Of a stretch of DNA of 64,000 bases, positions 1 to 64,000 are shown one piece after another (position 1 is the stretch's first letter; each line of letters starts with the position of its first letter). The DNA lies in NCBI GenBank assembly GCA_009829735.1, contig CM020620.1, positions 27,622,951-27,686,950 of the forward strand, in the 5' to 3' direction. The stretch is from Pyropia yezoensis. Its lineage: Eukaryota > Rhodophyta > Bangiophyceae > Bangiales > Bangiaceae. The notes beneath the pieces were generated by a model. It was given only the letters and a program-made list of their open reading frames with translations, had not been told where the DNA came from and searched no databases. Both the position numbers and the translations under genes were made by a program.

Positions 1-661
1 CTTGCCGCGACGCCCGCGGCAGGGTACGGCTGGGATAGTTCCACCTCGCGCTTCTCTACGTCCATGAGTGCCGTCCGCTTTACACGAGGATGCCAGGAGC
101 AGGGGGAAGGGGTCAGCGTGGTTTAATGCCGCGTTCGGCCGCCCCTCCACCGTACATGTGCCCCTCCGTGCCTGAACTGCCAGTGTGGAAACACGTACGT
201 CCTTTCTTTATTGTCCTCCGCCATGTTGAGATGTCCTCAGGAAGACGGCGCAGCGACTGCACCGGTGCAGCAGCGCTACTGCACCAGCGCCGCGGACCGC
301 CTGTTGGCGACGGATCCCGGAGCGTGCGCGCGGGCAAACCGTGATCCGGCCTATCAACACTCGTCCTCGATCCTGATTCGCCCCTCTGAGAGAGGCCATA
401 GAGACCGAAATTGGGACGCGCCAGCATCCGCATCGGGGACGGACAGGGAAATGGGGACGCGTCCCAATTTCGTCGTTTGCGGTCTCTGTGAGAGGGGGTC
501 GTATCCCTCGACCACTGATATTTTAGCACGTTGCAAGCACACATTTCAAAGGCGAGACGTAATTCAAAAAGCCAGAAGAGCCGGCTTAACTATGCGTGAG
601 GGGAACGCCAAGAAAAGAGCGCGCGAACGCGCCAAACAAGACGCGCACCTGGCCAGCGCCA
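1..661. other. Non-genic left edge
   Basis: No gene is recognised here. The open frames on both strands are Arg/Pro-rich, overlap one another and match no family I know. The only structure seen is the inverted repeat at about 383-497, listed separately. Confidence 0.5.
383..497. repeat. Imperfect inverted repeat (foldback)
   Basis: The left arm (about 383-422) and the right arm (about 455-497) share three blocks in inverted order: CCCCTCT at the outside, AGAGACCG in the middle, and GAAATTGGGACGCG at the inside. The loop is about 30 nt. It could be the remnant of a small foldback element or MITE, but no target duplication was identified. Confidence 0.5.
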
Positions 662-889
662 GGCCACACCCATGCGCGCCCTCGCCGCTCCACCCCCGCC
701 CCCCCGCCGCCACCATCGTGGTCACCCCCCCCCCCCCGCCGCCACTGTCGTGGCCACACCCTGCCCCCCCGCCGCCACGGTCGTCGTCACCCGCCCCCCC
801 CCACCGCCATCGTCGTCGTCACCCCCCTGCCCCGCCGCCACCGTCGACGTCACCCCCCCCCCCCCCCACCGTCGTCACCACCCCCCTGC
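662..889 (+). repeat. Dispersed GC-rich repeat R1, left half
   Basis: An array of about 30-bp units of the type CCGCCGCCACCGTCGTCGTCACCCCCCC. The unit variants occur in the same order, inverted, at about 13335-13120. Element 1 inserted inside this copy; its other half resumes at 11779. R1 carries no ORF I trust. Confidence 0.7.
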
Positions 890-894
890 CCCGC

Positions 895-1258
895 TGTAGC
901 ACAATAGGAATTTCGTCGCACGTCCACTCTCAGGGAACACTCACCAAGGGGGATCGGCACCAACGTCACCGGGAGGCCAAGGTTGCTGTCCTTGGAGCGC
1001 AAGCCACGGGACCAAGATGGGAGCCCAAATGGGAGGGGTTTGTTGTTCTGCCTTGGCCGGCGGTGGATTCACCGCCGGCCCCCTCGTTATAAACCCTCGG
1101 AGACACTACTAACTACCCTCCACCCCAAGATGCAAAGTCCCTCTGGTCATACGTAACTTATAGATACCGTGACCAGCTCGGACTCTCAAATTGAAGTTAA
1201 GGATGAGAAGTAGCCCCCCTGATATTAGGGTCACAATACGGACAACCATATTGCTACA
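895..1258 (-). repeat. Element 1 3' LTR (left copy)
   Basis: 364 bp with TGTAGCA/TGCTACA ends. It contains a perfect hairpin at 1055-1080 (11-bp arms, loop GATT), directly upstream of a plus-strand TATAAA at 1088-1093. The minus-strand TATA stretch of the other LTR is altered here. Confidence 0.95.
1088..1093 (+). promoter_or_regulatory. TATA box pointing at the antisense ORF
   Basis: TATAAA on the plus strand inside the left LTR, conserved in the right LTR at 11603-11608. Its direction is opposite to gag-pol. From this position it would start a transcript reaching the plus-strand ORF at 1846. The promoter role is inferred. Confidence 0.45.
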
Positions 1259-1270
1259 TATCCCCCCCTT
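1259..1270 (-). other. Polypurine tract of Element 1
   Basis: On the minus strand AAGGGGGGGATA abuts the 3' LTR, the expected place for the plus-strand primer of reverse transcription. Confidence 0.7.
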
Positions 1271-1845
1271 AGATTCGGCCCGTCCTCGGGTCGAGTTGCA
1301 TTTGGGTTACCGAATGTAAGTGGGTCGCGTGACCGTTTACCAGTCGGGTGGGGCTTTGCGCCCTGTCGCGACAGACACCCCTTTTCGAGGTTGTCTGAGG
1401 GGGGTGCCCCCCTTTGTGTGGTACACACACGATCCGTTTTCCGGACCGTTAAATTCCCGATTCGGGTTTCTGTTCACGACCCCCCCTTTTCGAGGGGTGG
1501 TGCAAGCGGATCCGCCACCAGGTGTCTGGTGGTAGGGGAGCCCCTCTCGTGTTACCGAGTGAATGGGGGCGGCCGCTCCCGCTTTTCGCGGGAGCGGTTT
1601 CGGGGTGAACCCCTCTTGGTTGCCCCGTACGGGGGTGTGGCCCCGTCCCGCCCAGGTGCCTGGGTGGAGCGCGTTTGTAGCCCTGTGGGGCGCGGGTCGA
1701 CCCGCGTGCCTGCGGCGCTTCTCGTGGCTGTTTGTGGTCAAAAGCGCGGGTGCCCGCGCTTCCCTGGCTCGTCCCGGTTGTCCCACCGTACCGGGTCGTA
1801 GCCATCGACGGCTTGTGGGCGCGGGGGACTCTGCCACCCGTTATC

Positions 1846-4377
1846 ATGTCCTATCCCCAGGTGCTTGGGGAGGAGGAAGTCCTCCTGATCGGGGAGGAGA
1901 TGGAGGACGACGCGCCTGTCGGTCCTGCCGCCGCGCGTTACGGGGCGAGCTCGTCTGAAGACGACGAGCCTGCGGTGTCCGTCCGTCTGTCGGCCGGAGG
2001 GCTGTCGTCCGTGTGCAGCGGCACGACGGTGCCGTCGGTCGGGGGTCAACCCGGCGGTCAACCGCGCGTGGCGGCTTCTAACCCTTCTCTGCCGGCTGCC
2101 CGGATGGAGCCTGGTGCCGGTGCCGGCTCGCCGCAGCTACCCCAAGATGGCCCGCCCTACGGCGGAAGTGGCGATCCCCGGCCGACTCCGGCTGGGCAAG
2201 GTGGTCCGGGAGTCAGGACGGTGCATCCTCCACGCGACCCCGACGTTGACGCGGGTGGTGGTGGTGGCGCGACACCCGGGGTGGCCGGTCAAGACGGTGC
2301 GGGTGCCCGCACGGCTGGTGCTCAGGCTCCCGAGGCTGTCCAAGTGCCTCCCCCTTCCGAGGCGGGGGCGACGTCGACGGGTGGTGCCGGCGCTGGTACC
2401 CTACCCGCGGTGCCGCGGGCGTCGAGCGGTCAAGACGCTCCTTCCCCCATGGCGGTTGACACCGGGAGCTACTCCGGGCGGGTGCCCGCCCTACTTCTTC
2501 CTCCTCGTCCCCGTGCTCCCGCGCCGGTGCACCTACCCGTTGGGCTTCCGCCGGCGCCGGCGCTTCTTCCTGGGCCGGCCCGGGTTGCCCCGTTGGGTGG
2601 CCGCGTTGGCTTGGTCGGTGGCGGCGTCGCCTCTGCGGTTGGCGGTACCGCCTCCGCGAGAGGCGGCGACGCCTCTACGGTGGGACATCCCCCGTTGTCG
2701 GTCTCCGAGCTGGTGGCCCGGGTGCGCAGCTTGACCGTGCAAGAGCCCATGGATTCGGGCGGTCGGATGCGGGTGGACTTTCACCCGTCGGATCGCCGCG
2801 GAGGTACCTCCCGTCCGGTCCCGTTGGACCCCTGTTGGGAGCGGGAGTTGGCTCGGCTGGTTGCCCAGCCTGACGCGGTTCGCGCCGAGCATCATTGGAT
2901 ACTCAGCCAGCCGGACGACCGGCATGCTCAACTCTGGCGCGCCCGGGTCGGGCGGCCTGAGGCTGCCCTCCTCCCCGCCTTTGGGGTGTGCGACTTGGTT
3001 GCCCCCGCGCTGCCGCGGGAGGTGGATTACCCTGCGGGTGCCCGCGGGGTGGCTGCTACCCAGCCCCCTGTGGCCTTCGGGCAGCTCGTGCCTGGTACCA
3101 ACCGGTATCCCGGTTTGGATTACTACCCGGGGGATCCCCCGTATCTGTGGCTGACGCCGCCCTTCCCGACCATGGGTGGCCTGAAGTCGGCGTCCAGCTG
3201 GCGTCGAAACCATGGTGTCATGGCGGACCCATTCCGCACGGATGTAACGTGCGCGTTGCAGACCGGTAACGGTCGTGCGCCCATATACACTCTGTTGCGC
3301 CCGCCTGGGTGGCAAAAGGGGTGGGAGCCCGCCCCGGCTTTCCGGTTTGACACCGGTCCTTGCCTGCGCTACTTCAGCAGTGTGCTGGCCGCTCGGCCCA
3401 CGCATGTGCTGCAGGGTGTCTTCACCCTCGAGGTTACCCTCGGGCAGGTTTCTTCCTTCCTGTTGTCGGCCCGCCGACAGGGCCGGCTCTTCCATCTTCC
3501 GACGGGTGCCCGTCGGCACCTTGGGGAGCTAGGCGTTACCGCCATTGATACTGGGACGGGGTTAACCCGTGAGCTGACTGCGCTCGTGGCCGTTCACGAT
3601 GCCGTGAACTGGTCGGCGGTGGCGACCTTGCCGCCGTTCCGCGACGCGCAACCGGGAACGCTCCCGTTGCCTCGTCACTCGCTACGTATCCGCCGAGTTT
3701 TCTCGGGTGAGGATGGATACCAGGGGTGGGCATCCACCGAGTCGGTACCCGGTCTGGGTATTCCCGTGGTCCTGCCCGACCCTCTCCAGGTGGGAACCCC
3801 CTGGTTCGGTAAACCGACTCCTATGGGGACGGGTCGCCGTCGCCGTGAGTGGGACTCCACTGGTGGGGGCCGCGAGACGTATCGTCGTCGTGGGGAGTTC
3901 GACCAGGTTCCCGGTGCGCGTTCTGCCCAGGAGTCTGGTCCTCCTTCACGGTCGTACCGTGCTCCTTACCAGCTACCGCCGCCTCCGGCGGTGGCGGTGT
4001 CCACTCCTCCGGCTGTAGCTCCGGTTCCTCCCGTGGCATCGCCGGCTCCCGTCATGCCCGACGGGGGTCCTCGCTTGTGGTATGAGGGCGTTAACGCCCT
4101 TCTCTCTCGTGAGTTGACGGAGGCGCCTCCGGTTAGCTGGGGGGACATCCCCCCAGCTGCTGCGCTGGTCGGTACCGCGCGTTGCCTCGGTTGGGTGCTC
4201 AACCGCCTACAGGTGGCTCTGGATGCTGTGGAGGCTGGTGACAGCACTCTGGTGCATCTTAGCGCTGAGGTAGCTCAGGCGCTCAACCGGCGTGAGATAG
4301 CCGACCGTTGGAGTACGGAAGTGTACGCGACGACGCGTGACTGGCCCCCTTCTGCTGGCGGGGGTAACCCCTTCTGA
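1846..4377 (+). CDS. Antisense ORF of Element 1 (unknown function)
   Basis: An 843-residue open frame on the strand opposite to gag-pol, located between pol and the 3' LTR. I chose the Met at 1846 because the following sequence (M-x2-P, then an acidic E-M-E-D patch) resembles the start of the counterpart in Element 2; an earlier in-frame Met lies at 1732. The first third is Gly/Pro/Ala-rich and looks disordered. A structured middle block (about 2860-3780) contains RRQGRLFHLP, matching QRRGMLWHLP in Element 2. An Arg-rich, Pro-rich stretch follows, then a helical C-terminus. No catalytic motif or membrane segment was seen. I do not recognise the family. A DNA- or RNA-binding accessory protein is possible but inferred. 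The frame is intact although pol is broken. Confidence 0.75.
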   Translation: MSYPQVLGEEEVLLIGEEMEDDAPVGPAAARYGASSSEDDEPAVSVRLSAGGLSSVCSGTTVPSVGGQPGGQPRVAASNPSLPAARMEPGAGAGSPQLPQDGPPYGGSGDPRPTPAGQGGPGVRTVHPPRDPDVDAGGGGGATPGVAGQDGAGARTAGAQAPEAVQVPPPSEAGATSTGGAGAGTLPAVPRASSGQDAPSPMAVDTGSYSGRVPALLLPPRPRAPAPVHLPVGLPPAPALLPGPARVAPLGGRVGLVGGGVASAVGGTASARGGDASTVGHPPLSVSELVARVRSLTVQEPMDSGGRMRVDFHPSDRRGGTSRPVPLDPCWERELARLVAQPDAVRAEHHWILSQPDDRHAQLWRARVGRPEAALLPAFGVCDLVAPALPREVDYPAGARGVAATQPPVAFGQLVPGTNRYPGLDYYPGDPPYLWLTPPFPTMGGLKSASSWRRNHGVMADPFRTDVTCALQTGNGRAPIYTLLRPPGWQKGWEPAPAFRFDTGPCLRYFSSVLAARPTHVLQGVFTLEVTLGQVSSFLLSARRQGRLFHLPTGARRHLGELGVTAIDTGTGLTRELTALVAVHDAVNWSAVATLPPFRDAQPGTLPLPRHSLRIRRVFSGEDGYQGWASTESVPGLGIPVVLPDPLQVGTPWFGKPTPMGTGRRRREWDSTGGGRETYRRRGEFDQVPGARSAQESGPPSRSYRAPYQLPPPPAVAVSTPPAVAPVPPVASPAPVMPDGGPRLWYEGVNALLSRELTEAPPVSWGDIPPAAALVGTARCLGWVLNRLQVALDAVEAGDSTLVHLSAEVAQALNRREIADRWSTEVYATTRDWPPSAGGGNPF

Positions 4378-4827
4378 TGGTTGTGGGAGTGAGAGTGAGG
4401 GACCCGGTGACCCTTACGGTGGCCGGGTCTTAGTGAGTATAGACTCATCCCCTTTGGGGGCATTGCTTGCCTCTGTTTGCTGCCCTGGGGAGTACCCCTT
4501 CTGGCTCAGTGGTGCCTTGCCTCCCGTCCAACTTCTTCCGGTTGGTTCATGCTTGGGGAGGTCATCCTCCCTCACTTTGTGTCTTGGCTTGGGGAGGTCA
4601 TCCTCCTTTGTAAGCCCCCTAGTTACTTCGATAGTATCGGAGTTAGCCTCTACCTTTAAGTTAACTTATTAAGGTTCAGGTTTTACTTAGTTACCTAAGC
4701 TTGGCTGGTCTTAGAAACCCAAGTCCGATTTGACTTAGAAACCTAAGTCTGCCATAACCATGTCACACCCTACTTAGTAGGTCTAAGCCCCACCCCCCAA
4801 CATCCGAAGTCGGTGTCGGTTAGGTTG
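4378..4827. other. Spacer between convergent antisense ORF and pol
   Basis: Holds a 20-nt direct repeat, GCTTGGGGAGGTCATCCTCC, at 4551-4570 and 4587-4606; each copy can itself fold into a hairpin. T-rich sequence and CTTAG/CTAAG hairpins follow at about 4670-4790. It may contain the 3' ends of both transcripts (inference). Confidence 0.5.
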
Positions 4828-7800
4828 TTACAGGAGGCGGCGTCGCCTCATGTACGGCATGAGTAGTTGGCGGGGTATATTCGCCGCCTGTTCCCAGGTG
4901 GGTGAGTCGTAACCGACCCACATTACCTTGACGTACCAGGGTTCTGGTAGGTCTGGGTCGGTATGTCCGACGATGCTCTCCACTTGGTACGGGATTCCAT
5001 CCGGTCCCACCGGGTCTTCCGACCGGTGGGTGGTAAGCGCCTCATGTAGCAACCCAGCCGGTACCGGCTGAGGATGTTCTGGCTTTGGCGCTGGTGTGAC
5101 ATCGTTAAAACTGATGCGTTGTATCTCCGTATCGGAGTGGAGGATAACCGAGTGGTCATCTCTGTGGAGCATCTGGTACGGTCCCTTGACCGGTTGCATG
5201 AGCTTGTTCCCTCGGAACTTCTGGTGTCTGATATAGACCCAGTCGCCTGTCATCAGGGTAGCGTTGCGCACCCGTAGTCGGGCGTCGAAGTTCTTCTTGT
5301 ATCGAAGTTGTGTTCTGTCAAGGGCACCCTTGAGCTTAGGAATCATCCACGATAGCTTGGCCAACCAAGCTAGGTGGATGCGTTCGGCCGGTCGGCCCTT
5401 AGGTGTATCATACCGAGTGCACCTGCCGGGTGGCAGCGTCAGGTTACCGACCCCTAGTGGCATGACTCACTCCAGTGGGGCGATGTTTGTGCTCCGATGT
5501 GGCCTGGCATTGCATGCCAGGGTGAGTACGGACAGAAGCCTGTCCCAAGTGTTCGTGTGCTCGGCCACGTAGCACTGTAGCATCTTAACGATGGTGCGGT
5601 TAAACCGCTCCACTTGCCCGTTGGTTTGCGGGTGGTAGTCGGATGCCCGACGTGGTTCGATGCCGAACATGCCCATGACCTTAGTGCAGAATGCAGACGT
5701 CAGGTTTGCTCCGTTGTCGGAGAGGAGTTGCTTCATGACTCCGTATGCACTGATCCAGTGGTCAACCACTGCGTTCATGATGGTATATGCCGTATCATTC
5801 GGGATGGCTGCCGCTCGTGACAGCTTAGTAAATCGGTCTGACATGACTAGGATGTACCTGTTCCCTTCTTCCGTTACCGGAAGTGGCCCGAGTATGTCGA
5901 TAGCGACCTGCTCGTTGGGCCCATCAGGTGGGAACAGTTTTATGGCAGACGCCTGCCTATGTAGACTCATGCGGTTACGTGCACAGAGGTGGCATCCCCT
6001 TACGTGGTCGACCACGTCGACGGCCATTGCTGGCCAGTAGAAGAACCTTCGCATTGCTGCGAACATACGTGAACCCCCCGGGTGTCCGGCTGTAGGGTTC
6101 TCGTGTTCTCGTTCCATGACGGCTTGCCGTAAGGACACGGGAACCACGACTTGATGTCGTCCATCGGCGGGTGCCCGCCGGTATATGAGTCCGTCTTCAT
6201 TCTCGGAGAAGATGCCGGCCGTACCGGCCAGGAGGCTGGCGCGATGGCGTCTACAGTCGTCGTCATTGGCTTGTGCCTCGCGGAAGTCCGCGAGAGTCAG
6301 TGGGCATGCTCGGTGTGCCATGGTATGGTCAACCATACCTTGGGTGGCGTTACCCACCAGGCAGACCGGTACCACCGGGATGTCCTCGTCCACCGGGCGG
6401 GTATCCCCGCTCGGGGTGTCGAGTCGAGACAGCGCGTCTCCGAGGTGGTGGGTTTACCCAGCCTTATACACGGTGCGGTAGTCGTGCTCGGCCATCTTCA
6501 GCCTCCATCGGGCTAGCCTCCCATGGCTATCGGAATCCTTGTCACCAAGGTTGAGGAGCCATCGTAGGGGTTCGTGGTCGGACCTCGCGATGAACCTAGA
6601 GCCCTCCAGGTATGGGCGGAGCAGTTGCACTGCCCATATAACCCCGAGGCACTCACGCTCGGTGGCACTATAGTTACGCTCAGCCGGGTTGAGTGTCCGG
6701 CTGAAGTACCCTACCGGACGTAGGTCCGGGATAACGTTATCGGAACCGATCAACGTCTCTCGCTGTAACAGGGTGCATCCCACTTGTGTATCGCATGCAT
6801 CGACATCGATGACGAAAGTACCCCGTCTGTGCGGTAACGCAAGGACGGGTGGGGATAGTAGGGCTCGCTTCAGCGACTCGAATGCCTCCTCTTCGCTAGG
6901 CGAAGGGGGTTGGAGTACCTTGGGCAAGGCACTGCTCGTAAGAACCGTTAACGGTTTAGCTATCCGAGCGAAGTCCTTGACGAACCGTCGGTATACGTTG
7001 CACATTCCCAGGAAGCTCTTGAGCTGCGTCTGGGTGTTAGGGAACCGGGCATCCCGGAGTGCCCGGGTATTGGCTTCGAGTACCCCTAGTTTACCAGGGG
7101 TTATCTGGTGGCCCAGATACTCGACCGTCTGTTGGAAGAAGGCGCACTTCTTCAGACGCAGGGTTACCCCAGCGTTCCGCAAGAGGGTGAGTACCTCGTC
7201 AACATGTTGCACATGGTCATCCATGTTACGCGAGAAGACGATGACGTCATGGAGGTACACTAGGCAGTTATGCCACTTCACCCCCGACAGTATAATGTCG
7301 ATAGCCCGCTGGAATGTAGCGGGGGCGTTGGACAATCCGAAGGGCATCCTTAGGAGCTCGTACACTCCACTGTGACAGACGAACGCCGTCTTGGGGATAT
7401 CCTCGTCCGCCACTGGGATCTGCCAGTATCCGGCATTGCAGTCGATGGTGGTAAACACCGTAGCCTCCCCTAGGGAGTCGATGCATTCATCCATCCTAGG
7501 TAAAGGGTATGAGTCTTTCTTGGTAACCAAGTTGAGGCGTCGATAATCGATGCAAAACCGAGGGTTTGATCCTTCTTCGGTACGATAACGACTGGGGCAC
7601 CCCACTCCGACATCGAAGGTTGCATCACCTTCGCTTCGCTCATCCTCTTCACTCCTCCATCAACGATCTCTCGTTGCATAGGTCCCGCTCGGTGCGGTTG
7701 TGACCGGGCGGGGCGTGCGCCTGGTACCAGGTCTATACGATGTTGGGTTGCCCCAATGGTACCCAAGGCCCCGCCTGTCCACATGACGTCATGCTTTCTT

Positions 7801-8993
7801 AGCATCCGTCGTACCCCTTCGGCTACCGAAGGGGGAAGGTGGTCGAGGTCAGCCTCGGCCAGGGCCTTCAGTGCTTCTTGGTCCTTTGCCGGCATGTCCG
7901 CCGAAGGCGCCGATGGGTTAGGCTTCCCGTCATCGGGTTGCTGTCGCTCGGTGGTCTCGGCGACCGCCAGCACCTCAAGTGGTTCCACTTGACCTTCCTT
8001 GTCAGAGGTAAGGATATCTCCTTCGTATAGCTCGGCAATCCCGAGGATAGTTCCCTTCGGGAGGGTGACTGCCTTACGGCGATAGTTCGCCATCACTAGG
8101 AGGGGCGACCCTCCTGCTGGGAGGTCTATGAGACCGTTGGCCATGGTCAACCCATGGCGCTTGTACGTCCGCAGGTTGGACCGGACTCTGCAGATGCCTG
8201 CGAGGTCGCAGTTAACCGGGAGGACTGTCTCCGACAACGGCTCAAAGCGAGATCGCTTGGCCAACCGAAGTGTCTTCGGCTCGACGCTTGCGTACACCTC
8301 AGCCACGTTAACGTGGCTCCCTTGTAGCGTCAGGTCCCTGACGATAGCCGTATGTCTTCGCTTCGTCCCGTCGGCTTCTTGAAGCTCGACGGTCCTCCGG
8401 CCTGGCCGGATTGCATCCACGTGAACGTTGATGAAGGTGCATCCCAGTATGCAGGGCACCGATAGGGTCTCACACACCAGGAAGTTGACTTCCGTGGTGA
8501 GTTCCCCGATGGTAACCCGCAGCGACATCGCTGCGGTCGTACGAATGAGGCGACCATTCGCGTCCTTGATGGTGGGTCCCCGAGTCACTCTGACTCGCGG
8601 AAGCCACTTGTCCGGGAGGGTATCCTTCCAGATAAGGTTGTGTCCAGCCCCTGTATCCAGTACAGGGTAGTACGATCGTGTCGACTGGGGGTCAACCCCC
8701 AGTGTGGCTGATACCTTGAAGTTCTCCAAGGTAAACAGCACATGTCCTACACCGATATCCGGTGTTCCTCGGGCATCCTGGACAGAGCCCTTGGCTGGTT
8801 CAACGTGACGGGGCATCCCGTCCTCGCCTCCCGTTATCGGGGGATTCTCATCATTCCCCTGACTCCGTGTCGTCGGGGCCGGAAGGTGTACCCGGGGATT
8901 GATGCGGCGCCGGCTCAAACGCGCTCGCCGTGGGGCTTTCCCCGCGGTACTCCGGGGTGGCTTGCTTGGGTTACCCCAGCGCCCCCCGGTCAT
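4828..8993 (-). pseudogene. pol: Element 1 pol (protease-RT-RNase H-integrase-chromodomain), damaged
   Basis: In minus-strand order: aspartic protease with D-T-G-A near 8660; reverse transcriptase around 7600-6950; RNase H around 6850-6440; integrase with an HHCC finger (about 6120-5990) and D, D, E residues near 5905, 5720 and 5620; C-terminal chromodomain (about 5000-4830). Damage: a one-base frameshift at about 7565-7575, in-frame TAA at 6454-6456, and in-frame TGA at 5467-5469. The RT catalytic box reads Y-L-H-D (7257-7246) where the family has Y-L-D-D, so the enzyme should be inactive even without the breaks. Pol lies in the -1 frame relative to gag, and its first Met is 8 nt beyond the gag stop. 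Confidence 0.93.
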
Positions 8994-9001
8994 CCTTCCT
9001 C

Positions 9002-11191
9002 TTACTCGTTTCCCGCCCTTGGTAGGGTGCTGTCCGCCGGGACATCCGGCTGAGGAGGTGCCTCCTCGACGGCCAGTACTCCACCTGGAGCTGGCTGCCT
9101 ACCCGGTGCGGGTCCGGGTGCTCTGGCGGGATACCCCCCGGTGGATGCCTTGCGTTGCGCCGCTGCCCGCCGAGACTCCTCGGGGATGAGTGGGCATGAA
9201 GACACCCAGTGCTGGGAATCCCCACACAACATACATCCGGACGTGCCGGTCCCCCCTTGAGTTCGCATCGGGGTAGCCCCGTAGCTGCGGTTGCCTCCCT
9301 CGGGCGCCCGAGTGCCTGCTCCCTGGTAGGCCTTGGGTCCTTGGGTCAACCGGAACATGGACTCCTTCAACCGGTTGGGTCGGCCTGCAATCTGCGGGGG
9401 TGCCTCCGTGCGCACCGCCCATGTTGGCAAGGGTTGGTGAGGGTTACCCGTCACCGGGGAGTACCCCGTAGTCCGTACGTACGGGACGCGACGTCCCGTG
9501 CCCTCGCTGACCTGGAACTGGGTCCCCGCCGGAGCGATGTACGCTACCGTACCTTGCTCATCAATCACCGGCGTAGCCGGTAACAGCAGGTGGCCCTGCT
9601 GGTCAACCAGTGGTTCCTCCTCGCCCGTGGGGGCGTAATCGGTAGCCACCAGTACCGGAACGGCCTTCCGTTCCATCTTGTCTTGCCTCGGTACCGGGGT
9701 AAGATTGAGCTTGCTCCCCTCACCCTTGGGCTTTGAGGCAAGAGCACACTCCGGGTGAAGCACCCGGTAGGCGACCCCCAGGGACTTGCACATATGCATC
9801 AGTCGACTGAAGTTCGTCCGTGCCGTGTTGGCGCCCCGTGCGGATATCCGCACGTAGTTCGGTACTCCTGCGAACAAGATGGCCCGTAGCTCCCCTTCTC
9901 CGAGGAGCTTCCCCAGCTCGTAGTCGAGCTCTTGAATCCGTCGTCCGAACATCCCCTCATCCTCCCAGCTCTGGGCGGTGGCAGTGCGCAGGGCCCGGTA
10001 GTGGTCCTCGCACTTGTCCTCACTGAGGTAACTGCTCAGCAGCTCCTTGAGAATCCCACGGTAATCCATGGGGGTGGCCGCGACCCTCATTCCCGGCATC
10101 GGGGATGCCTGGCGAAGAATGCCTCGCACCTGTTCATCCACAAAGAACGGGAGGATCTCCAGGGCCAGCCCCTCGTTAACAAGGGCCTTGTCCGCGGCGG
10201 CCTTGAAGTTAGTCAAGAAGCCGATGACTGCCAACGGGCGTCCGTTCGGCCCCCCGAACATAGGGACTCCCTTCATAAGGGTCTGCATAGATCGGATCGC
10301 CCGATGCGACGTATTACGCATCGATTCCGATTCGGTGGTAGAGAGGTCCTCCAAACGATAACGTTCCGGAGTAAGAACCGACCTGACGACCTCGTTGACG
10401 ATCTCCGTGTCAGCGTCCTGGATATCCAGTCGCTTAGCCAGTTGATGAGAAAACTCATCGGACTCCATCCGCTTCAGTAGGCTCGCAGTTACCTGCGCGG
10501 TCATAGCTCCCACCACTGAAGATGGTACTTCAGGCGTTGGCACCTCGGGAACCCGAGTTGCTTGGCCTCCTTCGTCGTGGGGATACTGTGAGAGGGTACC
10601 CCCTCCCCCAATAACCGACTCTCCACCGGCGTTGGTATCCGCCGGGTCGTGTCCGCCGAGTCGGCTTCGGGTGCACCGAGCGTATCGCTCCGTGTGGCTC
10701 CGTTCCAACTCTGCCGACGAGTCGGATCCATACCCCATTGTGTCCCGGGGCTGTCCGGGAGTTGCTGCGCCGGGGTCGACCCCGGTGGACTCCGAAAGTA
10801 GTCCGGCCGGTTCAAACCGTACCGGTGTGGGAGGGACACGACGGGGTCCCGTCGTGTGGCGTGTTGACATCAACACTGCCAATGCGTCCTCCGTCCGCTC
10901 TTGACGAGCGTCGAGTCCGGAAAACCGGGCCTCGATGCGGGCCAATGATGCCATCAGGAAATCCCCTGGTGAAGGAGGCGGCGGAGTGAGGTCGGTCGAT
11001 GACAGTTGAGGCGGGCCCCCGCCTCCTGCCGTCCGAGCCGTGCCAAACGTCGATTCGGCACCGGAAAGCATTGGCGTCTCAATGTTGTCGATCGGGTTCC
11101 CGATCCCGGTTCCCGTGGTCACCTCCGGAGTCGGCGTCGACGCCGATCCGTCATCTTGAACGTTCCCCGTCTCTTGGGTAGACATAGTCAC
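9002..11191 (-). CDS. gag: Element 1 gag
   Basis: A 729-residue capsid/nucleocapsid polyprotein, the first gene after the PBS. The N-terminal third is low-complexity with an early coiled section. The central capsid-like region (about residues 230-480) is helical. A CCHC zinc knuckle, C-x2-C-x4-H-x4-C (CMLCGDSQHWVSSC), lies about 60 residues from the end. It ends A-G-N-E-stop, the same four residues as gag of Element 2, because the shift heptamer overlaps these codons. The frame is open throughout. Confidence 0.88.
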   Translation of the reverse strand: MTMSTQETGNVQDDGSASTPTPEVTTGTGIGNPIDNIETPMLSGAESTFGTARTAGGGGPPQLSSTDLTPPPPSPGDFLMASLARIEARFSGLDARQERTEDALAVLMSTRHTTGPRRVPPTPVRFEPAGLLSESTGVDPGAATPGQPRDTMGYGSDSSAELERSHTERYARCTRSRLGGHDPADTNAGGESVIGGGGTLSQYPHDEGGQATRVPEVPTPEVPSSVVGAMTAQVTASLLKRMESDEFSHQLAKRLDIQDADTEIVNEVVRSVLTPERYRLEDLSTTESESMRNTSHRAIRSMQTLMKGVPMFGGPNGRPLAVIGFLTNFKAAADKALVNEGLALEILPFFVDEQVRGILRQASPMPGMRVAATPMDYRGILKELLSSYLSEDKCEDHYRALRTATAQSWEDEGMFGRRIQELDYELGKLLGEGELRAILFAGVPNYVRISARGANTARTNFSRLMHMCKSLGVAYRVLHPECALASKPKGEGSKLNLTPVPRQDKMERKAVPVLVATDYAPTGEEEPLVDQQGHLLLPATPVIDEQGTVAYIAPAGTQFQVSEGTGRRVPYVRTTGYSPVTGNPHQPLPTWAVRTEAPPQIAGRPNRLKESMFRLTQGPKAYQGAGTRAPEGGNRSYGATPMRTQGGTGTSGCMLCGDSQHWVSSCPLIPEESRRAAAQRKASTGGYPARAPGPAPGRQPAPGGVLAVEEAPPQPDVPADSTLPRAGNE
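9008..9014 (-). promoter_or_regulatory. Candidate -1 frameshift heptamer, gag/pol of Element 1
   Basis: The minus strand reads G-GGA-AAC in the gag frame, followed by one codon and the gag stop TAA (9004-9002). This fits the X-XXY-YYZ slippery rule, and the -1 frame is open into pol. Exactly the same arrangement occurs in Element 2. Confidence 0.7.
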
Positions 11192-11390
11192 AATCAGTCA
11201 ACCGACGTAACAATCACCACGAATAAGAGAGCGAGGGGGTAGATTGGGGAGAGTAACAGTAGATCACAGTCAAAGGTAAAAACTCAACACAATCGATCAG
11301 GTCGCAACACCACGAGTACAAAAAAAGGACCGGATCCCTATCCGTGTGCCAGGGCCGAAGACGGCGTCACCACAAGGGTGACGGAAACCC

Positions 11391-11409
11391 GTCCCCTGCT
11401 GCTCCACCA
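11391..11409 (-). other. Primer binding site of Element 1
   Basis: TGGTGGAGCAGCAGGGGAC on the minus strand, one base inside the 5' LTR. It starts with TGG as expected for pairing to a tRNA CCA end. It is identical over 19 nt to the PBS of Element 2. It is not the usual initiator-Met PBS, and I cannot name the tRNA. Confidence 0.85.
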
Positions 11410-11410
11410 A

Positions 11411-11773
11411 TGTAGCACAATAGGAATCCGTCGCACGTCCACTCTCAGGGAACACTCACCAAGGGGGATCGGCACCAACGTCACCGGGAGGCCAAGGTTG
11501 CTGTCCTTGGAGCGCAAGCCACGGGACCAAGATGGGAGCCCAAATGGGAGGGGTTTGTTGTTCTGCCTTGGCCGGCGGTGGATTCACCGCCGGCCCCCTC
11601 GTTATAAACCCTCGGAGACACTACTAACTACCCTCCACCCCAAGATGCAAGTCCCTCTGGTCATACGTAACTTATATATACCGTGACCAGTACGGACTCT
11701 CAAATTGAAAGCCAAGGATTAGAAGTAGCCCCCCTAACATTAGGGTCACAATACGGCCAACCATATTGCTACA
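11411..11773 (-). repeat. Element 1 5' LTR (right copy)
   Basis: 363 bp, about 97% identical to the left copy by eye. It carries TATATATAAG on the minus strand at 11671-11680 (gag-pol direction), a plus-strand TATAAA at 11603-11608, and the hairpin at 11570-11595. Confidence 0.95.
11671..11680 (-). promoter_or_regulatory. TATA box for gag-pol transcription
   Basis: TATATATAAG in the minus direction within the 5' LTR. The 3' LTR has a substituted version of the same stretch. Confidence 0.5.
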
Positions 11774-11778
11774 CCCGC

Positions 11779-11955
11779 CCACCGCCGTCATCGTTTCCCT
11801 CCTGTCATTGGTGCCACCTTCCCCTCCCCCATCATCGTCATCGCCACTTTTCGCTCCCCAGCACCGTCATCACAACCCCCTACCGTAGGGCCGTATCCCT
11901 TCCCCGTTGGTCGTCGTCGCCATTTCGCCCCCCTTCACGCGTGATCCGTCGTCAT
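11779..11955 (+). repeat. Dispersed repeat R1, continuation after Element 1
   Basis: Picks up the R1 sequence cut at 889 (CCACCGCCGTC, then a TTTCCCTCCTGTC block). It matches the reverse complement of about 13125-12950 with many substitutions. Confidence 0.6.
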
Positions 11956-12949
11956 CGGCACGCGCTCTGTGTGCTTTACTTGTTCATGGGTATCTCTGTG
12001 TGTTTTACTTGTTCAGTGCCTTCCTGTCCTTTCTCTTCCCAGGCGGGTTTTTCTGGCACGGGAGAGGCGCGGGGCGGCGCCGCTCAGATTGCTTGCCACG
12101 CCGCCACTGCCCCCCGCCTGCAAGCCATTATGCTGTCTAGGACGACCCTCGTCGGCAGCCTGTGAACGCGAGTAGGCAAGAGTAAAGGGCTCGCTCTGCG
12201 ATTCAAGTGCCCACATTTTCCCGCCCTCGCGCGTCACGTCCCGTTTTGTTATGGCATCCGCCATCCCCCCCCCCCCTCTCCATAATCGCCGGTTCTCAAG
12301 CTACTCCTTCACACTGGAATCCTCGGTCGCCGCGCGCTTCTCCCTTGCCTTGGTGGTTCCCCACCAAAGAAGAAAAGCAGTTAAACCGCCCACGACGACT
12401 TCGGTCTGATTGCTTCCAGGGCGACCAACGAGCACGAAGTGCTGGTGTATCGCTTTGACAGTCAGTCGAGAGCTTGCTGGATAAAAGATAAATCGAACAA
12501 GATACACAAGAGCCACAGATGACTCCCTCTGGCACGGGATGAGACGGAACAAGATATCTGGGTCATAATCGAGTGTTTAGTAGGGGATAAGCAAAACCAG
12601 GAAGGACACTGACAGGGTAAAGTCAGCAGCGGGAACGCAACCACGGAGGGAGAGTGCAGCGAGGTCAGACAAAGCAGAGAAACGACAGAAAGTGCTTGGG
12701 ACACTGAGCGGGCCATCACTTGGACAACGCGAGCCGGTACATCAGTACTCAGCGACGTCAGCAAGAGACCAGAAAATGAAAAGGATAGAGCAGCACAAGA
12801 AAGTGGCAGCACAAGCGAAGTGCGGTGCAAAGCAAAAAACAGAGAACGGCGCCAGACGCGGCAGCAGCCACGACGGCGGTGCAGCCACCACGGCGGTGTG
12901 CAGCGGCGGTGGTCGTACGGAAGAAGCGCGGGCATGGACAAAGGCGAAG
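11956..12949. other. No gene recognised
   Basis: Contains a short imperfect direct duplication of TCTGTGTG-TTTTACTTGTTCA at about 11968-12020. The open frames here are Ser/Leu- or Arg-rich without family features. Nothing else was seen. Confidence 0.45.
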
Positions 12950-13335
12950 AGCGGGGGAGACGGGAGGTGGCGACGGCGACGGATCGGAGGGGGTGAATGC
13001 CGGAGACTGACGGGCAAAGGCGGCGTGGCAATGACGACAGATGCCAGGCGTGGGGCGATGGCGACGACCATTATGGGGAAGGGGAAGGTGGCAACAACGA
13101 CAGGAGGGAAATGCTGACGGCGGTGGGCGGGGCAGGGGGGTGGTGACGACGGTGGGGGGGGGGGGGGGAGACGTCGACGGTGGCGGCGGGGGGGGGGGGT
13201 CACGACGACGCTGGCGGCGGGGGGGGCGGGTGACGACGACCGTGGCGGCGGGGGGGGGGTGTGGCCACGGCAGTGGCGGCGGGGGGGGGGGTGTGACCAC
13301 GACTGTGGCGGCGGGGGGGGGGGGAGGGGGCACCG
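12950..13335 (-). repeat. Dispersed repeat R1, inverted second copy
   Basis: On the minus strand this has the same succession of CGTGGTCAC, CGTGGCCAC, GGTCGTCGTCACC, CGTCGACGTC and CCACCGTCGTCACCACC units as 662-889, then the block matching 11779-11955. This copy is not interrupted. Confidence 0.65.
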
Positions 13336-14411
13336 CTAAAGGTCGGTTCCATGCATTAAGGCGCATGAGCATGGCCCTTGTTTGAGCGCGCAGAACTTGG
13401 CAACGGAAAAAGCTTTCCATGATAAGACTGCTGCAAAACGTCGACCACCTCGCGAGCTATTTTCTGACCGAGTTTGAGGCGCGTACGATGGGGGATTATG
13501 GAGGGGTGATTTTTTCTCTCTCTTATTTGTATTGCACGGATGTATTGCTGTTCTCCCAATTTTGGCCGATCCTGACAAGAACAACACTGCATGAACAGCT
13601 GTGTGAGCCAATCGCGTGCTGGCAGGTGAGGGCGAGCCAATCGTGCGCTCTAGGGGCCCGATAGGGCTGAGCAGATGCTTGGCTGCAGCCACATTGGGCC
13701 TCTTATCAATGGCTGATTGGTCGAAACACTGTTGGTCTCTTGGCTGAGATCGCCGAAGATTCCTCCCACATCGGAACGTTCCTCTCCGGAACAGTTGTCC
13801 ACCCTGTCTTTGTGTCTGTTCCACTCGGGTTCTCCCCTCCATGGGCTCGGAAAGTCGCAGATCTTACTGTTTGCACAACCATGGAGGCTGGTTCGGAGCT
13901 CTCATTGGTCAGAGAGGCATCCTGTGAGGCATGTCATTGGTCAGTGGACTCTTGTTCTTGTTATTGTCCGGATCGGCCATAATTGGGAGAACTGCAATAC
14001 AGTACTGCATCAAGAGTGCTTCCTGATGGCGATGCAATCACGGAAACGGCGCGCTCAGGCGATAATATGGGTGGCATATGTGCATGGGTGACACCTGAGC
14101 TGAAGCGCAGGCAGTCTGTGGGTGTGGACAGTGCTGGTGGCCGTCGTATGCTGCTCGTACACGGGATAGAAAAATAGCATTTTCCTCGCCATGCAGTGTC
14201 GCTCAAATCAGAAATTTCATAAGGTGGGCTACTTGTCACCCAGACATTGCTGTGCTGCTGGAAGTGGCGCCTTTTTTGATCCGCGTGCCCGCGCAGACCG
14301 CCTCTCGGCGCAGGAAGTGGCGCCTTTTCTGGTCCGACGTCGACGACTGGCCGACGGCGCTTCTCCCGTGACTCCTGCCACGCTTCCCCTGCCGCCCAAT
14401 TGCTGTAAGCT
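13336..14411. other. Gap with a cluster of CCAAT/ATTGG motifs
   Basis: CCAATCG at 13608 and 13637, and ATTGG at 13716, 13904 and 13936: five motifs in about 340 bp. This could be a former or active promoter. No convincing gene starts next to it other than the transposase relic at 14412. Confidence 0.4.
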
Positions 14412-15126
14412 ATGGATCCCCGAGCTCGGCGTCTTGCTCGTGCGACGGGGCTGGCTGGCCGCGGCGGGACGGGGTCCGCCGCGGCCCGCGCGGGGGCTGC
14501 TGCCTCTCGTGGGCGTCCTGTCGCTGCACGTGTGCGCGCGGTGAGGGAGCTTACGGATGAGGCTGTCACCCTGATTCGGAACGTGCGGCGGTTCTTTGAG
14601 TGGGAGATGTCGGACGCGCGGCGGACCATGCCGCAAAAGCCTGCGGAGCGTACGGCACTCGCGACTGGCGTGAGTCGGCGGACTGTGACGCGAGTGAGTC
14701 AGCCTGGGGCGGTTGAGCGCGCGCGATCTGCTGGGACCCCTGAGCGCCGCCAGTCACGGCTGCGCATTCCGCAGGAGGAGTACGGGCGCGTGCGGGCCTC
14801 CATTTACCAGCAGTATCGCAAAAAGCGGCTCCCAACTCTCGAGAGCACCTTGGAGGTACTGCGCGCGGGCTCTGAGGACGGGAGTGTGCGGGGCTCTGGT
14901 CCGCGAGAGGTGAGCGGGGTTGGCGCGGTGATGGACGAGGGCGGGCCCAGCACGAGAGCTGGCGGTAGGGGAGGGGCGCACGGTGTCGGTGGGGCGGTGG
15001 GGCCCAGTGTCGGTGGAGGGACGGTGGGTGTAGGGCTTGTGCTGGAGGTGGGGCCGCCGACGGCCCGGATACCGACTCGTATGTCTGGACGCGAACGACT
15101 CCCTTCCTCGCCCTGCTGGATCTGGG

Positions 15127-15595
15127 TGTGGCAAAAACCACTTGCACACACGACACCGAAGTTGGGGCGGTGTACAAGGGCTGGCTCACGTGTCGGGGGA
15201 ACCGGAAGAAGTGCAAGTCGCACACACTCTGTCCCTGTTGTGGGGCAAACCCCCCACGGAAAAACAAGAGGATGGTGTGTGGTCCAACAGTTTCTTGGTC
15301 GGGACGGGGACGCAGGGCCAAGCCCCGCTGTCCCTCCCCTTATCCCCCCAGGGTCCCCTCAGAATCTCGCCACTCAGAATCTCCCACCCCAGCACCTGCC
15401 CACCGGGCCACACGAAAATTCAAGACGATAAATGCAGAAAACCCTCAAATCCAAGTTGGATTTACTACTAAGCTAACTATCCCAAACTTAGGGAATATGG
15501 ACCCAAATGCGGGGGGAGGAACGGATCAGGCTAGTGGCCTGCCGCCCCTTGCATGGCACGTGTTGCCCCCCTACCTGGGGGTCAATACTGCCACA
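15127..15595 (-). repeat. Element 2 3' LTR (left copy)
   Basis: 469 bp. It contains a perfect 17-nt palindrome at 15447-15463 centred on CCAAGTTGG. The second palindrome, CCCAAGTTGGG, is kept in the right LTR (24068) but damaged by one base here. Confidence 0.95.
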
Positions 15596-15608
15596 CTCCC
15601 CTCTCCTC
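15596..15608 (-). other. Polypurine tract of Element 2
   Basis: GAGGAGAGGGGAG on the minus strand directly abuts the 3' LTR. Confidence 0.8.
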
Positions 15609-15936
15609 AGTTCCGACCGACCCGGTCGGCCCTGTGAGGGGGTGCGTAAACGCACGTCTCGGCGTTGGGGGCGCGACTTGCTGTCCCCTCCGCTTGAGTA
15701 CGTAACGCGGATGTGGAGGCGGTCACGTTGACCGCCCCTCTCCTCAAGCTTGCCCACTCGGCAGCTTGCTCTTCTCGGTTCACACTTCACCATCACCACC
15801 ACCTCCCCGCCACCTTCCACGGGGCCGCCCCACGCTGGGGAGGCCACCCGTCTACCCACGATCCGAGTCCCCCTCAACTCGAGGCGGGTCTCGGGCCGCT
15901 GTAGCCAGGGCGTCTCTCCCCAACTTGGGGAGAGCC

Positions 15937-17881
15937 ATGGCTACCCCGGGAGTGGAGACAGACTCTCTTGACGAACGTATGGAGGACACCTCCTACGGTG
16001 CAGCGCCCGCCGGGACTTCCGGCGGGGGCTCCGCGATCGCTCCTGGGGATGGGACTCCCGCGTCACCCGGCTTTGGGTTGACGGCGGGATCTCCCCCGGA
16101 GGCGGGACAAGTTGTCCCGCGTGAGGCCTTGGGGCGGTGGTTTTACCCCGCTTGGCCTCTCTGAGGAGGGGTTGACTGTTCTTCGCTGTGGCCGACTTGG
16201 CGCAGCGATGGGTCGGGTATGGGACCGCCTACGGGAGAAGTACCCCCGTAGGGTCGGGTTCCCTGCCGGCTTCAGGACGGACCAGTTTGCCTTCCTGTAC
16301 GACGAGGAGGTCGAAGATGTACAGCGTGCCAAGGCCATCATGGTGGACCGCGGGGGAACTATCCCGGGTCCCGGCGACTTGCCGACCTTTACTTGGGACG
16401 CGGTGGCAACTCGCCCCCCGTACCTTCACGAGGCCGATCCGCACACTCATCACTTTGATGTGCGGATGGAGAAGGACTTCCGGCGAGTTCCCTACTTGGT
16501 GACCTCGGCTCAACTTGAGTTCCCTCAGCAGTCTGCTGCCAGTAAGGAGCAATACTATCCGAAGAAGCCCGAGTGGTGGCCTCAAGTTGAGGTCCCCTAC
16601 GGGCTCCCGGCGTTGCTGCCACGGTTGCTTGACCACTTCGGCTCCGTCATGTTGACGGCTGGCCCTGATCATCTGGTTTGGGCCATGTTGGCCACCCAGT
16701 GGCTCCTCGAGGTCATGTCGACCTGGGTGTCTTGTGTTCAGCGGCGGGGGATGCTCTGGCACCTCCCCCTCCGGCTTATCCAAGGTCTGGAACAGCTCAC
16801 CCCTCAGCTAGTTGCTGAGGGGTGCTCATCAGGACAACTCACTCTACTTGAGGAGATGCTCCGCCTTCACAAGTTTATCGAGTGGGAGAGCATTGAGCAC
16901 AAGTTGCGCCGCCCCACTCGTGGGCCCAAGGACGATGGCGCACTTCGCCAGTTCGTGTGGGTCGCTCGTGAATTTCACGACGGCCGTGTGGTCCTACGCG
17001 AGGGGTTGGGCATCGGGGACTACCCGTATGCCCCGGGAGTGGATCGCCACACTGCGCCACCCCCGGACAAGCCCATAGTTATTGCCGTGCCCTCATATGA
17101 TGACCATATGACTCAACCTACTGCGGGGGCCCCAAGTCGGGGTCGCAGTTACACCCGGGTCCCGCCACCTCGGCGTGCCCCTCCGCTTCCTCCTGTCCCC
17201 TACCAGCCGCACGGGGACATCCCGATTAGCGTGACCGTTGAGTCGTCCACCCCGGTGTCCCCCAACTTGGGGGCCACCCTCCTGACGGTATACCCCAAGT
17301 TGGTGTTACCGCCCACGCCTCAAACCTCAGAGATGATGATCACCACGTTGGTGCGCACCATTTCCTGGTTGGCCGCGTCGACCGCAACCCTTCAAACTTC
17401 CGAGACTCCTCAACTTGAGGAGCGCGTTCGTACTGCAGTGGCGACCGCGAGTTGCGAGTCGGTGGCGGAGTTTATGACGGCCGAGTTGGCTCGCATTGGG
17501 GCAATTATGCCCCAGCCAGCCCCACTTGGGCGTGGCAAACGTCGTGCGAGCCGGGCGTACTCGCCTCCTCGCCGTCGTCGCCGACGCTCGCGGCGCTCTC
17601 CCTCCGTGTCGGAAGACGAGTTGTCTTACTCCGTCTCGGAGTCCTCGACTCCGTCAGAGTCGGAGTCGGTCCGGCGTCTGCGTCGCCAACTTGCGCGCAA
17701 GACCAAGCAGAAGGGTAGCCGCGGTCGTCTCCACTTGCGCGACCGTGAGGGGCGCGACGGGTCCGACTTGGAGCCGCCGCCCCCTCCGACGGGTGGGGAG
17801 CGTTATCGCCGTGGGTCTCGCCGCTCGCCTCTACGTGAGGTCGAGGGCCGTGGGGTTGGAGAGTCTAGCATGCATGCCTAG
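15937..17881 (+). pseudogene. Antisense ORF of Element 2, one frameshift
   Basis: Counterpart of 1846-4377. The first frame opens with ATG at 15937, two bases after a perfect 21-nt palindrome, and stops at 16164. The second frame is open from before 16112 to 17881. The change needed is one base near the TTTT at 16141-16144, most simply an insertion. The body holds QRRGMLWHLP (near 16740-16770), matching RRQGRLFHLP of Element 1, preceded in both by a hydrophobic helical stretch with [F/V]-S-S or S-V-x-L spacing and followed by L-T-x-L and a Trp. The C-terminus is strongly Arg/Ser-rich, like RS domains. Function unknown. Nucleic-acid binding is inferred from the basic tail only. Confidence 0.75.
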
Positions 17882-17992
17882 TTGGCAGCTGCCTTTGTTG
17901 TGAGAGTGTGAGGGTTAGGGCTGTAGTTAAAAGCCACTCTGCGTACCACTTCGACTTGAAGCACTCTCTTGGCACTGTTACTCGGCCTTCCC

Positions 17993-20900
17993 TCACGTTG
18001 AGGGAGGGCTGCTAGGGTCTATCTCATGCCGGGCACAGTATGCCCGGACCTTCTCAGCGGGAAGGTCCTCCACATACTCCCACGTATCATCCTTGGTTTT
18101 GTAGCCAAACCAACGCACCCTCAACATGAGGCGGTCAGTGTCCTCATCCCATCCGTGGTCGATGAACTTATCGAACACGTACTCCTGCGGGCCCTGTTTG
18201 GCCGCAGGCAGTAAGGGGAGGCGCCACGCTTCCAAAGCACGCGCCCAAGCTGGGTCGCCTGCGGGCGGTGGTGCAACTTTGACCACGTCCTGTCCGTTCA
18301 CTGTGCGGACCCCATTGTCACTTTCGATGGTGAAGCGCCGCCCATCAGTACGAAGGACCTGGTACGGCCCCTTCGTCTGGAATACCAACTTACCCCCAGT
18401 TGGGGTGTGTGAGTGAACCAGGACCCAGTCACCCTGCTCGGGGACATGCTTAGCATTGCGCACCTTTTTGTCAAAGGTACGCTTGTAGCGCTTTTGTGCT
18501 TTGTCCATCTCAGCCCTGACTTGAGGGATGAGGTGTTCAAGCCTAGCAGCGAACTCCGCCTTACTCTCAGTAGGAGTAGGCGTACTGCCACCATCCTCCC
18601 TAGTTGGGAGCGACCGCCGCACAGCAATAGACCGCACGCGACGGGGGGTTACAAAAGCGAGGGGTACTTCCCCGGTAGATGAGTGAACCTGCGAATTGTA
18701 GGCAGTAGTAAGAATAGAAATGTATTGGTCCCACGTCTTCACGTGCTCACTCACATAGTGGCGCAGCTGCCGAACAATAGTTTTGTTGAAGCGCTCCACC
18801 TGCCCATTAGTTTGTGGGTGGTAGGGGGTGGCATAGTTTGCCTTAACCCCCAACATGTCCAGCACTCCCTGAAACAGTACAGACGCAAATTGCGGTCCAT
18901 TGTCCGATAGTGTACTATCTGGGATGCCATACGCGGCAACCCAGTGATCTAGGAAGGCTGACACGACCGACATGGCCGTGATCTCTGCCAGTGGGATCGC
19001 TCGCGTAAGTTTCGTGAAGCGGTCACAGATGACCAGGAGGTACTGGTTGCCCTCCTCGGTCACTGGCAGTGGCCCAAGGATGTCCATCGCCGACGCGGCG
19101 AAGGGCTCCTTGTCCGGGAACAATAGCATAGCCGTACTAGGCCGCCGTTCCATCAGACGGTTCTGTGCACAACTTGTGCAGGCAGCCACCCAACTGTAGA
19201 TGTCCACCACCATGGACGGCCAGTAGTACCTGGTCCTCAGGGTCTGGTACAGTTTACTAGACCCCAGGTGTCCACCCGTGGGAGCGTTGTGCTCCCTCTC
19301 AAGGATTCTGCCCTTGAGGGATGCGGGGACGACAAGTTGTTCGGTCCCCTGGAATACCCCCCTCCTCATGAGGAGGCCATCGTCTCCCAGAAAGAACCGC
19401 GTCTCGGCCACTGTATCCAGTGTATCCCTCTGCGACTTGCAGAAGGGATCCTCGGCCTGGGCCTTCACCACCTCGTCCAGGGACAGGGGCACGTACTTAT
19501 TGTTCCCTGGCGCCTCGGGGTTCAGCGCCTGACCCGAGCGCGTGACTACCCCCCCGATGGGGATGTCCTCATCGACTGGTTTAGTGTCCAGCCCCTCGGT
19601 AGGTACCCGAGAGAGGCCGTCGGCAAGGGCATGTTGCCTGCCAGGTCGGTACTCAATATCAAAGTTGAAGGGTGCCAGTTGCACCCTCCACCGATTGAGA
19701 CGAGTGTTCGTACAGTCCGTCTTAAAGATGAACTGCAACGCGCGGTGGTCACAGCGGATGAGGAACTTCTCACCCTCCAGGTAGTGACGAAGTGACGTCA
19801 CCGCCCACACCACTGCGAGTCCTTCCAACTCGGTGACTCCGTAGTTCTTCTCGGCCGAGTTCAGCCCCTTGCTGAAGTATCCCACCGGCAAGTACTCCTT
19901 GTCCGGCTGCTGCTGAAGCAACACACAACCAAGTTGGTTGTAGCTAGCATCCACATCCAGGATGTAGTGGCCTCCCAACCTGGGAATAGCCAGGATAGGG
20001 GGCTTCAGCAGAAGGTCCCGAAGAGTCTCAAAGGATTCCTGCTCCACCCGACTTGGGGGAGGCAGGTTCTTCGGGAGCGTTGAGCTCACTAACTCATTCA
20101 ACGGCTTCGCCACCTTGGCGAAGCCCTTGGTGAAACGTCGGTACACGTTACACATCCCGAGGAAGCTCCTCATCCGGGTCTGGGTCCGGGGGTACTGAGC
20201 CTTACGGATGGCCCTCAAGTTCTTCTCGTTGACGCTGAGACGCCCCGGACGCACAACATGTCCCAAATATTCCACCTCTTGAGTGAAGAGGTGGCACTTA
20301 CTCGCTTTCAGTGACACACCAGCGTCAGCAAGTAGCTTGAACACCTGGCCAAGATGGCCAATGTGTTCCTCCGGACTTCGGGAGAACACAATGATATCGT
20401 CTAGGTACACGAGACAGATCTGCCACCGTACTCCGGCCAGAATCATGTCCATAGCGCGCTGGAAAGTTGCCGGCGCGTTACAAAGGCCAAACGGTAGACG
20501 CTTGCACTGTTAGGTACCACAGTGACAGGTAAAGGTAGTTTTATGCCTGTCTTCCGGGGCAATGGGAATTTGCCAGTACCCCGCGTTACAGTCCAGGGTA
20601 GAGAACACGTTCGCCTCCCCCAGAGAGTCCAGACAGTCGTCCATCCTAGGTAGGGGATACCTGTCCTTCACCGTGCTCTCGTTGAGCTTACGGTAATCGA
20701 TACAGAACCGGGGAGTCCCATCAAATTTAGGGACGATAACCACCGGACTCGCCCACTCGGCGTTGCTGGCCTCGATCACATCGAGGGCCTCCATGCGAGC
20801 AACTTGCTCCTTAACGAGGGCCCTTGAACGGGGTCCTACCCTATACGGTTGTTGGCGTATAGGGGGTGCACCGGGCTTCAACTCGATCCGGTGTTGGGTA

Positions 20901-21976
20901 GCTCTCATGAGTCCCAATTGACCATCCCACAACTTGTGATATTGGTCCAAGAGGCGTTCAACTTGAACCCTCAACCTGGGGGGAACACCCTCCATGTTCA
21001 CATGGGGCCGAGGAGAGGCGGCCGACTTGGCTTGATGCTTCTCCTTTCCGGACTTCGGGTCGCTACTTGCGCCCGCGTTGAGGGTGACCGCTACTACCGG
21101 TCCCTCGTGTTGGTCGATATAGCCGAACTTGGCTCCCGACTTGAAGTACTGGGGCGACGAGCTCAGGTTCATCACCTGGATCCTCCACGGGACTCCGGCT
21201 TTGGAGTCCATCGTGCCAAGGGCAACATGCACTTGGTGCTTGCGAGCAAGACGGGGGTTAGGGTGCACCAACCCGTTCCCCGTATAATCAGTTACAACGT
21301 CCACGTGCGCCACCGAGTTGGGGGGCAACGTGACTTTACGGGCTAAACGCAGGGTAGCAGTAAACCCTTCCCTCACACAGCAAACAGGCTTCGACTGTGA
21401 GACTGTCACAGGAGCCACAGACTTTCCCTTACCAAGGATGGGGATAGTCTCCCCATTCATCAACTTGACCCAGTACTCAGGGCCACAAATCAATGGCACT
21501 TGTGTAACAACATAAGGGGTACCCAGAAGCAGGGGTACCGATATATTCTCAACTACACCATAGGTCACGTCGACCTCATGGGTCCCCAACCTAGTTGGTA
21601 GGGTCACGGCACCAACGATGGGAAGTACCCCACCATTGATGCCAATCATATGGTCAGCTTTGGACCTCCAGCGTTGGAGCTTCACCTCCTTTGGTAACAG
21701 CGACTTGCGAATCAAGGAGGCTCCTGACCCGGTATCAAGTACGATACGGGCACAACAGGCGCGGCCGGGGGCAAGTTGCACCCGTCCAGCCACCTGGAAG
21801 TTCTCACCCGTCAGCACCGCGATGACCCGACGTGGGTTTACGTTTTTGGGGAGTCCTACCCGAGGTGGGCGGACTCCCTTAGGTCGCCGCAGTATTCGGC
21901 ACGGTTGGTTCGTCCTCTTGGCCCACTTGGCCGAGGATGCCGTTGTGAGCTTCGGACGGCCAGCTCCAACGGTCAT
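17993..21976 (-). pseudogene. pol: Element 2 pol (one in-frame stop)
   Basis: A single reading frame from 21976 down to 17993 interrupted only by TAA at 20512-20510, within the RT just before the C-K-R-L-P-F-G segment. Protease D-T-G-S lies near 21735, RT Y-L-D-D near 20405, and RNase H follows with its acidic residues and a H-A-L-A-D-G-L-S-R box. The integrase has an H-H-C-C finger (around 19290-19150), D, D and E, and the typical Y-H-P-Q-T-N-G-Q-V-E-R-F-N stretch. A C-terminal chromodomain (about 18185-18020) has W-F-G-Y-K and D-T-W-E-Y. The start ATG overlaps the gag stop as ATGA. With the single stop this copy looks recently active but now defective, unless the stop is a sequence error. 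Confidence 0.93.
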
Positions 21977-21985
21977 TCGTTTCCC
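21939..21985 (-). promoter_or_regulatory. Candidate -1 frameshift site with pseudoknot, Element 2
   Basis: The heptamer G-GGA-AAC (21985-21979) is in the gag frame, one codon before the gag TGA (21975-21973). Twelve nt beyond it, two 5-bp pairings interleave: GAGCT (21966-21962) with AGCTC (21951-21947), and GCCGT (21960-21956) with ACGGC (21943-21939). The order stem1-stem2-stem1-stem2 is that of an H-type pseudoknot. The spacing is longer than usual, and folding was not computed. Confidence 0.55.
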
Positions 21986-23943
21986 GCCGACTTGGCGTCC
22001 GAATCTGAGGGCGGGGAGGAAGACGACGAGTCCGAGGACGACGTGTCCGCCTCCTCCGCCGAGGGTGTGGCGACCGCGACGACCGGTCGGGACCCACCCT
22101 CGCGGCGTGAACTTACTTCGTTCGTAGCCGACTTCTTACTCGCATTCCTAACAAGTTGTGGGATGCGTTTACTCAACTTGGGACAATCATATGCCCAGTG
22201 TCCATCGGAGTTGCAGTTCCAACACCGATTGTCTGTTTCGGGAGGGGTCTTCCCGACTGGGGATGACGAAGAGGTACCCTGGGAAGTTCCCACGGCAGCT
22301 ACCACCCTCTCCTTGCGGATTCGGCGTGCCTCTCTCAACTCTCTGGCTCGGCGCGCCTCCTCCCGTTCCTTGGCCAACTCGGCTTGACGCTCCTGGCGTT
22401 GTTCCTCCCGCAACTTGCGGTAGGCCTCGCCTCTGCGGTAGGCGAACCTAGCCAACTCGGCCAGGGTCGCCCGGGCAGTGTTATGCTCCCGGGTCTCCAT
22501 CCGGACTGACCAATGGAGTCCCTCCACAAACCGACTCTTCACCACAGCTTGTGGATGAAGAAACCCACAAAGATTGTTGAACTTACGGACTCGCTCCGCA
22601 AAGGACAACTCGTCCTCCGCCTCTTCCTGATGGGCTTGCGTAAACTCCTCGACTTGAGAAGCCAGCGCCGCTTCATCAACCATGGCCCTCAACAACCAAT
22701 TGACGAGCTCCAAATAGGACGTCACCTCCCCAGCGCCTCCACTTGAGGAGCTGGGCATGACGGAAATAAGTTCTGTCCGCAGGTCTCCCTTCGTAAACTC
22801 CTGTAGCATGTAAAAAGCCATGCCTTCACTTATGGCATTGTCGTCACAGGCTTTTGTCAAACGACGTAGGAACTCAAAGACACGGAGGGGGGGAGTTCCA
22901 TCCCACTCCGCTTTGTGCCCAAAAGAGTGAAGTGCATTCTTCTTGGCACGGCCCATGGCTCGGGCCTGGTCAGGACCATACGCCACCGACTTGTTGTGGA
23001 GGGCGTAGGTCTCACAATCAAAGATCCTCTGGTAGACCGGGTTGGTTACCTGGACCTTGGGCGGCACCTCACGTTGAGGGAACAGCCGCGGGGGCACTGG
23101 GGTAAGTTCACCCTCAGTGCCTGTAGTCCGGCGCGGCGCGCTTGGTGTAGCCGCCGGCGTTGCCGGGGGGAACTCCCCCATAAAGGGCGTATGCCCCACC
23201 GAGTATGGTGTGGCTCCCTCGTTGGGAGTCACAGGTGTCGCCCCCTGTTCGGGGCGACCCGAGATAGGCGTGAGGAGGGATTCCGCCTGTGCCCGCGGGC
23301 TCGAAAGCCCCGATCCGGTCTGGACATTAAGGCCATCTGGCAAACTCGCCACAATCTGATTCAGAATAGTATTCGTCATCGTGACCACCAGGTCCGGCAA
23401 AGTCTGCCGCAACACATTGGTCGCCTCCCGACGGACAGTGTCCGCGAGGAGTGGATTGACGACTCCAGTTGAGTCTCGGTCCGCCTCCGGGAGTCCACCT
23501 GAGGGGTAACCACGTTCCTCAGGGGTCTCAACCGGGGGCATGGGCGCAAGCCCATCGCCGACCAACGGAGGTCCGCCGTCCTCCGAAAGCCTAGTTGGCG
23601 ACGGCTCCAAGCCAAATTTGGCTCCAACCCGAGTGGAACCCGCGGGGACAGTCCTCACCCCTTGGGACGTTCCCGTTGAGTATACCCCGCGGTGGCCAGA
23701 CTTCGGCCCACCCACATCAGAAGTGTCACCCGAGTGAACTCCGGACTGAGTCGGGGTGGCCTGTTGCCCGCCCGCACTTCCAATCCTGCTGGCTTGAGGG
23801 ACCTCTAGTCCCTCTGCGACCCCAGGTAAACCCACCTGTGTCTCACCAGTATTCAAAGGCACTGAGGTACGTGCGTCACCCGTGTACTCCCCGGACGACG
23901 GGGGGTCCGAACTAGCCATGTTGGCTGACGATCCGTATGACAC
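21973..23943 (-). CDS. gag: Element 2 gag
   Basis: A 656-residue polyprotein with a low-complexity N-terminal third, a helical capsid-like centre (about residues 300-520), a charged Arg/Glu coiled-coil-like stretch, then a CCHC knuckle CWNCNSDGHWAYDC. It ends A-G-N-E-stop like Element 1. A second in-frame Met (9th residue) is an equally good start. Intact. It shares domain order, but little obvious sequence, with gag of Element 1. Confidence 0.88.
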   Translation of the reverse strand: MSYGSSANMASSDPPSSGEYTGDARTSVPLNTGETQVGLPGVAEGLEVPQASRIGSAGGQQATPTQSGVHSGDTSDVGGPKSGHRGVYSTGTSQGVRTVPAGSTRVGAKFGLEPSPTRLSEDGGPPLVGDGLAPMPPVETPEERGYPSGGLPEADRDSTGVVNPLLADTVRREATNVLRQTLPDLVVTMTNTILNQIVASLPDGLNVQTGSGLSSPRAQAESLLTPISGRPEQGATPVTPNEGATPYSVGHTPFMGEFPPATPAATPSAPRRTTGTEGELTPVPPRLFPQREVPPKVQVTNPVYQRIFDCETYALHNKSVAYGPDQARAMGRAKKNALHSFGHKAEWDGTPPLRVFEFLRRLTKACDDNAISEGMAFYMLQEFTKGDLRTELISVMPSSSSGGAGEVTSYLELVNWLLRAMVDEAALASQVEEFTQAHQEEAEDELSFAERVRKFNNLCGFLHPQAVVKSRFVEGLHWSVRMETREHNTARATLAELARFAYRRGEAYRKLREEQRQERQAELAKEREEARRARELREARRIRKERVVAAVGTSQGTSSSSPVGKTPPETDNRCWNCNSDGHWAYDCPKLSKRIPQLVRNASKKSATNEVSSRREGGSRPVVAVATPSAEEADTSSSDSSSSSPPSDSDAKSAGNE

Positions 23944-24017
23944 GGTCCAAGTCCACCGTTCCTCTGAGACAGAGGGCCCCCTACACCCGGGTGCACCCGG
24001 AGGTAAAGTTTACCTCT

Positions 24018-24036
24018 GTCCCCTGCTGCTCCACCA
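24018..24036 (-). other. Primer binding site of Element 2
   Basis: TGGTGGAGCAGCAGGGGAC on the minus strand, two bases from the LTR; identical to the PBS of Element 1. Confidence 0.85.
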
Positions 24037-24038
24037 AA

Positions 24039-24507
24039 TGTGGCAAAAACCACTTGCACACACGACACCCAAGTTGGGGCGGTGTACAAGGGCTGCCTCC
24101 CGTGTCGGGGGAACCGGAAGAAGTGCAAGTCGCACACACTCTGTCCCTGTTGTGGGGCAAACCCCCCACGGACAAACAAGAGGATGGTGTGTGGTCCAAC
24201 AGTTTCTTGGTCGGGACGGGGACGCAGGGCCAAGCCCCGCTGTCCCTCCCCTTATCCCCCCAGGGTCCCCTCAGAATCTCGCCACTCAGAATCTCCCACC
24301 CCAGCACCTGCCCACCGGGCCACACGAAAATTCAAGACGATAAATGCAGAAAACCCTCAAATCCAAGTTGGATTTACTACTAAGCTAACTATCCCAAACT
24401 TAGGGAATATGGACCCAAATGCAGGGGGAGGAACGGATCAGGCTAGTGGCCTGCCGCCCCTTGCATGGCACGTGTTGCCCCGCTACCTGGGGGTCAATAC
24501 TGCCACA
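24039..24507 (-). repeat. Element 2 5' LTR (right copy)
   Basis: 469 bp, same ends as the left copy, with only a handful of base differences. Palindromes at 24068-24078 and 24359-24375. No clear TATA box was seen in either direction. Confidence 0.95.
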
Positions 24508-24611
24508 CTGGGTTTCACCTTTTCGAAGGGGCCCAACCACTACGACATGGCACGCGAGAAGCCGTCCGTCATCCGCCAGCGGGAGGACTTCATCGACACC
24601 CTGCGGAGGTA

Positions 24612-24657
24612 TTGTCCCTGACGCAATTCTGGATCAAGCGACGCAAATGTGGATCAC
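24612..24657 (+). repeat. Left TIR plus tandem subterminal motif of the pogo element
   Basis: Two 20-bp motifs in tandem: TGACGCAATTCTGGATCAAG, then CGACGCAAATGTGGATCACC. The consensus is GACGCAAnTnTGGATCA. The inner one recurs inverted at 27381-27400. These are likely transposase binding sites (inference). Confidence 0.8.
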
Positions 24658-25263
24658 CAGAATCGTCGATTCCAGCTCGTTTGCCCGTCGTGTTTTGCCT
24701 CCAGCGACGCCCCTGCTTCTCTTGTAGGCCGATAAGAAAAAAAAACATACGTACGGGCAGCTCCAGAGAAGGCGCATCTTTTGGTCCAAGAAAATGATGC
24801 TATGCTCGAAGAAACACCAGAATGATCGCTTGATCTCTGCTGTACAGGGCATCTCAGCGACGAAGTGCCCGTAGCGTTTCTTATCAAGTCGATCGATCGG
24901 GGCCAAGTACGCACCACGTGATCCAGTCTGCTCTTCCCTGCCCGCGCGCCTTCTCACCTCCTCCTGCAGCGGTCTGTTGCCCGCGCGCGCACTTTTTGAC
25001 CTCTCCCCTCTGCCGCTGAGCCTGGGGCAGGCACGCGCGCAGTCTGACCGCCTGTGCCGGCGACGCCACTCCTCTTAAGAGTACCTGAGGCGCAAGAGCG
25101 GCGGCATTCCCGCCTCTCAGCAATCTGTCCCGCCACACCTCCGGCCGCCCCCCCGCCGCCCCCCTCCCTTGCTCCCTCTTCCCTCGGTATCTTCTTACAC
25201 CTCACCACCACGGCTTCCGCCGTCCCCCACCCCCTCGTGTCAATTCGGCTCTGTCCTGGCAGT

Positions 25264-27117
25264 ATGCCGTCGACTACACGAGCAAGTACCAAGGCGGCTA
25301 GAGCCGCTGGGTTGGCTCAGGCTGTACGTCTGGCGTCGTCACGGACCTGTACGCGTCGTGCGGCACTGGCCATTGTCAACGTCGGTCGAGCTGCCAACAC
25401 CCGAGTGTCGTGCGGCAGCTTGGCGAGGGCGCTGACGCAGAGTACCGCCAGAAAGCCCCCTGGGAGGCGCACCAAGCTCACTGCTGCGCACGAGATGCTC
25501 ATCGTTGACGCCATCAAGGAATTCCAGCGGAGTGGCTTCAACATCACGAAAGAGCACCTCATTGAAGCTGTGGCCGATGCTGTCAAGGACTTACCGGCCG
25601 AGGAGCAAGAGAAGTGGAAGGATGGGCGGCCATCTGAGCACTGGGTGCGGCTGTTCTGTCGTCGACACGGAATGCGTCTGAAGAAGGAGAGCCTGCTCGA
25701 GTCAGTACGCGCGCGCGCCATGACGAAGGCCAACTTGGCGACGCACTTCTCAACGATGGCGTACCTCATCCAAGAGCACAACATCACGCCAGACCGGATG
25801 AGCAATTGGGACGAGACGGGGTTCTCTTTTGGAAAGCTGACCACGGCAAGCAAGAAGGTGATTATGGACCCTGCTGTCGGGCAGTCTGTTACGCATGGCG
25901 TCGATGTAGGCGGCTACGCGGAGCACATCACGTTGGCAGCCTCCATCACGGCGGATGGGCGCGCCCTTGCCCCCCTCGTCGTCTTGCCTGGGGTGGAGGC
26001 CAAGTACCGGACGCTGGTGGACGGGGTCAACCAGACGCCGGCCGACTTCCTACCACAGGGCGCGCTTGTTTGCTACAGGTCGCCCGCCGGCGTGAACAGT
26101 GGCATCATGGAGGTGTGGGCCAAGAGCTACCTCGAGCAGACCAAGGAGTTGCGGGCAACGGGCAAGACAATGGTCATCTTTGACGGATACTCCAGTCACC
26201 TGTCCGTCTCGGTATTGCTGTTGTTAAAGGACAACAACGTCGTTGTTTATGCACTGCCGTCCTACACGTCGCACGTCACGCAGCCCCTCGACGTGGCCGT
26301 CTTCGGGCCCATGAAGGCTCACGCTCGGCAGCGGCTGAGCGTGTTCTCCAATAGCCCTGCCAATGCAGGCGCCAAGCTCAACGTGTATGTAGCGTGCGAG
26401 ATCATGACGCAGGCGTACGTGTTGTCGATGACGCCCGCCAACGTCAAGGCTGGCTTCAGCCGCACGGGCATTCACCCCCTGAGCCCGCACGTCTTCACTG
26501 ACGCCTCTTTTGAGCTCAGCCAGCGGTACGAGACGGACACCATTCCCAACGAGGCGTGGGTGGACGTAGCTTCGCGCTTCTTTAAGGACGGTGGGTCGCT
26601 TACTTCGAGCGTCAAGGTGCTTAAGAACAGGACAGTGGACACCGGCGCGGGCTGCCACGTCACCACGGACAGTGTCATCGCCGTGCTGGAGAAGCGAGCA
26701 GCGGAAAAGACCGCCGAGGAGGCCCGCAAGGAGCAGGCCGCCAAGGACCGCGCGGCGGACAAGGACGAGCGAGCAGCTGCGCGGAAGGAGAAAGCCGCTG
26801 GTATTGCGGCGCGAGCGGCGACGCGCACGGCAGTGGCTGAAGCAGCTGAGGAACGCAACCTGCAGTCACTGGCTGCAGCTCGCCAAGGTCGCCGAGTGGC
26901 GGCGCGGTCCTTGGTGGCCCGTCGCGTGATCGCCAAGATGCGAAACGGCGGGGGTGGGGGAGAGCGTAGGGGTCGGGGCGTTGGTGGGAATGATGATTGG
27001 GGCGTGGGTGCCGGTAGGGTCGCGGGTGGAGGGGGGGGTGGGGGCGGGGGTGGGGACGGGGGCGGGGACGGGGGTGGGGACGGGGGTGGGAGTGCAGGTG
27101 GAGCGTCTGCGCTGTAG
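25264..27117 (+). CDS. Pogo/Tigger-type DDE transposase
   Basis: 617 residues from ATG 25264; an upstream in-frame Met at 25054 would add a Pro-rich leader, which I judge untranslated. The basic N-terminus is followed by a CENP-B-type helix-turn-helix (about residues 60-150; G-R-P-S-E-H-W-V and a C-R-R-H-G-M core). The DDE_1-type catalytic domain has NWDETGFSFG, VIFDGYSSHLS and THVTQPLD-like VTQPLDVAVFGPMK, giving the D-D-D triad of pogo enzymes. An Ala/Lys/Glu-rich coiled tail follows, ending in a Gly-Asp repeat encoded by a 12-bp G-rich minisatellite (about 27030-27100). It is the only gene of the element and would cut and paste it at TA. No break seen. Confidence 0.88.
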   Translation: MPSTTRASTKAARAAGLAQAVRLASSRTCTRRAALAIVNVGRAANTRVSCGSLARALTQSTARKPPGRRTKLTAAHEMLIVDAIKEFQRSGFNITKEHLIEAVADAVKDLPAEEQEKWKDGRPSEHWVRLFCRRHGMRLKKESLLESVRARAMTKANLATHFSTMAYLIQEHNITPDRMSNWDETGFSFGKLTTASKKVIMDPAVGQSVTHGVDVGGYAEHITLAASITADGRALAPLVVLPGVEAKYRTLVDGVNQTPADFLPQGALVCYRSPAGVNSGIMEVWAKSYLEQTKELRATGKTMVIFDGYSSHLSVSVLLLLKDNNVVVYALPSYTSHVTQPLDVAVFGPMKAHARQRLSVFSNSPANAGAKLNVYVACEIMTQAYVLSMTPANVKAGFSRTGIHPLSPHVFTDASFELSQRYETDTIPNEAWVDVASRFFKDGGSLTSSVKVLKNRTVDTGAGCHVTTDSVIAVLEKRAAEKTAEEARKEQAAKDRAADKDERAAARKEKAAGIAARAATRTAVAEAAEERNLQSLAAARQGRRVAARSLVARRVIAKMRNGGGGGERRGRGVGGNDDWGVGAGRVAGGGGGGGGGGDGGGDGGGDGGGSAGGASAL

Positions 27118-27380
27118 CAGCTTCGCACCCGAGCACGTTCTCGATCGAACCAAAATTCATAGGTCTGAAAATCAAAGAATACATACTTATATTACTGTAA
27201 GCTATATTTTTGTAATTAGGTGTCTTCGACCAATAGAATGTTGTTCTGGTTGGTGTAAGTGCGCATTAATCAGACTTACTTCCGATCAAATACCGCATTT
27301 CTTCGCGCACTCGATCGGCGATGGTCAAACTTTGGTCGCTCTTCGATCGCAAGTAGCCCCTTGTAACCATGTCGAATACT

Positions 27381-27608
27381 GTGATCCACATTTGCGTCGC
27401 CCGCGTCACGCCCGTGTAACGCTGACGACACCACTTCAGGCTACGAAAGAGACATGAAGGAGTAGAGAAAAGGTGGTACTTGTCGAAGGTAAAAGAACCG
27501 TCTCCTCATGCTCTTTCTGGATCTGTCCTCACGCGTTCTCTCCGATGAGCTCCTCGGCAGCTATGCTCAAAAAACAACAATCTTGATCCAGAATTGCGTC
27601 AGGGACAA
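27381..27608 (-). repeat. Right subterminal motif and right TIR of the pogo element
   Basis: An inverted perfect 20-bp copy of 24638-24657 at 27381-27400, then about 180 bp of unrelated sequence, then the terminal repeat at 27582-27608. On the left the two motifs are adjacent, so the ends are asymmetric. Confidence 0.8.
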
Positions 27609-28472
27609 TACCGGGCGATGGGGAAGGTCATCTACTACACGGATGAAACCTGGGCCAACAAAACCATGTCGGTGTACCGGAGCTGGAACAATGGCGACCT
27701 CCGCACGCGATTGGACCAGCCGTCGGGAAAGGGCGGACGGATCATCATCGCACTCGTCGGGTCTCGCGAGACCGGCTTGATGGCGGGAGTCGGACTCTCA
27801 TTCGTCGGGAAGAAGAGCACAGGGGACTACCACAAGGAAATGAACGGACCTACCTGGCTGAAATGGCTGGAGGAACAGGTCCTACCTAAGATATCAGGCG
27901 GTGTGCTGGTCATCGATCGAGCGCCCTAGCATCTGACATTGATGGACGATGCGCGACCGGCCACCACCAAGATGAAGAAGGCTGAATTGGCGGTTTCGCT
28001 GGAGCGTCACGAGGCCGTGCCAGTGTCCTGGGGGTCGCAGGACTGGGGGCGGGTGAAAACGAAGGCTGATATGAAGCGGGAAGCCGAGAAGCATCGGCCC
28101 ACTCCTCGCTACGAAGTGCAAGATGTTGCTCGGCGCTTCAATGTCAACATCCTTATCTCGCCGGTCGCTCATCCGGAGTTGAATCCGAGCGAGATGGTGT
28201 GGGGTACCGTGAAGATGGCTCTGAAACGCGCCAACGTGAACTTCTTGGTGGCGGAGCTGAAGGCGCTGGTGGACGTCGAGTTTGCCAAGGTCACTGCGGA
28301 GGTCTGGTGCAGATATGAGGACCACGCCATCAAGATGGAAGTGTGGTACCGGGATATCGGGGCGATGCGTGACGAGGTTGAGGCGGCATTTGAAGATGCT
28401 GCTGAGGTGGAGGGGGGCCTGGAGGACGATGATGTTAATTCCGAGCCCTCCGTGGGGTCGGATGACGAGTGA

Positions 28473-29286
28473 ATGGTCTTGTGGGTTGTTTTCATAGGTT
28501 TTCATCTTTGAGAAGTGCCGTTCGAGCTACATTGAATTCGTACCCGACAGCCAGCAAGGTTGGGCTTAAATGGAGAGGACAGTAGCCATGGAAGGGGCGC
28601 CGTCGGCGTCGACGATGGCGGCAGGGGGCACGAGCTCTCGGCGACAGGGGGGGGGTCGCGGTTTCAGAAGCGGGAAGGGTCGCACGCGCCCATGGCGACA
28701 TTCGCTCATTGTAAGCTCAATAGGTCATTAGACATCTAATCGACCCCTCAATGGGCGCGCGCACCTTTTGGTGATGACGAGCGCTGAGAAGCCAGAGCGG
28801 GGTGTACCCCCGCTGCTATTTCCAGAGGGTGGGCTTGATTCTCGGTTACTACATGCGGGGGAGTCGTTCGCGGCCCTCTGGAACGACGGCGAGCCGCCGG
28901 TTTCTTGCTTTGGCAAGCGCCGGCTGCCGTGGACTCGGCGATCGCGTCGCCGCAGTCGGCGCCGCTGCTCGACGAGGGCAGCAGTGGCGTCTGTCCCCCC
29001 CCCGTCCCCTTCGCCCTGACCCCGTCTGCTATTTAGTCATATGGAATCGACAAGGGTCAAATCGCCCACGGGCGTCAACGACGGTGCCCATGTCTCAGAG
29101 GAGCTTCTGAAGGTTCCCAACGGCCCACGTGGCGGTGAAGCTGCGGAAAAGTAGTTTCAACCATACCAGTTCCTACGCGCTCACGGCCCTTTATATTCGT
29201 ACGGACCGTGGCACAAGGGGGCACACTGTCACACCGCCCCCCATCCATTTCCCCCCACCCCCCCCTGCCCAGCCAAGAGATGCTCG
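28473..29286. other. No gene recognised
   Basis: 3' flank of the transposase relic and 3' side of the LETM1-like gene. No terminal inverted repeat of the IS630-like element was identified. Nothing else was seen. Confidence 0.45.
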
Positions 29287-31983
29287 CTACTTGCTTCCCG
29301 CCGACGAAGCTGAGGATGATGGCGACGAAGAGGTCCCGTCTTGCAGCTCCTTCATCAACCGCCGCAGGTCCCCACGGTTAAAGTTGCCATCCTCGTCAGC
29401 GTCCAGTCGCCGGAGCGTCTCGCGGATGGCCTCCTCGTCCACGTCGCCCGCCAGGACGGCCAAGCCCTCGGTAGCCTCCTCCAGCGAAATGACCCCGTCA
29501 TTGTCCGCGTCGAGAAGCTTGAGCTTCAGGCCAACCTTGGAGTCGACACGCGCCACGTCGCGCTCCAGATTCTTTACCAGCTTGCGCAGGCGGCGGAGCT
29601 CGGGGCCGTCAACGGGGGGAGCATCGGCAGGCTTGGCCTTGTCCGCCGCCGTCGCCGCCTCTGCCTCGTCACCTGCAGCGGCCGCGACATCCTGGTCATC
29701 AGCGCCACCAGCAGTAGTGGACCGGATGGTCGACTCGGCCGCAGCGAGCTCCGCTTTAAGGGACTCGAGCTCCAGCCGCTCCGACTCGACGGCCGACGTG
29801 GAGGACAGGTCCCCAAGGGAGACCGCGATGCGGCCAATGGCCTCGTCCTGTGCAACCTTGCGCTCCTCGGCTGACACCTGGCTGTCCTCCTCCTCCTCAA
29901 GGGCGTCCGCGGCGGGGGTCGCGTCGGCCGTCGAGTCGCTGGCCATCGCCGCCGGCGCCGCATCTGCATCAACCTTGGCATCCCCGGCCTTGGCAGGCGC
30001 AGCGGCACCTGGCTCGGCGCCATCAGCGGCCATCTTGTCGGCCAGTTGCTGGTCCGACAATAGCTCTCCGTCGCCCGCGCGCGGCGCGGCGGCAGCATCC
30101 GCGTCCACGGGTGCTTCCCCGGCCGCGGTTTCTGCGTCGGCCTTCGCCTCTGCCTCAGCAGCCGCGGCGGCGGCAGCGGTCGCCGCCTCCTTCTTCTCCT
30201 TCTCCAGCGCCTTCTCCGCCTCGGCCCGGGCCTCCCGCTCCTCCTCCGCCTCAATGAGCTTGCGCTGCCGCCGCACCTCCTCCAGCCGCTCGGCGGAAGT
30301 GAGTTCGCCCGCCGACTTGGACTTGACATCGTCAATCACGCCCTCTGGCAGGGAGCCCAGCGCCTCGCTCACGTCACTAAACAGGAACGCCCGTGACAGG
30401 ATCATGAGCGACGCGGGGATCTCGCGGCTCTGCGACATCTCCAGCCACTCCCGCAGCTGCCGCACCCGCCACCGGTGCGAGATGCCCACCGTCCGGATGC
30501 CACGATCGCGGCACGCGCGAGCAACCTCGTCCTCGGTCAGCCGGTCGACGCCACCCTCCCACATAATCTGCATGTCATCCTTGGCAATCGAATTTAGCCG
30601 GGAGCGGATCTTGTAGCGGAGAAACGGGTCAGCGCCGTAGGGGGAAAGACCCATGTACTTGCACATGGCGACCAGTTGTGGCCGCACAGCGCCGTCCAGC
30701 GTAATCTCGTCCGAAAACAGGCGCGCAAAGCGGTTGACGTCGGCGGGGTCAACGGGTTTGCCGTCCCGGATGGAAGCGAGGAAGGTGGTGAGCGCCTCAG
30801 CGTCGGCGCGAACCGACTCACCGGCAGAGGAACTATTCTTGAGCACACGCGCCTTCTCTTCCACCACATCGCGAAGATACTTGGCGAGCTCAATCTTGAC
30901 CTTCAGCTGACGCTTCAGGTCCTCCTCGGCCTTCATGGCGTCTTGGAACTGAGACGGGAGCATGTTGGGGAAAAGCTTGAGCGCAAACGGCAGCGCAAAC
31001 TCCATAAACGGGATGAGAAGGAAGAGGGAAAAAGGCACCAGCCGCGCAAGGTCGCTGCCAGTACCGATGAGGAAGTTGCGCTCCCGCCGGGAAAGCGTTT
31101 TTCCCTTAATCAAACGCTTGACAATCCTCCACGAGCCCCGCACGTCCGCAGCAAGGAGCTTGGAAGACGCCCAAAAGTGGCGCGCCCAATCAGCCAGCGC
31201 AATCCCCAGGGAGCGGGTATAGAGCACGGCTGTACGGGGGCTCTTGAACGCGTTGCGCCAGGTGATCTCCGACGACGAAGACGCGCCTCCCGTGGCCGAG
31301 ACGGCGGTCGAGGTCGACGAGCCCGATGAGCTCGACGGCGCCGCAACGGATGAGGCATTGGCATGGCTGTCCGAAGGGCCGCCGCCACCGCTCGGAGAGG
31401 ACGACGACGAAGCGCTCCTACGCACAATCCCTGTGCCGACAGGTACCGACATGGCAAGGGTGCGAGTGGTGGGCTGCCCCCAGCTCAGCGGGCGAAGTCT
31501 CACCAGCCCTGCGCCACCACCGCCGCTGTCGCGAGCAGCGGTGGCCACCCCACCCCGCGGTGGGGGCGCCAGCCACCCCCCCCCCCCGCCACCAGCAGCG
31601 GCCGGCCGGGTGGCCGCGTACAGGGCCGCCACCGACGGCTGGGGCGACAGGTCCGGAATGCGACCGCGAGGCACCGCGGCAGACGCCGCCGCGGCCACGG
31701 CCACCCACGGCGGTCGTTGCCGTGGCCGCGCGCTCGGGCCCGTGGCTGCCCCCACCTCATCTTGGTCGCGATGGGCTTCTGGGCCTCCGATGGCGGTGGC
31801 TGCAGCGTGCGCCAGCCGTGGCGCGTCCACGACATGAGCGGCCACCGCGCCCACGCCCCTCCCCTGGGCAGGCAGCCAGGATGGAGGAACCAGCGCGGGC
31901 CACGGTGCACGGGCGGTGGCAGCCCGACGGGGTAGCCTGACCAGGCAGCCGACTGCCTGGGCGGCGACGCCCGTCGTGGCCAT
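29287..31983 (-). CDS. LETM1-like mitochondrial inner-membrane protein
   Basis: 898 residues from the Met at 31983, chosen because the next residues (MATTGVAAQAV, then Arg-rich) look like a mitochondrial leader; the frame is open upstream to 32268 without leader features. The LETM1 core (about 240-480) has the hallmark RLVPFSLFLLIPFMEF-type membrane segment followed by ALKLFPNMLPSQF and a ribosome-binding-like helical region. A long Ala/Glu coiled-coil section follows (about 550-800). The C-terminus has two EF-hand loops (DADNDGVISLEE near 825 and DADEDGNFNRGD near 865). The family acts in K+/H+ or Ca2+/H+ exchange and in mitochondrial volume control. Single exon. Divergent from the 2Fe-2S gene to the right. 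Confidence 0.9.
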   Translation of the reverse strand: MATTGVAAQAVGCLVRLPRRAATARAPWPALVPPSWLPAQGRGVGAVAAHVVDAPRLAHAAATAIGGPEAHRDQDEVGAATGPSARPRQRPPWVAVAAAASAAVPRGRIPDLSPQPSVAALYAATRPAAAGGGGGGWLAPPPRGGVATAARDSGGGGAGLVRLRPLSWGQPTTRTLAMSVPVGTGIVRRSASSSSSPSGGGGPSDSHANASSVAAPSSSSGSSTSTAVSATGGASSSSEITWRNAFKSPRTAVLYTRSLGIALADWARHFWASSKLLAADVRGSWRIVKRLIKGKTLSRRERNFLIGTGSDLARLVPFSLFLLIPFMEFALPFALKLFPNMLPSQFQDAMKAEEDLKRQLKVKIELAKYLRDVVEEKARVLKNSSSAGESVRADAEALTTFLASIRDGKPVDPADVNRFARLFSDEITLDGAVRPQLVAMCKYMGLSPYGADPFLRYKIRSRLNSIAKDDMQIMWEGGVDRLTEDEVARACRDRGIRTVGISHRWRVRQLREWLEMSQSREIPASLMILSRAFLFSDVSEALGSLPEGVIDDVKSKSAGELTSAERLEEVRRQRKLIEAEEEREARAEAEKALEKEKKEAATAAAAAAAEAEAKADAETAAGEAPVDADAAAAPRAGDGELLSDQQLADKMAADGAEPGAAAPAKAGDAKVDADAAPAAMASDSTADATPAADALEEEEDSQVSAEERKVAQDEAIGRIAVSLGDLSSTSAVESERLELESLKAELAAAESTIRSTTAGGADDQDVAAAAGDEAEAATAADKAKPADAPPVDGPELRRLRKLVKNLERDVARVDSKVGLKLKLLDADNDGVISLEEATEGLAVLAGDVDEEAIRETLRRLDADEDGNFNRGDLRRLMKELQDGTSSSPSSSASSAGSK

Positions 31984-32944
31984 GGCGAGCTTCCACCAAA
32001 AAAACAGGAAGGTGGGAATAGGCCAGAAATGAGGTGTGAGCGAAAGACACAGGGGATGCAGGTGGGGGAGGTGGGGGGGGCGAGAGGCAATGCAGGGGCG
32101 GGGACGCACCAGCGGAGCGGTCGTCGAGCGCGCCGAGGGACTGCTCTGCTTCGTCCCCGCGGCTGGCCGATGAGAGACAGAAGCGCGTCGTCGAGAGAGT
32201 GACTGTCCACGTGGCATTGCTGGCGCAATTGAGCGGCATCTCGCGTTTGCAGATCCCGCCTGGTCCACTTAACAAGCTCCACAGCTTGACAACTACATAG
32301 TAAATAGACCCAGTACATCTCTACATCAGCGTGTGCGTGAGTGCTTAGTTTGGAATGGTAAGATTAAGGTTAACATGATCCGCTAAACTTTGCCAGACGT
32401 CAACGGGCGTGTGAGGTCTGTCCGCGCGGCGGCCACGCCGTCCATCAGCCGACCTGCGGCCACGAGGCCTGGCTCTCCTGCCACCCACTGCGCATTCCCG
32501 GGCCATGCCGAACCGCCACCGCAAGCTTCGGCGGCCGCCGCCAATCGGTCTATTGACGAGGCCGTCTCCCAGCGAGCGGGCCACACGTCCGACCCCTCGT
32601 CGTCCGCTCTTTGCCAACCGCAGCTACCGCGCCGCCTCCCCATTTGCAGTCGCCGCTGCCTGTCCTCACTCCATCCGTCAGCCTGCTGCTGCCGTGTACT
32701 GCCGCAGCCTCATTCAAACTGCCACCATCCTGCCCTCGCACCTCCTGTCGTCCAGTCACCTCCATCCACGGCCAACCTGCCACAACTCCACCACTGTCAC
32801 CCCCAACACCCCGTCCCCGCTACAATCTCGTGGTGTGCACAACTCTCTGCCCCCTTCGTTCGCTCCTGTTGCACTGCTTCTCCCACTTGGCGGCCTTCGT
32901 CCCTCTTGTCTCCTCTCCCCTCCTTCCCCCCCTCTGCCGTCGCT
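31984..32944. promoter_or_regulatory. Divergent promoter region, LETM1-like / 2Fe-2S gene
   Basis: 961 bp between two divergent start codons. It contains CCAATCGG at 32541 and long pyrimidine-rich stretches toward the 2Fe-2S gene. Frames running through it are low-complexity extensions. Confidence 0.4.
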
Positions 32945-33493
32945 ATGGGCGCTGGAAGGATGGGTGCCTTTGCACCCAGTGCACTGCTGGGCGCGCGGCT
33001 CACCACCCCCGCTGCCAACGCCTGGGCAACTGGCGATGTAGCTGCTTGTGGCGGACGGCTGGTCACAAGAAGCGCGCCTGCTGCTGGCCGCTCCGTCTTC
33101 TTCTCCCCTACCACCCAGGCTGCCCCCTCCCCAACGGCGCTCTACCAAACGGGATGGGCTGGTACCACTACGGCCGCTGAGCCCCGCTCTTTCACCATTA
33201 AGGTGATGCGCAGCAGTGGCAAAACGACAGAAATCGAGGTCGACACTGAGACGGACCTGCGGACGGCGTTGCGGGCGGCCAAGGTGGACCTGTACACCAT
33301 TAGGGGAAAGATGTCGAACTGTGGGGGGAACGCCAGCTGCGGCTTTTGCGTCATTGATGTGCTTGAAGGGGCGGGCAACACCAATGGGCTGGGCATGCGC
33401 GAGGAGCGGCTGCTGGCAAAGAAGCCGGATACGTACCGGCTGGCTTGCCAGACGCGCATCCACGGCCCGGTGACGGTCCGCCCCAAGCCGTAG
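32945..33493 (+). CDS. Plant-type 2Fe-2S ferredoxin-like protein, plastid-targeted
   Basis: 182 residues from the Met at 32945. The first about 75 residues are Ala/Ser/Arg-rich, as in plastid transit peptides. The 2Fe-2S domain carries C-x5-C-x2-C (NCGGNASCGFC) and a distal Cys in RLACQT. The DLYTIRGKMSNCGGNASCG and LACQTRIHGPV segments resemble the ferredoxin-like PnsB3/NDF4 family of plants and cyanobacterial relatives more than photosynthetic ferredoxin. Electron transfer is likely; the partner is unknown. The assignment to PnsB3 is tentative. Confidence 0.8.
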   Translation: MGAGRMGAFAPSALLGARLTTPAANAWATGDVAACGGRLVTRSAPAAGRSVFFSPTTQAAPSPTALYQTGWAGTTTAAEPRSFTIKVMRSSGKTTEIEVDTETDLRTALRAAKVDLYTIRGKMSNCGGNASCGFCVIDVLEGAGNTNGLGMREERLLAKKPDTYRLACQTRIHGPVTVRPKP

Positions 33494-34503
33494 CGGCGGG
33501 ACCGCTGTGTGCGTGTATTATTCCCTGTGCCGCTGAGCTACTTTATCTGGCCCATTTTTGGCCCGCCCTCTGCCCCCCCCCCTTCTCGTGCTCCCGCTTT
33601 TTGAGGTCGTTCCTAATGGCCCCAGTGCTTTTCTGTTGCCTATTCTCTTCTCAGGTTCTCGCACCGCTACCTCGCACAGTCGAGGACCGTTTTCTCCGAC
33701 GTACCGCACAGCGGAGAGGGGACTGTGCTGGACTGGGGGCTTTTTCTGCTGAACGTCGCGCCGTCTGGTACGCATCAAAGCGCGCCTGCAGGATGTTTTG
33801 CTGTTACTCTGCGGCGCATCTGTCATGCGGAGGCACTTATTACGCGACTCTCGCTGGCTCTGCGCTTATCAGTAACCACCAGTCCTCTCCTGTACAGTAC
33901 ACATTGGCTGTCCTTTTACACTTCTTCCATCTGGCCCCGAGTGGTGGGTGGGTGCTGTGCTAGCCAGGCAGTGACACACTGTGTGGCCGAGTTGGAGAGC
34001 GAGACCAGTGGCCGCCGCCGCCCCTCGCCTTCTCGGCACCAGAGTGGTGCTGGCTCCCGTCGCGCCATGTATCCGCAGAGGACAGCCGGCTGGCCCCGGT
34101 TGATGGTGCATGTAGCGATGGGGGGTACTGTAGGTATAACCTTCCACCTGGCGTCTTCTTCGGGCGGGGTTCAATGCTCGACGGATGAGCTGGTGACGGG
34201 GTTAAAGCAGCTCGACTTGACCAGCTGACTGCCAAGGCAAATTGTATCAAATACTGAATACAAAAGTAGTTCTGTCTCTTATGTGGATTGGTGGTACCAG
34301 CGCACACGGAACTCCATGCCGGAGAGGAGTTAATTATGCGGGATCTCGGCGCACCCCCGTGTGGCGTGATAACGGCCAGGGCACGTGATGAGCTGCGTGC
34401 GTCCCACAAGCGGAAGAACGGACGCTTTAGTCACTTCTCCTCCTCTCCCTCTGCCGCCCTCTCTCCACTCCCTGCTTATTCTTTGTTCCTCCCACTGCCC
34501 TCC
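33494..34503. other. Intergenic, 2Fe-2S gene to FBPase
   Basis: About 1 kb in tandem orientation. Open frames here lack family features. It is pyrimidine-rich just before the FBPase start at 34504. Confidence 0.4.
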
Positions 34504-35733
34504 ATGGCGGCGTTTGTGGCCAGCGCCGGCTGCAGCCGTGTCGGCGCCCCCGCCGCTCGGCTTTCGACCGCCCGCCATGCCAGCCCTGTCCCAGTCCGCG
34601 TGCCTGCTGCGCGGCGGCTGTCGACTGGCCTGAGGATGGTGGCGCCTTCTCCTTCCAAGGAAGAGCAGTTTGTGTGTGCTGATGAGAGCCCAATGACTTT
34701 GACGAGATACTTCATGGGGAAGGCGAACGAGCAGCTTGACGAGGAGCATGTGCAGGACCTGCAGAACCTGATGGCCAGCATCCAAATGGCCTGCAAGAAG
34801 ATTGCGTCCTTGGTTAGCCGGGCTGGGATCACCAACCTGACCGGCTATGAGGCCAGTGGCTCTATCAACGTTCAGGGCGAGGAGCAGAAAAAGCTGGACG
34901 TGCTCTCCAACGATGTACTCAAGCATGCGCTGAAGTGGCGCGGTGGCAAGCTGGGGATCATTGCGTCTGAGGAGGAAGACGAACCGATCATGGTGGACGA
35001 GCTTGCCAGCGGCAACTACATTGCCGTGTTTGACCCGCTTGACGGTTCGTCCAATATTGATGCCGGCATTGCTACAGGAACCATTTTCGGCATCTTTGCC
35101 GAGTCGGCGGGCTGCTTGGCGTCTGACTGGGAGGCCAAGGTGGATCAGGAAGTGCTCACATGCCTGCAGAACGTGCTGCAGCCGGGCAGCAACCTGGTTG
35201 CTTCTGGTTACTGTATGTATAGCAGCAGCTGCATGATGGTGTTGACGACTGGGAGCGGCGTGCAGGGCTTCACCCTCGACCCACAGATTGGGGAGTTTGT
35301 GCTGACGCATCCTTCGATTACCATCCCCTCACGCGGCAAGATTTACTCTGTGAACGAAGCCAACGAGCCGGCCTGGGACCCGGTTCTCCGCTCCTACATC
35401 GCGTCGCTCAAGGATGGCAGCAACTCGTCGGGCATGACCTACTCGTCGCGCTACATTGGCTCCATGGTCGCCGATGTGCACCGGACGCTCATGTATGGCG
35501 GACTCTTTGCCTATCCTGCAGACAAGAGGAACGCTAATGGTAAGCTCCGGCTCCTGTACGAGTGCTCGCCCATGTCCTATTTGATCGAACAGGCGGGGGG
35601 GATTGCCACGACCGGCCGCGAGCGTGTCCTCGACGTCATCCCTTCGTCCGTGCACCAACGGGTGCCCCTGGTGTTGGGCTCTCCTGAGGATGTCCAAGAG
35701 CTGCTCGACAAGTATTACGAGGCGAGTCTGTAA
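34504..35733 (+). CDS. FBP: Fructose-1,6-bisphosphatase, plastid-type
   Basis: 409 residues from ATG 34504. A transit-peptide-like leader of about 45 residues precedes a full class I FBPase. Metal and substrate motifs are visible: EEEDEP, the signature FDPLDGSSNID, GYCMYSSSC, SSRYIGSMVADVHRTL, and KLRLLYECSPMSYLIEQAGG. It hydrolyses fructose 1,6-bisphosphate in the Calvin cycle or gluconeogenesis. The regulatory loop typical of plant plastid enzymes is present (about residues 200-225) with two Cys, but the third Cys (before Q-P-G) is Leu. Thioredoxin control is therefore possible but not certain. Single exon. Confidence 0.95.
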   Translation: MAAFVASAGCSRVGAPAARLSTARHASPVPVRVPAARRLSTGLRMVAPSPSKEEQFVCADESPMTLTRYFMGKANEQLDEEHVQDLQNLMASIQMACKKIASLVSRAGITNLTGYEASGSINVQGEEQKKLDVLSNDVLKHALKWRGGKLGIIASEEEDEPIMVDELASGNYIAVFDPLDGSSNIDAGIATGTIFGIFAESAGCLASDWEAKVDQEVLTCLQNVLQPGSNLVASGYCMYSSSCMMVLTTGSGVQGFTLDPQIGEFVLTHPSITIPSRGKIYSVNEANEPAWDPVLRSYIASLKDGSNSSGMTYSSRYIGSMVADVHRTLMYGGLFAYPADKRNANGKLRLLYECSPMSYLIEQAGGIATTGRERVLDVIPSSVHQRVPLVLGSPEDVQELLDKYYEASL

Positions 35734-36812
35734 CCAACCATCACTGGGGAGCTTTTTTTTTTCACTGGTTTCTTCTCTTTTTATTCTCCTTCCTCGACTT
35801 TTGTTTCTTTTCGTCTCCCCTTGCATTGCATCAGGTGTGATAAAGAACGCTTTGATGAATGGTTCGAGAGGTGCTGTATAGTCACATGCTCACTGGTCGG
35901 GCGGCTGGGGTCGCGTGAGCCCGCAGCCGCTTGGCAGCTCGCGTACTCCGCCGCGACGGTGGCACGCTGGTGGAGGCCGACGGCACGGTTGCGGGGGCGG
36001 ACTGGCGGGCGACGGCAGTATGAGACATGGGAACAAACCACAGTATGACACTGCGAAACAACTCGTGACGACAGGGGGATGAAGAAGCTGGTGAGGCGAA
36101 ACGAATGGGGCCCAGTCCGGTCTCGACAGCGGCACCATGACCGCTCACGCCACCACTACCGTCGCTGGGAGTGGGGGGACGGGCTCCAACGAGCCATCAC
36201 TTCGGCTGGTTTGCCGTCACCTTCCCGTGGTGCCTACGCACCACGCGGAGGTGGCGGCGGTGGCCGCCGCGCCGCGACAGAGGCGGCGGCCGCCGAGGCC
36301 CTGAAGTGGACGGCCGGTGGCAGTGGCGGTGACAAAGACGGTGGGGCCTAAACTTTTTGAGCTCGCGCGCCCTAAACTTTTGAGCTGGCGCGTCCCCCCG
36401 TGGCCGCGATCGGCTGGGCAGCCCCTTGGGCGGGGGGGTGGTCAGGGCTACAGCTGCCGGCGCGTAGTCGTTCCGCAGGCGTCACATACCTTCCCCGCTC
36501 GGTTCCCTTGACGCTTAGGCTGACGGGGTTCCAGCTGGAAGCCGGCTCAGGGTATCGGAAAGTGCGGGGACCAACCGAGACCACGCGTGACTTCCAGGAC
36601 ACAGATGTTCGACGCGTAACGGAAAGAACGAGCAACGACAGGGGAGCACAGAGAATACAATGGGCATACTCCAGACCACTAAAAACCTCCCTCAACCCGA
36701 AAAGGCAAAGAGAGAACGCTTGCTACACAAATGCCTGTATGGCAGTGGCCTCCTCTCCCAAAGAGAGAGCAGCCAAACACCAAGGCAAACGCAACCAGAA
36801 CCAGGAGGGAGG
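35734..36812. other. Convergent intergenic region, FBPase / thioesterase
   Basis: A T-run at 35752-35761 and a pyrimidine-rich tail follow the FBPase stop. A G-rich patch lies at 36200-36350, with a CTAAACTTTTTGAGCT / CTAAACTTTTGAGCTGG imperfect duplication at about 36350-36386. No gene seen. Confidence 0.4.
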
Positions 36813-38045
36813 TCAGCTGAGCCAAAAGGAGTGAACGGCCACCTTGTTGTCGGGCGCCACAGAGTCGCCCTCACCCGACCCGTTGCTGCGCCCAAAGTAA
36901 AACCGCTGCTTGGCTTTCTCGTACGTGCGGAGGGCTTCCTGGTCCGCATCCTCCAGCTTGAGTCCCACCGTGACGGGGCGCTTGAAGCCCGCTTCATCCA
37001 GATTCAGCACAGTGAAGCTCCCCACGTGGGACTTGACCGGCGGCTCGTTACTGACCCGCCGGTCAAGCGAAACGTGCACTTCCACCTCCACCGTGTACCT
37101 CCGCACGTAGACGACGCGGGCGACCAGGTGCAGGACGTGGAGCGGTAGGACGGGTGCGTGGAAGCTGATGCGGTCCAGCCCAATCACCACCATCGTGGCG
37201 TTGCCGCTAAATCTCCTCGCCGTGTAGAGGGCGGTCTTGTCCATTACCGCCAGGATGTCGCCGCCAAAGATGGCGTCACCAAAGTTCTTGTGCCGCGGAA
37301 GGTACTGCTTGCGGACGGTGACAGCGGTCTCGGTCAGCAGAAGCGCAGTCGTCTTTCCGTCTACATTGACCGGGTCCTCCACTTCAGCGGCGGTCCAGGG
37401 TGCGGCCCGCTCGTCCACCGCCTTCTGCATCTGTGTCCAGGTGGCGGTGAGGGCCTTGCGGCGGGCCGCCTCGGCGTGCCGGCGGGTATCCTCGGGGGAC
37501 TCCAAGGCGAGCGCCGCGACGCCCCGAAAGGGCCGCCGCGTCTCGGCGTCGACCGCCACCATGGTCACGTATGAAATAACGGCGGGGATGGCCTGGCGGG
37601 TGGCGCGGTCCTCGCGGGTCACCCGCACCTCGACGACGATGGAAGAGGCGCCGACCGACACGACTCGACCGTGAGTGGTCACAAGGTCCAAATGCAGGAT
37701 GGGCTTGAGCATATCCACCCGGTCAAACGAGACGGTCGCGACGGGGCCGCCGCCACGGTGCGCGTATGCCACCCGGCCGGCCACCAGGTCCATCATCTCG
37801 AGCACGACACCCAGGGGGAGGAGCTTTCCCGCGGCCGCTTCATCGCCGACCACCTCGGCCAGGAAGGTGGCGCTCGCGGAGGGGGAGCGGCTGGCTACGG
37901 GGCTCGGGTGTGGCGGCGTGCCCGCCGGCAAACCGCCCCCATCACTGTCGCTGCCGCCGGCGACGGCGCGGCCGCTGGCCGCCCCGACGGTCGCCCCGCC
38001 ACGACCGCCGTTCATCGAGGTGGCGGGGCGCGGCGGCGTTTCCAT
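36813..38045 (-). CDS. Acyl-CoA thioesterase, double hotdog
   Basis: 410 residues from the Met at 38045 (METPPRPA); the frame is open to 38249 but the added part has no features. Hotdog domain 1 covers about 73-190 (VVLEMMDLVAG, then FDRVDMLKPI). Hotdog domain 2 covers about 250-330 (NFGDAIFGGDILAVMDKTA, then LDRISFHAPV). This tandem layout is that of ACOT7/ACOT12-type enzymes, which hydrolyse acyl-CoA to free fatty acid and CoA. A Gly/Ala-rich leader of about 60 residues may be a targeting peptide. Single exon; divergent from the cytochrome b5 gene. Confidence 0.85.
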   Translation of the reverse strand: METPPRPATSMNGGRGGATVGAASGRAVAGGSDSDGGGLPAGTPPHPSPVASRSPSASATFLAEVVGDEAAAGKLLPLGVVLEMMDLVAGRVAYAHRGGGPVATVSFDRVDMLKPILHLDLVTTHGRVVSVGASSIVVEVRVTREDRATRQAIPAVISYVTMVAVDAETRRPFRGVAALALESPEDTRRHAEAARRKALTATWTQMQKAVDERAAPWTAAEVEDPVNVDGKTTALLLTETAVTVRKQYLPRHKNFGDAIFGGDILAVMDKTALYTARRFSGNATMVVIGLDRISFHAPVLPLHVLHLVARVVYVRRYTVEVEVHVSLDRRVSNEPPVKSHVGSFTVLNLDEAGFKRPVTVGLKLEDADQEALRTYEKAKQRFYFGRSNGSGEGDSVAPDNKVAVHSFWLS

Positions 38046-38556
38046 CTCATGCAGGCCGAGACGTTGTGGCTCTCGGCCTCTGCAGTGGGTGGCAGCACGA
38101 CTACAAGTGGATAGAAATAGAAGAGGGGGAAAGCGCGCGCAGCTATCCGTACAGTCATGTGCAGCCCGACTAGCTAACCAGTGGGACACGGACAGGCGAT
38201 CCGTTGATGCTCTCCACGTGGCAAGATTCTCGCAGAGCCAGGCCACCAATCACCATTAAGATCATGTGCCAGAGTGTTTTCATGGAAATGTTGTACTAAT
38301 CGCACCGTTCACCACATTTTCACAAAGCGAATTGCCACTTGGCATTTCTCCAGGACCACCTGCATCGCCGTTGACACTGTCGTCTTCCGCCTGCGTGGCA
38401 CGTACCCTTCCAGCCCTGGCTTTCTGTTCATTCTGCGTGTTGGTGCAGGTGCTGCGCTTGCTTCAACCAGTTATCCCCTCCCGTTCCTTCCCCTGTGGTC
38501 TAGGCCTTTTATTTCGCGTACTTTCCATCCATCCCCTTTCCCGCTCTGTCGCCACC
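38046..38556. promoter_or_regulatory. Divergent promoter region, thioesterase / cytochrome b5
   Basis: 511 bp between divergent starts, with CCAATCAC at 38246-38253. The cytochrome b5 start has a near-ideal context, GCCACCATGA. Confidence 0.4.
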
Positions 38557-38970
38557 ATGACGACCAGCCCGCCTCTACGGGAAATCCCCACAACCGAGCT
38601 GGCCGAGCACACCACGCGCACCTCGGCATGGATGCTAATTGACGGCAAGGTCCATGACGTCACCGCCTTCCTAGATGACCACCCGGGAGGCGACGAAATT
38701 CTGCTGGACGCCACCGCCCGCGACGCCACGCAAGAGTTTGAGGACGTGGGCCACTCGGGGGAAGCGCGGGCGCAGTTGGCCGAAATGGTCATTGGCGTCG
38801 CACGGCCACCGACGGCGGAAGAAGCGGCTGTGGCAGCGGAGAAGGCGGCGGCAGCGGGTGTGCGGATGGCCTCTGGAGCGGATGGAGCGGGGATGAGTAT
38901 GGCGCTGAAGGTGGGGCTCCCTATCCTGCTGGTGGTGTTGGCGGTGTTGCTGCGCATGTATACCACATGA
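38557..38970 (+). CDS. Cytochrome b5, tail-anchored
   Basis: 137 residues. The heme-binding domain (about 8-82) has the axial HPGG in FLDDHPGGDEILL and the second His in FEDVGHSG. An Ala-rich linker leads to one C-terminal membrane span (ALKVGLPILLVVLAVLL) followed by a short tail, the layout of ER or outer-mitochondrial tail-anchored b5. It would pass electrons to desaturases, hydroxylases or sterol enzymes. Single exon. Confidence 0.93.
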   Translation: MTTSPPLREIPTTELAEHTTRTSAWMLIDGKVHDVTAFLDDHPGGDEILLDATARDATQEFEDVGHSGEARAQLAEMVIGVARPPTAEEAAVAAEKAAAAGVRMASGADGAGMSMALKVGLPILLVVLAVLLRMYTT

Positions 38971-39349
38971 GGGCGGGACGCTCTTGGGGAGGGTGCTGAC
39001 GAGGGAGGCTCGTTCGGGGCGCTCTTGAGTCGTGGAAGTGGAGAGAGAAGGGCGCCCTGTATATGATGCTCTGGGTGCACTATCAAGTTACACCCTCGTG
39101 TGGTTGACGTTTTCGGTCGGCGATTGTGGGATCCGATGTGGTCAGACTCTTGCGGCGACGAGCGTGGAGAGTGGCGACGGAGATCAACCCTGTAAGAGGC
39201 GCCTGGCCGCCCCCGAGGCGTCACGCTTTGGAGATACGAGTGACATAGTTCTCTTGGCTCTCAACGACGGTGCGAGGACGAAAAATAAACACACAAACGC
39301 ACGCACTAAATGTTCCTGCCACCGCTACACCCAAGACGGGGCGTGGCCA
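38971..39349. other. Convergent intergenic region, cytochrome b5 / lipoyl synthase
   Basis: 379 bp between two stop codons. AATAAA at about 39283 may be a polyadenylation signal for the plus-strand gene. Nothing else seen. Confidence 0.4.
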
Positions 39350-40627
39350 TCACACAGGCCGTGCGGCGACTCCCCCTTGCTCTCCCTCTGAGACGGCCAC
39401 GGCGTCGGCACGCCGCCCCCGGATCAGGTGCTCCAAAAAGAGCTCTCCTGCGCGGTAGCTCGACCGCACCAGTGGCCCGCCTGCGGCGTACGCAAAGCCC
39501 ATCGCTTTGGCCTCCCGCACCCAGGCGTCAAACTCAGACGGTGGCACCCACTCTTCTACCTTGAGGTGCTTGGGCGTCGGCCGCAGATACTGGCCCAGCG
39601 TCACAACGTCCACGCCCGCGGCGCGGAGCAGCAAGAGGGCCTCCCGCACTTCGGCGACCGACTCGCCAACACCAAGCATGAGGCTGGTCTTGGTCAAAAG
39701 CCCCGGGGACGCCGCCTTTACCCGCTGCAACACCTCGATGGATTGGTCCCAGTTGGCCCGCCGATCGCGCACCGCGCGCTGCAGGCGGGGTACGGTCTCC
39801 ACATTGTGGGCGAGCACGTCCACGCCCGCCGCAACAACAGCCTCGGCGCCGGCGGAGCCCCCAAAATCTGGGACGAGCGCCTCGACCAGCAGGTCGGGCT
39901 GCGCCGCTTTCAGCGCCGCCACCGTTGCGGCAATGTGGGCAGCGCCCCCGTCGGGAAGGTCGTCCCGGTCCACGGAAGTCAGCACCACGTACTTGAGGCC
40001 CCACGAGGCCACCGACTCGGCTGTCGCGGCTGGTTCCCCCGGGTCCAGCGGTGGCGGTGCGCGGGAGGTCTTGATGGAGCAGAAGCGGCAGCCGCGGGTG
40101 CACGTGTCGCCCATCAGCATGATGGTCGCCGTGCCACCGCCCCAACACTCGCCAATGTTGGGGCACCGGGCTTCTTCACAGACAGTCGCCAGCCCAGCGG
40201 TGCGCACCGTGTTGCGCAGCCGGTGGTACTCGGACGCTGCGGCGGGGTCCCCCGCGGGGCGGACCCGTAGCCAGTCGGGCTTGCGGGGGTTCGCGTACGC
40301 ATCAACGCGGTCACTGGCGGGGGCGTCAGGAGAAAGCCGCCTGCCACCCGGTGCCTCTGTATCGTTGGGAGAAGTAAGGGAAGGTGCCGCCACCGTCTCA
40401 ACGGCGCCAAATGTGGAGAAGGGCGCCGCAGAGCGGGCGATATCGTCGGCGGCAGGGAGGAAGGCGCCAATGGAGCTATCTCCGTCAACGTCTTCGACTG
40501 CCAACTGCTGTCGCAAGGCCACCAGCCGGGCGCCATAGGCACCGGTGGAAGCCAACCGCCGGGAGGGGGCGGGCGATGCGGGGGCGCGCGTCGCCGCCGA
40601 TGCCGCCACGGCGAGGGAGCGGAGCAT
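39350..40627 (-). CDS. LIP1: Lipoyl synthase, mitochondrial
   Basis: 425 residues from the Met at 40627 ([17 protein letters not shown], an Arg/Ala-rich mitochondrial leader). It has the auxiliary 4Fe-4S cluster motif [12 protein letters not shown] and the radical-SAM motif CTRGCRFC, then [45 protein letters not shown] and the C-terminal RSSYRAGE carrying the conserved Ser. It inserts two sulfurs into octanoyl groups on lipoyl domains. A disordered insert of about 100 residues sits between leader and core. Single exon; it shares a 1-kb divergent promoter with polyubiquitin. Confidence 0.95.
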
Positions 40628-43005
<2,378 letters not shown>

Positions 43006-43722
43006 CTCTTGTGAGGTCGCGCTGTTGGAAGAAGTGTCGATTTTTGATTTGTGTATAGTCTTTGCCGTACAGCGCGTGTTCTCTTGCCTTTGAGTGGTGT
43101 TCTTCGACTGGAGCTGGGAAGTCTTTCTTATCGCTGTTGCCTGTGGTTTCCGCGGAAGCCCGTCCTGTCAGGCTTGACGTCCCCCACCGTTCAACCTGTG
43201 CATCGGTGAGGTGAGGTCCTCGCCTTATGATGGAACAGACCGCGGAACTCGGAGGCCCCCCTCCTTGCTTTTGTCTCTGAAGCACACAGACAACCTCGGT
43301 TCCGAACCGGGGGAGAAGCGCGATGGCGCGGATGGACGTAAAGGGGATGATGGCCTCATAGCGGAGGCTTGTGGCGACGATGCTTTTGATCGGGTGTTAG
43401 TTCACACACGATAGACCGACGATCCGGCGGCGGGCGTCGGAGTTCCGCTCCACATAAATTTGTTGCTGCCGCTCTGCTGAAGGGTTCTCCAGCTCGGCGC
43501 GACAAGCTGCAGCTTCACCAACAGATGCGTGTGATACGCTGTGCTCTCCCCACTTCGAGTACGTATCCATGGCATCAAGACCCTACCGTTATGTGTCGAG
43601 TCCGCACAGGGTGCCATCAAGTGTCGAGTCCGCACAGGGGAGCGAGCACCCCCACCGCCTGCTCGACAGACGAGGAATAATTCATGAGCCGAGAACAGAG
43701 AAGAAAAAAAAAAGAGCAAAGT
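43006..43722. other. Convergent intergenic region, polyubiquitin / coatomer zeta
   Basis: 717 bp between stops. Contains a direct repeat of AGTGTCGAGTCCGCACAGGG at about 43590-43638. No gene seen. Confidence 0.4.
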
Positions 43723-44527
43723 CTACCCTTGCAGGATGGACCGCGCGATTTGGTCCTTGGCAATCTGCAGTGCCTGAGACAGAGTCTGCTCCCCCATCGG
43801 TACGTTATCAATGTATGAGTTGGACTGCACGCCCGCGCGGGAAACCAGCTCGGCGGGGTCGGACTCCATCACCACACCCTCTTGGTCCACCAGCTCGTCA
43901 ATGACCAAAAGCACACCCTGCAGATGAAGCAGTACGTTCTCCTCGTACACAAGGCCCCGCAGCAAGATGTTCAGCGACTCGTCAAGGGAACCGAGCACCT
44001 CGGCCAAGATGAGCTCATTTTCCGACGCAAGCCCCGTGACGAACATGAGGAGGTCGTCGCACTGAGTGTACGCCACAATATGACCACCAAACTCCATAAT
44101 GTCGACGCCTGTGACAGCATAGAGGAGGGCCAAAAGCGGCGTCAGCCACGGACACCCCACACCAGTACACCCGCAACAACCATAGATGCCAGAGTCAGTA
44201 ACAATACAGTGGCAGTGCAACGGCAACGAGAACTATCAAGCAGCAAGTATCACCTCGCGGCTAGACAAGCGTTCGGAAGGAAGGTGCTAGACTCCACCTC
44301 ACTGTGACACTGCGCCCGAGAACTGCATGCAGGCGTGCGAAGCCAGACAGGCACAACGCACCATGCGAAATCTCCCCGAGCGCCTGCACCTTCTTGAGCA
44401 GTGTCCCCTCGAAGCCCCGCTCCGCCTCCAGGTCAGGCCACATGGCCTTATCGCAAAACCGCGAGCACACCCGGCCGCCCTTGGTGTTAATGACGACCAC
44501 CGCCTTGACTAGGGGCTGGCTCACCAT
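43723..44527 (-). CDS. Coatomer subunit zeta (COPI), two exons
   Basis: Exon 1 is 44527-44362 and exon 2 is 44108-43723, joined across a 253-bp intron (44361-44109; donor GTGCGT, acceptor GTCACAG). The spliced product is 183 residues, the usual family length. Exon 1 gives the first strands (VKAVVVINTKGGRV, AERGFEGTLLKK). Exon 2 gives the longin core (SENELILAEVLGSLDESLN, LVIDELVDQEGVVMESD) and the ending GEQTLSQALQIAKDQIARS. It forms the F-subcomplex of COPI with beta, gamma and delta for Golgi-to-ER transport. An upstream Met at 44542 or an extra 5' exon (an acceptor-like GTGCAG precedes 44527) is possible. Confidence 0.88.
44109..44361 (-). other. Intron of the coatomer zeta gene
   Basis: 253 bp, GT-AG, phase 1. 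The reading frame and the conserved protein order support it. No transcript evidence is available here. Confidence 0.8.
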
Positions 44528-46253
44528 ATTCTGCACCCACATCGACACCCAGGGACGGCAAGTAGCAGAGCAGAGTAGTCGAAAAGAAATAGGCAATAGA
44601 GAACAGCAGCGGCGTCCATGAAACGGCACAGAAAGAGATGGTGACGTAGTTGAGGTGGGAGCAACGTCAGAGGCTGTCAAAAAATGAAGAGGACAAGTGA
44701 AAAAGAGATGCTGCGCTGCCATGCGCTATCACGAACCCGCGCGAAGGAGAGGCGCAAGACGGACAGGTCTGCGTCCGTCAGGGGTTGACCCGAGCCGAGT
44801 GTCTCACACACCATCACCGCCTTCCGCAACATACCCCCGATGTCTTCATGGCAATGTGGCCGACCCAGCAACAGCCGTAGCAAAGACCACAGCTTCCAGA
44901 CAACGTTGGCTGTACAATGTCGAAGAGAACAAATATCACGGCCACGCTAGCCGTGCCCAAGGCGCTGACTCCGGACGCGCTCTAGGCGAGCGCTGGTAAA
45001 AAGCCCCCGCACCACGCGCTCATGGGACTGGCAGCGAGCACTGCTGACGACTGTCACCTTGTGGTCAATTCTTTGCAATTTTCGCGTCAAATGGATGGAC
45101 GGCGTAATGCGTCGCCCAGGAGCTCGGACGCCAGTATTGGAGTGCTTCCCGATCAGCTTCGGAAGAAAACAATTCAAGCTGTATTTGGAGTATTACTATA
45201 AATTTATTTTGTGCGTTGACAGCCACGTTCCCGTTCCCAGGTGCTGCCTCTCCCGTGCCTCACGACAGGTGGTCTGGGCCCAGGCAGCTCGCAGGTCGGG
45301 TCGCCGCCGGAGTGGCGAATGCAATGCACGTCACGTAGGCGCACGCAGTGCCCGGCGGTGTGCACGCGCCCGTCCCCCGCGTCTGGTCCGCCGCGCCCAC
45401 CCCCGGCTCCTGTGCCCGCTGTCATGGCCGTGGTGGTGGCGAGGCCGCCACCACTGCCGGCTCCCCATCTCTCCGCCCAACCCCGAGGCGACACCCGCCC
45501 GCACTCACGCACCGCCACGGTGCCCGCCGGCCGCCGTGGGTGCGTCTGCACGCGGGTCGGTTGACCGGTGTCCTCGCGGGCTCGGTGGCGCTCCCCCCGC
45601 TCTTCCCGAGCCAGCGCGGCGGCGCCACGACCACGTCGCCCGCACGCCCCCCGGTCGCCAACCCCCCCCCATCCCAGTCCACCGCCGCTGCCGCCTCCGT
45701 TGTCGCGGCCCCGTCCGTTGCCGCTGCAACCATTGCCGTCGCTGCCGCCGCACTGTCGGACCACGGTGCGTCGGCTTTCTGGCGGCGGCGTCGGTTCGAG
45801 ACCCTCCCCCCCCCTCACGCCTGGGTTGGTCAGAGCTGCGCGGCTGCGGCCGGCGCCGGTGCTGGCAGCGAGGTCGTTTCTGCGGGCGGAGTTTGTGGCT
45901 CTCGCCGCCCCGCGGGGGCGTGGCGGCAGCGGCGTCCGCAGGGTGGCTCACGCGCTCCCCCCCTGTTCGTGCTTCACAACCCCTCCCGTGCGGGTTTCCT
46001 TCCCTCCTATTTGGCCAAGTCACATCGCCCACGGTGCGCGGCAAGCCCGCGGGGTCCCGTTTGTGTTAGCCGTTCGACGGCCCCTGCCCCATCTCCCCTC
46101 ACCTTCTGGACTCCGCCTCTGCCACACCCAGCAGCACGGCTGCTCGCTCCCGCCGAACCCAACCGTCCCCCCCCCTCCCCTCTCTGAGTCCCTCCCCCTT
46201 TCCTTTCTCCTTTGCTCTGACCCAGCCGGGCGGGCCACCCTGCGTGTGGCGGT
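44528..46253. other. Divergent region, coatomer zeta / TBC protein
   Basis: 1.7 kb. From about 45250 it becomes C-rich, and all frames give Pro/Arg-rich products without family features. AT-rich ATTACTATAAATTTATTTTG lies at about 45191-45211. No supported gene. Confidence 0.4.
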
Positions 46254-47429
46254 ATGCCGCCGCTCCCGTCCGCCGCCCCCCCTCCCCCCCCCGATGCGGG
46301 TGACCCCGCTGCCACGCGGGTGTGGTCAGCAGCGTTGGCAACGGGCCTCCCCCGCCGTGGCTCGGGGCGGGTGGCGGGCTACCGGCGGTTGGCCGCAACG
46401 CCCCTCCCACCGTCGCTGCGACCCTCTGCTTGGTCAGCGCTGCTTGCCGCACCGCCGCCGGGGGCACCGCCGCCCCTGGCGCCCACCACGGCGGCGGGTG
46501 GCAGCGGCGACGTCGGCGACGGTGGCGGTGGCGGGGGGGGGACCCCAGCGAGTAGGGGGGCGGAGAAGCGCACGTATGCGCAGCTGGCGGCGGCGGGTGC
46601 CGCGTCGCTCGACGCCGATTGCCTGCACACGGTCGAGGCGGACGTGCGGCGGGCAGTGCCCGGCGCGGCCGGCTATGTTGCTGTTCGCGTCGGGGCGGCT
46701 ACGGCCGGGGCTGCGGGGGCGGGCGCCCCGGCCGCCGCGAGCCCGCCCCCTACCCCCCTGACGGAGGCGTCCCTCCGGCGGGTCCTCCACGCCTATGCCG
46801 GCCACGCGCCAGTGGTTGGCTATTGTCAGGGGATGGGCGACATGGCGGCGGTGGTGCTGTCCCAGGCGCCTTCAGAGGCCGCCGCCGCCCGGATGTTTCG
46901 CACCCTCATGGACGGCTATGGCTTCTCGGAGCTATTTGCGCCAGGCTTCCCGGCGCTTGCGCGCTGGATGGACGACATATCGGTCGCGACGCGCGCTGGG
47001 GCGGGCGGCGGCACCCTCCTTGACAGCCTCGACGCGGTGGGCGTGCCGCTGGCCATGGTCGCTGACAAGTGGTTGCTGTCGGGCCTCACGTACACGTGGC
47101 CCCCCGAAGTGGTGCTGCGCGTCTGGGACGCGGTGCTCCTGCGGGGGACGCCCAAGCCGGTCGCGCGGGCCGCCGCCGCTGCGCTGCTGCTGTCGGCGCC
47201 GCGGCTGGCGGGGCGACCGTTTGAGGAGGCGGCGGGGTACCTCCAACGGGGGATTGTCGTGCGCGAGGCGGGGGGGGTGGTTACCCCCGACCCGCCGGCG
47301 GTGGCGGCGCTGCTTAAGACGGCGGCCGGGTTGAAGTGGAAGCGCGCACCGCCACCCGGGGGAAAGGGGCGGGGGGGGGGTTGCCTGATGTGTGGAGGAG
47401 GGAGGCGCGGCGTCGGCGAGGCGCGCTGA
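46254..47429 (+). CDS. TBC-domain Rab GTPase-activating protein
   Basis: 391 residues. The TBC domain spans roughly 50-330: an entry segment with LPPSLRPSAW, the Arg-finger motif in VEADVRR, the Gln-finger motif in GYCQGMGDM, FSELFAPGFPAL, and PLAMVADKWLLSGLTYTWPPEVVLRVWDAV-type sequence of the second half. Two Gly/Ala-rich inserts lie between the fingers. It stimulates GTP hydrolysis by a Rab in membrane traffic; the target is unknown. The end is Gly/Arg-rich. Single exon. Confidence 0.85.
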   Translation: MPPLPSAAPPPPPDAGDPAATRVWSAALATGLPRRGSGRVAGYRRLAATPLPPSLRPSAWSALLAAPPPGAPPPLAPTTAAGGSGDVGDGGGGGGGTPASRGAEKRTYAQLAAAGAASLDADCLHTVEADVRRAVPGAAGYVAVRVGAATAGAAGAGAPAAASPPPTPLTEASLRRVLHAYAGHAPVVGYCQGMGDMAAVVLSQAPSEAAAARMFRTLMDGYGFSELFAPGFPALARWMDDISVATRAGAGGGTLLDSLDAVGVPLAMVADKWLLSGLTYTWPPEVVLRVWDAVLLRGTPKPVARAAAAALLLSAPRLAGRPFEEAAGYLQRGIVVREAGGVVTPDPPAVAALLKTAAGLKWKRAPPPGGKGRGGGCLMCGGGRRGVGEAR

Positions 47430-49374
47430 TCCGCTTCTTCATGATGAAACGGGAGCGGGGGCTGGGGGCTGACGAGGGGTGGTGCGTCCTTGAATGGAGG
47501 GGCAAGGGGGGAAACGACGGGTGGGGAAACATATAAAACAAAAACAAAAACATGCTGGGTAGGGGCCCGGGGACAGAGTGCGCAGCATGGGCGCCGTGGG
47601 AGTTTCCCAGTGGGTAGGTGGCACCATGACCCTGGGGCGGGTTGTTCTGCCGTGGCGGTCCAGAGCACGTGCCCCACCGACGCATTGCGGATGTGGTGCA
47701 CGAGTGCTTGGCGGCTGCGGCTGGGGCCTGTGGCTGCCGCGTGTGGGTGTAGGCATGGGATGGACACACGGGGCGACCGCAACGCGCGGCTGGTCGGAGC
47801 TGCTCTTCAGAACTCCCTCCCAACAGCGTGGGCACCACCTCCCCGGCTTCCCCCCCAGTCTCCTTCCTCCCCCTGCCCTGCCCGTTCGCTGCCACCACTC
47901 CCCAACACGACTGGATCGGGAGACCCTAACACCCCCCCCCTGGCGCGGGGACCTCGAGCGCACGTGGCTGTGGCAGCACCTAAAAGCCAGCCCGGCGTCC
48001 GCGGCGCCAACTTCGAATGCGGTGTTGGCCGCGGCGGCGGCGGCAGCCGTACAGAGCTCAGATACAAAGCGCCGCCGCAGGGGGCTCGGCAACGGTCAGC
48101 GGCAGGTAAAGCGCGGTCAAAGCGTGGTGCGGCGGCGCGAGCCTCGACCCCCGCACCCTCGAGCCGATCGCACCGCCGCCGGGTGAGTGCTGTCCCCCAC
48201 CGCGACGGCCGCATTCCCGTCGCTGCGCGGACCGCGACGGGATGCATCTGCTTCAGCGGGATCCGCCATGCGGCCGAGCACTGCGGCGGGGGGCAAGGGG
48301 GTATGTAGCTAGCAAGCAGGTGGCGCCGCTGACCGCCACAATGAACGGTCTTCCCACGGCGCTCGTGCACGCATGCCCGGTCCCCCGCCCCTGCGCAGGC
48401 GGTCCCCCCCTGGGATGTGGTCTGGGAGAGGGGGGGAGGACGCTGTCAAGCCTGCGTGCCCGCACGCGCGTGTACGGGAAGGCGTAGTAGCCCCCATCGC
48501 GCGCTATGACGCAAATGCGATCCGAGATCCCGCGCCAGGCTGTTTCTTCGCTGCCCCCTGGCCCCCTCAAACTGCTCGGATCCTCTCTCCATTCCTGTTT
48601 CCTCTCTCTTTTTTGACCAAGCTGGGTGGGCACGGTGGCGCCGCCATCCGCCCAACGTTGGCCAATCAGCGGCCGCCGGTGCTGGCGGCTGCATGGATTG
48701 GTTGCGACCGAGGGTCCGGGCGGCCAAGAAAGGAGGCTGCGGCACCGGTCACCCCCTCCCACACTCCATCTGGGGGGGGGGTGGGGGGAAAAGTGGGACG
48801 GTGGGGGGGTTGCGCGCCCGCAGCGTCTCCCGCGGGGGGGCTGTGGGGGACAAAGCCGCATCCCCCCCCCTGTGCGCACATCTGCAGCGCACCTCGTCAC
48901 AGAGGCGGCGTTCCACGGGGCACCACGGGGGGGGGGCTTCAAGAGAGCGGGGGGGGGGCACTGCAGCCAACGCCGCGACCCCCACCCACCGCCGCCGACG
49001 ACGCCGCCTCCGCCCCTGTGCACGGGAGACCCGCGTGCCTTGCTGTCTAGCCCCTCCGACACCCCGTGACCGACCCCCCCACCCCCGCCCGCGTGACTGC
49101 CGGCCTCTGGCGGTCTCCCCGGTGACCGTGCTGACCACTGCAGCCCCGGCCCCTCCCGCTACTGACGTGGGTCGCCCCTCGCTCTGGTCGGCCTCGTTGC
49201 GGCGTTAGATACCCCGACTCTTCCCCCCCCTGCCGTTCTTCTCTTCTACCCCTCCCACCCTCTTGCATTCCCCTCATCGACGCGCGGAGGTGGGTGGCTG
49301 CCTCGCGCCCGTCGTCGTGGGCGTGCATCCTCCCTCCTGTCCTCTTCCCGCCCCACGACCTTTCCACCATCACG
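47430..49374. other. Intergenic, TBC protein to bZIP factor
   Basis: 1.9 kb. CCAATCAG at 48662-48669 and ATTGG at 48697-48701 lie about 700 bp upstream of the bZIP start. Long G-runs occur at 48770-48960. Frames on both strands are low-complexity; no supported gene. Confidence 0.4.
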
Positions 49375-50577
49375 ATGTCGGTTGAGTGGTCCGACGTTTT
49401 TGACCCTCATCGCCTCCCCCCTGGGCTCGCCTCGCTTCTGGAGGACGACCTGCCGCCGGCCTCCGCCGATGGCGGCTCCGCCCCGCTCCTGCCGCCCTTC
49501 CTGTCGACGTCTTTGTTCCGTGACCCGCTGGTGGACCCGCTGGCCATGCCGGCTGGCCGCGTCCCCGCCACCGACTGGGCGGCCACAGGTCTGGTGCCGC
49601 CTTCGGCGAGCGCCGCCCCGGTCACCACCGCCGTGGAGGAGGTCCGGGTGACGCGGGTGGCGGCCGCCCTGCCGGCCGTCGCTGAGGTCGCTGCTGTGTC
49701 AGCTCCCGCGGCGGTTGTGGCGACGGTGCCCGTGGCGGCCGCCGCGGCGTGTGAGCTGCGGGCGGGTGCGCCGCGGCTTGGCGTAGCAACCCCGCCGTCC
49801 GCGTTGGGCGCCGCGGGCGCTGGCGCGGGGGGCCGGGCGACCAAAAAACGCCGCCCGCCCGCGCCGTCGGCGCTTCAGCTCGCCGCTGCGCAGGCAGATG
49901 CGGTGCGAGAGCGGTTCAAGGCGGCGAACAAGGCGGCGGCGGCGGCGGCGGCTGCAGTGACCAGTCCAGCTGCTGCTTCGGTTGCTGTCACTGTTGAGGG
50001 GGGGCGTCGGGGTGGCGCCGCCGTCGGCGACGGTGGCGCCGCCTCGGGCGGCGCGGCGTCGACCGCCACGTCAGCTGCGACCACCGACGCTGTCGCCGGC
50101 ACGGTTCCCTCGTTTGCCAGCAGCGTCAGCGGCGGCGATGACGGCCGCGGCGGTTCGAGTGCGGGTGCGGGTGCCGGTGGGGGTGGGGGCGCCCCTGCTG
50201 ACGGGGACGCTACCAACGCGGCCAAGTACGAGCGAAGGCTCAAGATGAACCGTGCGTCGGCGGCGGCGAGCCGCCTCCGCCACAAAACATACATTAGCGC
50301 GCTCGAGGCGAGCGTCAAGGCGGCGACGGCCAAGAACGAGGAGATGGTCGCCCGCCTCCAGCAGGCATGGGAGGAAAATGCGGCACTCAAGGCGCGGCTC
50401 GAGGTGGCGCTCGCGGGGGTGGGCCCGGCGGCGGCGGCGCCGCTGCGGGGGGTGCCGCCGCCGAGTGTGATGGGGGGGGGGGGCTCCGGCGCGGGGGGGG
50501 GGGGAGCGGGCGGGGCGGGGGCGGGGTCGCCCGACGACGCCTCAGTTGGCGGCCTTGGCGCATCTTGTTTTTCCTGA
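49375..50577 (+). CDS. bZIP transcription factor
   Basis: 400 residues from ATG 49375. The long Ala/Gly-rich N-terminal part includes a possible nuclear signal, ATKKRRPP (near 155). The basic region (about 285-310) is KYERRLKMNRASAAASRLR-like with N-x7-R, followed by a zipper (about 310-350) containing L/V/M heptads and coiled-coil-favouring Glu/Lys. The Gly-rich tail has G-homopolymers. It would bind DNA as a dimer; targets are unknown. Single exon. Confidence 0.85.
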   Translation: MSVEWSDVFDPHRLPPGLASLLEDDLPPASADGGSAPLLPPFLSTSLFRDPLVDPLAMPAGRVPATDWAATGLVPPSASAAPVTTAVEEVRVTRVAAALPAVAEVAAVSAPAAVVATVPVAAAAACELRAGAPRLGVATPPSALGAAGAGAGGRATKKRRPPAPSALQLAAAQADAVRERFKAANKAAAAAAAAVTSPAAASVAVTVEGGRRGGAAVGDGGAASGGAASTATSAATTDAVAGTVPSFASSVSGGDDGRGGSSAGAGAGGGGGAPADGDATNAAKYERRLKMNRASAAASRLRHKTYISALEASVKAATAKNEEMVARLQQAWEENAALKARLEVALAGVGPAAAAPLRGVPPPSVMGGGGSGAGGGGAGGAGAGSPDDASVGGLGASCFS

Positions 50578-51010
50578 CGTGGGTCGGGTGGGACGCGTCT
50601 GACGGAGCGCGGAGGATATGCTGTACTGTACATGGGACATACATTGAGGGGGGGGGCGAGCACCTATCGGGTGGGAGCCGGCGTGTGATGCGCGCCGCAC
50701 ACGTCGGCGCGGACCGTGGGGGCCCTGCGTCTTGCCGGCAGGCCCCCCGCGGCGGAGAGTCTCTGCGGTAGCAGGGGGCGGACTTCGGGGGCTGGTCGGA
50801 CTGTGCTTTGGAAAAAACCAACAGTAACGACACACGACGACGGGGAGGGTCAGGGCAGGGGTAGACGCGGACGCAGTGGGTGCTGCCGTCACCGCGAGAA
50901 ACGACCCACCCTGGACATGCCGACCGGCTGCTGTACGCCTCTCTCCGCCCCCTCCCCCATTCTGTGGATGCCCCCGACCAGCAGAGGCCATCGTCCAGCG
51001 TGGAGGACCT
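50578..51010. other. Convergent intergenic region, bZIP / Atp10-like
   Basis: 433 bp. GCTGTACTGTACATG at 50619-50633 resembles half of the 27-nt palindrome at 52152. Nothing else seen. Confidence 0.4.
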
Positions 51011-51868
51011 CTATCCCCCCTTCCTCATATCCCGGCGAAGCTCCTGGAGCGCCGCCAGCAGTCCCTCCCCCCCACCCCCCCCCACCCCGCCCGGGTCTCC
51101 CCACCCCACCCACCGAACGCGCCCCCCCTCATCCACTACCAGCACGTGGGCGTACAGGCGGTTCCCACCCCCCCCCAGCACCGCCGCCACCGCCCCGTCC
51201 GCGTCGGCGGCAGCCAGCACCGTCCCCCACCCCGACCGCGGGACCGCCCGCCGGCTCGACGCGGCCGCCACCCCCGCCAACACCCGGTCCACCCATCGCT
51301 CCTGGACGGTGAGTTCCACGACGGCCGCCGGCGGTGGCACGACGCCGCCTATCAGCCGCCGCCACGCGTCCACCTGCGGCGCCGCGTACGCGCGGTAGCC
51401 GACGAGGACAACCAGGGGGGACGGCGGCGCCGGCAGGGCACCGTCGGGTCCTGTGGCGGTGGCGGTGGCGACGGCGGCCAGGGCAGGGATGGTCGTGACG
51501 GTGCCGTCCAGGGCGGTGACGGCCAGCGGGGGAAAGGGCGGGGACGACCCCACCGGCGTGGGGGGGGGGGGGGGGGGGGGGCGGGTGGCCACGCGCGCGC
51601 GCGCGGCGTCGGCCTCGACCGCCCGTGCGTCGGCGAGCGTTGCCGGCAGCGAGTGCGGGGTGTACCGCGGGGCTGGCCGGGAGCCAGGGGGGGAATTTGG
51701 GGGGAGGGGGAGGGGGGCGGTGGGGGGGGGGAGGGGGGGGGGGGGAGTTGGCGTGCCCAGCGACCGGCGCAGGAGGGGGTGGGGGGGGTTGGGGGACGCC
51801 CCCGCCAGGGGGAGGCGCCCCCGCCACCCCCCCGGCGGCCGCGCGCGACCAGCGGCGGCGCGGAGCAT
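51011..51868 (-). CDS. Atp10-like mitochondrial ATP synthase assembly factor
   Basis: 285 residues from the Met at 51868 (MLRAAAGRARPPGG, a mitochondrial-type leader); the frame is open upstream but featureless. After a Pro-rich spacer, the Atp10-type domain (about 135-285) shows PLVVLVGYRAYAAPQVDAWR, the invariant-looking SSRRAVPRSGW, and NRLYAHVLVVDEGGRVRW near the end. In yeast, Atp10 is a chaperone for subunit a insertion into the Fo sector. The identification rests on the domain pattern only. Confidence 0.75.
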   Translation of the reverse strand: MLRAAAGRARPPGGWRGRLPLAGASPNPPHPLLRRSLGTPTPPPPLPPPTAPLPLPPNSPPGSRPAPRYTPHSLPATLADARAVEADAARARVATRPPPPPPPTPVGSSPPFPPLAVTALDGTVTTIPALAAVATATATGPDGALPAPPSPLVVLVGYRAYAAPQVDAWRRLIGGVVPPPAAVVELTVQERWVDRVLAGVAAASSRRAVPRSGWGTVLAAADADGAVAAVLGGGGNRLYAHVLVVDEGGRVRWVGWGDPGGVGGGGGEGLLAALQELRRDMRKGG

Positions 51869-52928
51869 AGGGGCAACAGGGGTGTGTCTGGGGCAAGAGG
51901 GGGTGTGGGGGGGAGCTGGGTGGGGGAGTGGGGGTAGGGGGGTAAGGGCAAAGGGGCGCGGCGGCCGCGCCACCGTCGTCTCGGGCGCGGCGACGGCGCG
52001 GCAACCGCTGCCGTGTGTGTGCCAGGCGCGGTGTGGTTTGGATGCCGGAGACAGCGACAGGAAGTCAAGGCGCGCGGAAGACGGCCGTCCTCCGTACGGG
52101 TGGGGTCGCCGCGACTCTGGATTGTGCAGCCAATCGCGCGCTTGGATCACATGTATGTACTGTACTGTACAGTACATACGTCTCCCTGCAATGCATGCAC
52201 GGGCGCGCACCCCCGGGGGCCCCTCCCCAGAGCACGTTCGCCGGTCTCTTCCCGACGGTGCCACACCTGCTTATGTCATATGTACCCTCCTCTGGGGGCG
52301 TGTCTGTGTTCCCGCAGGATAAGATCGACGCGACGCATCAGGCGGTGGGACGGTGGAGTGTGTCCCTTGGCCAGAACAAATCCTAGCGCCACCCCCACTC
52401 ATGGTGGCCACCTAAACATGGTGGCCACCAAAATCCACCAGACCTGCGGCCCACGGCGCGACGGTCGGGCACTCACGATGGAAGAAAAACCAGAAAGGGC
52501 GGGGAAGACAGCGTCCCCCACCCCTTGGGAGTCGCCCCATTACCCCACTACATCCCCAAGACCGCAGCGGGGGCCCCCAGGAGGGGTGCACCACGCGGGT
52601 TACACCCACCCGCCGCTCATGCACACGCTCGCGGCGGTGGCAAGGCGAGGGGTGCCCCATACGCCCAAGCCCCCACCCTCGAACTCGCTCAGAGTCGGGG
52701 ACGACCCCCGCCTACTACGCCCCACGGCCCCCATCCACGCGAATGGTGGGCACAGGGGCCTCGCCCCGTTCACCACACGTCCCCCCATCCCCACCCGACA
52801 AAACCGCACCGACGCACATGCGCCAGCGTAGCCCGTCATCCGCCCGCTCTCACCCCACACAACCCCAAATTGTCACGCTCGCCATGCCCCCACTCGCCCC
52901 CCTGCGCCACCGCAACTAGTGGAGCCGC
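51869..52928. promoter_or_regulatory. Atp10-like promoter region and 3' flank of the linker gene
   Basis: CCAATCGC at 52130-52137 lies about 260 bp upstream of the Atp10-like start. A perfect 27-nt palindrome at 52152-52178 (arms GTATGTACTGTAC and GTACAGTACATAC around one T) is next to it. The tandem ATGGTGGCCACC / ATGGTGGCCACC lies at about 52400-52428. No gene seen. Confidence 0.45.
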
Positions 52929-53783
52929 TCAGTTGAACACAACGCCCCCTGGGATCTTGGTGCCCACCCGCACCGGCGCCCGCGGGTTGCGCTGTGTGCT
53001 GCTCCAGTGACTGCCAATGACGAAACCCGTCCCCCGCTCCGTCCCCGCCGGGAGACCCTTGGAGATGGACAGCCAGTTGGGGCTGCTGCCGCCCGCGACG
53101 GCCCCCGCCAGGCGGTCGACACCCCCCGCCACCTTGTCCGAGGACGACGGCGCGCCGCGGAGGACGAGCATGCGGTTAAACTCCTCGTTGGTCGGGTAGG
53201 CGCCACGGAAGATGCAGTAAGGCACCGTCGAGTCGCCAAACGAATCAATGTACTCGTCGCTCTCGACGCACCAGTCCACCACCGCGGCGACACCACCGCC
53301 AGTGTGGTAGGCGGCCATCGCAGATGCCCACTCGGCACGGTCCCGGGGGCCACGTCCGAGGAAGTGCTTAAATGCGAGCTCGGTAAAGCGCACCAGCGAG
53401 CCACTCTCAAAGAAGCGGCTCGTGTGGGCAGCCGACACGCCCACGGCGCGCACAAAAGCGCGGACGTCACGGGTGATAACAAACGCAGATTCGGCGGCGG
53501 CGAGCTCCGCCCTTTCGCTCTCCATGAGGTGCGCGTTGCCAAGTACCTGCTTGTACACGGCGGAGATAACATCGGCAACCGACGCCTCGGGCAGCGACAC
53601 CGGGGCGGTGGTGAGGATGTTCTGGATGGAAGAAAAGGCCATGGTCACGGGAGCGGCCGGCGCGGCGGCCCGCGAGGCCACAGGGGTCGTCACCGCTGCG
53701 CCGCGGGCGGCAGTGCACACCGCCGGCCGCCCGCCGGCAAGCAGGGACGAGGCGCCCAGCGGGGCGGCCGCAACAAACGCCAT
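52929..53783 (-). CDS. Phycobilisome linker polypeptide, nucleus-encoded
   Basis: 284 residues. The N-terminal about 47 residues are Ala/Arg/Ser/Thr-rich up to PAAPVTMAFSS, a typical red-algal plastid leader; mature protein about 237 residues. The PBS-linker domain (about 63-200) runs from DVISAVYKQVLGNAHLMESE through SRFFESGSLVRFTELAFKHFLGR to EYIDSFGDSTVPYCIFRGAYPT. The last about 70 residues resemble the tail that rod or rod-core linkers use for docking. It organises phycobiliprotein hexamers in the plastid antenna. Strongest single pointer to a red alga. Rod versus rod-core type not decided. Single exon. Confidence 0.92.
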   Translation of the reverse strand: MAFVAAAPLGASSLLAGGRPAVCTAARGAAVTTPVASRAAAPAAPVTMAFSSIQNILTTAPVSLPEASVADVISAVYKQVLGNAHLMESERAELAAAESAFVITRDVRAFVRAVGVSAAHTSRFFESGSLVRFTELAFKHFLGRGPRDRAEWASAMAAYHTGGGVAAVVDWCVESDEYIDSFGDSTVPYCIFRGAYPTNEEFNRMLVLRGAPSSSDKVAGGVDRLAGAVAGGSSPNWLSISKGLPAGTERGTGFVIGSHWSSTQRNPRAPVRVGTKIPGGVVFN

Positions 53784-54494
53784 GCCGTCCGTGGGGTGGG
53801 GGAGGAGAAGGGATGAGGTGCAAAGAGGCCGGGCGTACTAGCAGAGCGTGCACGTACGAGACCAAAGCGTGTGGGAAGGGGGAGCAAGACAGCGGCAGCG
53901 GATGTGGGGACGATGGCAAGCGCGGTGGGTGGTCGGGCGTGGGGCTGGCGGCACAACCGGGAGGCGGGACGCTGGGCGGCGGGACGGCGCCCGGTGATGG
54001 TGGCGCGGCGAGAGGGGGCGGGACGAGCGCCACGGGCGGTGCGGGCGCGCACGGCCCATTGGGCGCTGGTCCGCCAGGGGCGCCCTCATTGGCCCCCTCG
54101 TTGGCAGGCGGCGCCTCGATGCGGTCGGCTGGCCACACGAGGCAGATCGGCGGCGGAGGGGGCCGTGAGCTCGACGCCCGAGCCCCCGCGTCCCCACGAG
54201 AGTGGCGGCGAGATGCCATCTTCTGGCGGTTGGAATGCAAAAAGTACGAAAATATCCCTTTCTAAGACAAAGAAACAACATGAATACTTGATACTTGAAG
54301 GTACTTGAGAGAACGAAGCCACGTGTCCGTCGCCAATTGTGGGAGCCCCAACCGCCACAAGCGGATCACGCCCGTCTGGTCGCCCGTCTTCCGCACGACG
54401 TCGACTTGTTCCCCCGCCGCGTGCTCCTCACGAACCAGGGACGCTCTACCTTTGGCTTCCCGTATCCCCTCCCCCCATCCCCTTTCCTGCCACG
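53784..54494. promoter_or_regulatory. Divergent promoter region, linker / KTI12
   Basis: 711 bp between divergent starts. An AT-rich stretch lies at 54235-54300, with a short ATACTTGA-AGGTACTTGA duplication at about 54288-54308. No gene seen. Confidence 0.4.
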
Positions 54495-56009
54495 ATGCCC
54501 CTGCTCCTTATCGTCGGCCCCCCGCAGTCTGGAAGATCCACCACCGCCCGCGCGCTGGCGGCGGCGCTCCCCTCCCCCACACTGGTCGTTGCGCCCGCCG
54601 ATGCGCTGGCTGGTCTGCACACCCCCGCCGCCGCCGGCACCGCCGCCGCCGCCCTCGCCGCCGCCGCCCCTGCCGCCGCTGCTGCTGCCGCCGCGGCTCG
54701 CGCGTCGGTGCGGGAGCACGTGGAGCGGCACCTTTCCGCGACCACCACGGTCATTGTCGACGGCGGGACGGCCATCAAGGGCTTCCGCTACGAGCTGTGG
54801 TGCCTCGCCCGCGCCGCCCGCACCCCGTGCGCGGTGGTGCTGACGGGGGGGGGGGAGGGGGGGGGGCTCCCCGACGCCCACGGCGTGCCCCTCGAGGTAC
54901 CAGAAGCGCACCGCCATCGGTGGGAGCGGCCCCTCTTCCTTGCCCCCCTGCCCCCACCGGCGGCGGCGGCGGCGGCAGCGACGGCGGCAGCGACGGCGGC
55001 AGCGTCCCCTGGGGGCGGGGTGGCAGCCAGCGGCGACAATAGTGGCGGCGGTGGCGGCGGCGTCGGCGGCGCCCTCCCCACGTGGACAGCCACGACGGCC
55101 ACGGGCGCGGCGAGCCACCCCACCCCCGGTAGTGCGGGCTGGGGCGCCGAGTCCCCCCCCCTCCCCCCCCCCCCCGCCACCCTGGACGTCCCCGCCATTG
55201 CCGCCGCCCTCTGCGGGGCGGCGTCGGCGCCGCTGGCGGCGGCAACCAGCACCGCACCGCGGGCGCCCGTCGGCGGCAACACCCTCGCGGCCGTCGACGC
55301 GGCGTGCCGGGCCGTGGAGGCGGCGCTGCTGGCGGCGGGGGAGGACGCGGCAGCGGCGGCTTGCGGTGGCGGTGGCGGCGGCGGGGGGGGGCTGGGCGGG
55401 GGGGGGGGCGTCGCCGGCGTGCCCGCCGGGCAGCCCAACACGGTGGGGGTGGTCGTCGGCCGGGCCGTCACGGCGGGGGACCTCCGGCGCATCCGCAAGG
55501 CGTACGTGCGGCTCGCCGGCGCTGGCGGGGCGGGCGGCCTGGACCGGGGGGGCGAGGGGGGGGGGGTGGACGCAGAGGCGGCGCGGTACGTGGCGCACCT
55601 CAACGTGGTGCTCCGGGGGGGTGAGGTGGGGGTGGGCGGTGGGGCGGGGGGCGCGGGGGGGGGCTCTGGGAGTGGAGGCCCTCCACTGGGGGGGCGGCGG
55701 CGGTGGGTAGGGGGGCCTCGGGCTATCGCGGGCCACCTCCCTGCCCCTGCCCCGCTGCGGTTTTTTTTGGGGGGGGGGGGGCGTGACACAGCCTGGTACT
55801 GTCCTCCTTTGACAGCTCCACCCTCATCGACGCGTCTGGTGCTGTGTCGCTGTCGCCCGTGGGGCCACCGGCCGCCGCTCCGTGCGGCCTCCCCCTACCA
55901 CCGGAAAGGAAGGGGCCCGAGAAGGCGGGCCGTGGCCAACGCCGTGGGATTGGCGGCTCCTGCACTCCTTTTGGCGGTCGCACTGCCCCCGTTTTTGACC
56001 GTCGTGTGA
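54495..56009 (+). CDS. KTI12-like Elongator-associated ATPase (3' end uncertain)
   Basis: From ATG 54495 the frame starts MPLLLIVGPPQSGRSTTAR, a P-loop. It then has VERHLS and VIVDGGTAIKGFRYELWCLAR, the KTI12 signature block, and near residue 320-375 the closing helices VTAGDLRRIRKAYVRL and YVAHLNVVLR. KTI12 binds tRNA and activates Elongator for wobble-uridine modification. Ala/Gly inserts lengthen it. Past residue 375 the frame is Gly/Arg-rich and unlike the family. The true end is probably at about 55620: either a stop reached by one extra G in the G-run, or splicing from GTGAGG at 55621 to the AG at 56034, which keeps a frame open to 56426. Confidence 0.75.
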   Translation: MPLLLIVGPPQSGRSTTARALAAALPSPTLVVAPADALAGLHTPAAAGTAAAALAAAAPAAAAAAAAARASVREHVERHLSATTTVIVDGGTAIKGFRYELWCLARAARTPCAVVLTGGGEGGGLPDAHGVPLEVPEAHRHRWERPLFLAPLPPPAAAAAAATAAATAAASPGGGVAASGDNSGGGGGGVGGALPTWTATTATGAASHPTPGSAGWGAESPPLPPPPATLDVPAIAAALCGAASAPLAAATSTAPRAPVGGNTLAAVDAACRAVEAALLAAGEDAAAAACGGGGGGGGGLGGGGGVAGVPAGQPNTVGVVVGRAVTAGDLRRIRKAYVRLAGAGGAGGLDRGGEGGGVDAEAARYVAHLNVVLRGGEVGVGGGAGGAGGGSGSGGPPLGGRRRWVGGPRAIAGHLPAPAPLRFFLGGGGRDTAWYCPPLTAPPSSTRLVLCRCRPWGHRPPLRAASPYHRKGRGPRRRAVANAVGLAAPALLLAVALPPFLTVV

Positions 56010-57686
56010 CACTGGTGTGCTGCGCTACCCCCAGGTGTAGCCCTCACCGTGCAAGTGGCCGGCGGCAGTGGCGGTGGTGGTGGCGGCTGGGCAGCCGAGA
56101 CTGGGCGCGGCGGTCGAGGCGGGGAAAGTCGCTGGCGCGGCGGCGGCAGCGGGGGGATGCTCGCCGCGGTGGTGCGGGAGGGGGTGGCCGCGGCGGTGCG
56201 GCGGGAGGAGTGGGACGCCGCCGTCTTGACGGCGCTGTATCCGCTGGCAGGTCAAATGGGGGGGGGGGGGGGGGGGAGGGGGGGGGGGAAGAGGGGAGAG
56301 CGCACCCCCGCCGCCGCTGACGCGGCCGTGGCGGCGGCAGCAGCAGCGGCGGCGGCGGCGGCGGGAGGGGCGGGCCGCTCGCAGCGGCCGACGGGGAGAA
56401 GCCGTTGTGGCGGACCACGCGCCTGAGGTGGCACCATGCAGCGGGTGCGTGGCGGTACCGCCGCCGGCGGTACCCAGAGTTTCTGCTCGTGGCGGTAGCG
56501 GCGACGCCCGCCCAATGGGCGTTGCCGCGCTGCCGCCGCGCTGCCGTCGCTTCCGCCGCCGCTACCGTCACCCTCTGCTCCAGCCACCGCCGCCGCCGCC
56601 GTAGTCACCTCCACCGCCGCCGCAGTCACCACCACCGCCGCCGCAGTCACCACCACCGCCGCCGTCAGAAGCTCCGTTCCCGTCACCACCGCCGCCGCCC
56701 GGGCCACTCCTCCGTGTGGGAGCAGAGGGGCGTTATTAGGGGGGAGGGGATTGCCGTCGGCGCACGGCACTGGCCACGGCCAGCGCCAATGCTATTGCGT
56801 TTGCCCCTACCTGGGCGGAGTCTCTTCCGCTCCCCGCGGTGCGGCGGCGGCGGCGGCGGCGGCGGCGTCACCTCCAGCCTCCTCCAGTCGACAGCCGCCC
56901 CGTCCTCTGCCCGTTGGTCCTCCCCCCGTACCCCGTGGTCTTCTCACCCCCCCCCTGCCCCCCGTCCAAAGGCGGCGATCAGAGGCCCCATAGACGCACA
57001 CAACGCCAGCACAAACCCCTGCCCCCCCCCTCCGCCCTCCTCTCTCTACTGGCGGCTGCCCTGCACCATAGACTCCACACCCACACACCACCCACATGGG
57101 AAAGCTCGGGGGAGGGCTACCGCCGCGGTCACCGAGCGCGCGACGCGGGAAGGGCGGCGCCCGGCGGTGGCGGCCACGCCCCTCCCCCACCCCCTCGCCC
57201 CGACGGTCGTCCCCCCCAACTCCTGTGGCAGGAACCCAGGCAACGGCGCTTCCGAGACAGGTGAGGTGAGGCTGACAGGGGGGGGTACGTGGCGGGGCGA
57301 TCGGCCGCGCCGCCGCAGCTACTGGAGCAGAGGCGCTGCCCCTGCGGGCCACCGCGCCAGCCGAGAGGCGGGGGGGGACGCCCTGCCGCTGCCCTCCCCA
57401 CGCGTGGCGGGTACCGCCCCCCCCCCCCGCGCCACCCGCCCATTGCCACGGCTGACGGTGGCAGCGATGGCGGCCGGCGTCGTCCACCGGCAGCGGTGGC
57501 GTGGCTGCGGGTTCCCCTTGGTCGACGTCGCCGGTGGGAGGGTGCAGTACGAGCCACCGCCGTTGGCGCCACCGCCGTCCCCACCCCATCCGCTGGGCCT
57601 GCCGTCTGGGTGCGGGCCCCCTGCTCGTGTCGTCAACTTCCAACGTCACAGTCCCCGCACCGCACGCAGCCGCCGCCGCAGCCACC

Positions 57687-57733
<47 letters not shown>

Positions 57734-57902
57734 TGTCCCTCCTGCCGCCGCCGCCGCTCCTGCTGCGGCTGCCGCCGCCGCCTCCGCCCTCCCTGTACGG
57801 GCGGCTACAGCAGGCATGTGGTCGACAGGCGCCATCGGCATGGCGTTCCCCTTCCTCCAGTGTGCCTGGCCCCAAAAGACGGCCCCATTCCCTTTTTACT
57901 CC
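56010..57902. other. GC-rich low-complexity region
   Basis: Trinucleotide CCG tracts (57650-57740) and an 18-21-bp minisatellite of GTCACCACCACCGCCGCCGCA type (56600-56670). One frame at 56035-56426 encodes LAAVVREGVAAAVRREEWDAA, which looks mildly protein-like and may belong to a KTI12 downstream exon. All long frames here are otherwise repeat-derived. Confidence 0.4.
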
Positions 57903-58613
57903 CTACACCTTGCCCTTGAGCAGCTCTCGCACAATGCCCACCGCGCTGACCCGCACCATCCCCCACAGCCCCACCCAGTCGAGCGTACTCCACAGCCCGT
58001 CGGCCGCCCCAAACGGCAGCATCGACACGATGTTCCCCCGCGCGTACTCGAGCGCCCACCCCCCCGGCGACAGGGCATACACCTTGGCATCCCCCCGCGC
58101 CAGGTGGTGCATATCGCCCGGCCGGTACACCTCTGCCTCCCAGGCGCCCGGCCGGAAGGCGGTCTGTTCCCCCGCCAGGATGGTAAAGTAGTCATCCGCG
58201 GCAAAGCGGCCGGTAAAGCCCGTCGTGCCGAGGGGCGTCCCAAACAAGATGACGTACTCGGAGAGGGAGCAGTGGAGGACGAGCATGGCGCCAATCGCGC
58301 CGCCCGCCGCGTTGAGCACCCACGGCGGGGAGGGGAGGATGTGGTCCCCGTACGCCGACCGCAGGCGGCGGACGAGCACGTTAGCAACGGCGGGCATATC
58401 CGCCGCGCTGGTGGTGTTGGTGGGGGAGGAGGCGGCGACCTCGGCCAGCGACGCAACCGCCACCGCCTGCATCGCGGCGGGGGTGAAGAGGAACTGGGAG
58501 GGGTGGCCGACGCCGAGCGCGAGCGCCAGGCCAATGGCCAGCGCCGCGGCAGCCAGGGCGGTGGCCACCCGCAGGCGGGGGGGGGCGGGGGGGGGGTGGG
58601 AAGTGCGGGACAT
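57903..58613 (-). CDS. ERG2/sigma-1 receptor-type sterol C8 isomerase
   Basis: 236 residues from the Met at 58613; the frame is open to 58736 but the domain start and N-terminal membrane anchor (VATALAAAALAIGLALALGV, about 13-33) fit this start. Conserved blocks: HPSQFLFTPAAM, WVLNAAGGAIGAMLVLHCSLSEYVILFGT-type core, GFTGRFAADDYFTILAGEQ, EVYRPGDMHHLARGDAKVY, WALEYARGNIVSMLPFG and LKGK at the end. ERG2 moves the sterol double bond from C8 to C7 in the ER. Land plants use the unrelated HYD1/EBP type for this step. Single exon; divergent from asparagine synthetase. Confidence 0.92.
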   Translation of the reverse strand: MSRTSHPPPAPPRLRVATALAAAALAIGLALALGVGHPSQFLFTPAAMQAVAVASLAEVAASSPTNTTSAADMPAVANVLVRRLRSAYGDHILPSPPWVLNAAGGAIGAMLVLHCSLSEYVILFGTPLGTTGFTGRFAADDYFTILAGEQTAFRPGAWEAEVYRPGDMHHLARGDAKVYALSPGGWALEYARGNIVSMLPFGAADGLWSTLDWVGLWGMVRVSAVGIVRELLKGKV

Positions 58614-60278
58614 ACTGCCGGTAAGGGGGCAAGGAAGAAGGGGAAAGGCGGGGGTATGTGGGGTGGCGCGCGTCGGTCGTGGCCGTTGTGCTTGGCGAAG
58701 GAGGCGGGCGGACGGAGAGGCGGGACATGTTATCATATCATGCGGATCATGATCCGGCCATCAGGTCAAAGGAGGCCAGCCAACCCCCTTCGCTGCCTGG
58801 GTGGAACCAATATTGTGCGTACTTACTGAACTGAGGAGTCGATTGTCACCGATCGAATCGATGTGACGGTCGAAGAGTATCACTGTCAAGGATCCCCAAC
58901 CGTGTGGCCCGACTCGGAGATGATGCATGGGGTGGCCTCGGCGGCCGCCCTCGAACCCTGTCCTCCTCCCCCGGGTTACAGCAATCTGTGACCCACAGCA
59001 GCCGGGGTGGCCCGCCGGAGCGACGGCCCCCTCCACCCCACAGGCGAGGGGGGGCCGGATAGCCCTGCTTTCAGCGAGTTGTGATTGGGGACTGCGGCGG
59101 GTCCCGGCCACCCAGCGCCCGACACGGGGACACGCCGGCTGGCCCAACCCTTCACGTTGACCCGGTTACAGCGACTTGTGATGCGATGCCTCCGCGTGCT
59201 CGCCACCCATTGGCGGTCTCGGTGACGGCCCGCTCCCCTCCCATGGCCACCACCGGCTTGGCCCGAGCTTGGCTCGAGCAACACCCCCGCGGGGAGGGGA
59301 TCGTCCTGTCGCAACAGTCAAAGGATCTCATTGAGCGTTGCCTCCCTCTAGAACAGAGCCGCCGCCCTCTGGCCCGGATGTCAGTAAGGCCCCCATCTCC
59401 CCAACCCCCCCCCCCCCCCCAGGCTACGATCCGTGGCTTTCCCGACCGCCGGCGTCCGGCGCTGCCGCGCTACCGCCGCCGGGGGTCGCGCGGGGCCCAA
59501 CCATGCGAGCTCCATCCGGCCCCCCGCTGCGGGTTGGCCAGGCCAGGCTAGCGAGCGGCTCTCGCCTGGTGGTTCAAGCCACCCCCCCCGACGCCGCTCC
59601 GTCAGACGGCGTGCCCGTCCATATCCCCTCGGTCGGGCTCCCGCGGACGGACGCCCGCTGACGGCCGCGGACGCCAGCTCGCAGGCGTTGGCGGCGGGGG
59701 CGGCGGCGGCGGCCCGGCCGGTGGCGCGGCCGGCACGCAGCGTTCCCCTCCCTCCTCCCCCCCAGCGGGCCACCCGACGGGGATCCCCTTCGCCGCCGCC
59801 GTGGGCGCCGGGGACCACGCAGGAGCAGCATACGCCCCCCCCCCAGGGCGCGTGTGCCCATGGCGCTGGCTGTCTGTGCGGGAGGGGGGGGGGGGTTGGG
59901 GCGGGAAGACCGCGCCGTACTCCCCCCCCCACCACCACCACCCCACTAGACAGCCATCCTCTCCTCTCCCCCCTCCCCCCCACCCCGCGCGCACTCCCGT
60001 CCACGCGCTATATGTGGGTGGCGGCTGGCAAGCAGCGGGAACCCTGTCGCAGCCGAACCGTTGGCGGGTGGACGTGGTGGGCGGCTGGGAAGCAGCACGG
60101 GCCTGGTCGGCGCCGGTCTGCCTTCGGGTCCGCCCTCCCCACCCCCGTGCCGCCGTGCCGCCGCCGCCATCGCCGCCGCCGTCGCCTCCGACCGCCGCCG
60201 AGGTAGGTGGGCCGCGCGCACACCCGCGCATCCCTCCAAGGGCGCTGCCGCTGCCGCCGGCGCCGGCGCCGCGTCACC
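58614..60278. promoter_or_regulatory. Divergent region, ERG2-type / asparagine synthetase
   Basis: 1.67 kb. Contains the motif GTTACAGCRAYYTGTGA at 58976 and 59164 (two similar copies, about 190 bp apart), ATTGG at 59083, and C/G homopolymers. No supported gene. Confidence 0.4.
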
Positions 60279-62518
60279 ATGTGTGGCATCATTGCCATCT
60301 TTGACCGGGAGGGCTCCCCCCTCCTGGCCGAGGCGGCTGTCAAGGAGCTGTCGTCGCGGATGACGAGCCGCGGCCCCGACCACTCGGCGGTGCACTGTCG
60401 GCCAACGTACGCGCTCGGCCACGAGCGGCTGAGCATCATGGACCCGTCGCCGCACGCGCACCAGCCGCTTGTGGGCGCGTCGCTGGGCGTGCCCGCCCTC
60501 GACGGCCTCGCGGCGGTGGTGAATGGGGAGATTTACAACTTTCGGGCGCTGCTGGCGTCGCCTGAGGTCGCCGCTCTCGACGCGCCGCCCGTGACGGGCA
60601 GTGACTCGGAGGTGGTGCTGCATCTGGCCCGCGCGTACGGGCCCGACCCGGCCAACTGGGTGCCCCGCCTGCACGGCATGTTTGCGCTCGTCGTCGTTGA
60701 CGAGACGACGGGCGAGTACGTGGCCGCCCGCGACAGTGTGGGCATCAAGCCCCTGTACATGGGCACCACCGCCGACGGGCGTGTGATGTTTGCGTCCGAG
60801 CTAAAGGCCATCCACGACAACTGTGAGAAGGTGCAGCTGTTTCCGCCAGGCCACTTTTATACCAAGGCCGGTGGGTTTGTCCGGTTCTATGAGCCCCGCT
60901 GGGACACGGATGACATGGGCGGCCTTCCACCTGTCAAGGACGAGGAGGTGCGCGACAGCCTGATTGAGGCGGTCCGCCTGCGCATGATGAGCGACGTGCC
61001 GTACGGGGCGTTGCTGTCGGGCGGGCTGGACAGCTGCATCACGTGCAGGTACGTCGAGGGGAGGGACATGCTCTTCATGGGCTGGTGGGGCGGGGGGTGA
61101 GGGGTTGGGTCGCGGTGAGGGTGGGTCAGTCGGAGGGGAGTGCCAGTGAGAAGGTGGGCTTGCTGTTCTGGCACTTGTGTGGGCAGCCGTGGGAGTGGGC
61201 AGCCGCTGGTGCGGTCACGATATCCAGGACGGCGTGCGGGGGGTGCATCGGGGTTGCCATGTTGCGGGTGCCCCCTGGGCCCCCCCGTCCCCTCCCCTCC
61301 CTCTTCCTGGGGACTCCCATTGACGGCCTTTCCCCGATGGCGTCGCCGCCTGATTCCCCTACCTCCTGTGCCGTGATTTATTCTACGAGGACGCTTCCAG
61401 TGTGATGAAAAAGCTGGCTGAAGAGCAGGGCATCGACTTTCACTCGCCGGGCCTCCCGAAAGGCAAGCTCTTCCACACCTTCACGGTCGGGATGGGCAAC
61501 TCGCCCGACATCATGGCCGCCCGTGCCATGGCGAAGGTCCTGGGCACGGAGCACCACGAGCGTATTTTCACGCCCGAAGAGGCGCTGTCGCTCATTCCCA
61601 CCATTGTGTACCGCTCCGAGACGTACGAGCCGGAGCTGCTGCGGTCGTGCATCCCGAATTACTTTCTGGCGGAGCTCGCTTCGAAGTATGTCAAGATGGT
61701 GCTCACAGGGGAGGGGGCGGACGAGCTCTTTTCTGGCTACCAGTACTTCTTCGACGCCCCGACGGACGATGGCGGCGCGGCGCTGCAAAAGGAAAACCGG
61801 CGCATCTTCAGCCACCTCCACCAGGCCAACCTCCTCCGCGCGGACCGGATGACGATGAGCCACGGGCTGGAGGCGCGCGTCCCGTTTTTGGACACGACCT
61901 TTGTCGACATTGTACGTTTCTGCAGCACCGCTCTCTCTCGGCTGCTTGTCAGCTCCTATTTATGTTGATGCGGGTGTGTTGTCTGGCCTGGTTGGCATTG
62001 CTTGCGGTGGGTGTGGGTAAGAGTCTGACCTGTAGCGGCTCGCCTGGTGTGGTTTGCTTGTCTCTGCTCCCTGTGTACGCTTTTGATTACATCAGGCGAT
62101 GCGGATAGACCCTGACCGCAAGGTCATCAAGGACGGGCGGATTGAAAAGCAGATGCTGCGGGACCTCTTTTCCTCTGCCGAGTATGGTCTCCCCAACGCG
62201 TTGCTGTACCGCACCAAGGCGATGCAGTGCGAAGGCGTCGGCTCGAACTGGGTGGAGGTCATCCAGGCGCACTGCGAGGCGCAGGTGAGCGACGAGGAGT
62301 TTGAGGCGGCGCAGTCCAAGACCAACCCGCCCGCCACCAAGGAGGAGTGTTACTACCGCCGTATCTTTGACGCCCACTTCCCTCGGATGGACCACTTTGT
62401 GCACGTGTGGGAGGGGGGTTGCCGATCGGGCGGGGCGACTTGGCAGTCCAAGCGCTACACGCGCGCGGGGCTCATCGACCCCAACAGCGTCAACCACGAG
62501 CTGCAGGCTTCGGTGTGA
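60279..62518 (+). CDS. Asparagine synthetase (glutamine-hydrolysing), three exons
   Basis: Exons 60279-61048, 61401-61911 and 62096-62518 give 567 residues. The initiator Met is followed by the catalytic Cys2 (MCGIIAIFD). The class II glutaminase domain covers about 1-190 (SSRGPD-like SRGPDHSA, GHERLSIMD, VVNGEIYN). The synthetase domain has the PP-loop LLSGGLDS, then SETYEP, LTGEGADELFSGY and GLEARVPFLD. The C-terminal exon carries YRTKAMQCEGVGSNW. It makes Asn from Asp, Gln and ATP. Introns are GT-AG (donors GTACGT in both; acceptors CTTCCAG and CATCAG) and keep the frame. In AsnB-type enzymes the PP-loop residue after Asp-Ser is commonly Ser; here it is Cys. Confidence 0.95.
61049..61400 (+). 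other. Asparagine synthetase intron 1
   Basis: 352 bp, GTACGT...CTTCCAG, phase 2, placed just after the PP-loop. G-rich first half, pyrimidine-rich second half. Confidence 0.85.
61912..62095 (+). other. Asparagine synthetase intron 2
   Basis: 184 bp, GTACGT...CATCAG, phase 0. The conserved F-V-D-I/A-M-R-I-D-P stretch spans the junction. Confidence 0.85.
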
Positions 62519-63607
62519 TGCCCCTGCCATTGTATGCACCGGTGCAGCGTGTGCACGCGTCGCTGTGTGTGGGTGCTTTTTGCAAGTTGGTTTCATTCTC
62601 CCACTTTTCTTCTCACTTTTTCTCCCCCCCCCCCCCCTCCTGCTCTTGTTTTTTTTGTATTTGTGTTGTGTTTGTGTGTGTGTGTGAGTGTGTGTGTGTG
62701 TGTGCCCTTCGGGTTTTGTGGCTCGTGGATGGGTGTCATCGATTCCTGGCGTCCCCGCTCCGTTTTGCGGTCGTGTGCTTGGCCCGCCCTGGTTACTTCG
62801 CCCGATGTGCGCAGTGCGCCCCCTCTTCGACTCGGGTGCTTGGGTGGCAGCCCGTCCGTGGTTTACGTGCGTTGCATGTGGTCCATAGGGTGCGCGGGGT
62901 ACCAACAAGGGGTCCACGGGGAGTACTGCATGTACACCCGCTTCTGCCAATAAAGTTCCTGACCGCGCCCCTTGGCGGTAAGGGGCCACCCCCCGGCGGG
63001 GCCTGTCCTGCGGCTGTGGCTGTGTGGCCGAGCCGCCCGGCTTCCACCCCCCCGGGAGGGGTGGGGCGACGTTCCCATTCCGGCCCAGCCATTGTCGCCC
63101 GGCAGGGGTAGGTCAAGGGTTGCGTGGGGGGTGGTTGCGGAAATTGCCGGCTGTTCCCACCCGGCCGGAAATGGTAGGTCTGCAGGACATACGTGCTGCA
63201 GCCACACGGACGCCGGCCACGTGCTACCCTACCCCCTCCCCCCGTTCCTCCCCCTCCCACCTACCAACCCTGTGTGGCCGTGCACAGGCTGTTAAAAGAG
63301 GCCGACTGCAGCGGTGCGGGCCAGCCGGTACCAGCCAGACGCTCGTGTTGGAAGTATGATTTGTTGTCAGTGACCCTCCCTCGCCAGGGCAGTGCGCGCG
63401 CGTGCTCCCCGTCGGTGTACGTATGTACTTACGTGGCTGAGTAGCTGTGGAGAGAGTCGCGAGGAGCCCATGCGGACCACCGCCACTCATGCCCCCACCC
63501 CACCCGTCAACTCCCCCTCTCCCTTCCGCTCCCGCTGCCCCCCCCTTCCTTGCCGCTCCCCAGCTCCCTCCCCCCCTCCTTTTCACCACCCGTGCGGTGG
63601 TCGTCCT
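62519..63607. other. Convergent intergenic region with a (TG)n microsatellite
   Basis: T-rich 3' flank, C-run at 62625-62638, and an interrupted (TG)n tract at about 62660-62704. CGTATGTACTTACG at about 63418-63433 is a near-palindrome. No gene seen. Confidence 0.5.
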
Positions 63608-64000
63608 TTACGCCGTCGCCAGCGCGGCCCGCCGCGCCTTGTACGATGAGTACTTTGCGACGCGCCGGTAGACGTCGGCGGCCACGTCGGCCATGACCGC
63701 CTTGACGTCGGCGCGCTCCCGCAGCACCGCGGCGGCCACCTTTGCCTGTGCGGCCGCCCGCTTGGCCGCCGCCACCGCCCTGGTGCCCTTGGCAGCCCCC
63801 ACCGCCGCCGCCGCCGCCGCCGCCCGCTTGTCTCCCGCCGCCGCCGCGGCGGCGGCGGCCTTTGACGCCGCCGCCCGCGAGGCGGCTGCCGCCTTGGCGC
63901 GCGCCGCCGCCGCCGACGCGACCGCCGCGTCCTTGCCGTAATCCGCGGGCGGCGGCGCCAGCAGCTTGGCCGTCAGCAGCCGGATGACCTGCGCGGTGGC
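63608..64000 (-). CDS. 3' end of an Ala/Lys/Arg-rich protein (partial)
   Basis: An open frame entering from the right edge and stopping at 63608, 130 residues visible. It starts with ATAQVIRLLTAKLLAPPPADYGK, then a long Ala-rich section with spaced Lys/Arg, then a more regular C-terminus (VLRERADVKAVMADVAADVYRRVAKYSSYKAR-like helix). The composition recalls linker-histone or other nucleic-acid-binding tails, but there is no diagnostic domain in view. Function unknown. Confidence 0.5.
   Translation of the reverse strand, partial: ATAQVIRLLTAKLLAPPPADYGKDAAVASAAAARAKAAAASRAAASKAAAAAAAAGDKRAAAAAAAVGAAKGTRAVAAAKRAAAQAKVAAAVLRERADVKAVMADVAADVYRRVAKYSSYKARRAALATA

Follow-up and report, generated by a model that had tools for sequence, protein, structure and literature searches.

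A Ty3/gypsy-type retrotransposon with an excess of short palindromic stem-loops whose stems are under purifying selection in pol

E1, a Ty3/gypsy-type LTR retrotransposon of Pyropia yezoensis, carries many more short palindromes than expected by chance, and the stems that they form in pol are under purifying selection. The evidence from genomic copies supports this last conclusion well; for stems elsewhere in the element the case is weaker. We propose that the hairpins, estimated at about a hundred excess short stem-loops spread over LTR, antisense ORF, pol and gag, are family-specific, selected and dispersed recognition or compaction sites read by the element's own machinery. This role is our inference, which we regard as plausible, if a little short of probable.

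E1 occupies positions 895-11773 of the window (the whole 64,000-nucleotide stretch of DNA that was analysed), with gag-pol on the minus strand and a 5-bp duplication, CCCGC, at its flanks. Its classification follows from a reverse transcriptase-RNase H region succeeded by integrase, direct LTRs of the form TG...CA and the short target duplication. On the minus strand lie the 5' LTR (11411-11773), gag (9002-11191), a protease or N-terminal pol region (7606-8993), reverse transcriptase with RNase H (6454-7605), integrase with H2C2 and rve domains (5467-6393), a C-terminal part of pol after the integrase core (4828-5463) and the 3' LTR (895-1258, TGTAGCA...TGCTACA). The gag-asp protease match falls slightly below its cut-off, and gag, without a Pfam match, shows a C-X2-C-X4-H-X4-C knuckle in alignment. 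An antisense ORF of 881 aa occupies 1732-4377 on the plus strand; it has no Pfam domain at E <= 1, and the predicted structure of its product is uninformative (pLDDT 31). Pyropia vietnamensis encodes a counterpart of this ORF with about 50% identity. The G+C content of E1 is 57-69% in 2-kb bins. A second, related Ty3/gypsy element, E2 (15127-24507, minus strand, 5-bp duplication CTGGG), has a gag resembling that of E1 and a 589-aa antisense ORF (16112-17881, plus strand) with weak similarity to that of E1. No known RNA family was found in positions 1-29,000 at gathering scores, and no relatives of the E1 reverse transcriptase were found in viral contigs.

We scanned 895-11773 in full for non-overlapping perfect inverted repeats with arms of at least 8 and loops of 0-5, and found 25. 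Eight have no loop: 1691-1706, 4085-4100, 5055-5070, 6002-6017, 10770-10785 and 11131-11146 with arms of 8, and 8301-8318 and 9837-9854 with arms of 9. A loop of 2 is found at 3499-3516, 6277-6294, 6322-6339, 7975-7992 and 11008-11025 (arms 8), 1742-1761, 8517-8536 and 8684-8703 (arms 9), 10836-10857 (arms 10) and 4135-4158 (arms 11), and a loop of 4 at 5353-5372 (arms 8) and in both LTRs, at 1055-1080 and its second copy 11570-11595 (arms 11). The remainder have loops of 3 (5503-5521 and 9481-9499, arms 8; 7814-7834, arms 9) or 5 (1573-1597, arms 10). A preliminary description of this DNA had claimed at least 22 such repeats, and 21 of the 22 proved exact; the other, given as 1743-1762, is one base off. 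The palindrome at 9837-9854 had been entered as 9838-9853 with arms of 8, and those at 7975-7992, 9481-9499 and 11570-11595 are new. The loops of E1 are mostly even (0, 2 or 4), and those of the neighbouring E2 are odd, a difference of register that had gone unnoticed.

Neither outcome that would have refuted the excess, counts within the range of codon-preserving shuffles or an equal density in the neighbouring host DNA, was observed. About one palindrome had been estimated for random sequence of this length, and 20 dinucleotide shuffles gave a mean of 1.3 and a maximum of 4. The host DNA at 29-64 kb shows no excess, in line with the lower density claimed for host genes: its four stretches (29,000-64,000) contain 2, 1, 3 and 3 palindromes, against 1.65, 1.05, 3.55 and 2.8 in shuffles. 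The two stretches bearing E2 (11,774-17,900 and 17,900-29,000) contain 7 and 6, against 0.5 and 0.95. In shuffles that preserve codons, the six coding pieces of E1 yield 14.1 even-register stems (maximum 25 in 300 shuffles), compared with 103 observed, a total reached in 0 of the 300. The excess is seen in the antisense ORF (38 versus 4.8), gag (23 versus 4.0), the protease region (15 versus 2.2), integrase (14 versus 1.6) and reverse transcriptase (6 versus 1.0). Single pieces vary at longer arms: the antisense ORF equals the codon-shuffle maximum at arms of 8, while palindromes with arms of 8 are absent from the reverse transcriptase piece, which equals the shuffle maximum at arms of 7. Odd stems are likewise in excess in E1 (41 versus 14.9), and E2 has 40 odd stems versus 11.9 and 15 even stems versus 9.9. 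Composition or codon bias as the cause is refuted by both kinds of shuffle and by the opposite registers of the adjoining elements. Among other families, palindromes are not in excess in L001 and modestly so in L004. The stems of E1 are spaced more evenly than random (CV 0.70-0.73, p 0.004-0.007), whereas those of E2 are not regular, and the palindromes of E1 keep no consistent codon phase.

The hairpins have a recognizable format. In our model each E1 stem would be a Watson-Crick helix of about 5-9 bp, mostly round a 4-base tip closed by G-C. Recurring centres had been reported by eye, and this is partly borne out: among 61 strong stems, 56 share a G...C closure round a 4-base tip, yet the tip sites themselves vary at the background rate. 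The middle of the tip is often pyrimidine-purine, and the tip consensus is close to two-fold symmetric. In E2 the tips are of odd register, near C-AASTT-G. We mapped 41 of 66 E1 axes onto E2; for 1 of them an E2 axis lies no more than 3 nt away, with 1.43 expected. As E2 thus has the other register at different positions, the hairpin format is family-specific.

We used variation among 38 genomic copies of part of E1 pol (excluding L009 and L039, the window copy itself) to assess whether the stems are selected, as had been proposed. Third-position variants present in at least 3 copies occur at 5 of 158 stem sites, compared with 10 of 47 tip and 243 of 1107 flank sites (p about 1e-10); these counts are of sites rather than independent events, several copies are closely related (for example, L042-L048), and offsets 8-9 (7 of 46 shared) are omitted from the stem-flank comparison. 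Singleton variants are equally common in stem, tip and flank, and none of 1363 shifted placements of the stems had as few shared variants. The proposal is therefore supported in E1 pol, by the missing stem variants, and more weakly elsewhere in the element. In the 3'/antisense-ORF and gag stretches taken together, fixed differences are found at 4 of 131 stem sites and 102 of 1180 sites further out (p = 0.013), although neither stretch alone is significant. Variants shared between copies are too scarce in these stretches to be telling, and no stem dip is seen in them (for example, antisense-ORF stretch, third positions, 1 of 31 versus 1 of 238 at offsets of at least 10; gag stretch, 1 of 40 versus 5 of 354). 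Across seven alignments with five E1 relatives at 8-16% divergence (one or few relatives per group of similar loci, nine loci named in advance), 353 of 393 stem pairs are unchanged, against 316 expected by a calculation that ignores codon position. For E2 the proposal did not reach significance: compared with an 89% relative, stems are not significantly conserved (7 of 110 versus 136 of 1327, p = 0.12; 11 of 91 versus 149 of 1362, p = 0.71).

The preliminary description had also suggested that a template-switch process perfects near-palindromes, so that mutation or correction during reverse transcription would produce the pattern without any function. Hairpins are reported to be created and maintained in this way in some cases (PMC8794818), several changes do fall in one arm of some stems relative to a relative (for example, near 4841 versus L025), and among gained or lost stems with two changes 14 of 21 rows are one-armed, where chance gives 50% and the rows are not independent. 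The process predicts mirrored double changes or changes clustered in one arm. Mirrored changes are rare: there are 2 mirrored pairs among E1 copies, and the relatives show 3 mirrored and 2 unmirrored doubles versus 59 one-sided changes. Of 9 rows of gained or lost stems with at least 3 changes, 2 are one-armed, which is near chance (25% or less). Some rows recur, as homologous copies and both LTRs contribute to them, and one-arm clustering provides no clear template-switch signature. Correction should moreover give mirrored doubles about as often as restorations; the stem variants are instead absent (the 5 of 158 above). Changes in stems are thus missing rather than mirrored, which disfavours template switching alone, and we consider it quite improbable as the full explanation, although some palindromes may have been created by it. 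The scarcity of mirrored changes also means that selection on pairing is not fully separated from selection on the letters of the arms.

The palindromes could also be integration target sites, for the same family or for other elements. The tip motifs resemble symmetric integrase targets. A weak palindrome preference is reported for plant LTR elements (PMC6911290). However, a 5-bp duplication is present in 8 of 8 E1 insertions with both sides available, and likewise at E2 in the window, and this length does not fit the even axis of E1. None of 9 empty sites is palindromic around the duplication, nor is the CTGGG of E2. Of about eight E1 insertions in E2-like DNA, one lies no more than 3 nt from an axis, two lie 5-10 nt away and the others at least 27 nt, measured against a loose list of 109 E2 axes. 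Duplication length, empty sites and insertions of E1 into E2 thus leave the idea unsupported, and we give it hardly any credence.

Local folding bears on the level at which the hairpins act. The mean folding z-score relative to sequence-order shuffles is -1.43 in E1, -1.52 in E2 and -1.04 in a third family, L099; two stretches of host DNA score -0.13 and -0.37. These low scores, together with the free variation of the tips, would suit a genome-scale ordered structure in which hairpins serve to keep the whole compact, stabilise the RNA or help it to evade sensing by the host, with no cognate reader involved. Three observations count against it. The loop register is clearly preferred and differs between two related families. 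Wobble pairs are not clearly favoured: single-mismatch stems with G-U, A-C and other mismatches number 22, 37 and 94 in E1 (expected 9.7, 10.2 and 36.8) and 20, 20 and 67 in E2 (expected 7.8, 8.6 and 32.5), and copies and relatives likewise show no clear G-U preference. Finally, antisense folds about as well as sense (-1.20 versus -1.43 in E1, -1.57 versus -1.52 in E2). We regard such a structure as unlikely, though a serious competitor.

The lack of a clear G-U preference suggests that DNA, or both strands, may matter, and the near-equal folding of the two strands makes a purely sense-RNA role doubtful. Strict Watson-Crick pairing would make the hairpin available on both strands, so that cDNA or the integrated element could form hairpins or cruciforms that, for instance, promote strand transfer and recombination or bind an integrase or the antisense-ORF product. 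One-sided changes read on the sense strand (copies with at least 2 carriers, and relatives) point the same way, with 48 A-C against 33 G-T (p = 0.12), as does the near-symmetric tip consensus. Against a DNA-level function stand a possible strand bias in tip orientation (GCAC/ATGT/TTGA, motifs chosen after seeing the table, 14 times in sense and once in reverse) and the fact that, to our knowledge, sites of this kind have no known protein reader. We consider it improbable, though far from negligible.

Our preferred reading of the hairpins as dispersed sites supposes that purifying selection during replication of the element preserves the stems, in the simplest case through their pairing, and leaves tips and neighbourhood free. 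On the element's own RNA, its cDNA or both, the hairpins would act as recognition or compaction sites; the freedom of the tips at synonymous sites speaks against a reading of tip sequence. The reader would be encoded by the element itself, with Gag/nucleocapsid, acting at packaging, as the most plausible candidate. In yeast Ty3, the nucleocapsid domain is described as required for packaging of the RNA (PMC4974528). A bolder version, which we put forward tentatively and think rather doubtful, is that families carry distinct, Watson-Crick-strict hairpin codes with 4- or 5-base tips, selected on both strands, for self-identification, so that the proteins of each family would recognize and package or process no nucleic acid but their own. 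If the difference in register tracks a cognate protein, it would show how an element distinguishes itself from its relatives.

Dispersed functional structure has so far been discussed mainly for RNA viruses, and here it would be found in a retrotransposon, where the stem-confined lack of synonymous variation and the many genomic copies make it testable by simple counting. In the literature searched, which covered few subscription journals, we found no LTR retrotransposon described as having hairpins of this kind. Genome-scale ordered structure (GORS) is expected in the strand that forms the genomic RNA and not in the complementary one. As in GORS of RNA viruses, E1 has excess folding energy along its whole length, but its structure lies in very short loops of family-specific register, and in both E1 and E2 the antisense strand folds about as well. 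The dispersed packaging signals described for RNA viruses (PMC6281560) likewise comprise many stem-loops, and those of E1 are dispersed over the element beyond chance; unlike the viral signals as described there, they belong to an LTR retrotransposon, with unusually perfect stems, variable tips and putative binding by capsid or Gag. Hairpins attributed to template switching (PMC8794818) share the perfect Watson-Crick pairing of E1, which has too few mirrored changes. The Retand elements of plants, as reported, resemble E1 in the antisense ORF that lies downstream of pol and before the 3' LTR, but theirs has a TRP28 (PF04195) domain (PMC11963269), which was not found in the E1 ORF. The RNA dimerisation site reported for yeast Ty3 is, like those of E1, a short palindrome topping a hairpin in a Ty3-type element; in Ty3, six sites close to the 5' end were examined and one is described as functional (PMC11381356), whereas E1 carries dozens along its full length.

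E1 (895-11773) is a Ty3/gypsy-type LTR retrotransposon on the minus strand, with LTRs at 895-1258 and 11411-11773 and a 5-bp target duplication, CCCGC. Integrase and reverse transcriptase with RNase H were recognised in it, together with a protease match below threshold; pol is interrupted by stops in the window copy, and an antisense ORF of 881 aa occupies 1732-4377 on the plus strand. The genome contains at least 40 places matching E1 in a DNA search and at least 107 in a protein search; setting aside the window copy, identities are 97-98% and 95-97% respectively, and this copy number and high identity point to a large and young family. The related element E2 (15127-24507) likewise has an antisense ORF, at 16112-17881 on the plus strand, with an arginine-rich tract. 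The two antisense ORFs show weak similarity across 90 residues (pairwise E 4e-6). Relatives of that of E1 were three named proteins, all from Pyropia vietnamensis, and one further protein; a single protein relative was found for that of E2. An FBPase encoded in the window likewise has its nearest named relative in P. vietnamensis, at 75% identity, and further red algae come next; these matches place the host near Pyropia among the red algae. A 15-base stretch beside the 5' LTR is identical in E1 (11395-11409) and E2 (24022-24036) and is presumably the tRNA primer site, probably the same one in both. On either side of E1 lie mutually inverted, G/C-rich tandem repeats of approximately 32-bp units (662-886 and 13126-13323), and an ORF with a DDE_1 endonuclease domain at 25054-27114 on the plus strand probably belongs to a DNA transposon.

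The preliminary description listed 22 perfect inverted repeats in E1, of which 21 are perfect at the coordinates it gave and one is shifted by one base. A full scan of 895-11773 (arms of at least 8, loops of at most 5) gave 25 non-overlapping repeats against a mean of 1.3 in 20 dinucleotide shuffles, and the same scan found no excess in the host stretches at 29-64 kb. The excess also stays under 300 codon-preserving shuffles, a control that the preliminary description had requested; here we counted five-pair stems whose tip has either four unpaired bases (even) or five (odd). The six E1 coding pieces examined contain 103 even stems against 14.1 ± 3.5 expected (shuffle maximum 25 in 300 runs) and 41 odd stems against 14.9. 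Four coding pieces of E2 contain 15 even stems against 9.9 and 40 odd stems against 11.9, and two host genes contain 6 and 5 stems against 4.3 and 4.3.

The same registers appear in the loops of six-pair stems. E1 has 24, 31 and 30 stems with loops of 0, 2 and 4 (4.1, 2.2 and 2.5 expected) and 5, 13 and 9 with loops of 1, 3 and 5 (2.6, 4.1 and 2.4 expected). E2 has 18, 11, 13 and 8 with loops of 1, 3, 5 and 7 (2.0-2.9 expected) and 5, 4, 2 and 4 with loops of 0, 2, 4 and 6 (1.7-2.6 expected). Stems with loops of 12-16 are also in excess in E2 at 15127-24038 (27 against 10.2). Arm sequences vary between sites, G-C closes 56 of 61 strong E1 stems, and the tip is mostly N-Y-R-N in E1 and leans to C-AASTT-G in E2 (25 strong stems). 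The E1 and E2 sites do not occupy homologous positions: one of 41 mapped axes lies within 3 nt of a counterpart, with 1.43 expected (25 of 66 axes were unmappable). Six-pair stems with loops of up to 14 number 37 against 9.7 expected in 2.5 kb of sequence from a third family, L099, with no clear loop register found; two further families, L001 and L004, have 13 against 10.1 and 18 against 9.7. L004 (C2:25005140-25008616) shows a slight excess at loops of 8 and 10, with four stems each, perhaps yet another register. That related families differ in register, a point based on two families and one partial third, is the most novel point of the analysis.

Palindromes as integrase targets are not supported by the axis, by nine empty sites or by nested insertions. 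Many E1 copies are inserted within E2 copies or relatives (L051-L053, L058, L061-L065, L078). Of about eight nested E1 insertions, one falls no more than 3 nt from a palindrome axis; it is the one at L063/L064, in an E2 relative, and the other nested loci show no such proximity.

We assessed selection on the stems in 38 genomic copies aligned to 4956-9105, taking single-copy variants as largely post-insertion and variants in at least three copies as having passed through replication. Single-copy third-codon-position variants are near-equal in stems (33/112) and outside (344/1247). Those common to at least three copies number 3/112 in stems against 262/1247 outside. By distance from the 43 even axes, shared third-position variants occur at 10/47 tip positions, 5/158 stem positions, 7/46 at offsets 8-9 and 243/1107 beyond. 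None of 1,363 shifted placements reaches the real low (Fisher p about 1e-10). Because the dip separates stem from both tip and flank, the constraint in this stretch sits on the stem itself, not on the tip or the neighbourhood. Odd axes show a smaller dip (6/70 in stems). In two other E1 stretches, fixed differences between the window copy and a subfamily number 4/131 in stems against 102/1180 at offsets of at least 10 (p = 0.013 combined, each stretch singly non-significant); shared variants there were too few, and no stem dip was found. Among E1 relatives diverged by 8-16% (seven alignments), 353 of 393 stem pairs are unaltered against 316 expected, uncorrected for codon position. Stem conservation between E2 and an 89% relative was not significant.

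Pairing could instead be kept by template-switch correction, in which one arm is copied into the other. By our reasoning, mirrored pairs should then stand in place of roughly half of the single changes that are missing. Two such pairs occur among E1 copies (5947/5954 in 3 copies, 9036/9050 in 5), and the E1 relatives show 3 mirrored pairs and 2 two-sided changes without pairing against 59 one-sided changes. In stem-gain or stem-loss rows, which are not independent, changes are one-armed in 2 of 9 rows with at least three changes (chance at most 25%) and in 14 of 21 with two (chance 50%). Purifying selection accounts for the stem data more readily, although some palindromes may have been born by template switching, a process reported to make and preserve hairpins (PMC8794818). 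So few changes are mirrored that selection on pairing cannot be told fully apart from selection on the arm letters; pairing is the simpler reading, since arms vary by site while tips drift.

Stem mismatches bear on the level at which pairing acts. Enrichment over shuffles is 2.3-fold for G-U, 3.6-fold for A-C and 2.6-fold for others in E1, and 2.6-, 2.3- and 2.1-fold in E2, with no clear preference for G-U over other mismatches in either. One-sided changes leave A-C on the sense strand no less often than G-U, and folding strength is about equal on both strands. The lack of a clear G-U preference and the near-equal folding would be unusual for a structure acting solely in genomic RNA, and fit a hairpin required on both strands or in DNA. 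However, the commonest asymmetric tips occur in a single orientation, 14 against 1, a count picked after the table was seen. With the evidence from G-U pairs, strand folding and tip orientation mixed in this way, packaging or compaction is the leading candidate role for the hairpins, to which we give slightly less than an even chance; its two main rivals are a generic structure and a function at the DNA level.

Our literature search found no comparable report of such hairpins for any LTR retrotransposon. The nearest known likenesses are dispersed packaging signals (PMC6281560), genome-scale ordered structure and the dimerisation palindrome of Ty3 (PMC11381356).
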